In this document: one piece after another, positions 1-64,000 of the stretch
How the letters are laid out: each line of letters opens with the position of its first letter
Numbering within the stretch: the stretch's first letter is position 1
DNA from: Clavelina lepadiformis
Taxonomy: Eukaryota; Chordata; Ascidiacea; Aplousobranchia; Clavelinidae
DNA length: 64,000 nucleotides
NCBI RefSeq assembly: GCF_947623445.1
Contig: NC_135240.1
Coordinates: 7,812,001 to 7,876,000, forward strand
Direction: 5' to 3'
The notes under the pieces: model-generated
What the model was told of the DNA's origin: nothing
Database searches by the model: none
What the model saw: the letters and a program-made list of their open reading frames with translations, nothing else
Made by a program: the position numbers and the translations under genes

Positions 1-1258
1 AAAGAACAAATAAACTGCACTTGATGTGTTTCGAATTGTTGGCAAAGTCGTAAATTTAATTAAGTTGCCACATTTTCACCGTAAGCAAGATCACTTTGAT
101 GGAAGTGATACAGAGTTTACACAAAAATTCAATTTTTATAAAAAGGACACCTGCTTTTTCCTGTGAAGCATTTTTTGATGACGCCTAAATATTTTAATTA
201 GAGACTTGTACTCTGCGGAAGTTGATAATTATCGCTCAACTATAATTTCAATTACAATAATGATTGCCCGTGTTTACATTGAAGTTCAAGATTCTTTCCG
301 CTATCTTTCTAAGTAAATACAAGCTCTACAAACTCATAAATAGTTTTTGCAAATTTTATGATTCCTTTCGAAGGTTTAAACAAAGAGTTTAAGCCATCTT
401 TCAAAAAACTCATGTTTTGTGTGTCAGTCAAGTAATGAAATTTTTGATTGTGACTCATACCCAGGTTACCCTAAAGACGAGTTTGTAAATGTCAAGTCTG
501 TAAAGTCTAAGATCTAATCCACCATCATTGAATTATGATTCATGATCATTTTACGAGTTATGATCATTTTCTAGAACTCCCATCCTACTGGGCAAGAGCA
601 GCGCATAAACAGACAAAATTTCTGAAATTCCTGAAACTGGGAAGTTCCTAAACTTTATTTATATCGACTGGACTCATAAAAACGCTATTTTGATATCACA
701 AGTGCAGTGCTCGTCGTCACGAGTGCTTTTCGCATCCCAATAATAGCCAGATCTTTGTCGATCTGACGACCCAATATTTGTGAGTGTTAAGTTATAAGGT
801 CAGTGTAGGTTATGGATTTTGATCAATCGAACCTCTCCAAGACAGGATATTAAAATATTTCTTTCAAGGTCTGGTATTTCTAGTCATTTGTAACGTCCGT
901 GGCAACGATACGGGTGAAAGATATGTGGGGGTGCTTTATGATTATGTTCCAGCAATCGCGTTTTTAATTTAGGCCCATGTCATAAACTTCTACTTCCTAT
1001 AGCACTTTTATCGGCAAAAATAAACGTGTTATGTATTAACTACTGTATTTATTTATTAACTATTTATTATAACTATTTAGTTATTATTAACTTGCCGGAC
1101 CAGAATGTTCAGGAAACTAAAATCATGACTCGAATTAGGAAATAACATCGACACTCTAATTTTGAAAAATAACATTTCAACGCTTTCTCAACGACTAATA
1201 CAGACAGTCTGTCATCAAGCTGTGTGATATCATTAACCAAACTAGATTATTAACTTAC
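1..1258. other. No exon recognised; expected intron or 3' part of the CCN gene
   Basis: AT-rich sequence without a CCP, TSP1 or cystine-knot pattern on either strand. The donor at 1258-1257 shows that the CCN gene continues leftwards, so this is most simply intron. Confidence 0.5.
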
Positions 1259-4200
1259 CTTCGTTGTCGAATCGCAAAACATTTTTTCCCAATTTGCCTC
1301 CTTTGGGACATATCCACTCCCCACAGCATTTTCCCTTGCGACGAATCAACCTGCATGAAAATAAGAACACATTACGCAACCGAAGAAACGACTTAAAATA
1401 TCATTTCAGGATTAATTGTAGCTTATCCAGCTCGAATCAACGAGCTTTGTTGCAAGCTGATATCTCTGAGGCTAAGCTTGTAATTGGTGGAGCTATTTTT
1501 CATAAGCTGCTTTTTGGCGCTTCTTCGTTTTATTTTGGCCATGTAGCTAAACACCAGTATCACTTTCCTGCTAACGTCACCTCACAATTGCGCCTTTGTT
1601 GCATGTTTTTTAAGCGATTTTAAGCGCAGAAGATTACGAGAAAATGACAACGTTTTGTTGCAGTATCCTGCTGTGGCTTAAAGAAGTATAAGATGACACA
1701 GATTTTTATCTTTGTGACATCACAATACTACCATTGTTTTAAGTCGCCTCTCTGTCATTGAAGTCAAGCATTAACACCTGCGGTGCCAAACGGAACGCCA
1801 AAGCGTAACCAGTTTTTTTTATCCAGGAATTGAATTAAGTCGTGAAAATGAACAAGAAATTTAACACAGACAGAGGCCAGTAGAAACGTCATTACAAACA
1901 TAAGTGCGACAAGTATTAAATGCCGATTTGTTGAGTGAGAACCTTGTCGGGATGGATTTGTACCGCATCAAGTTGTATTAGCTTCTGCTCAAAGATACGA
2001 TTCAAGACTTGTACCCTCAGAGACAGCCTCCTAGTATAGGCTAGTATTTGATGGGTCGGTTTCCTTTTGACGTGATACAATGCGTGTTTAAGATGCAAAA
2101 TAATTGAAGGATCTGTGATGATTGCATTTAAGAAAATAACCTTACTATGGCGTCGGCGTGTCAGATGCACCTGCATGTGGTATGCACGATTGGAAGAAAT
2201 TAAAAAACTGACCCATTTAGCTCATCATAGCACCGTAGCACCCTAGGTGTAAGTAAAATATGTAATTTAACATAGACATCAAATAAATGTCCTCTTCGAA
2301 GCTATAATTAAGCGACAGACTGCCGGCTTAGCCCTGCATAGCGCCTTTTAAATTTGATTAATGGCCTTTTAAACTCAAACAGCACGGTTTTAAGCTTAAC
2401 AGCCATATCCAAGTCACTGATTATATCAAAGCTAACTGCATGTCAGCTTAGGTAACAAAACAGGATATAATTTAAAGACTTTTTACCAACCAACTCAAAA
2501 TTGCTCAAGATCTTGCTTAAATTTTTTTATCAGTCATTATCGAATTTGCGATTTGAGTTTCATCTGAACCGATGCTTAAACTTATCATCAAGAAATGACG
2601 TAAAATGAATACGATTGGTTTAATTAAGTTTACTGTTACAGAAGGCCAGCTATTGTTTGCCGTATTATGTTGAAAAATGCTTTATAATAACCGGCTTACC
2701 TTGGTCTTGTACAGCTGAGTGAAGCAGGTGGGAATCTTGGGGTGGTGCAAGTCGGAAAACAACCCAGGTCCCCGTCAATACAAGAGCATGTTGCTCTACA
2801 GTTCAGTTGAAAAAGTTCCCCATTCCCATAAAGTCTGCCCTGGACGTTGCAAGGTCGGCCTGGGCTCGCTGAAATTTGTATATAGTCAAGTTGTTAAATA
2901 AATCGAAGTCTGAAGAAATTCTTATATGCTATTATGATATCGTTAACGGACAGGTTATCTCATGGATCACCTGGCAAAGTTAATTGCTACTTATTAATTG
3001 TTAATTGTTACTTATTAATTGTTAATTTCTACTTATTAATTGTTAGTTGTTACTTATTACTATCATGGCTAGGAAGGCAAAAACAGGACCACGATGTGTG
3101 ATGTTTAATGTGATAAATACGCTTTTCACAACATGCTGGCCTATGGCTACGTTTAGTTATTATTGACCCGTGGATGTTTCTAGGTTTTAATCTTAGTTAC
3201 TGCTCATTACAAACTAATTGCCTACGTTGTAACAAGAACCAGTTACAAGAAGATGCATTTACCTTTGCACACTCGGGTTTCAGGGTCACAGAAAAGTCCT
3301 TTGTGGTAATCGCAGACGTGTTTCGCATCACAACTTTCACCCAACTGCCTGGCGCACACCTTGCAGCATTCGCAGCCATCTTCGACGAGACTGATCCCGG
3401 GTGAGCAGGTGGGAGTTTGCGGGCAGACACATTCCTCACATTCGGTCGAATTGTTTTGCTGCGTTGGCAAAAATTTGATGTCAAGGAGTCGTCGAAGAAA
3501 TTCTTACACATGTAGGTTGCATGTTCTGTTGTGTGGCGGACATTTTTTCTTGGTTTGTGTTACTTTTCATTTTCGTTTTCTTACCTTTCCATTTAAAAAC
3601 TAAAAGTAAAATCCACTTCTGCTTTTCAAAATAATGTCGAATGCCAGCCGAAAAACGCTCGGCTGGCTCAAACTTTTTTATCAAGTTGACCGTGACCTTT
3701 ACTCTTTGTTTAACCAATCATTAGAAAAAGTGCAAAATTAACAACAGCATTTCACGTTTCGTGGAAACGTTTATTAACCTCTCAAAAGAAATTTGGGCAA
3801 CAAATTGAACGATGGTTTTAACCAAAATTTGACTGCTTAGAACACCTAGTTAAAAGCGATTTATCAAATAAAAACACAGCAAACGAACCAAAAACTCATA
3901 CATCATAGATTGGAATCTTAGATAATGCGAACACAAAAGCCCAAGGAAGGGAGAGCTTCCGAACATTTTTCTTTGTGGCTAACCAGAAGCACTGATAAGT
4001 GCTCAAAAACCGTTTTAATGCTTCAACAGCCATTTTTGTGAGGCATGTTTCACCAGAGTGCCGACAGAGTTTTGTGCTAAGTAAATGTTAAACACGGTTT
4101 CCGTTGATGTGCGTTTCCATAATTACATATGATATCGCACATTTACGCTATGGGTGTACTAAACTAACCGCGTACACACGGTCTCATAAGGATTGACCCC

Positions 4201-6299
4201 CAAAGATCGGATGGTAAAAGATTAAAGCGCATTTTACACTCAACCAACGTCATAATGCTAGCGAGTTTACGTCACAATATCCGAAAATATATCGTCGTGG
4301 GAACAACAGCTTTTTGGCGGCCGGTAAACGTGGGTGTGTGGTTGTTTGTGGATGGCCTTTGCCTCTCTTTAAAGCCGGGTTTATCACAATTTCTAAACTT
4401 TGTGTTAGCTGACAAGAATCTTGGCAAGTTGATAATTCACTGTCTCTACGTGACCTTTAACCCATAGAAACCCTAAGCAACCAGCAGCCTTCCGATCAGA
4501 TTTTTCTATTTCGTTGTTTGAGACCGTTGTGAATTGTTTCGATATAGCGTTTGTCAGTTATTGATATCGAATGCCGCTTTTGATAGTTCTTGGAAACGTC
4601 GTTTGATATTGAATGAGCGTTTCGTCAGTACGTTTCTTCTTCCACGTTAAAGTAATCATAAGTCAACGAACACTTTGGTGATTGGCGTACAACCGAATCA
4701 AATCTGAAATTATGTTAGTGGTTAATTTGCAAAACTATTACCGGTTTTCTGCATTCCAGTCGCCAAATTATAATTCATTTAGACAGTTTTCTTCATAAAA
4801 ACTGCTACGATTTGCAGCTTTTTCGTAAGTATGTGGAGCTATTAGTTTTTTGCAATCGGTGAATCTTTTGAAACCAAATAAATCCGTGTTCCGGGCAATT
4901 TCCTGCATTTTACGGTGCGGGCACAAACCGCTGGATCCGTTTAAAGCAAAACCTTATTTTTAACCCATACACGCCCCCGTTTAAATTGCAGAACTTCAAC
5001 GTAAATGGGCACTTTATGTGCGACAAGTGCGAAGGTTTAACATGGTCAATTGCAGAAGTCAAAAGTTGTTGTTTTTACGTAAAAATTTCGCTAAAGTTTT
5101 TTCATACGCTTGAGAAGTTTTATTAATTGTTTTATTCGGAAAACGTTTTTAAAAAAAATGCTTAAATGATAAAGCAACAAACAGTGACAACGTTAACATA
5201 GCCCTTGAGAGTTTGGCTGCTGTAATACGTTGATTTCTTGTAATGACTTAATTTGCATTCCATGTCCCGGCAAACAACTTCGTTACAAACTTGTTAGACA
5301 GGCGGAAACCAAATACATTGCGTGCAGTTTAATTCCGACGCTTCCTTTGACTTATCAAATATTTTTACAACCAGATATAAAACGGGTATGACTGAATTAC
5401 CGACGTCACCAGGCCTCAACTGTGTTCTTTTGACAGTACAACATATTGCGCAAAAGGTTTTACCCGATCAAATTGAAAAGTTACTTCCTATTCTTTGCAA
5501 AAAACAACAACTAAAGTATTAATTTTAAGTTGGATTTTGGTCAGTTGTAATTTGGTTACATTTAGCGTTTAACAACGTGATATTTTTAAACTATATTTTA
5601 ATTACCTTCATTTGCTTAAACCTCATCCAAGAGCAAGTTTATAATCAATAAAAATACGCGAATACGCGAAAATACGCGAGTTTTACCTTCTTCAAGTATT
5701 TATTGTGCTGAGCTGTTGCCATGGCTATGAGATGTCTTAAAAAGAGCAGCGTCACAAGTGAAAAGCAAAGTTTAAAAATTTTAGTTTTTCAACATTTTAA
5801 TTAGCCCGTTAATTAAGCCGCGCGTATTTACGATTCGAAATACACGCCGTCATAGTAGTTTAACTGCGTAAGTGACATTTAATATTACGTCAAAAATCAA
5901 AGTTGTTAATAAAAAAGTCATTCAATTGATTTTTCGCAAAGTGCATAACGTCAACGCCTGACAAGACGTTAAACTAATTAAGACATTCATTAAACTCATG
6001 TCCCAGTCGCTCAAGTTACCATATGTGCACATTCGGAAAGAAAGCTTATTGGAAAACGCAATTTTCTCTCCAAATTATAAAAGGTTAGAGATATTAGAAG
6101 CACAAAATGTATATAATTATTTTATTAAAACAAACAAACAAACAAACAAACAAATACAACTTACAGACAGATAAAAGTCCCTTTCTGAATGGCCATCATG
6201 CGCAAGATCAAAGCGAGGATTCGCATTTGACCGATGTCTTTGTGACGCAATCGAAGATACGGCGATTGCAAAAATCACAAGTAGTATGTTATTCAACAT
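1259..6299 (-). CDS. CCN-family matricellular protein, 5' part (signal peptide, IGFBP, VWC domains)
   Basis: Exons in transcription order: 6299-6165, 3458-3263, 2868-2700, 1350-1259; phases 0, 1, 2 agree across all joins and the gene leaves the window in phase 1. Exon 1 encodes 45 residues beginning [16 protein letters not shown], a signal peptide, and ends TCT|GTAAG. Exon 2 is an IGFBP-type domain with CVCPQTPTC, then [19 protein letters not shown] and [12 protein letters not shown], matching the CCN pattern very closely. Exons 3-4 form the VWC domain ([19 protein letters not shown], then [10 protein letters not shown], then KCCGEWICP), split by an intron. CCN proteins are secreted cysteine-rich signalling modulators that bind integrins and growth factors. 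The TSP1 and cystine-knot exons expected downstream were not found in 1-1258 and presumably lie beyond the left edge. Exon 1 is joined across a 2.7-kb intron by phase and signal peptide only, so it is less certain than exons 2-4. The in-frame upstream ATG at 6467 gives a poorer N-terminus. Confidence 0.87.
1351..2699 (-). other. CCN intron 3
   Basis: Lies between the two VWC half-exons: GGTAAG donor next to 2700 and TTTCATGCAG acceptor next to 1350. Short open frames in it show no domain or codon pattern. Confidence 0.7.
2979..3060. repeat. Minisatellite, about 4 x 21 bp
   Basis: Four imperfect copies of a unit like GTTAATTGTTACTTATTAATT, inside CCN intron 2. Confidence 0.8.
3459..6164 (-). 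other. Long CCN intron 1
   Basis: Begins GTAAG after the signal-peptide exon and ends in an acceptor CGCAG next to 3458. Nothing coding was recognised. It includes a small run of three AATACGCG repeats at about 5653-5680. Confidence 0.55.
6127..6155. repeat. (AAAC)n microsatellite
   Basis: Uninterrupted CAAA tetranucleotides immediately downstream of the donor of the CCN first exon. Confidence 0.9.
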
Positions 6300-9200
6300 T
6301 TTCAGATGATGCTTATTACGACTTACAATAAAATCTAAGATAAAAACAATGAAATGTAAATATTCTGCTGCGACACAATTGCCCAACAGAGCGTAGGCGT
6401 TAAACAGTAAACTTGAAATACCCATGACAACACACAGGTACTTTAGTAAGACAGACAATACAAACAAAATACTTATGGCAAAGCTGCTATGTGCTCTCTC
6501 AACACTATCATTGTTGGTTATCCAGAGAAGTCGGCACGAGGTAATTTATTTTAAACTTGCCATGACAAAAACCGCACTTGGCTAACTACTGGCTTTACAT
6601 GGTCGTTTCTGAAATTTTACGGTTTCTCTTATCGGGGACTTGTCTGCCGAAAGTTAATGACAAATTTCCCGCTATTCTCCTAAATCTTCCCGACGTTGTA
6701 ACGGAAACCGTGCACTTGGGCGTATCCTGTCGAACGTGTTGCAACACGGTTTGATCGCTTGTTTAAATACCAACTGCTCACCACGAAAAAGCACAATCAA
6801 GATCACTTGAGGGCATTCAAGCGCAAATGTTTCAAGGTAAATTTCCGTCATTTAAAGAAAACGGACTCGATAATTATCTTGCATATGACGTCATGGCTAC
6901 TGGCCCGATATGGCAAAGCGGTTTCAACAATCCGTACAAGCCGCATTTTTCAAACAACTTTGTTGTGCACGAGTGAAGCAAAAGGTGTATTTTATCTATC
7001 TTTTATCACCACATTAATATAAACCTGTAGTACCTTATCATTCTTCATAAGGCATAATAATGCATGCTAATGGCACCCTGACCGTTGTCTAGCATTAGCG
7101 ACTCAGATTGATTGACATGCAGACATTGAATGCGTATTTTCTCGGAAGACTAAGAGATTTTAGGCGACTTTTAAGGATTATTTTCTGCTTTAGATTACAA
7201 ACGTGACGTACTCATTGCAGAGTGGGTCGACTTGATTGAACCGATAATGCCAAAGCTTAAGTCCCGCTCGTCCTGTTGTGTGAAATAGGTGAGCATCTGC
7301 TTAACTACGCACTTATACCGAAAACGAACTTTTTTAACATTTTGAAATCATCTTGAAGATTTCTAGACTGGAGGATCATGCACCACCAGGCACCACAAGT
7401 CTTTCTTAATCTAAAAAAACATCAACGCGCCAGAATTTGAATTTTCTGTCTGAAAGTATAGCGGTAACATTTTAACCGTAATATTGATAATAATAGTCGA
7501 TCCATTGTTTGTGGTTGGTTTGCAAGGGTTGGCGTTTAATCTTATTATCTGCTTGTATACCTAAAAGTGTAAATATACTGTACAACTAATAATGTAAACT
7601 TTTTCGGCCGCGAAATGTAATCCCTTATGATGTCATAATCGGTTTGCGCGGACTTTAGCCATATGACGTATTGTTTACATCGCAAAGTGTTAACGCTTAT
7701 TGTAAACTTGGTTGTCTGCGAGGTTTTAGTAGAGGAGTGTTGCGGTGAGACCGAAGCGAGTGGATTGATTGTTTGATAAAAATACAACTGTTACACAATT
7801 CTTGTGTCAATCAATGCCGCACCTTCTATCCACATGGATTGTAGTGTTTCTGTAGCAAATTTTTAGTTGCCTTTCACGTGTGCGTTTTTTTGGTAACTCG
7901 TTGTTATATTTTTTTAAAATATGGTCATTAATATTGGCGCTTTCCAGTCCCCGAAAAGATTTTATATTGTTTTGTTTGTTTACTCAAACATGACGTAAGC
8001 ATAGCAAGCAAGGTTATGGTCACCGCACCGCAAGGTCAACGTCGCATGGTGATTGGTTTTATCGCTTGGATGTTTTTCTACGTCAGGAATGAGTCAAACT
8101 GAGTCAGTCTTCGATGATAAATCTCTTTCTTTTTTTGCGTGTTGTTCTAAATAAGCGCAAATACTAAACGGTGAAATGAGGCTTTCGTATTATCGCTCAA
8201 AACCAGCTACGTAGCTGTCGTGTTTGTAACTATACATGTCACAAATATTTACGTTATATAGATCACATCAGCTTTTCCTGTGTGTTTTACAATCGGTTCG
8301 CCTTGAGTTTATAAGTCTTTTTACAATTATCATCCCGTCATCTTCACCACTGCACAGTGATATGTATGCAGATGTATTTTAGATGTCATTCATATTGTTA
8401 CGTTCACTCTTACGCACGATCTAAGCGTTAGTGTGTTTTAGTTTGCACGATGTGTGGCTTTGTATTTTACTAATATTTTTCCGGTACGCGACTTGTGATT
8501 CGTTTCAACGATTTTAATAAGTTTCTATACACACGCATACGGCTTACAGCCTTACACCATTATACGCAACTTCTCCACGAGGCATATAAGTATAACGCCG
8601 CCCGCGATTTTTAATCTCATCCCTTAGCCAGTTAATTGCACTGCGGTGATTGGGATTTCTGGGCAAAGGATCAATTCTACAGTTTGGTTTTTTCAAGAAA
8701 GGGCGGTGCTTGTATTGTGATAGTTGGCAATAATTTTATTTCGTACCAGCTAAGACAGTTGATTTTATTAAAAGTTTTAAAAGCAAGTGTTGGCTATATT
8801 GACTAGCCGTAAGCACAAGAAGAGCTTGGCGTGACATATAGGCCAACATGCAAAAGATCAAGTAATACAAATTTGGCAAATGTTGTACGCTTGCAAACTT
8901 ATTATTTATTGGGGTATATATTTTTGTGTCCTAAGTTTATCCCGTTTCTTTATGTCAGATCGAAAAAAGTCTATTTTGAATAAGTTCAAAAAGAGACTGT
9001 TTCAAAGACTTTTTAAAGCTATAGTTGGAAGAAAAACTATCTCTCACCATGCATGCAGTGTGGTAAAGGCTGTGTTTGACAACAAGCAACTCTCTTCCGC
9101 TCATTGAAGTGACCTAACCAAGCTAAGTTAAACGATTTTAACTAATTAAACCCACCACTTTTGAAAGAATCTGTCGAGTTTAGTTATCAGGACTACAGGC

Positions 9201-11392
9201 TTTGAAAAAGGTCCTTGTATTCTGCTTCACGTTGGTGGTTTCAAACTCTTTGAAGCAAATTAGTCAACGACAAAATTAGATAGCACAATGCGCTCCCGTA
9301 AAACAACTAACGTCATAGGAGGCTTGAATTCATTACGTAATTGTCTTCCGTAATCATCTAAATATAGCGCTATCTGTTTGAGGGCGTTTAAATTACCGTA
9401 GTTCTGTCCAAAAATAAAACTTTGAGTTAATGACTTTGCGTTAAGAAAGGTTAAGCTACAATTGTTTTGTTTTTTTGGGTTTTTCCTCTCTTTGTGAACC
9501 AGCATTGCAGCATTGATATGTTGTTTTTATTCGACATGAAACAGCTATAGGAAGAGATTTCGTACCATGCATTAACCCCTTCAATCCGAAAACCTCTCTG
9601 TCCCGGCTCAAACTCCGAGTCTAGAAACAAATATGCTAATTTAATGAAATAAACATCTGCTACATCGAATTACGACAAATATTACATATTTATATATGTC
9701 AATCATTCATACTTGTCACACTTTAATGTTCGTTTTAGGCGCAATCATCGACCAATTTTCCAACTTTCTTTACCTGAATTATTTATTTCGGATGCAATTG
9801 GTTCTTCAATACAGTTATTGTTTGGCGTTTTAATTTAGTGCAGTCCTAAATGCATGCTATCTTACGTAAATTGATTTCACTGTGACATTCTTTCGATTAT
9901 CCAGATGCCACGCTCAACCGACATTTTTTAACGAAACAAAATCGCCTGGATTAAAGAAGTCTGATTGTACTCGTAAAACGATATGTCAGTTTCATATTCG
10001 ATAGTTTCCTCAGAGAGTTCCACTTGTCAAGAGTTACAACCACATAGAAACCAGACTCCGAATGCCAGCTTGCCACCTGGTTTTGCTTTAAATTTCAACC
10101 TGCTGAATAAAACCAAATAGATCGGCGGGTGTTAATTTCACCAAATTTAAGACAAAACGATCGAGTGGCTTTCATTTAGATGCTGGTAATCTGACAGGAA
10201 ATACCCGAAAAACGACTCAATCGTGGAATTTTTCATCCTTCCGGTTGCACAGCTGAGTATTCAAGAAGAATTACCGTTTCACTGTCAACAATAGCAGTCA
10301 TACGAGACCACACAGACAAAGAAGTGAAGGCCTTGCTAACTTTGCACCACAGCACTTGACCACAAATGATCCGTAACCGAAATATATCAACCGTTTTAAA
10401 ATTTTTGAAGATAAACAAGAAACTAGGCTGTCATTTGTGAAAGTTACCCTTTTCGCTTTGAAGAATGAGAGGCTTAGTGAAGGTTATTTGTGCACTTGCG
10501 TGACTCAGAAAGTTTGTTTTTTGTGTTTGCAAATAAACAGTTTTTTGGTGTCAATTTATCACTGAAACAAACAGATTTGTGAAACTTTTATTTCTGTAAG
10601 ACTTTACATGTGAAAATTTCAACCATAATTGAAAGCAATTTACAACGTTCGTTTCATTCGAGTTCGAGGATAGATCTACTCTGATTCGTTTGCTGCGAAG
10701 TTTTGGACACCAAAGGGCAGAAAGTAGAGATAACAATTTCCAATTTGTTCTTTTAGACTGCATTGTAGCCGAATAAGGTATGTCTATGCTAGTTGTTAAA
10801 AATTTATCTTACTTTAAAAAAGCCTAGAAAAAGACTATAATAGGCTCTTTGGCGACACTTGCTTACTTTACATTTAGATACGTTAACACCAATGTTTTTC
10901 AGGTTATGATCGATGGTAGCAATTTAAGCTTAACTGCAAGTTCTACAGGAACACAATAAATATCATTTCGAGTCTATCTTAGCAGATTTTATTTGACGAT
11001 CATACGATAGCTGCGTTGGAAAAGCAAATACACTCGATTAAAGAAGAAATCGCCATTAAAAAGGATACAAAGCAGTTAGTTTGCAAAATTGTGTTTTCTT
11101 ACTGCTCATTTATAGTCAAAGCGTTTAACATAAATATTGGCAACCATGAGGTGAAACAAAGCAACAGAAGTCAAGGCTTGGAAGGTTCGTGTTTAATCAT
11201 CGTGCTCGTAGTATCTGTGCCTCAGGCCTGTCAATGAAGGTAATTGTATGAGTAAATTACACCCCTTAATTTAACTGTTGTTGCTCATTATGTTGTTTTT
11301 TCTTTTATAAACTAACACTAATTAGCCTAAATCGTTTGTTGGAGAGAAATTTACAAGTGTATGTTATGTTTGAAAACCTTTTATGTACCCTG
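6300..11392. other. Intergenic region between the CCN gene and CCP-1
   Basis: AT-rich. Open frames at 6759-7022, 8880-9107, 9260-9505 and 10551-10763 have no recognisable domain and no splice-consistent neighbours. It should contain the CCN promoter, but no TATA-like site stands out next to 6299. A reverse-strand AATAAA at 10993-10988 is the best polyadenylation candidate for CCP-1. An LTR-like repeat lies at about 8237-8836. Confidence 0.5.
8237..8836. mobile_element. LTR-like solo repeat (old, diverged copy)
   Basis: Begins TGTCACA and ends TGACA. It is colinear at low identity with the clearer copy at 44291-44813, sharing the block around 'cttgtgattc', the CGCCCGC block and the GACTAGCCGTAA block. 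Fossil element, oldest looking of this family in the window. Ends are approximate. Confidence 0.4.
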
Positions 11393-14300
11393 TTAAAAGT
11401 AGGTAAAACGCAAGCAATCTGAATACTTACATTCTGAGTAGAAATCGTGACAGCAGTTTCTGTAACGGAGGCAAGTTGGGTGACAGTTGCAGTCTTTGCT
11501 GGAGCTGTATCTCTCGTAGCATTTGCCACGGCAAGATTTTCGTTTATCGCATGTAATTACTAGTTCTGACCATTCGCCGTTCTCCTGACATTCGATATCC
11601 TTGTTGTCCTCTGTATCGTAACCGCTGTTGCAACGATACCATACCTTGTCGCCCACCCCATAGAAATCTTGCTCAGGGATGAAAGAACCAAATTCTGGAG
11701 TGGGAGGTTTTAGACAACCGATATTCGTAATGGCTGCAAAATTATCAACCAAACCGGCTTTAGCAAAATAAAATGCTTTGTTGACAACTACAAAAGCTCT
11801 TGTACAGTTTTTCATTATTCGTGTTACTGATAGCACTTCCGGCAAAGCATATCACTTAGATCTTTGTTTATTTCAACAACTTACGTTCACAAGTGGGAAA
11901 GAGGTCAGACCATTCACCATCTCCTGCACAGGCAAGTATCTCTTCTCCGTCCAGTTCGAAACCATCTGAGCAGCTAAACGTGACCTCGGAACCAACTGGA
12001 TATGAACGTTGGACCGGACCGAATGAACCATTTTCGGGGTCCACTGGAACCTCGCATCCACGAGGGCCTAAATAGAATTATAGCAAACTTGTTAATGACA
12101 CTTGCTTGTTGACTATATCCAAGTTCTAGTAAAGATAGAAAAAAATAAAGGTCATAAGTATTTATCAGCTAACTCGCCCTAAGTTTAATGATGTTGTTCG
12201 AGTTTAAGACCAACATTTTTCTATTGTAGTCGAGAGGCTCACAGGTCAAATGATGTGCATCGTGAAAATTTTTTTACCAAATTTTATCGAAAATATTTAA
12301 CGATTTTGAAATTTACTATACTGTATATTTTCAAAGTGCTTAGGAAGGTGTTAGTCTAACTTCGACCTTTCCCACTCATATCAACGTATCAACCGATACC
12401 TGTACAAACTGGAAAATCCGACGACCAGTCGCCATTTTCAAGGCACTCGACGTCTTTCGGACCCTGGAGTGTGTAAGGTCTGCTACAGCCGAACCAAACA
12501 ACGACACCGACAGGGTAGCTGTCGAGCACTGGACCGAATTCACCATTTTCAAAACCCTCAATTTTGGGGCAGGCAAGAACTGTAATGTATTTGTAAAAAG
12601 GAAACTACCGATTAAACCCAAGTCCAGTTTACAGCCAAATGCTTGTAGATTTTCTCTTATCAGTGGTTACTCACGTTCGCAAGAAGGGAATTTATCTGAC
12701 CATCGTCCGGACGTCAAACAAGTGAGTTTTTTGCTGCCTTCTAGCCTGTATGGATCGATGCAGTCAAATGTCACTTCATCACCAGGGGTGTATACAGCTT
12801 GTGGAAATTGAAAGTCTCCGAATTCGGGGGCAACCGGGTCGGGGCAGAAAGCGGGTTTCGTTTCTAGAAATAGTGAAAAAAAAAAAAAATATTTGAAATG
12901 AATGAAAGAGAATACAAAAACTAGGTTTTTAATAAAACTGCCATTCCTCTGAATACTAGCTAGTTTTTAGTCCCTCTACGTTACTCTTTGTATATTCTCA
13001 CCTTCACAAACTGGTTCGTCATCTGTCCATCTTCCAGTAGAGCGACATCTGATTTCTTCGGAACCGACAAGTTCGTATCCTTCGTCACAGGTGAAGCTGA
13101 CTTTGTTGTTGCGCATGAACACGTCCTGCTTTGGTGAGAAATCACCGAATTCTGGTGCTCTGATATCCCCACAGGTAACTATAAAAGAAATACGTCATTT
13201 GTCAGGTTTTATGAGCGTGGTGGCGTGTATTCGTTTACAGCAAAGCTCTAAACTAAAAAAACTTGTTCAATTTTATAAAAAGAATTTTTTTCCTATTGGT
13301 GTTTAGTTATTTGAAACGTTTCGTGAATAAGCTCGAGTTTTTTGTTTTAGTAGACATTAGTCATGCATGAAATCTCATGCAGCCTACCACCGGGTGTAAA
13401 ACCGGCTGATTGAATTTCTAGAACAAACTAACAAGTCTATAGGCTACAGATTTGCATCTGCTATCTCAAATACTAATACAAATCATTGGGATTTTGTTTA
13501 GTTACCCTTGAAAAAGCGGCAAAGATGTTATTTTTACTTCCCACACTTATCAGTAAAAAAAACACGCGAATACGAAGTCAAGGAAGACCACGTTAGACCT
13601 ACCTAAAGCTGCATGAGCAGATGGCTTAACAAAAAAAACTATGCCACTGCAATACAGCAAACACGAAATCGATCATTAGATTTGGAAAATCATGTCTATC
13701 AACGTTCCATGTAAATATGACACACAGACAGACAAACATTAATAACATTTTAGTCTCTACATTCTCACTTTCACAAACTGGTTCGTCGTCTGTCCATCTA
13801 CCAGTAGAGCGACATCTGATTTCTTCGGAACCGACAAGTTCGTATCCTTCGTCACAGGTGAAGCTGACTTTGTTGTTGCGCACGTACACGTCCTGCTTTG
13901 GTGAGAAATCTCCGAATTCTGGTGCTCCGATATCTCTACAGGTAACTATAAAATAAATTTAAAGTTTTGACTTTGAGCTTACCCTGCTACATCTAGCAAG
14001 AGTTTTCATGTAAAGGTGCAGATAAAAACCACTTTAAATTTTGGTATTTACTTATTTGTAACAACAGTTTAAAGTTGTTGATACATTGCTAAAACTTCAC
14101 CAAGCCTATACCCCGTAGCATGTAGATTAATCTCTTATTTACTCTGAATATCGAAGCGTTTACAACTATATCCGATTTATGGAAAAAGCGTAAAGTTTTA
14201 TCTTTAATAATATAATAAACCAATAAGTCGCCGAACGACAAAATAAATCTTCCTGATAGCGAAAACGGAACTTACTGACGCATTTTGGATCAGGATGAGA

Positions 14301-15063
14301 CCATTTTCCATTGCTATGACAAGTAAGATCCTTCGCCTCCCCATCCAATTTGTACCCGGCGTCGCATTTAAACCAAATCTTCTCGTTTACAGCGAAAGTA
14401 ACTTCATTTCTTGGTTTAATGAAACCGTTATCTGGTTCCCTAGGCTTTCTGCATACAACTGTACGACCTGCAAAGTGTATAGGCGTTGTTATGAAAGCAC
14501 TAAGAAGAAAAACAATATCGGCATTTTAGTGATATTATTTGAGTATAAAAAAGCAGTTTTTGCAATCAAAAGTATTTTTAATATGTTAGACAAGTTCATA
14601 AAACACACTCAATATCGGTTTCAAAGAGAAATACGACTTACGACGACAAACAGGAGCTTTGTGAATCCAGCCGGAAAATCCGCAACGAATCGTTGAGTAA
14701 CCTTTCAGCTCATAACCTTTGTTGCACGAATACTTGATTATCTTACCGAGGCGAAATGATTTGTATTCTGGTGAGTACGAGCCGTCCCTTATTTTCTGCG
14801 GATAACAGTTTCTTCCTGGAAAAACATTTGTCCTTAAAAGTTGCAGCTTTTCCAAAAACATCTACATTTGGCTAATTGTTATTTCAAATTGCACAAATGC
14901 CTAGTAATATCTTAACTGGTTTCACGTTGATGGTTATCTTTAAGATAATAAAAAGTATAAAACAAACTGTTAATCACTTACGATAATGAAAATCAAAGAA
15001 TGTCCCCAGCGCTTGGCTGACACAGAGAAGAAACAAAGCGGTTCCAATACGGACAAGTTGCAT
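11393..15063 (-). CDS. CCP-1: secreted protein, signal peptide + 8 CCP/sushi + somatomedin B
   Basis: Exons: 15063-14982, 14815-14642, 14467-14276, 13945-13769, 13178-13002, 12863-12675, 12579-12400, 12067-11885, 11733-11393; about 564 aa. All introns are phase 1. Exon 1 is a signal peptide (MQLVRIGTALFLLCVSQALG). Exons 2-8 each encode one CCP (four Cys, Trp between Cys 3 and 4, as in GKWSHPDPKC). Exon 9 encodes CCP8 (residues ~452-513) and an SMB domain (CRGKCYERY...CNCHPTC...NCC, eighth Cys at the exon edge). Exons 4 and 5 are near-identical duplicates. The reading frame runs through a donor-like T|GTAAGT at 11431 to a stop at 11393; whether it is spliced there is open. A TATA box lies at 15125-15118 and a possible AATAAA at 10993-10988. 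No transmembrane segment. CCP proteins are often complement regulators or adhesion proteins; SMB occurs in vitronectin and ENPPs. The biological role here is unknown. Confidence 0.9.
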
Positions 15064-15117
15064 CTTTCTTAAACTCTTGCTTACGGTTAAATGTGATCTG
15101 GTATTGCCTGGCTGTAC

Positions 15118-15125
15118 CTTATATA
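15118..15125 (-). promoter_or_regulatory. TATA box of CCP-1
   Basis: Reverse strand TATATAAG, 55 bp upstream of the ATG at 15063, giving a short 5' UTR of about 25 nt. Confidence 0.75.
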
Positions 15126-17439
15126 ACCGAAATGAGTTGTACTTCGTGACCTATTGTGTCCGAAATTACGATTTTGTTTAAATAAAACGCCTACGAGAGA
15201 TGTCTGAGAAGTTATTTTGTTGGATTATTTAATATAGACAAATTGTTATAACGTGATATTGATTACGTAACTCAATTCGTCAATTTTCGATTTTTGACAA
15301 CATGTATTAATTACGTCATAAGTATGTTTTATATTGTTCATGGGAGAATTACGTTTACACGTAACATGAAAAACCACAATAAAAAAGTTAATTACTTTGT
15401 AATTATACTTGTGATTACGTTTCAAATTGCCAGCTTGAATATAAAGTCAAGCACCAACTATCAATTTATGTCGAAGCAAGAAGAACAATTATTTTTGCTG
15501 ACTTGTCACTTTCACTTAATTCACTATTCTTCAATTGTTTATTGTTATCGTGTTAATTTATATTTTTTGCAGGCAGGCTGTTTCGAATATCTATGAGCTA
15601 CAGCCATAGAAATATATGTACTTTTCACACATGTATTATAAGTAAGGCGATTTTTATATGACCTAATAATTTCAAAATAAAACTTATAAAAATATAAGCT
15701 TACTCTTTATGCCTGGTTCTTTTGTAAACAATATGTATGATATGTGGTGAGTCAGAAACACTCTATTTAGAAAAATTGAACACCCTAACCAAGTAACACA
15801 TCGTCTTGCTAAAAAATTGTGTAAATTACATCGTTTAAAAGTTATAAATTGTGACGTCACAAAAGGAACAATGCAAGCTCAACGCTCTACATAAAATTGC
15901 AACTTCCTTATTTAACTTTTTTACGTTTTACTTTTTAAATAAGACTTTTTGTACCTTTAAATAACAGTTTTGATGCAAATGACACAATTTCGCGTTACAT
16001 TTAATCAGACTTTGTATTAGTTTATGATTTTAATTGTTGAAAATAAAATCTATGACCAATCGCATAAAATACGACTTAAGTAATGACTTTTTTATTCGAA
16101 TGCCAAACATGCTACAGCCTATAGAGGAAATTTTTAAATGATATTTGAGCGCGTGATATCGGGTTAAATTTATGAGAAACTATAACTTTTATGGCAAAAA
16201 ATTGCCCTAATTTTAATAAAGTTTCTCCTTTACGGGTTCAGACACGGTTTACTCCTTTACCCACAACTCCCCCCGAGGTATGTTACGCTGCCCGCAATTT
16301 CCAATCTCACACCCTAATGATAATAATTAATTGATTACGCTGTGGTTTGTTGGAGAAGAGTTGAGTCAGTCTACATTTAGTTTTAATTCAAGAAAGACGT
16401 TTTTTTATCAAATGATTGCTCATAAAAGACAGGAGAGCAGAAACCGGCTAATCCACTAGCCGTAAAGCGGTAAGTTTCTTGGCCTAGGAAAATCTTGGTT
16501 ACAATATAATAGCAATTTTCTCATACTGTGTTTTTTTACTTTGCTTACTATATGTTACATGCTCATTATGCTAATGATGATTTTATGTAATCTTTTTTTT
16601 CGGTTGTTTATTAAATCTACATATTTTTGATCCTGTTTCGGTACGAAATATAACACAGACCGATTTTTCTGTCGAAAGATTTTTTTACGCAAGCTCAATA
16701 AAGAACTCTGAATGACGTCAAGCATGTGAATCATACGAGAAAAAATAATCTATATCCGTGTATAATCTTATTGTTTGTTTTTTATTAGCTTCAAAATATT
16801 ACATGGGCAGCTGTTAGCTGCTTTTTTTAAAAACACTCCCTAGCGGTAGCAATTCATCAAAGCGATCAAAACAGACTTGATCAAGGTTAAAAAAACTTAA
16901 ATTCGCGTGGTTTTAATAAAAACTGGGTTCCTTCTTAGCTTTCAACACCTATAAATAAAGGACTAACAACTATATACATGCAGCCAGATGCAGAAAATTT
17001 TAAAGTAGTTTTTGTTTTTACCTTTCAACTTCTTCACAAAATAAATCATTTTCCCAGTCATTTAAATGTTTCACCACTTTTTTTATATGTACAAGTTGCT
17101 TAATATAGTCGCATATTTACAAAATTATTTTTCTTAGACTGAGAAAAGTTTTTGGTCGACTCATACAAGCTCGACAATGATTCCTCAACTCTTGCTTATA
17201 TAGCCAGCTTGACGTGCGTTGTTGTTAGTGTTATTTCCGGTAAATATATATTTATGAATTTATTTATTTTTTACCTTGTGTAAATTTTTTATTGCTCATC
17301 AAAATCAACATACAAAATCAAGCGTATAGTCATTTTGGTTGTTACTTCTTTGGACAAAGCACACACAAAAGAACTAGTTGATATTATTAAGGCCTTATTC
17401 CGCAGGAATAACAGCAAATCTTTTATGAATTAACGAATT
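15126..17439. other. Intergenic; no gene recognised
   Basis: Very AT-rich. The frame at 15294-15596 (plus) is hydrophobic but featureless. An LTR-like fragment lies near 16230-16503. Confidence 0.55.
16230..16503. mobile_element. LTR-like repeat, 3' fragment
   Basis: Shares the block from 'ggtatgttacgctgcccgca' to the terminal TTACA with 44545-44813 at high similarity. The 5' half is not recognisable. Fossil of the same family as 8237, 44291 and 45850. Confidence 0.6.
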
Positions 17440-17745
17440 AATTAAAACCCTTTGACTTGTTTAGCTTATAAATATTTGCGTTCAATATAAATTTTTGCCA
17501 GAGATAACGACGTAAATGATGCCCAAAAATTATAGCAAGATTAAAAAAAAATAGATTTCAGGAAAACTATCTGTATCTCTCATCGTTGAAATAAAACATT
17601 TCACAAAATTATTGCATCTTCGGTTTAGTATAATGACCAGCAGCATCCTGCTAAGAAAACTAAGATTTTGAGCGAATTCATCTTCCGAGATGATTCTTGT
17701 AATTCTGCCAAATCATATGCACTGGAGATTTAAATAATCTAAAGT
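17440..17745 (-). pseudogene. Ghost CCP gene: signal-peptide exon fused directly to a 3' flank
   Basis: The reverse strand from 17681 reads MNSLKILVFLAGC, the signal exon of CCP-2/CCP-3, and keeps the matching 5' leader. The homology stops inside the exon: the following sequence (17640 down to ~17490) matches the 3' flank of the array genes (compare 19850-19985 and 28090-28230). All CCP exons are missing and a stop follows within six codons. The TATA position of CCP-2/3 is degenerate here. It is best read as one large internal deletion in a third short-type gene. Confidence 0.7.
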
Positions 17746-17759
17746 CGTTCCATTGAATC

Positions 17760-19450
17760 CTATTCCATTCCTATCTATCTATACATTTACAGAAATAAAT
17801 CATTTTTGCACTTGTGTTTAATTTCACCAAATGCTTTAAAGCATAAAAAATTTATACTTTTAACATATTAAAATGATTTCGTTCGAAAAAGAATTGTAGA
17901 AATGTGGGAAAATACGGAATATGCGATCAAATTACTTTTAGAAATACAACAATTATTTATACGATGGTATATTCAAGTAAAACTGACTGTATAGTAAAAA
18001 AAAATGAAATGAATGGATAGATATAGGATAGAAGTGAATTGAGTCTTTTTACAAGTTTACTTAAAGAAGAACAAATGTCAGATACGAAACTAAGCTGTTT
18101 CTCGAAAATAATTGTATGATTATCAGAACATTTACATACTCCTAGATATAAGACATTTGAAATCAACTTCAATTCTTCCTGTATAAACTAGTTAATAAAT
18201 AAATATTTCATAGACAAATTTTCAGTTGTGTAATACCTACTGCTTTTAATTAATAAAATGTCAATCAATACATTGACTAACCTTTAACACAGATTTTGAG
18301 CATTATACGTTGTTTGTGTTTCAACGTTTCTGTCGTCAACTGTTAGTGCATTGAGTTATTTGTGTCGTAAAAGTCAATCATGACCATAAATACTCTTCAA
18401 AATACTTAATAATATCTCTTTCTTTATCAGTTTCGTTATGCGGTAACCAATCTTTAAAGTGCCCACGGCGTTTTAGACGGTTTTATGTTTTAACTCACAA
18501 TCTATTTTCGTTGTGTGACGAACTTCGAAGCACGATACATCTTTCATTGTTGTGTTGTGTTTCTTCAACGTTTTATCAGTTAACACCTGTTATCGTTTTT
18601 CTTTTCCTTGAAATCCTTTCGTCTGCTGATATCTTTGGTAAAAGTAGATTAAATTATTGCTTATGTAGTTCTGAAGAATATTAGCCGGTTTTGGCACAGC
18701 TTGAAAACAAATGTACTTTTATGGAAGATCCATCGAAAATTACTGTGACACCGCGACCGCGATATAGTTACTTACAGTAAAGGGTGTGGCGGTTTAGCAT
18801 AAATGTGAAATCGAGCCTGGCTTGTACAGATTAACAAATATAATTCCGTAACAGTTGTTTCACTATAGAATGGATTTCTTTTCAACCATTGTTGAATAAG
18901 TATTTCATAACACAATCGTATATTATCGGTCTGGACTTTACTATGCAAACTTAACAATAACTCAGTACGTGTGATGTAAAACATGATATGGAAAATAATT
19001 TTACTCCAAATGCGAAACATAATCTTTGTCATATTTCATATTAACCTCCATAAATGAGCGAGAAAGTTTCAAACGTCATTTATGAAAACATCAGCAGCAA
19101 TTGCACACTTCATAAAACTAATCGGAAAAGTCTTGAACATATAGTTTGAAGATTTTAATTTCTCTTGGAGGTATTACAAATTGAATTGAATACTCCTTTG
19201 ACTTCAATACTCATGAAAGATAGACACTTGTATAACCAGGTCCAAAAATTGCTCCAGAAGCTTTTGTATTTATCTTTCGATTCTCTGCTCTCTCTCAAAT
19301 TTCCAATCAGCTTTTGTTTTTAACCGTCTAAATCTTCACCGAAAACATTTTTCAAGCTCTGTGAAAATGTTTCTTTAATTACACTATTTTCGTACTGCAT
19401 TTTAATTTGTATTGTATGGAATATTAATATTATGGTATACGGATAAATTT
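17760..19450. repeat. Diverged duplicate of the CCP-2 upstream flank, first part inverted
   Basis: 18020-19450 is directly colinear with 21800-22870. The stretch 17820-17990 instead matches 21560-21750 in reverse orientation. It belongs to the ghost unit. No gene. Confidence 0.7.
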
Positions 19451-20115
19451 TCCGCATTGTAAAAAGTCTTTGCATCGGTTAATCTCAGCGATATTTCCCA
19501 AAGTCTAGATACTTTTAAATTTAATTTAAACCCGTTGACGTTGAAGCTGAAAAAAATGAAGTATTGTTTTATTGAATAGTATTATTTTATTGTTTTGGTA
19601 ATGATATGTTGGTCTGTTGGTCTAATCTATATGTACTATGTAGTTGTAAAACTATTGTGGTTAATATCCTTTTTGGATTTTGTCTAATTATAGCGTCCGT
19701 TTCAGATTCAATTGTAATTTTTAACCATCAACAAAAGTTACATTTATCAGCTCTAAAACTTTTTCATTTGATAGAATTAGTTGCAAGTTTCATTTTTATT
19801 TCATACAACTTTTTGTTTTAAATTAAACGCACTACAATATTTTTTGCCACAGATGACAGTGTGATAAATGATGGCCAAATGCTATAGCAAGAACGAAATC
19901 AAATACATTTTAGGGAAAAAGTCCATCCTTTGTCGTAATCAAAGTCCAAATTCCACAAGTTCATCGTATTTTCCGTTTATTAGAGTAAATCAACATAATG
20001 TCCAACTGAAAATTTATTATGGTCAAAAATATTTTTATAACAAACCTACGATAAATTGTCCTTAAGTAATATTTGAAACTGAGATTTTATGCAATCTGTT
20101 TAGAAGTTAAACGTA

Positions 20116-21274
20116 TCACTTACAAAAGCAACCCAATGGGTTTCTGCCAGACCATTCTCCGTTGGGAAGGCATGTCCGACTTCTTTTGCCGACAAGAAAG
20201 TATCTAGAACGACAATGGAAGAAAATACGATCATTAACATCAAAGTAAGTTTGACCATTTGGTGTGATGTATCCGTTCTGGGGTGCGTCCGGTAATCGGC
20301 ATTTGCCGCTTTTAACTGCAGACAAAATACATAGCTTGAGTTTTTAGTATCAGATTACATTCGTTTATACAAATATCGAAATAACAAATTAGTTTTAATA
20401 AAAGTAATAAAATATTTAAACTTGTATTTACATGCATCAAAAAAGTAAGTGTGGAAAACCATACAAAAGCAACATTTTTATATAAGTGAGCGGAAAAGTT
20501 TGGTTCATGTTGGGTCGCTAGCTATTTCCGTTGCTAAATCACTCACGTTTGCAAGTTGGGAAATCGTCAGACCATTGCCCGTTGTCCAAACATTCCAAGT
20601 CTTTCACTCCATCAAGTTCAAACTCTCTGTTGCATTTGAACCAGATCTTTTTTCCGATATCGAAAATTGACTGGTCAATTGGTATAATGAATCCATCCCT
20701 AGGCTCTTTGGGTTTTTCACAGCGTACGCCTTTTGCTGAGTAAAGGTAATGATGTAAACTGAATGAATGATTTTCGCCTTAGAAACTTTCAGAATTTATA
20801 ACTTATTTAGTTCATTTTTCAACCCATAGAACGACAGACTTACGAACACATTTCGGTAGAGCAGGAGACCATGTGTCGTCACGCAAGCATGTCAGATGTT
20901 TGGCTCCGACCAAGTCGTATTTTGCACCACAGGAAATCCATATCTTTTCATTCATGAAAAAAAAGCTTCTTTCTTTTGGTGTAATCCTCCCGTTCGCCGG
21001 TGGTGTTGGTTTGAAACAGTCTTCAAAAATATTTACAGAAATTTAAAATCGAGTGCTTGATGTTTCATGAAGCAAGATAAGATATTCACTCAAAACACAG
21101 ATTCATTGAATTTATTAAGTTATGAAGCTTCGCCATGAATTTTTCTCAAAACGACCAGAAATGTTACTAAAAATGTTATAACTTTTTACCTCCATAGAAG
21201 TAATCATCAATAAAACCAAAAGCTTGATGACTGAAGCATACCGTTAAGAAAACTAAGATTTTGAACGAGTTCAT
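20116..21274 (-). CDS. CCP-2: short secreted protein with 3 CCP (a, b/d hybrid, e)
   Basis: Exons: 21274-21190, 21020-20844, 20735-20547, 20315-20116; 216 aa. The signal exon reads MNSFKILVFLTVCFSHQAFG. CCP a runs from DCFKPTPPANG to WSPALPKC. The middle CCP begins like module b (CEKPKEPRDGFI) and ends like module d (LECLDNGQWSDDFPTC). The last CCP (CRLPDAPQNG...RTCLPNG) ends GCFCK then a stop made within TGTAAGTGA. Introns are phase 1. Candidate AATAAA at 19981-19976. No transmembrane segment, so a secreted product is expected. Its close paralogue is CCP-3 at 23517-24680, in a roughly 3.4-kb tandem unit. Confidence 0.87.
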
Positions 21275-21321
21275 CTTCCGTGATGATTCTTGTAATTCTG
21301 CCAAAACAGATGCAATGGAGA

Positions 21322-21329
21322 TTTATATA
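21322..21329 (-). promoter_or_regulatory. TATA box of CCP-2
   Basis: Reverse-strand TATATAAA, 48 bp upstream of the ATG; the same block is at 24735-24728 for CCP-3. Confidence 0.7.
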
Positions 21330-23516
21330 TTCTAAAATCGTTTCAAATCGTGATCAAAATTAAAAAATTGCTTTCGACACTGCGTCATTACAAGGCATTA
21401 ATTGCGAGCACTTAACTCAAGACACATCAGCGTATATGTTTATAAGAGGATAATTGCTTGAAATACTCTGACTGAAACGGCCCACGGTTCATATCACCCG
21501 CCTGAAGCGATACTTAAACACCATTTATCAGTTTACCCTTGGGCAACAAAATCAATTTTTTTGTTTACTTTAGTCAGTTTTACTTAATTATACCATCGTA
21601 TAAATAATTGTTATATTTCTAAAAGTAGTTTGATCGCATATTCCGTATTTCCCACATTTGTACAATTTTCTCTCAAACGAAATCTTGGTAATATGTTAAA
21701 AATATATACTTTTTATACTTTAAAACATTTGGTGAAATTAAACGCTAGTTGCCATAGTGCACAATAGGTTTATTTCTGTATATGTCGAGAATTACTTTGC
21801 TTGAATAGTAGGAGATAGGATAGAAGTGAACTGAATATTTTTTCACGTTTACTCCAAAGGAAAACAAATGTCAGATACGAAACTAAGCTGTTTCTCGAAA
21901 ATAATTGTTTCATTATCAGAACATTTGTATACTCCCAAATATAAGAGATCTGAAATCAACTACAAATAATTAATTCATAAACAAATTTTCAGTTGTGTAA
22001 TACCTTCTGCTTTTAATTAAGAAAATGTCAATCAATACATTGACTAACATTTAACACAGATTTTGAGCATTATACGTTGTTTGTGTTTGAACGTTTTCGT
22101 CGCAAACTATTAGTGCATTGAGTTATTTGTGTTGTAAAAGTCAACCATGACCATAAGTGCTTTTCAAAAAAATTAATAATATCTCTTTCTTTATCAGTTT
22201 CGTTATACGGTAACCAATCTTTGAAAAGCCCACGGCGTTTTAGACGGTTTTATGTTTTAACTCACAATCTATTTTCGTTGTGTGACGAACTTCGAAGCAC
22301 GATACATCTTTCATTGTTGTGTTGTGTTTCTGCAGCGTTTTATCAATTAAGACCTGTTATGGTTTTTCTTTTCCTTATTGTCCTTTTGTCTGCTGATATC
22401 TTTGATAAATGTAAATGTTGCTCATGTATTTCTGAAGAATATTAGACAGGTTTGACACAGCTTGAAAATAAATGTACTTTTATGGAAGATCCATCGAAAA
22501 TTACTGTGACACCGCGACAGTGAAATAGTTACTGACAGCAAAGGGTGTGGCGGTTTAGCATAAATGTGAAATCGTGCCTGGCTTGTACAGATTAACAAAA
22601 ATAATTCCGTAACAGTTGTTTTACTATAGAATGTCTTTACTTTTAATATTATCTTTCAATTCTTTGCTCTTTCTCAAATTTCCAATCGGCTTTTGTTCTT
22701 AACTGTTTAAATCTTCACCGAAAAAATTTTTCCGGCTCTGTGTAAATGTTTCTTTAATTACACTATTTTTGTACTGCATTTTAATTTGTATGGTATGGAA
22801 TATGAATATATTATGGTATACGGATAAATTTTCCGCACTTTAAAAAGTTTTTGAATCGGTTAATCTCGGCGATATTTCCCATCACTTGGCAAAAAAAAGG
22901 TCCAGATACTTTTAAATTTAGTTTAAACCGGTTGACGTTGAAGCTGGAAACTATGACGTATTGTTTTATTGAATAATATTAATATTTCTTGTTTTGGTAA
23001 TGATATGTTGGTCTGTTGGTCTAATCCATAAGTAGTTGTAAAACTATTGTGATTAATATCCTTTTTGGATGTTGTCTAATTAAAGCGTCCGCTTCAGACT
23101 CAATTGTAATTTTTAACCATCAACAAAAGTTACATTTATCAGCCTTAAAACTTCTTTATTTGATAGAATTAGTTGCAAGTTTTCAAGATACAAAATTTTT
23201 ATTTCATACAACTTTTTGTTTTATATTAAACGAACTACAATATTTTTTTGCCACAGATGACTATGTGATAAAAGATAGCCAAAAGCTATAGCAAGACCGA
23301 AATCAAATACATTTTAGGGAAAAAGTCCATCCTTTGTCGTCATCAAAGTCGAAATTCCACAAGTTCATCGTATTTTCGGTTTATTAGAGTAAATCAACAT
23401 AATGTCCAACTGAAAATTTATTATGGTCAAAACTATTTTTATAACAAACCTACGATAAATTGTCCTTAAGTAATATTTGAAACTGAGACTTTACGCAATA
23501 TGTAAAGTTAAACGTA
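21330..23516. repeat. Duplicated intergenic flank between CCP-2 and CCP-3
   Basis: 21800-22870 repeats 18020-19450. 22650-23500 repeats 19260-20100 and contains the 3' flank of CCP-3. It contains no recognised gene; the frame at 22221-22445 is not kept in the sister copy. Confidence 0.75.
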
Positions 23517-24680
23517 TCACTTACAGAAGCAACCCAATGGGTTTCTGTGAGACCATTTTCCGTTGGGAAGGCATGTCCGACTTCTCTTGCCGACAAGAAA
23601 GTATCTAGAACGACAATGGAACGAAATACGATCATTAACATCAAAGTAAGTTTGACCATTTGGTGTGATGTATCCGTTCTGGGGTGCGTCCGGTAATCGG
23701 CATTTGCCGCTTTTAACTGCAGACAAAATACATAGCTTGAGTTTTTAGCATCAGATTACATTCGTTTATACAAATATCGAAATAACAAATTAGCTTTAAT
23801 AAAAGTAATAAAATATTTAAATTTATATTTACATGCATCAAAAAAGTAAATTTGGAAAACCATACAAAAGCAACATGTGCATATATGTGAGCGGAAAAGT
23901 TTGGTTCATGTTGGGTCGCTAACTATTTCCGTTGCTAAATCACTCACGTTTGCAAGTTGGGAAATCGTCAGACCATTTCCCGTTGTCCAAACATTCCAAG
24001 TCTTTCACTCCATCAAGTTCAAACTCTCTGTTGCATTTGAACCAGATCTTTTTTCCGATATCGAAAAATGACTGGTCATTTGGTATAATGAATCCATCCC
24101 TAGGCTCTTTGGGTTTTTCACAGCGTACGCCTTTTGCTGGATAATAGAAATGATGTAAACAGAACGAATGATTTTCGCCTTGGAAACTTTCAGAATTTAT
24201 AACTACTTTAGTTCATTTCTCAACCCATAGAACGACAGACTTACGAACGCATTTAGGTAGAGCAGGAGACCATGTGTCGTCACGCAAGCATGTCAGATGT
24301 TTGGCTCCGACCAAGTCGTATTTTGTACCACAGGAGATCCATATCTTTTCATATTTGAAAAAAACGCTTCTGTCCTTTGGTGTAATCTTCCCATTCGCCG
24401 GTGGTGTTGGTTTGAAACAATCTTCAAAAGTATTTGTAGAAATTTAAACACGAATGCTTATATACTTTATTTTTCATGAAGCAAGATAAGATATTCACTC
24501 AAAACACAGATTCATTGAAATTATTAAGTTATGAAGCTTCGACGTAAACTTTTCACAAAACGACCAGAAATGTTACTACTAATGTTATAGTTCATTACCT
24601 CCATGAAAGTAGTCATCAAAACCAAAAGCTTGATGACTGAAGCATACTGCTAAAAAAGCTAAGATTTTGAACGAATTCAT
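23517..24680 (-). CDS. CCP-3: short secreted protein with 3 CCP (a, b/d hybrid, e)
   Basis: Exons: 24680-24599, 24421-24245, 24136-23948, 23716-23517; 215 aa. It is a near copy of CCP-2 with the same exon sizes apart from a one-codon shorter signal exon (MNSFKILAFLAVCFSHQAFG). The b/d hybrid exon and the terminal GCFCK plus stop are the same. The e domain differs at a few residues (GKWSHRNP rather than GEWSGRNP). Candidate AATAAA at 23385-23380. No disabling change seen. Confidence 0.87.
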
Positions 24681-24727
24681 CTTCCGAGATGATTCTTGTA
24701 ATTCTGCCAAAACAAATGCATTGAAGA

Positions 24728-24735
24728 TTTATATA
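24728..24735 (-). promoter_or_regulatory. TATA box of CCP-3
   Basis: Reverse-strand TATATAAA, 48 bp upstream of the ATG at 24680. Confidence 0.7.
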
Positions 24736-24971
24736 TTCTAAAATCGTTTCAAATCGTGATTAAAATTAAAAATTGCTTTTGACACTGCGTCATTACAAGG
24801 CATTAATTGCGAGCACTTAACTCAAGACACATCAGCGTATATGTTTATAAAAGGATAATTGCTTAAAATATTCTGATTGAAACGGCTCACGGCTCATATC
24901 ACCCGCCTGAAGCAATACTTAAACACTATTTATCAGTTTACCCTAGGGCAATAAAATCAATTTTTTGTTTG

Positions 24972-25481
24972 TGTGGCAAAATAATATTTCGCACCGTTGT
25001 TTATTTGTTTTACGTGTGTTTTCCCTCGCTTTATAACTTATATTTTGTTAATGTTGTATCACTCTGATTTCTTTTGTCCACTGTCGTATTTGATTTTGTT
25101 TTCTTAGTCGCGTCAGTGTTTCGATGTGGTCGAACGCGTAATCATTGCGTGTCCTTTGAGGCTCCGATTGAGGTTCCGCATTTGCTTCAGGCGTGAGTAG
25201 TTGTCTTCCTGAGAAAAGGTGGCCTTCGGGGGGATTCGACGTTCTGGTGTTCAGAGCGAGGACCTGTCTTTTTTGGTCGTTCAGGTCTGCTGTTGCAGTT
25301 CTTATTATATTTAATTAACTTATTTTATATGTCTGTTTGTAACGTTAAACCCCAAACGGAGATGAGTGTTTAATCTCTCGTGAAAATACAATCAAGCTGC
25401 ATTGCACAACGTTCGTTGGTTTTGAGTGGGCCGTGAAAGCTTACCTTAGAAAACTTACGTGGCAGAAGAAAATCTGTAACA
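24972..25481. mobile_element. LTR-like solo element, about 510 bp
   Basis: Bounded by TGTGGCAAAA and CTGTAACA, the TG...CA ends of LTRs, with a near-matching 4-bp flanking duplication (TTTG/TTTA). The sister unit is uninterrupted at the same place (21555-21570). It therefore looks like a solo LTR inserted after the CCP-2/CCP-3 duplication. No coding part. It is not obviously the same family as the 44291 element. Confidence 0.6.
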
Positions 25482-28373
25482 TTTACTTTAGTCAGTTTTA
25501 CTTGAATATTCCATCTTATAAGTTATGGTGCTCCTGCAAGTAGTTTGAATACGTATTTTACACTTGTATTTTTCAACATTTGTACTGTACTTTTAATTAA
25601 TAAACTTTTCGTAATATGCTGAGCTTAAAATAATGTTACATTTTAAAACAGGAAGTGACGTCAAACACGAAAAACATAAGTTGCTATAGCGCACAACTTG
25701 TATCCAATGCGGTGGCAATTACTTTGGCTTGTGTAATATGAAATGAAAAAAAGGATTTTAGTTTTCTTATAAGGTTGTCCTGAAGCAGGACAAATGTCAC
25801 ATGCTGAAATGTAGGCATAATTTTGAAAAGAATTATTTTTATTGAGTTTATCTGATGTTTTGTGATATTTATGATCCGAAATTTATGGCATTTAAAGTTC
25901 ACTTAAACTCTTTCTAATATTTTGGAACTAATCAGCGCGGTGCCCAACGCAGTCGCATCGCTCGCATTGGCTAGCTGAAGCCTGTCCTTGGCCAATACCT
26001 TTGTAGAGCAACGTCCATCCTGAAACTGAAACACTGTGATCACCAGTCAGAATGTGCTGCACAAATGCTATACATGATCATCACTGAGTGGTTGTTGATT
26101 ATTATGAATCACAGCTTTGTACAAACGAAATAGTGATACACGACTTATGAAAAATGTCGTGCTAGTTTAAATCAGCGCTTTAGAAAAACAATCTTGCCAA
26201 ACCCAATTTTTGAAATATGACTTGTCGTAATTCATCGCAATTTTTTAAAAGTGAAATCTTTTTCAAATTATCACACTTAACTATAATTAATTATCTAACT
26301 TGCGCAATCCATTTTTCAATTAAGGTATTTCAAAGTATCGCATTTTTATGAAATGATTTCAAATAAAAGAGTCTTTTTTTAAAAAATGACATTAAAACTA
26401 ATGAATATAGCAGGGGTGGCCAGACCTACTTCATGCTCGAGCCGTATTTAAAAAATTCCAGTTTTAAAAGAGCCACAACACAAACACAATAAAAACCACG
26501 AATTTATTCACTCACAACGAAGTGTAGCTATTGATAAACATTAGTGCTGCGTGGTGATACTATGAGTCTCCACCTGGGCTTCACCAACTCTTTTTGCAAT
26601 TATTAGTATAACCGTAACCAAGACTTAAAACTAGGTCAGTCCTGACGTACAGCTTCAATCTGACAGTTTACTTAACTACAGTGTAAAAGTTAGCACACTT
26701 CTGTACAATAATGTACTTTTTGGAGTGTAATTTGATTATTACTAACTATGAGTCCATTGTTACTACGTGTGATAGAACGCATTGTTTCATAATCTGATCA
26801 AACAACTCGTCTAGACCGGGAAAATGCATGTCTAATTCAACAATGCTAATTCATTAAAGAGCCGCAGTTTGGCCACCCCTGGAATATAGTCTTTAATAAC
26901 TTTTATCATTTTTATTTTGTTAATAGTGTCTTCTGGAAAACGACATGTTGCTAATCATACCTTCTTAACGAGCTGCCCTATTGGGCCTATTCCCAATCCC
27001 AAGTTTTAAAAATTGCACCTTTTTGAATACAGCACAAATTGTTTATATATTGACTGGGGCTATATAGTGGCACTTCTTGGATTATGACACCTGTTGCAAA
27101 GTCTCTTTTGCAAACCACTGGTTTTACATGGAAATGACTTCGCTTATAGTATAGCTTTATGTATACGAGCACTTTTATTACAGTTACACTTCGTTTCTGT
27201 CCCTTGTGCTTCAACATTTATTATGTAACATTTTATGAACTAAAATCTTCGAACATGTTAACTTTTTGTAACTTGCAACTTTATAAAGTAGATTTTTACA
27301 AATCGGACTTTTTTATGATTACATTCAGCAAATTAAATCTTACTAAATCCATATACACGCAAAATGACAAGAAGTCATACTATGCTTCATCAACATAGTT
27401 ATTCCAGTAATTGAGCTGTAAATCAATAAAACTGCAGCCTATATAACTCTGTCATAACTTGCTTATTTTACATCAAACCAAGCTACAATATTTAAAAAGT
27501 GTTGATAAAAGGACAGTTGTTAAATACAAAAAGCTTTGCCAAGTGACTCTTGAGAACTGCTTCAGACGAGTGATTGATTTTGCGGAAACAACATTCCATA
27601 AGAAATAGCATCGTCTTGCATGTAATGTCTAAATCTTTATTGGACGAAGCAAACATTGACAATCAAGTTGCAACAATATTATCGAATAGATAAAACTAAG
27701 AGAAAATTTCACTGGAATTTAAAGAAAATCTTATTTATTCCAAATACATGCGTTGGTGTTATAGCTGGAGCCTGTGATGGGTCACTCATTACTGTACGTA
27801 TAATAATGGATTAAAATTATTTGTTTTGTTAATTAATGTTACTTCGCTTTATAAATACTTCATATGTGGTTGTAATACTTATAAGGGTAATTTGCTTTTT
27901 TGGGCTTAAGAAGGTCGTATATGTAGCGTCTTTTAAAAACAAAAAAAATCAAATTAGGCCTAATTGATCCTATAATCCTATTTTTTTTCGCATCAGTGAA
28001 TGATTGCTAGTTTTCAGAAAAATGTGTTTTTTATTATATACCACTTTTTTGTTTTAAATTACGTGTATTGCAATACAAATAATTGCTACAGATAACAATT
28101 AATAAGTGACGTCCAAAAATTATAACAAGATTGGAATCAAATAAATTTTAAGGAAAAAAGTCCATCATTGTCGTCATCGAAATTGATATTCTCATAGATT
28201 TATCGCATCCTTGGTTTAGTAGTGCCGATTTTTAACTAAAAACAAGAAGGTCATAAGGTTATCCGTCAAGTAAGTGAAGTCCAAAATGTTTTTATAAAAA
28301 ACTTAATAAAGTAAACTTCGATAAAAAAATGTAAGATAAAATTCAGGCATATTTTGTTTCCAAATCAAACTTG
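25482..28373. other. Intergenic between CCP-3 and CCP-4; duplicated 3' flank from about 25920
   Basis: From about 25926 ('gcgcggtgcccaacgcagtc') onward the sequence is repeated at 38272, 50633 and, in part, 33824. It contains the MITE at 26411-26881 and the 3' UTR of CCP-4, with a conserved AATAAA at 28035-28030. The plus-strand frame at 27159-27398 recurs in sister units but with different ends, so I do not treat it as a gene. Confidence 0.65.
26411..26881. mobile_element. Non-autonomous hAT MITE, 471 bp
   Basis: Terminal inverted repeats CAGGGGTGGCCA...TGGCCACCCCTG flanked by a perfect 8-bp duplication GAATATAG (26403-26410 and 26882-26889). The TIR sequence and 8-bp duplication are diagnostic of the hAT superfamily. 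There is no transposase. The corresponding sites near 38750 and 51110 are empty and carry a single GAATATAG. Confidence 0.93.
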
Positions 28374-30415
28374 TCACTTACAGAAGCAACGAGGGTTTCT
28401 GCCGGACCATTGTCCGTTGGGAAGGCATGTCCGACTTTCCTTGCCGACAAGAAAGTATCCAACTTCACAACCGAACCAAATCTCATCATGAACATCGAAA
28501 AAGGTTTGACCGGCTGGGCTGATGTGGCCCTTTCTTGGGGCGTCCGGTACTTGGCATTTCACGGCTTCAGCTACAGAAAATAACAAAACTTAACTTATTG
28601 GCATCCAATTGCATTCGTTTTGCAAATAATAAAATGGTAAGTTAACTTTACAAAATTTTTGAACATTGTGTTTTTTCTTCTTTGATATAGAAAAGGTATG
28701 AGCTACAGGCAAATACAACTCATCATATAGGCAAACTTTTTCACGATAATTGTTGTAACTTTTGTCGGTGAATCATTCACGATTGCAAGTTGGGAAATCA
28801 TCAGACCATTGCCCGTTCTCTAAACTTTCCAAGTCTTTCACTCCATCAAGTTCGAATCCGCGATTACATTTGAACCAGATCTTGTCCCCAACATCAAAGC
28901 GATCTTTATCGTCGGAGAAAATGAATCCGTATTTGGGATCAAGAGGTTTTTTGCACTGAACAACTTTGCCTGGATATGAATGCAAGGTTGATACAAAGTA
29001 ACGGGTGTTTTGATGAAGTCGATATAATCATTACAAAGTCGTTGTACAATTTTATTGTTTAAAAGTAAAAGTATTATATCTGTTTGTTGGAACTTACGTT
29101 CGCATCTTGGGATCTTATCAGACCATTTTCCATTGCTGCGACATTGCAAGTCCTTTTTGCCTTTCAGTTCGAATCCTCGCTCACAACTGAACCAGATTTT
29201 TTCATCAACATCAAAGAAATCTTGGTCGTCTGGTCGGATTGATCCGTTGTCCGGGTCATCAGGTTTCTCACATTTCACAACTTTACCTGCGCACCAAAGA
29301 GTACTATGATCTTTTTGATTAAACTTTCATAAGTTTTTATTTTTCAATTCCAAATTATTAAATTCGTTTGTTTTTTTTTCATGTTGTTTTTTAATTGTGT
29401 TGAAGATTATAGTATAATAATTAAAGAAAATGTATTCCGAAAACTTTTATATAAAAGTTTAGTTTATTTCATCAACTTTGATGCTGAATAACTTAACCAA
29501 ATCTTTTTCATATATAAGCTAATAATATATTGTCACAACAAGTGATAATTATAGGTTATATATTTGATTATATATGTAAGCGATTATAACAAAATATAAT
29601 AATACTGTCACAAATATATGTATTGCAGAAACTGTGTTGACAAGATTAACACCAAATGATAACGTTACAGGATCATTCTTTTTTAAAAATTCTATATAAT
29701 CAGAAATAACATTCTTACGGTCACATCGGGGACAGGGAGCGGACCATCTTCCATTGCGAAGACATTTCAAATCTTTTACGCCGTTGAGGTCCACGTTGAG
29801 ATCCACGATCGCATTTGAACCAAATCTTTCCTCCGACATCGAAAAGTGTTTCGTCTTTCGGAACAATGAATCCATCTCTGGGCTCTTTGGGTTTTTCACA
29901 TTGCACAACTTTTGCTAATTAAGACAAGCGAATTAATATAACCGAATAAATTTTTTATACTTTAGTTCAGTTTTCAACCCTTGGAATTAGAGACTTACGA
30001 ACACATTGAGGCAATGCTGGCCACCATTTGTTGCGACCCAAACATTTCAAATCTTTTGCTCCGACCAGATCGTAATTTGTGCCACAGGAAATCCAAATCT
30101 TTTGATTCTTTTGAAAGACGTTTTTGTGCTCTGGAGCAATTTTTCCGTTCGCCGGAGGTTTGGGTTTAAAACATCTCAAAAATAAACCTGCTTAAATTTG
30201 AAATGAAATGGTTACATGACGTTTTATGAGGCTCCATTAAAAATTCCATTTAAACACAGATTTGTCAAAATTACTTTTCGATAATAGCCTACAACATTTT
30301 AACAAAATGATCAGAAGTATCTTAGCATTTTACCTCGACCGAAGACATCAAAGGTCCCAAGAGCTTGATGGCTGAAACATACCGCCAAGAAAACAACGAT
30401 TTTAAACGAATTCAT
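28374..30415 (-). CDS. CCP-4: 5-CCP gene (a-b-c-d-e), probably damaged
   Basis: Exons: 30415-30334 (signal, MNSFKIVVFLAVCF), 30187-29999 (a), 29914-29719 (b), 29286-29098 (c), 28969-28781 (d), 28570-28374 (e). Exon b is 196 nt instead of 189: a 7-nt gain near 29790-29815 shifts the frame and removes its last two Cys. Exon d has Ser for the third Cys (DLESLENG), and its donor is GTGAAT, not GTGAGT. The other modules are intact; e ends RCFCK plus stop. Because exons are phase 1-1, skipping b would restore a 281-residue protein. It has only one c module, whose upstream intron resembles that of the first c and whose downstream intron that of the last c in the sister genes. Either a decaying pseudogene or a gene using exon skipping. 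Confidence 0.7.
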
Positions 30416-30477
30416 CTTTCTAGATGATTCCTGTAATTCTGTTAAAATAAATGTGGTGAGTAAGATTCTGTCAATGG

Positions 30478-30485
30478 ATTATATA
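30478..30485 (-). promoter_or_regulatory. TATA box of CCP-4
   Basis: Reverse-strand TATATAAT, 63 bp upstream of the ATG; the block GGGTATATAATCC is conserved before CCP-5 to CCP-8. Confidence 0.75.
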
Positions 30486-30585
30486 CCCAAAACTCGTTTC
30501 AAATCGTGATCAAATTAAAAGTAAGTGAGATAATAATTTTAAATTTCGAAAACATTATAGGAAATACCTTCGTCATAGTTCTCAT

Positions 30586-31959
30586 CGTGACGCGACACTT
30601 AATCGAAAGACAGTTTATCGAACGACACTTTATCGAACGACAGTTTATCGAACGACACTTAATCGAACGACAGCTGATCGAAACGACAGATGATCGAACC
30701 GACAGTTGATCGAACGACACTTTATCGAACCGACAGTTGATCAAACCGACAGTTGATCGAATCGACTGTTGCTTCTCCCGCACACAGTCATAGCAAAACG
30801 TAGCGTACAGTTGCATTGTTTGCTGTAGAAAATTGAAATTTGGTGACTTTTCATAAAAAATGTTCAGCTATCTGTCCATGTTTGTTTGATAAAGTTGGAT
30901 TTTGTAATTTTTGAGATATTGTGATATTTTCATAATTTTGCTCTCTCTCCGCATTGAAGCGTATTACTCATGTACGCACCAATAACTTGACTAACTATTC
31001 TCTTTCGTTTTCTTCTCGCGATCATCTGGTTTTCCGCACAGCGGGGGCGCGGCGTAACAAGAAGAATTTCTAGAAATGTGTCACTTTTAGAAATACCTAA
31101 TTTACACTAAATTCACTTTCTTTAGTTTTACAATTATGATGTATACAGGAAGCCAGATGATGTTTCTACTAACCTGTAAAAATCTGATCAGTCTACGACG
31201 TATAGTTTTCTAGTAATTAACGATTGAAAATGTGTGTGCGGGGTCGGCCACACCTAGTTTTTTAGTAAACTCGCGAGCCTGGTTAGGATAGGGTTAAAAG
31301 AACCACAATTTAACGAAACAACTGACGATATGCACTGTTAAAAGCACGACAACTGACGAAGTGCAAATTTCAATCGCATTCATTTATTTACAAGTTGTGT
31401 GCAATTGCTCGAAGATAACTTTTTATGTCAATATTCGTTGAGTCATAATTTTCGACTATGCTCTTTAGCCGTTGATTGACAGCGTCGTAGCGCTTCTTCC
31501 GAGGTAACAATACCACAATTTTTTCAAACAGAGCCAACACTGCAGTTTGAAACTCAATAAGAAACGGCGGGCCGTATTCCTGTGATAACTTATTAATATG
31601 TTTCGGGCCGGACGATTTCGCATGGCGGGCCGGCCGCCATGCGAAATCGTCAACTTTATGATACAAATATAAAATATAGATATAAAATATAAATCGTCAA
31701 CTTTATGATATATACATCACAATTCATTAATGCACACCATTACAAAGACCGCACATCACAATGGCTTATTGTCTCAATGTTTGAGAAACACGCAAAAATC
31801 TTGCTTGAAGCTATTGTCAAAGTTTGTCGTTCGATCAACTGTCGGTTCGATTAACTGTCGTTCGATAAAGTGTAGTTCGATCATCTGTCGGTTCAATTAA
31901 CTGTAGTTCGATAAAGTGTCGTTCGATAAAGTGTCTTTCGATAAAGCGTCGTAGTACCA
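30586..31959. mobile_element. hAT-like DNA transposon 1 (internally deleted), 1374 bp
   Basis: Flanked by an 8-bp duplication GTTCTCAT (30578-30585 and 31960-31967); the sister unit at 37801-37830 shows the empty site with a single copy. Both ends carry arrays of a roughly 16-bp unit (CGAACGACACTTTAT and variants) at about 30593-30768 and 31826-31950, in inverted orientation. Minus-strand 31388-31666 encodes a fragment ending in RYDAVNQRLKSIVENYDST, also found at the 3' end of the coding remnant in the element at 32165-33823. The rest of the transposase is absent. It contains a GC-rich palindrome around 31622-31640. Confidence 0.82.
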
Positions 31960-31967
31960 GTTCTCAT

Positions 31968-32164
31968 GACGGCTTTGAACGATTTCTTGAGTTCTGTTTA
32001 ATTATGCCGGCTAATTGCTATAGCTTACGTGGCCAGTTACATATTTATAAGAATTGCACTCGCAACTGGGTCATTAGGGCTTTAATTGCAGATCTGAAAC
32101 ACATTACACGTCAGCGTATGCACTCACGGAAAAAAATGCTAAAAATACTTCTGTCTAAACCGTT
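31968..32164. repeat. Host segment between two hAT elements: upstream flank of the CCP-4 unit
   Basis: Colinear with 37823-38020 upstream of CCP-5 ('gacggctttgaacgatttct' to 'ctgtctaaaccgtt'). This shows that the two elements are separate insertions. Confidence 0.85.
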
Positions 32165-33823
32165 CGGTACTATGACACCTTATCGAAAGACACTTTATCG
32201 AAAGACACTTTATCGAACGACACCTGATCGAAACGACAGCTGATCGAAAGACACTTTATCGAACGACAGTTAATCGAGCCGACAGTTGATCGAACGACAC
32301 TTTATCGAAACGACAGCTGATCGAACGACACTTTATCGAACCGACAGTTAATCAAAACGACAGTTGATCGAACGACACTTTATCGAACCGACAGTTCAAG
32401 CAAGATTTTTGCGTGTTTCTCAAACATTGAAACAATGAGCCATTGTGATGTGCGGTCTTTGTAATGGTGTGCATTAATGAATTGTGATGTATATATCATA
32501 AAGTTGACGATTTATATTTTATATTTGTATCATAAAGTGTTCGATTTCGCATGGCGGCCGGCCCGCCCACATATTAAAAAGATATCACAAGAATACGCAC
32601 GAGAATTACTAAGTACGAGATTGTCTGTACAGTAGACTAGACTAGTCATTATAGATACAAAGAGTAAGGAATTGAAGGCAAAATTTAATAGCAAGGGGCA
32701 TGTCGCTGCCTGACTTTTACACAAAGTAGCTTCTTGAAAGTGGTCTTTATCCCAGCTTGACCGACAGCGCAAAATAAATGGCTTCGATGCTTGGTAGCAC
32801 GTACACATGTGAACAAATATTTTCAACAATGAAATTCACGAAAAGCAAGCTAAGATCACGCGCTACGACGCTGTCAACCAACGGCTGAAGAGCATAGTCG
32901 AAAATTATGACTCAACGAATATGGACATAAAAAGTTATCTTCCAGCAATTGCACACAACTTGTAATTAAATGAATGCGATTGAAATGTGCACTTCGTCAG
33001 TTGTCGTGCTTTTAACAGTGCATGTTGTCAGTTCTTTTAATAAATTGTCGTTCTTTTAACAGTGCATATCGTCAGTTGTTTCGATAAATTGTGGATCTTT
33101 TAACCCTATCCTAACCAGGCTCGCGAGTTTACTAAAAAAACTAGGTGTGGCCAACCCCGCACACACATTTGCAATCGTTAATTACTAGAAAACTATGCGT
33201 CGTAGACTGATGAGATTATTACAGGTTAGTAGAAACATCATCTGGATTCCTGTATACATCATAATTGTAAAACTAAAGAAAGTGAATTTAGTGTAAATTA
33301 GGTATTTCTAAAAGTGACACATTTCTAGAAATTCTTCTTGTTACGCCGCGTCCCCGCTGTGAAAAGAGAACGAAAAAGAATAGTTAGTCAAGTTATTGGT
33401 GCGTAAATGAGTAATACGCTTCAATGCGGAGAGAGAGCAAAATTATATAAATATCACAATATCTCAAAAATTACAAAATCCAACTTTATCAAACAAACAT
33501 GGACAGATAGCTGAACATTTTTTATGAAAAGTCACCAAATTTTAATTTTCTACAGCAAACAATGCAACGGAACGCCACATTTTGCTATGACTATGTGCGG
33601 GAGAAGCAACAGTCGATTCGATCAACTGTCGCTTTGATCAACTGTCGTTTCGATAAAGTGTCGTTTGATCAACTGTCGGTTCGATAAAGTGTCGTTCGAT
33701 CAACTGTCGTTTCGATCAGGTGTCGTTTCGATCAGGTGTCGTTCGATTAAGTGTCTTTCGATAAACTGTCGTTCGATTAAGTGTCGTTCGATAAAGTGTC
33801 TTTCGATCAGGTGTCGCGTCACG
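32165..33823. mobile_element. hAT-like DNA transposon 2, 1659 bp, at the CCP-4/CCP-5 unit junction
   Basis: Ends (GGTACTATGAC and the reverse complement of GTGACGCGACAC) and subterminal TCGAACGACA arrays (about 32176-32396 and 33604-33816) match element 1 in opposite orientation. Plus strand near 32790-32960 encodes a hAT C-terminal remnant: GSTYTCEQIFSTMKFTKSK, then, after a frameshift, VNQRLKSIVENYDS. The (S)TY.CEQ.FSTM motif is typical of the C-terminal dimerisation region of hAT transposases. No 8-bp duplication is visible, and about 850 bp of flank present at 38020-38870 is missing here, so the element borders a deletion. Confidence 0.78.
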
Positions 33824-35201
33824 TCTGAATACAGCACAAATTGCTTGTATATTGACTGGGGCTATATAGTGGCACTTCGTGGATTATGACATCTGTTGCA
33901 AAGCCATTTCTGCAAACCACTGGTTTTACATGGAAATGACTTCGCTTATAGTAGCTTTATGTATACGAGCACTTTTATTACAGTTACAGCTCATTTCTGT
34001 CTCTTGTACTTAAACATTTATAATGTAACATTTTATGAACTAAAATCTTCGAACATGTTAACTTTTTGTAACTTGCAACTTTATAATGTAGACTTTTACA
34101 AATCGGATTTTTTTATGATTACATTCAGCAAATTAAATCTTACTAAATCCATATACACGGAGTCCATGACTTACGCAAAATGACAAAAAGGCATACTATG
34201 CTTCATCAACATAGTTATTCCAGTAATTGAGCTGCAAATCAATAAAACTGCAGCCTATATAACTCTGTCATAACTTGCTTATTTTACATCAAACCAAGCT
34301 ACAATATTTAAAAAGTGTTGATAAAAGGACAGTTGTTAAATACAAAAAGCTTTGCCAAGTGACTTTTGAGAATTGCTTCAGACGAGTGATTGACTTTGCG
34401 GAAACAGCATTCCATAAAAAATAGCATCGTCTTGCATGTTGTAACTAAAATTTAATTGGTCGAAGCAAACGTCGAAAATCAAGTTGCAATAAAGTTATCG
34501 TATATATAAAACTGAGAGTAAATTTCACTGGAATTTAAAGAAAATCTTATTTATTCCAAATGCATGCGTTGGCGTTATAGCTGGAGCCTGTGATGGGTCA
34601 CTCATTACTCTACGTAGCCTATAATAATTAAAATGAATTAAAATTTTTTGTTTTGTTAATTAATGTTACTTTGGTTTATAAATACTGCATATGTGGTTGC
34701 AATGCGTTTATGGTTAATTTGCTTCTTTGAGTTTAAGAAGGTCATATAGCCTATGTAGCGTCTTTTTTAACAAAAATAAAAATCAAATTAATCGATCCTA
34801 TAATCCTTTTTTTATTTCGCGTCAGTGAATGATTGCAAGTTTTCAGAAAAATGTGTTTTTTATTATATACCACTTTTTTGTTTTAAATTACGTGTATTGC
34901 AATACAAATAATTGCTACAGATAACAATTAATAAGTGACGTCCAAATATTATAACAAGATTGAAATGAAATAAATTTTAAGGAAAAAGTCCATCATTGTC
35001 GTCATCGAAATTGATATTCTCATAGATTCATCGCATGCTCGGTTTAGTAGTGGCGATATTTAACTAAAAGCAAGAAAGTCATAAGATTATCTGTCAAGTA
35101 AGTGAAGTCCAAAATGTTTTTATAAAAAACTTAATAAAGTAAACTTCGATAAAAAAATGTAAGATAAAATTCAGGCATATTTTGTTTCCAAATCAAACTT
35201 G
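33824..35201. repeat. Duplicated 3' flank of CCP-5
   Basis: Colinear with 27025-28373, 38870-40232 and 51235-52589. It holds a conserved AATAAA at 34864-34859 and no recognised gene. Confidence 0.8.
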
Positions 35202-37653
35202 TCACTTACAGAAGCAACGAGGGTTTCTGCCGGACCATTGTCCGTTGGGAAGGCATGTCCGACTTTCCTTGCCGACAAGAAAGTATCCAACTTCACAACC
35301 GAACCAAATCTCATCATGAACATCGAAAAAGGTTTGACCGGCTGGGCTGATGTGGCCCTTTCTTGGGGCGTCCGGTACTTGGCATTTCACGGCTTCAGCT
35401 ACAGAAAATAACAAAACTTAACTTATTGGCATCCATTTGCATTCGTTTTTGCAAATAATAAAATGGTAAGTTAACTTTACAAAATTTTTGAACATTGTGT
35501 TTTTTCTTCTTTGATATAGAAAAGGTATGAGCTACAGGCAAATACAACTCATCATATTGGCAAACTTTTTCACGATAATTGTTGTAACTTTTGTCGGTGA
35601 ATCACTCACGATTGCAAGTTGGGAAATCGTCAGACCATTGCCCGTTGCCCAAACATTCCAAGTCTTTCACTCCATTAAGTTCGAATCCGCGATTACATTT
35701 GAACCAGATCTTGTCCCCAACATCAAAGCGATCTTTATCGTCGGAAATAATGAATCCGTATTTGGGATCAAGAGGTTTTTTGCACTGAACAACTTTGCCT
35801 GGATATAAATGCAAGGTTGATACAAAGTAACGGGTGTTTTGATGAAGTCGATAAAATCATCACAAATTCGTTGTACAATTTTATTGTTTAAAAGTAAAAG
35901 TATTTTTTCTGTTTGTTGGAACTTACGTTCGCATCTTGGGATCTTATCAGACCATTTTCCATTGCTGCGACATTGCAAGTCCTTTTTGCCTTTCAGTTCG
36001 AATCCTCGCTCACAACTGAACCAGATTTTTTATCAACATCAAAGAAATCTTGGTCGTCTGGTCGGATTGATCCGTTGTCAGGCTCATCTGGTTTCTCACA
36101 TTTCACGACTTTACCTGAGTGAGCATGATTCGTTTGTGAAAAAGTTTAACATGCAATTTTGGCCTTTCGTATTATTTATTTCACGAAGAAAAGTGTTAAA
36201 AGAAAAACACATTTTCTTATTGAGGTTGTAGTTCCCTTATCAAGTTAATTTGCTTGGAATACAGTTCGAACTTCGAATCGATTTTTGATGGTTTCTAAAC
36301 TCTTTTAGTCAGATGATAAATGAATCAAAACTTACGTTCGCATCTTGGGATCTTATCAGACCATTTTCCATTGCTGCGACATTGCAAGTCTTTTTTGCCT
36401 TTCAGTTCGAATCCTCGCTCACAACTGAACCAGATTTTTTCGTCAACATCAAAGAAATCTTGGTCGTCTGGTCGGATTGATCCGTTGTCAGGCTCATCTG
36501 GTTTCTCACATTTTACGATTTTGCCTGCGCACCAAAGATTACTATGATCTTTTTGATCGAAGTTACATAAGTTCATTATTTTTAATTGCAAAATTATGAA
36601 ATTCGTTTGTATTGTTTCAGGTTATTTTTTTAATTGTGTTGAAGATTATAGTACAGTAATTAAAGAAAATGTATTCCAAAAACTTTTATATATAAATTTA
36701 GTTTATTTAATCAACTTTATGGTGCTGAATAACTTAACCGTATCTTTTTCATATATAAGCTAATAATATATTCTCACGACAAGTGATAATTATAGGTTAT
36801 ATATTTGATTATATATATAAGCAATTATAACAATATATATTAATACTGTCACAAGTATATGTATTGTAGAAACTGTGTTGACAAGATTAACGCCAAATGA
36901 TAACGCTTCAGGATCATACTATTTTAAAACTTCTATATAATTAGAAAGAACATTCTTACGGTCACATCGGGGAAAGGGAGCGGACCATCTTCCATTGCTA
37001 AGACATTTCAAATCTTTTACGCCGTTGAGTTCAAATCCACGATCGCATTTGAACCAAATCTTTTCTCCGACATCGAAAAGTGTTTCGTCTTTCGGAACAA
37101 TGAATCCATCTCTGGGCTCTTTGGGTTTTTCACATTGCACAACTTTTGCTAATTAACACAAGCGAATTAATATAACCGAATAATTTGTTTATACTTTAGT
37201 TCAGTTTTCAACCCTTGGAATTAGAGACTTACGAACACATTGAGGCAATGCTGGCCACCATTTGTTGCGACCCAAACATTTCAAATCTTTTGCTCCAACC
37301 AGATCGTAATTTGTGCCACAGGAAATCCAAATCTTTTCATTTTTGTAAAAGACGTTTTTGTGCTCTGGAGTAATTTTTCCGTTTGCTGGAGGTTTGGGTT
37401 TAAAACATCTCGAAAAGAAACCTGCTGAAATTTGAAATGAAATGGTTACTTGATGTTTTATGAGGCTCCATTCCATGAAAATTCCATTTGAACACAGATT
37501 TGTCAAAATTACTTTTCGATAATAGCCTACAACATTTTAACAAAATAATCAGATGAATCTTAGCATTTTACCTCGACCGAAGACATCAAAAGTCCCAAGA
37601 GCTTGATGGCTGAAACACACCGCCAAGAAAACAACGATTTTAAACGAATTCAT
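35202..37653 (-). CDS. CCP-5: 6-CCP gene (a-b-c-c-d-e) with one frameshifted c module
   Basis: Exons: 37653-37572 (signal), 37421-37233 (a), 37148-36960 (b), 36524-36336 (c), 36114-35927 (c), 35798-35610 (d), 35398-35202 (e). All but the second c exon have the standard 189/197 nt. That exon has 188 nt: one base is missing in a T-run near 36024-36031, shifting the frame after FFDVD. If the exon is skipped the reading frame is restored with five CCP. The rest is intact: FKPKPPANGK in a, CEKPKEPRDGF in b, CEKPDEPDNGS in c, CKKPLDPKYG in d, and the invariant e ending RCFCK plus stop. A sequencing error in the homopolymer cannot be excluded. Confidence 0.75.
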
Positions 37654-37715
37654 CTTTCTAGATGATTCCTATAAGTCTGTTAAAACAAATGTGGTGAGTA
37701 AGATTCTGTCAATGG

Positions 37716-37723
37716 ATTATATA
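37716..37723 (-). promoter_or_regulatory. TATA box of CCP-5
   Basis: Reverse-strand TATATAAT, 63 bp upstream of the ATG at 37653, same block as CCP-4. Confidence 0.75.
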
Positions 37724-40232
37724 CCCTAAACTCGTTTCAAATCGTGATCAAATTAAAAGTAAGTGAGATAATAATTTTAAATTTCGAAAACATTATAGGA
37801 AATACCTTCGTCATAGTTCTCATGACGGCTTTGAACGATTTCTTGAGTTCTGTGTAATTATGTCGGCTAATTGCTATAGCTTACGTGCTCAGTTACATAT
37901 TTATAAGAATTGCACTCGCAACTGAGTCATTAGGGCTTTAATTGCAGAGCTGAAACACATTACACGTCAGCGTATGCGCTCACGGAAAAAATGCTAAAAA
38001 TACTTCTGTCTAAACCGTTCATATTACTAGACTACAAGCAAGGTGTCAGTTTATGCTGGGAGATCATAAACAACGCTTTTATTTAGGCTAATTATCAGTT
38101 TCACGTGAAGTATACCGTTTATAAGCTGTTATATATTTTATGCACATAAAGTACAGATATATGTTCTGTATTTTCTTTGTTTTTATTTCCAAATAAATAA
38201 CATTTTGTTATAGATGGTTTGAGTAAAATATTTTAATTCTTTAAAAAGCTGAAGTGATATTTTTGTTTTAGTGCTAATCAACGCGGGGCCCAACGCAGTC
38301 GCATAGCTCGCATTGAATAATTAAAGCCGGCCCATGGCCAACACTTTTGCAGACCAACGTCCATCCTGAAAGCTGAAACTCTGTTATTGCAAATCAGATT
38401 GTGCCACACAAATGCTATACATGATCATCACTGATTGGTTGTTGATTAAATGACAACTTTGCACAAACGAAATAGTGATACACGACTTATGAAAAATGTC
38501 GTGCTAGTTTAAATCAGCGCTTTAGAAAAACAATCTTGCCAAACCCAATTTTTGAAATATGACTTGTTGCAATTCATCGCAATCTTTCAAAAATGAAGTT
38601 TTTATCAAATCATCACATTTGACTATAATTGTCTAACTTGCGCGATACCATTTTTCAAATAAGGTATTTTAAAGTATCGATTTTTTATGAAATGATTTTA
38701 AATACAGCAATCTTTTAAAAAAAATAATATTACAAATAATGAATATAGTCTTTAATTATTTTTATAAATTTCATTTTGTTAATAGTGTCTTCTGAAAAAC
38801 GATATGTTGCAAATGTTCTCTTTTTAACGAGCTGCCTTAATTGAAATCCCAAGTTTTAGAACATTCACCTTTCTGAATACAGCACAAATTGTTTATATAT
38901 TGACTGGGGCTATATAGTGGTACTTCTTGGATTATGACACCTGTTGCAAAGTCTCTTTTGCAAACCACTGGTTTTACATGGAAATGACTTTGTTTATAGT
39001 AGCTTTATGTATAAGATCACTTTTATTACAGTTACACCTCATTTCTGTCCCTTGTGCTTAAACATTTATTATGTAACATTTTATGAACTAAAATCTTCGA
39101 ACATGTTAACTTTTTGTAACTTGCAACTTTATAAAGTAGATTTTTACAGATCGGATTTTTTTATGATTACATTCAGCAAATTAATCTTACTAAATCCATA
39201 TACACGGAGTCCTTGGCTTACGCAAAATGACAAAAAGGCATACTATGCTTCATCAACATAGTTATCCCAGTAATTGAGCTGCAAATCAATAAAACTGCAG
39301 CCTATATAACTCTTTCATAACTTGCTTATTTTACATCAAACCAAGCTACAATAATTAAAAAGTGTTGATAAAAGGACAGTTGTTAAATACAAAAAGCTTT
39401 GCGAAAATGAATCTTGAGAATTGCTTCAGACGAGTGATTTATTTTGCGGAAACAGCATTCCATAAGAAATAGCATCGTCATGCATGTAGTAACTAAATTT
39501 TAATTGGACGAAGCAAACATTGAAAATCAAGTTGCAATGAAATAATCGTATAGATAAAACTAAGAGAAAATCTCACTGGAATTTAAAGCAAATCTTATTT
39601 ATTCCAAATACATGCGTTGGCGTTATAGCTGGAGCCTGTGATGGGTCACTCATTACTCTACGTATAATAATGAATTAAAGTTCTTTGTTTTGTTAATTAA
39701 TGTTACCTTGGTTTAAAAATACTTCATATGTGGTTGTAATGCGTTTATTGTTAATTTGCTTTTTTGGGCTTAAGAAGGTCATATTAATAGCGTCTTTTTA
39801 AAAAAAAATAAAAATCAAATTAATTGATCCTATAACCCTATGTTATTTCGCATCAGTGAATGATTGCAAGTTTTCAGAACAATGTGTTTTTTTATTACAT
39901 ACCATTTTTTGTTTCACATTAAGCGCATTGCAATATAAATAATTGCTACAGATAACAATTAATAAGTGACGTCCAAAAATTATAACAAGATTGGAATCAA
40001 ATAAATTTTAAGGAAAAAGTCCATCATTGTCGTCATCGAAATTGATTTTCTCATAGATTCATCACATCCTCGGTTTAATAGTGGCGATATTTAACTAAAA
40101 ACAAGAGAGTCATAAGATTATCCGTCAAGTAAGTGGAGTCCAAAATGTTTTTATAAAAAACTTAATAAAGTAAACTTCGATAAAAAGATGAAAGATAAAA
40201 TTCAGGCATATTTTGTTTCCAAATCAAACTTG
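37724..40232. repeat. Duplicated intergenic flank between CCP-5 and CCP-6
   Basis: 37724-38020 is the upstream flank (as at 30486-30577 plus 31968-32164). From about 38130 it matches 50500-52589 and, in parts, 25920-28373 and 33824-35201. AATAAA for CCP-6 at 39896-39891. No gene recognised. Confidence 0.8.
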
Positions 40233-43154
40233 TCACTTACAGAAGCAACGAGGGTTTCTGCCAGACCATTGTCCGTTGGGAAGGCATGTCCGACTTTCCT
40301 TGCCGACAAGAAAGTATCCAACTTCACAACCGAACCAAATCTCATCATGAACATCGAAAAAGGTTTGACCGGCTGGGCTGATGTGGCCCTTTCTTGGGGC
40401 GTCCGGTACTTGGCATTTCACGGCTTCAGCTACAGAAAAAAAACTTTACTTATTGGTATCCAATTGCATTCGTTTTTGCAAATAATAAAATGGTAAGTTA
40501 ACTTTACAAAATTTTTGAACATTGTGTTTTTTCTTCTTTGATATAGAAAAGGTATAAGCGACAGGCAAATATAACTCATCAAATGGGCAAACTTTTTCAC
40601 GATAATTGCTGTAGCTTTTGTCGGTGAATCACTCACGATTGCAAGTTGGGAAATCATCAGACCATTGCCCGTTGCCCAAACATTCCAAGTCTTTCACTCC
40701 ATCAAGTTCGAATCCTCGATTACATTTGAACCAGATCTTGTCCCCAACATCAAAGCGATCTTTATCGTCGGAGATTATGAATCCGTCTTTGGGATCAAGA
40801 GGTTTTTTGCACTGAACAACTTTGCCTGGATATGAATGCAAGGTTGATACAAAGTAATGTGTGTTTTCATGACGTCGATATAATCACTACAAAGTTGTTG
40901 TACAATTTTATTGTTTAAAAGTAAAAGTATTTCTTCTTTTTGTTGGAACTTACGTTCGCATCTTGGGATCTTATCAGACCATTTTCCATTGCTGCGACAT
41001 CGCAAGTCTTTTTTGCCTTTCAGTTCGAATCCTCGCTCGCAACTGAACCAGATTTTTTCATTAACATCAAAGAAATCTTTATCGTCTGGTCGGATTGATC
41101 CGTTGTCTGGCTCATCTGGTTTCTCACATTTCACGACTTTGCCTGAGTGAGCATAGTTCGTTTATGAAAAAGTTTAACATGCAATTTTGGCCTTTCGTAT
41201 TATTTATTTCACGAAGAGAAGTATTAAAAGAAAAACACATTTTCTTATTGAGGTTGTAGTTCCCTTATCAAGTTGATTTGCTTGGAATACAGTTCGAACT
41301 TAGAATCGATTTTTGATGGTTTCTAAACTCTTTTAGTCAGATGATAAATAAATCAAAACTTACGTTCGCATCTTGGGATCTTATCAGACCATTTTCCATT
41401 GCTGCGACATCGCAAGTCCTTTTTGCCTTTCAGTTCGAATCCTCGGTCACAACTGAACCAGATTTTTTCATTAACATCAAAGAAATCTTGGTCGTCTGGT
41501 CGGATTGATCCTTTGTCAGGCTCATCTGGTTTCTCACATTTTACGACTTTTCCTGCATGAGAATGATTCGTTCATGAAAAAATGAGAAGTTTAATTTTTG
41601 TTCGTTGTACGTCATGGTCGTTCAACGAACAGGATTAATTTGGTAGTTGTGATTTAAACTACATGAAAATACTCGTTTGAAATAATTTCATACCGTGTGT
41701 TTTTTAGTAAATTCGTTACAACTAAAAACAAGTTTGTTTCTAAAGTTAATCGATGAACGTGGAATGTGTCCAGACGCGAATAAAAACTTTATTTTTAAGA
41801 TTTGCTTCGTCCTGACAAAAAAAAAATCGGAAAAACTTACGTTCGCATCTTGGGATCTTATCAGACCATTTTCCATTGCTGCGACATTGCAAGTCCTTTT
41901 TGCCTTTCAGTTCGAATCCTCGCTCGCAACTGAACCAGATTTTTTCATTAATATCAAAGAAATCTTGGTCGTCTGGTCGGATTGATCCGTTGTCGGGCTC
42001 ATCTGGTTTCTCACATTTTACGATTTTGCCTGCGCACCAAAGAGTACTATGATCTTTTTGATCGAAGTTACATAAGTTCATTAGTTTTAATTGCGAAAAT
42101 ATGAAATACGTTTGTTTTGTTTCAGGTTATATTTTTAATTGTGTTGGAGATTATAGTACAATGATTAAAGAAAACGTATTCAAAAAACTTTTATATATAA
42201 ATTTAGTTTATTTCATCAACTTTATGGTGCTGAATAGCTTAACCAAATCTTTTTCATTTATAAGCTAATAATATATTGTCACAACAAGTGATAATTATAG
42301 GTTATATATTTGATTATATATGTAAGCGATTATAACAATATATATTAATACTGTCACAAATATATGTATTGCAGAAACTGTGTTGACAAGATTAACGCCA
42401 AATGATAACGCTACAGGATCATACTTTTTTAAAACTTCTATATAATTAGAAAGAACATTCTTACGGTCACATCGTGGAAAGGGAGCGGACCATCTTCCAT
42501 TGCTAAGACATTTCAAATCTTTTACGCCGTTGAGGTCAAATCCACGATCGCATTTGAACCAAATCTTTTCTCCGACATCGAAAAGTGTTTCGTCTTTTGG
42601 AACAATGAATCCATCTCTGGGCTCTTTGGGTTTTTCACATTGCACAACTTTTGCTAATTAAGACAAACGAATTAATATAACCGAATAATTTTGTTATACT
42701 TTAGTTCAGTTTTCAACCCTTGGAATTAGAGACTTACGAACACATTGAGGCAGGGCTGGCCACCATTTGTTGCGACCCAAACATTTCAAATCTTTTGCTC
42801 CAACCAGATCGTAATTTGCGCCACAGGAAATCCAAATCTTTTCATTTTTGTAAAAGACGTTTTTGTGCTCTGGAGTAATTTTTCCGTTCGCTGGAGGTTT
42901 GGGTTTAAAACATCTCGAAAAGAAACCTGCTTAAATTTGAAATAAAATGGTTACTTGATGTTTTATGAGGCTCGATTAAAAATTTCATTTAAACACAGAT
43001 TTATCAAAATTACTTTTCGATATTAGCCTACAACAATTTAACAAAATGATCAGATGTATCTTAGCATTTTACCTCGACCGAAGACATCAAAGGTCCCAAG
43101 AGCTTGATGGCTGAAACACACCGCCAAGAAAACAACGATTTTAAACGAATTCAT
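40233..43154 (-). CDS. CCP-6: secreted 7-CCP protein (a-b-c-c-c-d-e), intact
   Basis: Exons: 43154-43073 (signal), 42926-42738 (a), 42653-42465 (b), 42029-41841, 41552-41364, 41142-40954 (three c), 40825-40637 (d), 40429-40233 (e); 470 aa. Every CCP exon before the last is exactly 189 nt and phase 1-1. The c modules carry the WFSCERGFELKGKKDL core; the first and third have an NGS N-glycosylation sequon (DNGSIRP), which the second lacks (DKGSIRP). The e module ends RCFCK, its stop lying inside the donor-like TGTAAGTGA. No transmembrane or GPI signal. Together with CCP-7 it is the best reference for the undamaged array gene. Probably a secreted recognition or complement-control type protein (inference). 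Confidence 0.9.
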
Positions 43155-43216
43155 CTTTCTAGATGATTCCTGTAATTCTGTTAAAACAAATGTGGTGAGT
43201 AAGATTCTGTCAATGG

Positions 43217-43224
43217 ATTATATA
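43217..43224 (-). promoter_or_regulatory. TATA box of CCP-6
   Basis: Reverse-strand TATATAAT, 63 bp upstream of the ATG at 43154. Confidence 0.75.
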
Positions 43225-44290
43225 CCCTAAGCTCGTTTCAAATCGTGATCCAATTTAAAACAGCCAATTGAAAAATATCAAAATTACAAGAACTCTTATC
43301 GTCATATTTTTCATCGCAACGTTGAACGGTCCCTTGAATTCAGTTTAATTATTCCCGTTAATTGTTGCTGCGTGTTCACCCATGTTTAAGAATACCACCT
43401 ACTGCTGCGTCGTTGGGGCTTTTAATTGCTTGGTTGTAAATCATTACACGTCATCAGCGTATGTTCAAAGAAAACCGCTTAAATTGTTCGTTTCGACAGA
43501 GTTATTGAAAATTACTATAATCGGTTTCAAGCTTGACCTTTAGAGAGAGACTTATATTTACCGCTTGCCAAAAACATTTAGCTTAAAAATTGTTACTTCA
43601 TGTCTTGTCGTATGCCAACAAAATATACACGTTTGCAGTTTTTGTAGTTATGTAAACGTTCGTTGGTATGAGCTACTACAAGTTCAAAAGCAAATATTAC
43701 AAAATGTATTATAAATTTGCATAACATCTAATATATTTGTTTGTTTGTCAAACCAAGCATAAAACAACGTAACATATATACACTCAATGTTTGTTCTTAA
43801 GCTTAATAACTAAAAATCTCATAAGTTTCTTTGCAAATATGTATAAAGATTTTGCAACCTGACAGAAAAATGTTTTAGATTTTTCATTTTACTTTTAATT
43901 TTACTTTAACAGACTCCTTATAACAACAAAAAGTACCGTTCCTTTCACATATACAAAATAGTGATGGCCAGCTTAAGCGATTATGCTCAAGCTTTGAAAT
44001 TGAAAGTGAATAATTTAATTTTGAACGAGTTCCATGTATAGTTTTGTACATCGAAAATTTACAGTCCAACAATTTTTGAAAAAGTGTCTTTGGTCTACGA
44101 CCTTTTAGCATGTTGTATAGCTCTGCGTTAGACTTTTGTGTTTAATTGTAATTATTATGTACTTATTATTATATAATCCATTTTCAATATTTTTATCCAA
44201 TTGAATAGGTGTTTTTTGTGTTATAAAACGCTCTGTTTATTTGGCGTTCATTTTTTAAAACATATAAGATTAGTCCTTTTAGCCTATATG

Positions 44291-44813
44291 TGTCACCAAG
44301 TTTCACGTTTGGTAATTGTTTTGATATTAACCATGCTGACAGGCGTGTTAATGTAGCACTGCACATTGATACGTTTTCAGTTGTATAGTTAGATGTATAT
44401 TCCACGATGTGTTTTAAGATTTATATTAAGATGTATTTCACCCGTATTGTTGTGGCCATAATTTGTGACTGCGTTTTTATATAGTATTAGTAATTCATCG
44501 ATATGTCACTTGTGATTCCTTTTATTGTTAGTAAGTTTTCTACACACTTTCACGGTTTACGCTTTTACCCACAATTAACTCTCCCCTCGAGGTATGTTAC
44601 GCTGCCCGCAATTTCTAATCTCACACCTTAATGATAATTGATTACGCTGTGGTTTGTTGGAGAAGAGTTGATTCAGTCTACATTCGGTTTTAATATAAGA
44701 AAGATGTTTGTTTTTATTAAAGGAATGCTCGTAAAAGGTAGGAGAGCAGAAACCGGCTAATCGACTAGCCGTAAAAGCGGGGGGTTTCTTGGCCAAGGAA
44801 AATCTTGTTTACA
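44291..44813. mobile_element. LTR-like solo element, 523 bp (reference copy of the family)
   Basis: Begins TGTCACCAAG, ends TTGTTTACA, flanked by a 4-bp duplication TATG (44287-44290, 44814-44817). The sister flank at about 57380 is uninterrupted. The family also includes 8237-8836, 16230-16503 and 45850-46333. No coding part. The insertion is younger than the CCP-6/CCP-8 unit duplication. Confidence 0.75.
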
Positions 44814-45849
44814 TATGTACTAATTATAACATACTGTATGCAATTGTATTAATGAAAAACAGTTTGATACCAGTCTCGTCTCAAAGTTTAACTACAAAGT
44901 TGGCAAATACAGACAAACGTTTGAATAAGTCAAACGTTTAAATAAATTGAATGAGTCATAATTGTAAGCTACTAACCAATGTACCTTGTGTTTTCTAGGG
45001 CAAGATATACAGTACTACAGTATACTATGCTGTGATATTTCCTAAAAAAGCAGAGGTTTTTACATTTACCGGATTAGATCTTGTAATATCTCGTTTGTTT
45101 ATACAAAAAGACTTTGCGACTAATTTATAGTAAGTAGAAATAAACCATTAACAAAATACGTCTTTTGATTAACGTATCCTCTTGCACATGGAATTATACA
45201 CGATTTTATTTTGTTGACTTATTGTCAAGCGTAAAACATTTCACAATGATAAACAAATAAACGCAAATATTATTCGACTTCTGTGTTAAATACTTTTTAC
45301 TCTTCAAACGTATAAGGATATGTTATATTGCCAAGACATTCATTGTACTGTAGGTCAATGTTAGATGCATGACAGAATAATAATAGCGGCAGAGAACTTG
45401 TTTTATTGCTAAACCTGGTCTCTGGTGTATTACAATGTTAACTTTCCATGATATTTGTTGCTGCTCTTTTGTAATACATATACAGGTATAGTGTTTTTCT
45501 GGTCTTGTCAATAAAAATGAACTTAGCAATTCAAGTCAAATTTTATTTATTCACATATATTTTATTTTGGCCGCAATTTAAGCTTCACATCAACAAAACG
45601 GCGGCAATAATGCAAAAACTAAATACAGAAAATTTCCCTGGAATTTACAGCAAATCTGATTTATTCCAAATGCATGCGTTGGCGTTATAGCTGGAGCATG
45701 TGATGGGTCACTCATTACTGTACGTGTTATAATGAAATAAAATTCTTTGTTTTGTTAATTAATGTTACTTTGCTTTATAAATACTTCGTTTGTGGTTGTA
45801 ATACGTTTAGAGTTAATTTACTTCTTTGAGCTTAAGAAGGTCATATATG

Positions 45850-46333
45850 TGTCACGGGATTATTTTTATGCACCCGTTTTATAGCCATCACATTGTACAC
45901 TGTTTTTCCGCACCACTCGTATAGGTTTATTTAGTCAAATGTGTGGGTCAACTTCTGTTTTTATTCGCGTTGTGTCGTTTGTATGCATGCTTGTCTGGTT
46001 TTTTGTTTGCTCAAGTGCTGCCGTATTTTACTTATTTATATGTACACATGTTTTTCGTCGATCTTTTGTGACGTCTCACATCGCGACCCCTAGGGCTTAA
46101 TTAGTATTTAGCGACCCGCATTTATTTCCACATGGCGTGACAACAGTGGAATCTGTGTTTTGTGTGGTGTTGCGCTCGTCTGGGTGAGTGTTAATAGAGT
46201 CTACGTTTGAGTTTTATTGAAATGGGATGATTGTTTTTACTAAAAAAAAGCTATTAAAAATTAGTAAAGCAAAAGAGCTAATTGACTAGCTGTAAAGCGG
46301 GAAGTTTCTTGGTTGAGAAAAACTTTAATTACA
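45850..46333. mobile_element. LTR-like solo element, 484 bp
   Basis: Begins TGTCACGGGA, ends TTAATTACA. It interrupts a flank that is continuous in the sister units (27910-27925, 52137-52150). Its 3' part (GACTAGCTGTAAAGCGGGAA) matches the element at 44291-44813. Fossil of the same family. Confidence 0.65.
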
Positions 46334-46781
46334 TTGGTAGCGTCTTTTTTAACAAAAATAAAAATCAAATTAATCGATCCTATAATCCTATTTTTATTTT
46401 GCATCCGTAAATGATTGCAAGTTTTCAGAACAATGTGTTTTTTATTACATACCACTTTTGTTTTATATTAAGCGCATTGCAATATAAATAATTGCTACAG
46501 ATAACAACTAATAAGTGACGTCCAAATAATATAACAAGATTGAAATGAAATCAATTTTAAGGAAAAAGTCCATCATTGTCGTCATCGAAATTGATATTCT
46601 CATAGATTTATCGCATCCTTGGTTTAGTAGTGCCGATTTTTAACTAAAAACAAGAAGGTCATAAGATTATCCGTCAAGTAAGTGGAGTCCAAAATGTTTT
46701 TATAAAAAACTTAATAAAGTAAACTTCGATAAAAAGATGAAAGATAAAATTCAGGCATATTTTGTTTCCAAATCAAACTTG

Positions 46782-49708
46782 TCACTTACAGAAGCAACGA
46801 GGGTTTCTGCCAGACCATTGTCCGTTGGGAAGGCATGTCCGACTTTCCTTGCCGACAAGAAAGTATCCAACTTCACAACCGAACCAAATCTCATCATGAA
46901 CATCGAAAAAGGTTTGACCGGCTGGGCTGATGTGGCCCTTTCTTGGGGCGTCCGGTACTTGGCATTTCACGGCTTCAGCTACAGAAAAAAAACTTTACTT
47001 ATTGGTATCCAATTGCATTCGTTTTTGCAAATAATAAAATGGTAAGTTAACTTTACAAAATTTTTGAACATTGTGTTTTTTCTTCTTTGATAGAGAAAAG
47101 GTATAAGCTACAGGCAAATACAACTCATCATATAGGAGAACTTTTTCACGATAATTGCTGTAGCTTTTGTCGGTGAATCACTCACGATTGCAAGTTGGGA
47201 AATCGTCAGACCATTGCCCGTTGCCCAAACATTCCAAGTCTTTCACTCCATCAAGTTCGAATCCTCGATTACATTTGAACCAGATCTTGTCCCCAACATC
47301 AAAGCGATCTTTATCGTCGGAGATTATGAATCCGTCTTTGGGATCAAGAGGTTTTTTGCACTGAACAACTTTGCCTGGATATGAATGCAAGGTTGATACA
47401 AAGTAATGTGTGTTTTCATGACGTCGATATAATCACTACAAAGTTGTTGTACAATTTTATTGTTTAAAAGTAAAAGTATTTTTTCTGTTTGTTGAAACTT
47501 ACGTTCGCATCTTGGGATCCTATCAGACCATTTTCCATTGCTGCGACATCGCAAGTCCTTTTTGCCTTTCAGTTCGAATCCTCGCTCGCAACTGAACCAG
47601 ATTTTTTCATTAACATCAAAGAAATCTTGGTCGTCTGGTCGGATTGATCCGTTGTCTGGCTCATCTGGTTTCTCACATTTCACGGTTTTACCTGAGTGAG
47701 AATGATTCGCTTATGAAAAACTTTAACATGCAATTTTGGCCTTTGGTAATATTTATTTCATGAAGAGAAGTGTTAAAAGAAAAACACATTATTTATTGAG
47801 GTTGTAATTCCCTTATCAAGTTCATTTTCTTGGAATATAGTTAGACCTTCGAACCGATTTTTGATGGTTTCTAAACCCTTTCAGTCAGATGATAATTAAG
47901 TCAAAACTTACGTTCGCATCTTGGGATTTTATCAGACCATTTTCCATTGCTGCGACATTGCAAGTCCTTTTTGCCTTTCAGTTCGAATCCTCGCTCGCAA
48001 CTGAACCAGATTTTTTCATTAATATCAAAGAAATCTTGGTCGTCTGGTCGGATTGATCCGTTGTCAGGCTCACTTGGTTTCTCACATTTCACGGCTTTAC
48101 CTGAGTGAGAATGATTCGTTTATGAAAATGTGAGAAGTTTAGTTTTTGTTCGTTGTACGTTATGGTCGTTCAACGAACAGAATTAATTTTGTAGTTGTGG
48201 TTTAAACTACATGAAAATACTCGTTTGAAATAATTTCATACCGTGTGTTTTTTAGTAAATTCGTTACAACTAAAAACAAGTTTGTTTCTAACGTTAATCG
48301 ATGTACGTGGAATGTGTCCAGACGCGGATAAAAACTTTAATTTTGAATTTGCTTCATCCTGACAAAAAAAAATTGGAAAAACTTACGTTCGCATCTTGGG
48401 ATCTTATCAGACCATTTTCCATTGCTGCGACATTGCAAGTCCTTTTTGCCTTTCAGTTCGAATCCTCGGTCACAACTGAACCAGATTTTATCTTCAACAT
48501 CAAAGAAATCTTGGTCGTCTGGTCGGATTGATCCGTTGTCAGGCTCATCTGGTTTCTCACATTTCACGATTTTGCCTGCGCACAAAAGAGTACTATGATC
48601 TTTTTGATTGAAGTTACATAAGTTTTTATTTTTCAATTCCAAATTATGAAATTCGTTTGTTTCGTTTCATGTTGTTTTTTAATTGTGTTGGAGATTATAG
48701 TATAATAATTAAAGAAAATGTATTCCAAAAACTTTTATATAAAAGTTGAGTTCATTTCATCAACTTTATGGTGCTGAATAACTTTAACAAATCTTTTTCA
48801 CATATAAGCTAATAACATATTGTCACAACAAGTCATAATTAAATTATAGGTTATATATTTGACTATATATGTAAGCGATTATAACAATATATACTGACAC
48901 TGTCAAAAGTATAGGCTATGTATTGCAGAAACTGTTTTGACAAGATTAACGCCAAATGATTACGCTACAGGATCATTCGTTTTTAAAACTTCTATATAAT
49001 TAGAAAGAACATTCTTACGGTCACATCGTGGAAAGGGGGCAGACCATCTTCCATTGCGAAGACATTTCAAATCTTTTACGCCGTTAAGGTCAAATCCACG
49101 ATCGCATTTGAACCAAATCTTTTCTCCGACATCGAACAATGTTTCGTCTTTTGGAACAATGAATCCATCTCTGGGCTCTTTGGGTTTTTCACATTGCACA
49201 ACTTTTGCTAATTAAGACAAACGAATTAATATGAATGAATAATTTTGGTATACTTTAGTTCAGTTTTCAACCCTTGGAATTAGAGACTTACGAACACATT
49301 GAGGCAGGGCTGGCCACCATTTGTTGCGACCCAAACATTTCAAATCTTTTGCTCCAACCAGATCGTAATTTGTGCCACAGGAAATCCAAATCTTTTGATT
49401 CTTTTGAAAGACGTTTTTGTCCTCTGGAGTAATTTTTCCGTTCGCTGGAGGTTTGGGTTTAAAACATCTCGAAAAGAAACCTGCTGAGATTTGAAATAAA
49501 ATGGTTACTTGATGTTTTATGAGGCTCGATTAATAATTCCATTTAAACACAGATTTATCAAAATTACTTTTCGATATTAGCCTGCAACATTTTAACAAAA
49601 TGATCAGAAGTATGTTAGCATTTTACCTCGACCGAAGACATCAAAGGTTCCAAGAGCTTGATGACTGAAACATACCGCCAAGAAAACAATGATTTTAAAC
49701 GAATTCAT
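46782..49708 (-). CDS. CCP-7: secreted 7-CCP protein (a-b-c-c-c-d-e), intact
   Basis: Exons: 49708-49627 (signal, MNSFKIIVFLAVCF), 49480-49292 (a), 49207-49019 (b), 48575-48387, 48100-47912, 47691-47503 (three c), 47374-47186 (d), 46978-46782 (e); 470 aa. Same layout and almost the same intron lengths as CCP-6 (c-to-c spacing 475 and 409, c-to-d intron 128 bp). All frames and cysteines are kept. The e and d domains match those of CCP-6 at the protein level, including introns, pointing to very recent duplication or gene conversion. Differences cluster in a (EDKNVFQKNQK) and in c1 (VEDKIWFSCDRG). CCP-4, 5, 6 and 8 are its other paralogues. Confidence 0.9.
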
Positions 49709-49771
49709 CTTTCTAGATGATTAGCTGTAATTCTGTTAAAACAAATGTGGTGAGTAAGATTCTGTCAATGG

Positions 49772-49779
49772 ATTATATA
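49772..49779 (-). promoter_or_regulatory. TATA box of CCP-7
   Basis: Reverse-strand TATATAAT, 64 bp upstream of the ATG at 49708. Confidence 0.75.
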
Positions 49780-52589
49780 CCCTAACCTTGTTTCAAATCG
49801 TGATCCAATTTAAAACAGCCGATTGAAAAATATCGAAATTACAAGAACTCCTATCGTTATATTTTTCATCGCAGCTTTAAACGGTCCCTTGAACTCAGTT
49901 TAATTATTCCCGTTAATTATTGCTGCGTGTTCACCCATGTTTAAGAATACCACCTACTGCTGCGTCGTTGGGGCTTTTAATTGCTGGGTTGTAAAACATT
50001 ACACGTCATCAGCGTATGTTCAAAGAAAACCGCTTACATTGTTCGTTTCGACAGAGTTATTTAAAGTTGCATTAATTGGTTTCTAGCTTGATCCTTAAAG
50101 AAAATTAAAATTACCGCTTGCCAAAAACATTTAGCCTAAAAATAGTTACTTCATGTCCAGTCGTGTGCCAACAAAATATACACGTTTGTATTTTATGCAG
50201 TTATGTAGGCGTTCGTTCGAACGAGCTGCTACCTTGTGTTTTCTACGGCAAGATATACAATACTATACTATGCTGTGATATTTTCTAAAAAAGCCGAGGT
50301 TTTTACATTTACCGGATTAGATCTTGTAATATCTCGTTTGTTAATACAGAAATACTTTCCCACTGACTTGTAGTAAGTATAGATAAACCATTAACAAAAT
50401 ACCTCTTTTGATTAAGGTATACACTTGCATATGGAATTATACACGATTTTATTTCGTTGACTTATTGTCAAGGGTAAACCATTTCACAATGATAAACAAA
50501 TAAACATAAAGTGTAGATATATGTTCTGTATTTTCTTTGTTTTCTTTTTCAAATAAATAACATTTTGCTTTAGATGGTTAGAGTAAAATATTTTAATTCT
50601 TTAAAAAGCTGAAGTGTTATTTTTGTTTTAGTGCTAATCAGCGCGGGGCCCAACGCAGTCGCATCGTTCGCATTGACTAGCTAAGGCCTGTCCTTGGCCA
50701 ATACTTTTGCAGACCAATGTCCATCCTGAAAGCTGAAACTCTGTAATTGAAAATCAGAATGTGCCACACAAATGCTATATATGATCATCACTGATTGATT
50801 GTTGATTTTGAATGACAGCTTTGTACAAACGAAATAGTGATACACCACTTATGAAAACTATCGTGCTAGTTTAAATCATCGCTTTAGAAAAACAATCTTG
50901 CCAAACAGAATTTTTAAAATATGACTTGTCGCACTTCATCACAATCTTTTAAAAATGAAATCTTTTTCAAATCATCACATTTGAAAATAATTACTTAACT
51001 TGCACAATACCATTTTTCAAATAAGGTATATTAATGTATCGTATTTTTATGAAATGATTTTAAACAGAGCAATCTTTTTAAAAAAATGATATTACAAATA
51101 AAGAATATAGTCTTTAATTATTTTTATAAATTTCATTTTGTTAATAGTGACTTCTGAAAAACGACATGTTGCAAACCTTCCCTTTTTGACAAGCCCTATA
51201 ATTCAAATCCTAAATTTTAGAATATGCACCTTTCTGAATATAGGACAAATTGCTTGTATATTGATAGGAACTATATAGTGACACTTCGTGGATTATGACA
51301 TCTGTTGCAAAGTCTCTTTTGCAAACCACTGGTTTTACATAGAAATGACTTTGTTTATAGTAGCTTTATGTATACGATCACTTTTATTACAGTTACCTTT
51401 CATTTCTGACCCTTGTGCTGAAACATTTATTATGTAACATTTTATGAACAACAAATTTTTGAACATGTTAACTTATTGTAACTTGCAACTTTATAATGTA
51501 GATTGTTACAAGTCGAAGTTTTTTATGATTACATTCAGCAAACTAAATCTTATTAAATCCATATACACGGAGTCCATGGCTTACGCAAAATGACAAAAAG
51601 GCATACTTTGCTTCATCAACATAGTTATCCCAGTAATTGAGCTGTAAATCAACTGCAGCCTACAAACTTTGTCATAACTTGCTTATTTTACATCAAACCA
51701 AGCTACAATATTTAAAAAGTGTTGATAAAAAGAACAGTTAGTAACTACAAAAGCTTTGCCAAGTGACTCTTGTGAATTGTTTCAGACGAGTGATTGATTT
51801 TGTGGAAACAGCATTCCATAAGAAAAAACTTCGTCATGCATGTAGTAACTAAATTTTTATTGGACGAAGCAAACATTGAAAATCAAATTGCAATGAGATT
51901 ATCGTATATAAAAAACGGAGAAAAAATCTCACTGGAATTTAAAGAAAATCTTATTTATTCCAAATGCACGCGTTGGCGTTATAGCTGGAGCCTGTGATGG
52001 GTAACTCATTACTGCACGTATAATAGGGAATTAAAATTCTTTGTCTTGTTAATTAATGTTATTTTGCTTTATAAATACTTCATTTGTGGTTGTAATACTT
52101 TTAGGGTTAATTTGCTTCTTTGGGCTTAAGAAGGTCATATCTGTAGCGTCTTTTATAACAAAAATAAAAATCAAATTAATCAATCCTATATAATTCTATT
52201 TTATTTCGCATCAGTAAATGATTGCAAGTTTTCAGAATAATGTGTTTTTTATTACATACCACTTTTTGTTTTATATTAAGCGCATTGCAATATAAATAAT
52301 TGCTACAGATAACAATTAATAAGTGACTTCATAATGTTATAACAAGATTGAAATCAAATCAATTTTAAGGAAAAAGTCCATCGTTGTCGTCATAGAAATT
52401 GATATTATCATAGATTCATCGAATCCTTGGTTTAGTAGTGGCGATTTTTAACTAAAAACAAGAACGTTATAAGGTCAGCTGTCAATTAAGTGGATTCCAA
52501 AATGTTTTTATAAAAATCTTAATAAAGTAAACTTCAATAAAGAAATGTAAGACAAAATTCAGGCATATTTTGTTTCCAAATCAAACTTG
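49780..52589. repeat. Duplicated intergenic flank between CCP-7 and CCP-8
   Basis: 49780-50215 matches 43225-43665; it then jumps to a match with 44985 onward, so about 1.3 kb of the CCP-6-type flank is missing. 50500-52589 matches 38140-40232. AATAAA for CCP-8 at 52253-52248. No gene recognised. Confidence 0.78.
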
Positions 52590-55500
52590 TCACTTACAGA
52601 AGCAACGTGGGTTTCTTCCAGACCATTGTCCGTTGGGAAGGCATGTCCGACTTTCCTTGCCGACGAGAAAGTATCCAACTTGACAACCGAACCAAATCTC
52701 ATCACGAACATCGAAAAAAGTTTGACCGGCTGGGCTGATGTGGCCCTTTCTTGGGGCGTCCGGTACTTTGCATTTTACGGCTTCAGCTGCTACAGAAAAA
52801 AAAACTTAACTTATTGGCATCCAATTGCGTTCGTTTTTGCAAATAATAAAATGGTAAGTTAACTTTACAAATTTTTTGAACATTGTGTTTTCTCTTCTTA
52901 GATTTAGAATAGTTATAAGCAACAGGCAAATGAAAACTCATCGGGTAGGCAAACGTTTTCACGATATTTGCTGTAACTTTTGTCGGTGAATCACTCACGA
53001 TGCCAAGTTGAGAAATCATCAGACCATTGCACGTTGTCCAAATTTAACATTCCAAGTCTTTCACTCCATCAAGTTCAAATTCGTTGTAAAATTTTATTGT
53101 TTAAAAGTAAAAGTATTTTAACTGTTTTTTGGAACTTACGTTCGCATCTTGGGATCCTATCAGACCATTTTCCATTGCTGCGACATCGCAAGTCCTTTTT
53201 GCCTTTCAGTTCGAATCCTCGCTCACAACTGAACCAGATTTTTTCATCAACATCAAATAAATCTTGGTCGTCTGGTCGGATTGATCCGTTGTCTGGCTCG
53301 TCTGGTCTCTCACATTTTATGGCTTTACCTGAGTGAGAATAATTTGTTTATGAAAACGTTTAACATGCAAATTTGGCTTTTCGTATTATTTATTTCGCGA
53401 AGAGAAGTGTTAAAAGAAAAACACATTTTCTTATTGTGATTGTAGTTCCCTTATCAACTTTTTTGCTTCGAATACAGTTCGACCTCCGAATTGATTTTTG
53501 ATGGTTTCTAAACCTTTTTAGTCAGATGATAATTAAATCAAAACTTACGTTCGCATCTTGGGATCTTATCAGACCATTTTCCATTGCTGCGACATTGCAA
53601 GTCCTTTTTGCCTTTCAGTTCGAATCCTCGCTCGCAACCGAACCAGATTTTTTCATTAACATCAAAGAAATCTTTGTCGTCTGGTCTGATTGATCCGTTA
53701 TCTGGCTCGTCTGGTCTCTCACATTTCACGACTTTGCCTGCATGGGAATGATTCGTTTATGAAAAAATGAGAAGTTTAATTTTTCTTTGTTGTACGTCAT
53801 GGTCGTTCAACGAACAGCATTAATTTGATAGTTGTGGTTTAAACAATCAAAATATTCGTTTGAAAGTTTTTATATCATGTTTTTTTTGGAAATTCTTTTC
53901 AAAAAAAGCTTGTTTCTTAAGTTAATCGATGTACGCGGAATGGGGCCAGAAGCTGATAAAATCTTTAATTTTGAATTTGCTTCATCCTAACAAATAAACG
54001 TTGGAAAAACTTACGTTCGCATCTTGGGATCTTATCAGACCATTTTCCATTGCTGCGACATTGCAAGTCCTTTTTGCCTTTCAGTTCGAATCCTCGCTCG
54101 CAACCGAACCAGATTTTTTCATTAACATCAAAGAAATCTTTGTCGTCTGGTCTGATTGATCCGTTATCTGGCTCGTCTGGTCTCTCACATTTCACGACTT
54201 TGCCTGCATGGGAATGATTCGTTTATGAAAAAATGAGAAGTTTAATTTTTGTTTGTTGTACGTCATGGTCGTTCAACGAACAGCATTAATTTGATAGTTG
54301 TGGTTTAAACAATCAAAATATTCGTTTGAAAGTTTTTATATCATGTTTTTTTTGGAAATTCTTTTCAAAAAAAGCTTGTTTCTTAAGTTAATCGATGTAC
54401 GCGGAATGGGGCCAGAAGCTGATAAAATCTTTAATTTTGAATTTGCTTCATCCTAACAAATAAACGTTGGAAAAACTTACGTTCGCATCTTGGGATCTTA
54501 TCAGACCATTTTCCATTGCTGCGACATTGCAAGTCCTTTTTGCCTTTCAGTTCGAATCCTCGCTCGCAACTGAACCAGATTTTTTCATTAACATCAAAGA
54601 AATCTTTGTCGTCTGGTCGGATTGATCCGTTATCTGGCTCGTCTGGTCTCTCACATTTCACGACTTTACCTGCATGGGAATGATTCGTTTATGAAAAAAT
54701 GAAAAGTTTAATTTTTGTTTGTTGCACGTTATGGTCGTTCAACAAACAGGATTAATTTGGTAGTTGTGGTTTAAACAATCAAAATACTCGTTTGAAAATA
54801 TTTCATATCATGTTTTTTTAGTAAATTCTTCACAAAACAAGATTGTTTCTAAAGTTAATCGATGTACGCCGAATTGGTCCACAAGCGGAAAAAAATTTTA
54901 TGTTTCAAAATTGCTTCATCCTAACAAATAAACGTTGGAAAAACTTACGTTCGCATCTTGGGATCTTATCAGACCATTTTCCATTGCTGCGACATTGCAA
55001 GTCCTTTTTGCCTTTCAGTTCGAATCCTCGCTCGCAACCGAACCAGATTTTTTCATTAACATCAAAGAAATCTTGGTCGTCTGGTCGGATTGATCCGTTG
55101 TCAGGTTCATCTGGTCTCTCACATTTCACGACTTTGCCTGCATGGGAATGTTTCGTTTATGAAAAAATGCGCACAAAAGAGTACCATGATCTTTTTGATC
55201 GAAGTTACAAAAGTTTTTATTTTTCAATTCAAAATTATGAAATTCGTTTGTTTTGTTTCATGTTGTTTTTTAATTGTGTTGGACATTATAACACAGTAAT
55301 TAAAGAAAATGTGTTCCGAAAACTTTTATATAAGTTATAAATTTAGTTTTTTTTTATCAACTTTATGGTACTGAATAACTTAACAAAATAGTTTTCATTC
55401 ATAAGCTAATAATATATATATATATATATTTGAGTATATATATAAGTGATTATAACAATATATATTAATACTATCAAAAGTATTTGTATTGCATAAACTG

Positions 55501-56273
55501 TTTTGATAAGATGAACGCCAAATGATAACGCTTCAGGATCATTCTTTTTAAAATTTCTATATAATTAGAAAGAACATTCTTACGGTCACATCGGGGAAAG
55601 GGGGCAGACCATCTTCGATTACTAAGACATTTCAAATCTTTTACGCCGTTAAGGTCAAATCCACGATCGCATTTGAACCAAATCTTTTCTCCGACATCGA
55701 AAAGTGTTTCGTCTTTTGGAACAATGAATCCATCTCTGGGCTCTTTGGGTTTTTCACATTGCACAACTTTTGCTAATTAAGACAAACGAATTAATATGAC
55801 CGAACAATTTTGTTATACTTTAGTTCAGTTTTCAACCCTTGGAATTAGACACTTACGAACACATTTAGGCAGGGCTGGCCGCCATTTGTTGCGACCCAAA
55901 CATTTCAAATCTTTTGCTCCAACCAGATCGTAATTTGTGCCACAGGAAATCCAAATCTTTTGATTTTTGGAAAAGACGTTTCTGTGCTCTGGAGTAATTT
56001 TTCCGTTCGCTGGAGGTTTGGGTTTAAAACATCTCGAAAAGAAACCTGCTGAAATTTGAAATAAAATGGTTACTTGAAGTTTTATGAGGCTCGATTAAAA
56101 ATTCCATTTAAACACAGATTTTTCAAAATTACTTTTCGAAATTAGTCTACAACATTTTAACAAAATGATAAGAAGTATCTTAGCATTTTACCTCGACCGA
56201 AGACATCAAAGGTTCCAAGAGCTTGATGGCTGAAACATACCGCCAAGAAAACAACGATTTTAAACGAATTCAT
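52590..56273 (-). CDS. CCP-8: secreted 8-CCP protein (a-b-c x5-e) with lost d module
   Basis: Exons: 56273-56192 (signal), 56045-55857 (a), 55772-55584 (b), 55137-54949, 54669-54481, 54203-54015, 53737-53549, 53328-53140 (five c), 52786-52590 (e); 533 aa. All c exons are 189 nt, phase 1-1, frame intact, with CERPDEPDNGS replacing the CEKP of the sister genes. The exon-plus-intron units starting at 53549 and 54015 are near-identical. Module d survives only as its 3' half (52999-53083): about 190 bp including its acceptor are gone, so c joins directly to e in frame. The e exon has a tandem acceptor TAGCAG, giving an optional extra residue. The product should be secreted. This is the gene with the largest c expansion in the array. 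Confidence 0.87.
52999..53083 (-). pseudogene. Remnant of the d-module exon in CCP-8
   Basis: The 3' half of d is recognisable (from FELDGVKD to the SDDFST-like end and the C|GTGAGTG donor). It carries a 5-nt gain and joins intron sequence where the first half of the exon should be. No acceptor, so it is not expected to be spliced in. Confidence 0.8.
53549..54480 (-). repeat. Two near-identical 466-bp exon+intron units (c modules of CCP-8)
   Basis: 53549-54014 and 54015-54480 each hold one c exon and its upstream intron. By eye they differ at only a few positions. Older related units start at 54481 (468 bp) and in CCP-6/CCP-7 (475-477 bp). Confidence 0.9.
55412..55429. repeat. (TA)n microsatellite
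   Basis: Nine TA dinucleotides in the CCP-8 intron between b and the first c; absent in the sister introns. Confidence 0.85.
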
Positions 56274-56335
56274 CTTTCCAGATGATTCCTGTAATTCTGT
56301 TAAAACAAATGTGGTGAGTAAGATTCTGTCAATGG

Positions 56336-56343
56336 ATTATATA
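56336..56343 (-). promoter_or_regulatory. TATA box of CCP-8
   Basis: Reverse-strand TATATAAT, 63 bp upstream of the ATG at 56273. Confidence 0.75.
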
Positions 56344-58140
56344 CCCTAAACTCGTTTCAAATCGTGATCCAATTTAAAACAGCCAGTTTCAAAATATGGA
56401 AATTACAAGAACTCCTATCGTTATATTTTTATCGCAGCTTTGAACGGTCCCTTGAACTCAGTTTAATTATTCCCATTAATTGTTGCCGCGTGTACACCCA
56501 TGTTTAAGAATACCACCTACTGCTGCGTCGTTGGGGCTTTTAATTGCTGGGTTGTAAAACATTACACGTCATCAGCGTATGTTCAAAGAAAACCGCTTAA
56601 ATTGTTCGTTTCGACAGACTTATTTAAATTTGCAATAATCGGTTTCAAGCTTGACCTTTAGAGAGAGTCTTATATTCATCGCTTGCAAAAAACATTTAGC
56701 TTAAAAATAGTTACTTCATGTCAAGTCGTATGCCAACAAAATATACACGTTTGCATTTTTTGCATTTTTTGCATTTTTTGCAGTTATGTAAACGTTCTTT
56801 GGGATGAGCTGCTACAAGTTTAAAAACATATATTACGAAATGTATTATAAATTTGCATAACATTTTATATACAGTCAATGTTTGCTCTTAAGCTTAATCA
56901 CTAAAACTCTCAGAAGTTTCGTTGCCAATATGTATAAAGATTTTGCAGCCTGACAGAAAAGTGTGTTAGACTTTTCTATTTACTTTTAATTTTACTTTAA
57001 CAGACTCTTTATAACAACAAAAGTATCATTCGTTTCACATATACAAAATAGTGATGGCCAGCTTAAGCGATTGTGCTCAAGCTTTGAAATTGAAAGTGAA
57101 TAATTTAATTTTGAACGAGTTGGATGAATTGTTTTAAACATCGGAAATTTACCATCTAACAATTTCTGAAAAAGTGTCTTTGGTTTATGATCATCGACCT
57201 TTTAACATGTTGTGTAGCTCCGCGTTAGACTTTTGCGTTTAATTGTAATTATTATGTACTTATTATATAATCCATTTTCACGATTTTTATCCAATTGAAT
57301 AGGTGTTTTTTGTGTTATAAAACACTCTGTATATTTGGCGTTCATTTTTTAAAACATATAATATTAGTCCTTTTAGCCTATATATGTACTAATTATAACA
57401 TACTGTATGCAATTGTATTAATGAAAAACAATTTGATACCAGTCTCGTCTCAAAGTTCAACCACAAAGTTGGCAAATACAGAAAAACGTTTGAATAAGAT
57501 GAGTCATAATTGTAGGCTACTAACCAATGTACCTTGTGTTTTCTCGGGCAAGATATACAGTATACTATACTATGCTGTGATATTTCCTAAGAAAGCAGAG
57601 GTTTTTACATTTACCAGATTAGATCTTGTAATATCTCGTTTGTTTATATAAAAAGACTTTGCGACTAATTTATAGTAAGTATAAATAAACCATTAACAAA
57701 ATACGTCTTTTGATTAACGTATCCGCTTGCACATGGAATTATACACGACGATATTATTTTGTTGATTTATTGTCAAGCGTAAAACATTTCACAATGATAA
57801 ACAAATAAACGCAAATATCATTCGACTTATGTGTTAAATACTTTTTACTTTTAAAACGTATAAGGATATGTTATATTGCCAAGACATTCATTCTACTGTA
57901 GGTCAATGTTAGATGCATGACAGAATAATAATAGCGGCAGAGAACTTCTTTCATTGCTAAACCTGGTGTCTGATGTATTACAATGTTAGCTTTCCATGCA
58001 ATTTGTTGCTGCTCTTTTGTAATACATATACAGTGTTTTTCCGGCCTCGTCAATAAAAATGAGTTTAGCAATTCAAGTCAGATTATATTTATTCACATAT
58101 GTTTTATTTTGCCGCAATTTAAGCTTCACATCAAATAAAT
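56344..58140. repeat. Duplicated upstream flank of CCP-8
   Basis: Colinear with 43225-45620 (without the LTR-like insert). Contains an expanded TTTTTTGCA repeat at 56752-56783. A reverse-strand AATAAA at 58093-58088 is a candidate polyadenylation signal for CCP-9. No gene recognised. Confidence 0.75.
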
Positions 58141-58457
58141 GGCGGCAATAATGCAAAAAATAAATACAGAACATCTTGAGCCATCCATATAGGTATTTCA
58201 TCATAAAAATTTGTACGTAGGAATTGGCCGGAAACCTTCAACATAAAAGTGTAAAAATGTTGCAGTTGGATTTAAGTAGTTTAAGATTTATGGTAAACTA
58301 TTGTTTGGTATCCACCAAGCTTAAATGATGAACAAAATCAACACAGAAATTTAGAACTACTATGAATATTTTTAAAGGTAAATTTTAATTTTATCTTTGC
58401 CTATGCACTTTCAAGAAATATATAAAAACAAATGCAATAGTTCATATCGAATTCTAG

Positions 58458-61400
58458 CTAACATGCTAACATTAACTTACATTGGGCGACATAATCGCCG
58501 CAACAGTTTCCACGATTAATACAGCGACCGTCGCATTGGCAGGGCCAACTCGTTGTGAATTGCGAACACTTGCCCCTACAGGAATATACACTGACACACT
58601 TGACAACTGGCGATGACCATTCTCCATTTTCCAGGCAGGAAATATCTTTTTCCCCTTCCACAGAGTAACCAGCCTCGCAAGCGTACCACACTGGCTTTCC
58701 CACCGGGTAAGTTGTCAAGACTGGGCCGAAGTAACCATTAACCGGTCGAATTGGAGGACGGCATCCAACTGTTTTTAAAAGGTTATGAAAGCATTATGAG
58801 CATGAGCTCGGTCAGATGGAGTGATAGGACTGAGTATATTAATTGTAAGTGTTACTTATATAGCGTAATACAAAATAGGAAGGATACTGCACCGGAACAA
58901 TATACAACTTGAAATTAAAATATTACGTTAAATGCAATTTTAAAGAGTTACAATTTTAAGAATGTTCCATGCTGTACGATTGTTATATCTGTCAAGTCAT
59001 CCTGACAAGTAGGTCCATAAGAATAAAAAGTGTGCAGTTTCAATAATTAGCAGGTGCGCTTCAAATGGTATATTGGTACGTGTATTGCCACACTTTTAAA
59101 AGTGCGGCGTGTTTACTTCTAGTTGAGAAACATTCACGTTTTTGTAATTATAACCATGTAATTTCAGCGTCATCAACATAAGCACTTACGTTGACATGTG
59201 GGAAAAACGTGAGACCATTCGCCGTTCTCTTTACAGTAAATTGTTGCTCGTCCTTTGACGTAATATCCTTGATCACAGCTGAACCTGAGACGAAGACCGG
59301 GAACGTAATAACTTTGCGATGGACTGAAAACACCATTTTTGATATATCTTGGCCTTGAGCATTGGCGACCTAAAATGGAGAAGTACTCTCAAATAATCTT
59401 TTTTTATTTACGGTATTACACTTGGCTTTGATATATGTCAAGTAATATGTCGAAATACATACGGTCGATTAGCTGCTTTTATTAACCGTAGACCAATACA
59501 AAGTCGTTAATTTTTGGATTATAGCTTTTCAGAGCAAGAATGCTTACGGAAACAGGTCGGTTCGCTGTTAGACCAAAAGCCTCCTTCCTGGCAAACAATG
59601 TCCTTGACTCCCTTAAGAACGTAGGAGAATTCGCATCCAAACCAAACTGATGTTCCTTGCGGGTATGACGGTAAGTTTGGCCCAAATGTGCCGTGCTTAG
59701 GTCGAACAAGGGGCCGACAGTCTGGTGCTAAATGCAAAATATTAACACAATCGATTTTTGTTTTAAATTAATGTTTTCGCAGGATAAAAATAGGTATGAA
59801 AATCGCTTAAAATGTCTCCTTCAAAAGCATACTTCTTCAAACTAGTCGTACCTTCGCAGATGGGTTCCTCGTTCGACCAGGTTCCATCACTCAAACAAAT
59901 GATTGTTTTCGCTCCTTTAAGCCGGTAATTTATCCGACAGCTAAAATGAACCTCTTCGCCGACCTCATACGTAGATTTTGAGAGAAAGATTGATCCCCGT
60001 GTTGGCTGTTTGGGCTTGGAGCACTGAGCTAAAACATAACTTCAAAGGTTACATTTAGGTAGAACGTTACTCAGCTTTTAAGCAAATGTTAAATAACATG
60101 AGGAAAAGGAGGTTGACGTCTAAACGCGAAAAGTAAGGTGGAGTAAAATCACTACCTTTGCAAGTGGGAAAATAACCAGACCAATAACCATTTTGTAAGC
60201 AAGCAAAATCTTTGTCTCCCTCGATAACATAAGGATGGTCACATTGAAACCAGATTGTCGCTCCCGGCTTGTAAATAGTTTGATCTGGACCGAAACTGCC
60301 GTGGTCTGGACTGTCTGGGCGAAGACATCTAGGTGCTAATTAAAAACAATTGCTTAATAATTAAGTGCAAGTGAAGCTACAATAATATGAAGAATCATAG
60401 AGGCTGGTGATATAATCCCAAAGGCAATATAAACAAACTCTTTCGCTCTGAGATTGATAACTCTTACTATGGTACGTAGCTACAACAATAATTACATAAT
60501 CTAAGTGGTAGTTATTGCCCGATTTCAATTGCCAAAATCCTGGCGTCTATATAATTCTATTATCTAATTAACATATAGGTTAATACCAATAATGGCACCT
60601 TATCTTTATTAAATTTATTGTGCAATGGTATGCAGAAAAGATAAACAAAAAAGACAAAAAGAAGTCAGCCTAAATAAAAACAAAAATGTTCCTCACGTCC
60701 ACAAGTAGGGAAGGGATACGACCATTTACCGTTGGGGAAGCAAACTAATTCCCGTTCACCACGTAACTGATAAGGTTGTGGACAGAAATAGTGTATTCTG
60801 GTTCCCATTGTGTAGAGATCTAAACCCGGTTGGAAATCCCCGAAAGCAGGGGTTGGAGGAGTGACACACGAATCACCTTGATGTACATTTTTCACTTAGT
60901 AAGTTTTTGTATGGTACGCTGTAAGTGCATTTTTAAAATGCGCTCAGACTCTTTCCTATAGAGATAGTAAAAAAACTTGTATAATGCTCAAACTTACCAA
61001 CGGTACCATCGCAGCTTGGCTCTTTGCCTGACCACTGGCCACTTTCCATACACGTTAGGGTATGTGATTCACTAGGACTGTTGTCATTTGTGCAGAAGAA
61101 AGTTACTTTGGCTCCTATTTCGTAATTTGCCTGCTCTGGAGTGAAACCACCATGTTTGGGTTTCGTCGGTCGAGGACACCTCACTGCAATTAGCAAGCAA
61201 GACAAATTAAATAGGGAATTAGGTTTATAGAGATTGACGACGGTATGGACAATTTTTAACGATTGTTGATCGTCCATATGTGTTCGCGCATTAAGATTTA
61301 CTTCAAAAGTTCGCTTTATGACATAAAAGGGGTTGCTTTGATATACTTTGAGCTGTTGACTTACAAACGCAATTAGGCGGCGTTTCGGTCCACTCTCCTC

Positions 61401-61893
61401 CCGGCAAACAGAAGATGGATTCCGGTCCATCCACAAAGTAATTGTATCGACACTTAAAAAATACTTCATCATCGACGTTGTAGAATCTTTTAGCAGGAGA
61501 TAGGGAACCTAAAGCCGGCGGACGGAGACGACGACAATGGTTTTCTGTTTTATGAAAATATAATAAAACAACGCTTGATAAATTTGTGCTTGGTAAACTT
61601 CAACTTCAAAATATTCTGAGGCACAGGAGTCGTTAGCAACTAAAAATTTTAGTAAAATATATCGATAACAACAACAAGCTTTGTATTAAAAAATGCCAAA
61701 TCATGCTGCTGCCACGATGATCAAGTTAACTGAACATACTGGCAATTTGTTTAATGTGACTTTTTCGTTTCAGAAAACTCATGTCGAGAAGGTTGAGAAA
61801 TTTTTTAACTTACTCACCATAGAAGTCGATTTCTGCAGTACAAGCGACAATAAAAAGTCCTAACAAAAGCCCTCCAATATACAGTGAGACCAT
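58458..61893 (-). CDS. CCP-9: secreted protein, signal peptide + 8 CCP + somatomedin B
   Basis: Exons: 61893-61818, 61544-61365, 61183-60998, 60876-60697, 60335-60156, 60028-59852, 59727-59548, 59369-59190, 58768-58458; about 549 aa. Signal peptide MVSLYIGGLLLGLFIVACTA. Seven single-exon CCP follow, then one exon with CCP8 plus SMB (CRGKCSQFTT...CQCDGRC...NCC, eighth Cys at the exon edge). Introns are phase 1. As in CCP-1, the frame reads through a T|GTAAGT donor-like site at 58481 to a stop at 58458. The acceptor of exon 4 is the least certain: CAAG at 60877 or TAAG upstream, both in frame. Same design as CCP-1, so the two are paralogues flanking the array. CCP sequences are diverged from the array genes. 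Secreted; role unknown. Confidence 0.9.
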
Positions 61894-61953
61894 CGTCAAT
61901 CTTCAGAGTTAAAACTTATCCAAACTAATATTACAAAACTCATATACACCGAC

Positions 61954-61960
61954 ATTTATA
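61954..61960 (-). promoter_or_regulatory. TATA box of CCP-9
   Basis: Reverse-strand TATAAAT, 61 bp upstream of the ATG at 61893. Confidence 0.65.
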
Positions 61961-64000
61961 CTATTAAGCAATGTTAAACGAGTGGGTGGATTTTCTAAAC
62001 AAAACTGTATTTACTGATATAGCCTACCGAGGACAGTTTAAAGCTATTAAGCAGTAATTTACAAGTAAAACACGTTTGTTACTTCGTTTCCATATGACGT
62101 AATGCATTTTGTTGAAAAAATTACTTGAAATAGTTACGCCATAAACAGTTTAATCAATATACGTAAACAACTTTTAGGAGAAACGTATCTATGTTCGTGA
62201 AACAAGTGTTTGTTTTATGTTTCGTAAAATTATTTGGTTCTAGGATTGTAGCCTATAATTTAACCCGTGAGTCGATTCGACCGACAATAATTACAAAGAC
62301 ATTTCTTAAGGTAGTAATGTAGAGCTTAATGACCAGTTAAGAAAGGTTAACATCTATCTACTCATTTTTGTTTTTTTGAAATTTGTCAAGAAATTTTCGA
62401 AGTGGTAACAGTAACAGTTTTACAACCGTATTCTTTGCTGCCACCATACGTGCTTAAAATCTTGTGATTTTTCGCTTTTATGGCAGAGTTTACAAATCTC
62501 GCAAGTTATGCTGTAAACACAAATTTAAAAAAAAAACTGGTGTCAATTTGTTTAAGACCAAATATGGTACGACGTGTAGCTTGAGTTGTCAGTTTTATAC
62601 GTCTCACCATCACCTTGAGATGATAAACTTGGACCAAGTAGGGTTACGTAGTGCACTTAAGTTTTTTTTTGATTTTTGTTTTATCTGTTTTTTTTACTAA
62701 CCTTTTGTCAATTGTTCGAAAATTAAAGTAGCTTATAACACACACACACTGATGAAAAATTTTCATGTTATTTACTACAAAGTAGGTACCGAAAAAATAA
62801 CTAAGATAGTTTCAATATTTTCTTGATCAAGACCACGTTTTGGTTAAATTTAAGAAGTTCATTATACTTGTTGTATTTGTGATAATATTGTGTACGACAT
62901 AGAATTCTCGTCTAGCGAATCAGCGAAGCATAACACTGCGTGACGTAGTCGATTGCTTCGTACTTACTGTGTGTGCATTTTGATTTATTCAGTCTTTTTG
63001 GCTATTACGTTCAACGCCGCAACATGTCTTTATGCTGTTGCTGTAACAATGTTTTATCTTGATGTACTCGTTCAGTGAAGCTTCAATATAACCAGAATAT
63101 ATAGTTGTCATGGTGTACAATTAATTCTAAGATTAAGAAAAGCGAAACAACGACCTGAGACTCATTCACTTCGAGGACGATAAACTATTCAACAGACAAA
63201 CTTTGTAATTGAAGTGGTCGCCCTTACAGGCTAAGGAACGATAAACAATCATTTCATTACATATTTAAGAGTTTTATAATTTTTGTCATCCTTGAGCACA
63301 TATTAAAATGTACTAATGCTTCGATGACTTTTAGATTCCACTTTGTATTCTTCTTAGTTTTAATTTTATTTTATAAGTTTCAGAAAAAATGCACATGGAA
63401 TTTGTATAGGTTAAAAATTATGTAGAGATAGACGCTTAGGCTCCGTAGCAATTGTTATAGCATGTGGAAAACTTCATAAACGGATTTACTGCAAGCTTGA
63501 TTTAAAAAATTATGTTATCTCTGAAACACTGTAAATACGCACCTACAGCTTTCTGCAACTGCAAAGTGTTCCAACGTTTTAGAAAGGGCAACTGGACAAC
63601 CGCACGAATACTACAGCATCAGAACTAAATTGTACAAACGTTTGTCTGCGTATGCAAACTACCGCAGGCCGGGGTTGCTTCATTTTGTCAGAGAGTAGTT
63701 GCATAAAAAAAATATTTTCGTACCGTAATAATAAGAATTCACCTGAAGAATTTGATTATTCTGACGACCTGGTCTTTGCACGACTTGAACTAAACGATCG
63801 CGTCCGATTTGGGAATTGGACGAATTTATATTCGGTTTTCCACAATTTGGCACTATACTTGCGAGAGCTACTAAGCAGGACAAGGTGTTTCTGGGTTTTA
63901 CCCAGTGTTCAACTCACAAGTACTATTGTTTAAAAGAGCCTCCAAGTATCGAACCAGGAGATATAACACGTAGTCGTGTATAGCTTCGTGTTATGAAGTT
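61961..64000. other. Right-flank intergenic; no gene supported
   Basis: AT-rich, no CCP or SMB pattern. A minus-strand frame at 63680-63883 (VPNCGKPNINSSNS) has a weak resemblance to the start of a secreted protease or CCP-like exon and a possible CAG|GTGAAT donor, but has no second supporting exon. The plus frame 62464-62700 is low-complexity. Confidence 0.5.

Follow-up and report, generated by a model that had tools for sequence, protein, structure and literature searches.

Exon-level change in sushi-module number within a tandem gene family of the ascidian Clavelina lepadiformis, probably by exchange inside the repeated exon

The gene CCP-8 of Clavelina lepadiformis contains five copies of one module exon, designated c, two of which lie in neighbouring units that are almost identical in exon and intron alike. 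CCP-8 belongs to a tandem family of genes for sushi/CCP-module proteins, probably secreted and of immune type, located within the 64,000 nucleotides analysed here (the window; contig NC_135240.1). Each module is encoded by a single 189-bp exon with phase 1-1 borders, so that a misaligned exchange alters the number of modules while the reading frame is kept. We consider it likely that the number of c exons changed by unequal exchange inside the exon, accompanied by losses and homogenisation, and we propose that the c modules act as glycosylated spacers.

CCP-8 and its near-identical c units

CCP modules were found with an iterated HMM across the window and their types were assigned by hand from the sequences; the refined exon models are those of CCP-6, CCP-7 and CCP-8 (Table 1). 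CCP-8 occupies about 52.43-56.27 kb of the minus strand and encodes, in order, a signal peptide, modules a and b, five c modules, module e and a six-residue tail. The spliced model is a single open frame with a predicted product of 537 aa. All eight module exons measure 189 bp, have phase 1-1 borders and join in an open frame, and each of the five c exons has an AG acceptor and a GTAAGT donor. For exons a and e an alternative acceptor is possible 3 bases further upstream. No membrane segment is apparent by eye in the model, and the product is probably secreted.

Table 1. Features of the CCP gene family in the window (positions counted from the first base of the window).
Feature	Position	Strand	Description and basis
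CCP-8 exon 1, coding part	56192..56273	-	Start codon and predicted signal peptide (MNSFKIVVFLAVCFSHQALG...), by eye
CCP-8 exon a (sushi/CCP)	55857..56045	-	HMM, splice sites; Pfam Sushi 32.0 bits
CCP-8 exon b (sushi/CCP)	55584..55772	-	HMM, gene model
CCP-8 b-to-c1 intron	55138..55583	-	Final 30 bases L-type, 2-base overlap (CA), by eye
CCP-8 c exon 1, then L intron	54949..55137	-	HMM, intron typing, splice sites
CCP-8 c exon 2, then L intron	54481..54669	-	HMM, intron typing, splice sites
CCP-8 c exon 3, then L intron	54015..54203	-	Putative hybrid; unit and exon comparison
CCP-8 c exon 4, then M intron	53549..53737	-	Equal to c3 (189/189); exon and intron comparison
CCP-8 c exon 5, then T-type intron shortened by d deletion	53140..53328	-	Exon and intron comparison
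CCP-8 module d remnant	52999..53080	-	Approximate, 3' part only; self-BLAST, alignment; ends by eye
CCP-8 exon e (sushi/CCP)	52598..52786	-	HMM, gene model; Pfam Sushi 42.1 bits
CCP-8 last exon, coding part	52432..52451	-	FKNRHY and stop, first codon completed from exon e; spliced model
Near-identical tract	53540..54570	+	Bases 53540-54104 match those 466 further on; putative footprint of the last duplication
CCP-7	46790..49708	-	Signal exon, a, b, c x3, d, e; tail near 46.64 kb; open frame
CCP-6	40241..43154	-	Signal exon, a, b, c x3, d, e; tail near 40.09 kb; open frame
CCP-5	35210..37653	-	Signal exon, a, b, c x2, d, e; tail exon not located; HMM, exon model
CCP-4	28382..30415	-	Signal exon, a, b, c x1, d, e; HMM, exon model
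CCP-3 middle module	23948..24136	-	Mosaic, 5' half b-like, 3' half d-like; site test
CCP-2 middle module	20547..20735	-	Mosaic, 5' half b-like, 3' half d-like; site test

The units at 53540-54005 and 54006-54471 differ at one base in 466 (0.21%, Poisson 95% interval 0.005-1.2%). This single mismatch, C/G at position 53785, is intronic, and the exons at 53549 (c4) and 54015 (c3) are identical over all 189 bases. When units are cut instead as an exon with its downstream intron, c2 and c3 with their L-type introns differ at 4 of 466 bases (three exonic, one intronic), and c1 and c2 with theirs show 35 mismatches in 466 plus 2 gap columns. Tandem Repeats Finder reports the 466-bp period over 53540-55169 (3.5 copies, score 2969), and three different scans detect it, which rules out a chance origin. 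In a genome protein search with c, the best matches were in the window and the best outside it reached 38% identity (150 of 527 candidates scored).

An earlier note on this DNA had described five c exons in CCP-8, near-identity over 466 bp including intron, and a very recent last duplication of a kind that phase 1-1 introns would allow. The exon count and the near-identity are confirmed, 53140-55137 being the exact first and last bases of the array. The recent date is supported by the single difference between the units, with the interval given above, and copy-number change at the level of the module by the symmetric 189-bp exons.

Near-identical tandem units are a classic site of assembly error, and the pattern could in principle reflect a false extra c copy or a collapsed array. 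However, the available part of the report on the published assembly kaClaLepa1.1, a slightly different version, describes PacBio HiFi data at 117-fold with QV 67.4, from DNA sheared to 12-20 kb and with the second haplotype deposited separately as GCA_947623165.1 (PMC10884593). With HiFi DNA of this length, the whole 2-kb array should fit inside a single read. The two units are also distinguished by one base, and a genome DNA search with the CCP-8 unit (209.06 Mb, 95 contigs) returned at least 16 matches, all inside the window. Judged from the published read type, collapse or false expansion of the CCP-8 array is unlikely, and with the other evidence we regard an artefact as extremely improbable.

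The extent of the near-identity suggests how the newest copy arose. With a shift of 466 bases, a single mismatch is found across 565 bases, from 53540 to 54104. On its left the tract ends nine bases into the donor, at the point of divergence between M- and L-type introns; on its right it extends 90 bases into exon c3 on the plus strand, which corresponds to the 3' half of the exon as transcribed. Within c3, the first 99 bases are c4-like and the last 90 are identical among c2, c3 and c4; c3 differs from c2 at bases 2, 51 and 99 only. The tract therefore consists of one period plus a conserved exon end, as expected for the exchange of one unit.

We propose that c2 paired with the present c4 and that the exchange was resolved in the 3' half of exon c or in the adjoining donor. 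To judge from this footprint, such an exchange would yield the hybrid c3 together with an extra 466-bp unit, and the result of a template switch would look the same. More generally, unequal exchange, whether by chromatid crossover or by replication template switch, would tend to be resolved inside the exon because the exon is the best-shared stretch between units with differing introns.

Alternatively, the five c units may have existed beforehand and one of them may recently have overwritten its neighbour by gene conversion, in which case the near-identity would be uninformative about a recent gain. Homogenisation in CCP-8 is real, as conversion would predict: at exon base 22, each of the five CCP-8 c exons carries a Lys-to-Arg change, and the nine c exons of the other genes, the damaged CCP-5 copy among them, all encode Lys. 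This distribution indicates that the change spread among copies within the gene. It reaches even c5, which is otherwise like the last c of CCP-7 (77% support with 7c3) and is the counterpart of the last c in CCP-6 and CCP-7. In the tree of c exons, which is weak except for the grouping of c2, c3 and c4 of CCP-8 (93, 97), the five CCP-8 copies are not united. Against conversion, a 565-base tract made up of a period and a conserved exon end would demand donor and acceptor stretches so long that they overlap. Moreover, CCP-8 has three L introns and CCP-6 and CCP-7 one each, so units must have been gained at some time in any case. Conversion is thus an unlikely origin of the near-identical units, and we favour unequal exchange inside the exon.

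Intron types and the history of c number

The window contains 14 c exons across five neighbouring genes, and the counts given in the earlier note (1, 2, 3, 3 and 5 in CCP-4 to CCP-8) hold, with the qualification that the second c of CCP-5 (35927-36114, minus strand) carries a 1-bp deletion and appears as two HMM pieces. The introns between these exons fall into types that record their history. The order is B-c-L-c-M-c-T in both CCP-6 and CCP-7, B-c-M-c-T in CCP-5, where L is missing, and B-c-T in CCP-4, where both L and M are missing. In CCP-8 the c exons are followed by L, L, L, M and finally a T that is cut short. Because L, M and T introns are common to CCP-6, CCP-7 and CCP-8 and partly missing in CCP-4 and CCP-5, the ancestral array most likely had three c exons, from which CCP-4 and CCP-5 would have lost copies and to which CCP-8 would have added. 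The same exchange acting in reverse may have removed the copies in CCP-4 and CCP-5.

The L introns of CCP-8 share 84.8-86.7% of their bases with the L introns of CCP-6 and CCP-7 and 89.5-99.6% among themselves. They are closer to one another than to their counterparts in the other genes, which argues that L units multiplied within CCP-8. The pair that follows c2 and c3 shows 1 difference in 277 bases, and the L intron after c1 is about 10% different from both. This intron comparison calls for a minimum of two gains that differ in age, or of three if the scar treated below records that an original c was lost together with its L intron.

The counts happen to rise with position along the array, which could suggest stepwise growth from a single ancestral c in CCP-4 to five in CCP-8 at the end of the series. 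This explanation conflicts with the L, M and T introns that CCP-6, CCP-7 and CCP-8 have in common. In the 5' and joined trees, CCP-4 and CCP-5 are placed inside the family and are not basal (pairing 99%, other nodes 49-90%), CCP-8 is basal in a weakly supported 3' tree, and CCP-4 and CCP-5 carry frame lesions. We rejected a growth series from 1 to 5 on the intron types, and any such reading of the earlier note's counts is contradicted by them, since losses as well as gains took place. Stepwise growth is therefore very unlikely, and we retain an ancestral array of three as the most likely starting point.

Besides the damaged c of CCP-5, the lesions include exon b of CCP-4, which is 7 bp longer and frameshifted; in module d of CCP-4, Ser replaces one Cys. 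The broken CCP-4 b (29719-29908, minus strand) and CCP-5 c are both bordered on each side by phase-1 introns, and skipping them would keep the frame. Between these two genes, 30593-33816 is occupied by a minisatellite-like sequence with a 15-base unit (CGACAGTTGATCGAA and its complement) in both orientations and with longer periods of about 31 and 46.

The flanks of the array add a further layer to this history. CCP-8 is 95-95.5% identical to CCP-6 and CCP-7 in the 5' block and 91.5-92.3% in the 3' block. Trees built from the 5' flank and from the 3' flank place CCP-8 differently, with several nodes at 36-60% support, suggesting that exchange between genes probably occurred too. Given this conflict and the low support, the order of events rests on parsimony and the history of the family is reticulate.

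The gains in CCP-8 appear to have been accompanied by deletions at short overlaps, affecting module d and the original first c, and by homogenisation within the gene. Of the d module carried by CCP-4 to CCP-7, CCP-8 has only a remnant. Its T intron leads straight into the 3' portion of exon d, whose acceptor and 5' portion have been lost. About five bases are shared at the joint (ATTTG-like, overlap by eye), and the remnant as aligned has a 5-base insertion inside it. Upstream of the array, the end of an L intron within the b-c1 intron is read as the scar of a lost original first c. The upstream flank of c1 fits no single intron type (0.62, 0.65, 0.58), and this poor fit is likewise read as a scar.

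Exchange inside an exon may also have acted outside the c array. The middle modules of CCP-2 and CCP-3 are mosaics in which 50 of 53 and 50 of 54 informative sites, respectively, fit one switch from b to d at bases 86-92 (permutation p 5e-5, the lowest value attainable with 20,000 shuffles). Compared with CCP-7 by thirds, the CCP-2 exon matches b at 51, 47 and 40 and d at 36, 44 and 61 of 63 bases. In self-BLAST against the larger genes, the sequence upstream of the mosaic resembles the a-b side and that downstream the d-e side, at about 68-70%. The 100-base flanks are weak evidence. The downstream flank scores 0.65-0.66 for d vs 0.26-0.39 for b, which is just above the random range (200 random pairs: mean 0.39, 95% point 0.61, maximum 0.65), and the upstream flank scores 0.58-0.60 for both. 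The simplest reading is that the middle exon is a b-d fusion formed by exchange inside the exon, probably the reverse exchange, with a direction that we infer from the sequences.

In the last third of the mosaic (CCP-2 20547-20609, CCP-3 23948-24010, minus strand), 59-61 of 63 bases match d, and the flanks of the genes are 67-70% alike; this high likeness may reflect either later conversion or strong constraint. Elsewhere in the window, a gene at 11-15 kb has two near-identical CCP modules (13006-13176 and 13773-13943, minus strand) that are a candidate module duplication. Genes flanking the array on both sides carry Somatomedin B modules near CCP modules (11393-11851 and 58479-58598, minus strand; 30.6 and 33.9 bits, cut-off 23.1). 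Rfam gave no match in the window at gathering scores. On contig 8, at 18.63-18.81 Mb, many of the CCP matches listed form pairs about 79.4-79.5 kb apart with equal scores, a pattern of either a recent segmental duplication or an uncollapsed haplotype.

Constraint and a putative spacer role for the c modules

The modules of CCP-8 score well above the cut-off of 20.7 bits for Pfam PF00084 (Sushi), with 42.9 bits for c, 42.1 for e and 32.0 for a. Four Cys and one Trp are invariant across the 46 aligned modules in the window, and the predicted structure of c is a confident beta model (mean pLDDT 92.6). The best 60 of 90 PDB neighbours found for CCP-8 by sequence comprise CR1, CR2 and factor H along with other CCP proteins, a likeness that is no guide to function.

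A dN/dS comparison between c modules, which the earlier note had raised as a check, gave a pooled pN/pS of 0.31 over 78 non-independent pairs among the 13 full-length c exons (the damaged CCP-5 exon left out). This value fits constraint on the c exons. Diversifying selection on c was considered and, with the pooled value at 0.31, shows no sign. The highest value in any group, 0.83, comes from the three pairs of CCP-7 and rests on a mean of only 2.0 synonymous and 7.3 non-synonymous differences.

The c modules stand out by their potential for glycosylation. An N-glycosylation sequon, NGS, occurs in 11 of 12 c rows vs 1 of 34 rows of other modules in alignment A1, which includes neither the damaged CCP-5 c nor the c4 exon of CCP-8, whose sequence equals that of c3. 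CCP-8 has five sequons, all in c, CCP-7 has three and CCP-6 two. Each c thus adds 63 residues and nearly always one sequon. The expectation that copy number alters the length of the predicted protein is borne out: the CCP-8 product has 537 aa, also without module d, vs 474 aa for each of the CCP-6 and CCP-7 products. Most likely, to go by its sequence, the product of CCP-8 is a secreted, rod-like CCP protein, located in body fluid or tunic, with the c modules serving as a spacer. The number of c modules would then set the reach of the rod and its glycan count, while the end modules a, b and e stay single. That these modules are glycosylated spacers is our proposal, and a guess from sequence.

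The recombination mechanism is compatible with neutral turnover, in which the repeat number drifts and the number of c modules has no role in the protein; it is the spacer and glycan role with which neutral turnover competes. Two of the five genes have frame lesions and copy number has moved both ways, as drift would predict. The pooled pN/pS of 0.31 and the open frames of CCP-6, CCP-7 and CCP-8 suggest, however, that the modules are kept, although they are silent on how many. We regard neutral turnover as a close contender, with slightly less than an even chance of being right.

Variation between animals and comparison with known systems

If c number varies within the population through exchange inside the exon, CCP-8 could act as an allelic ruler, with allele-specific length of the secreted CCP rod and number of glycans, possibly in immunity or self-recognition. 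We hold this to be doubtful. Nucleotide diversity in Ciona is about 1.1% according to the available part of PMC3424144. At that level, two random alleles would show about 5.1 differences in 466 bases and one difference or fewer would have a probability of 0.036; at 0.2% diversity this probability is 0.76. At 0.2%, set against the figure of about 1.1% for Ciona, the extra unit of CCP-8 is young enough that it may not yet be fixed. Should Clavelina match Ciona in diversity, this unit would be younger than most pairs of alleles and could well be segregating.

A heterozygosity figure for Clavelina lepadiformis was not found in the open-licence literature, and the sole mention of Clavelina returned by a term search of PMC12373286 is as a species in an orthology comparison. 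Nor was a prior description of this CCP family found in that literature, where the matches look unrelated by title or the start of the abstract.

The earlier note had compared the array with apolipoprotein(a). In apolipoprotein(a), kringle IV type 2 is encoded by phase-compatible repeated exons whose copy number, up to tens, sets the length of the protein, and the polymorphism is proven in people. The analogy is fair as far as it goes. However, apolipoprotein(a) repeats kringle modules and CCP-8 repeats CCP modules, and by analogy human CR1 is the closer case and the closest known.

Like CCP-8, CR1 is built of tandem CCP modules, and its size varies via insertion and deletion of long homologous repeats of such modules, the first 28 modules of this membrane receptor forming four long repeats (PMC5736761, available part). 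CR1 is also the top PDB row for a 280-aa stretch of CCP-8, with a score that sums ten matched stretches and does not denote orthology. The two differ in that the unit of CCP-8 is one exon and its product is probably secreted, whereas CR1 is a membrane receptor with multi-module repeats. Factor H, CR2 and other multi-CCP proteins belong to the same module family by their sequence matches in the PDB, the likeness of CCP-8 to complement regulators being one of sequence similarity only.

Among ascidians, the CCP protein vCRL1 of Ciona is reported to be highly variable between individuals; its first proposed role was in self-recognition, and a link to the blood system followed (PMC8849226, PMC5465252, available parts). 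Compared by description, vCRL1 is a receptor, whereas the model of CCP-8 has no membrane part by eye and ends in a six-residue tail.

Taken together, the CCP-8 array offers a clear tunicate example of change in CCP number by exchange inside an exon, as the sequences suggest, with gain, loss and homogenisation. Its value lies in a clean record of the mechanism and in how readily any variation between animals could be tested; its novelty is modest. With copy-number-polymorphic arrays of the CR1 and apolipoprotein(a) kind it shares near-identical tandem units inside one gene, here differing at 1 base in 466. Gain and loss of CCP blocks also underlies the size variants of human CR1 (PMC5736761, available part), and by this comparison CCP-8 resembles CR1 in its anatomy, except that the repeated unit is one exon.
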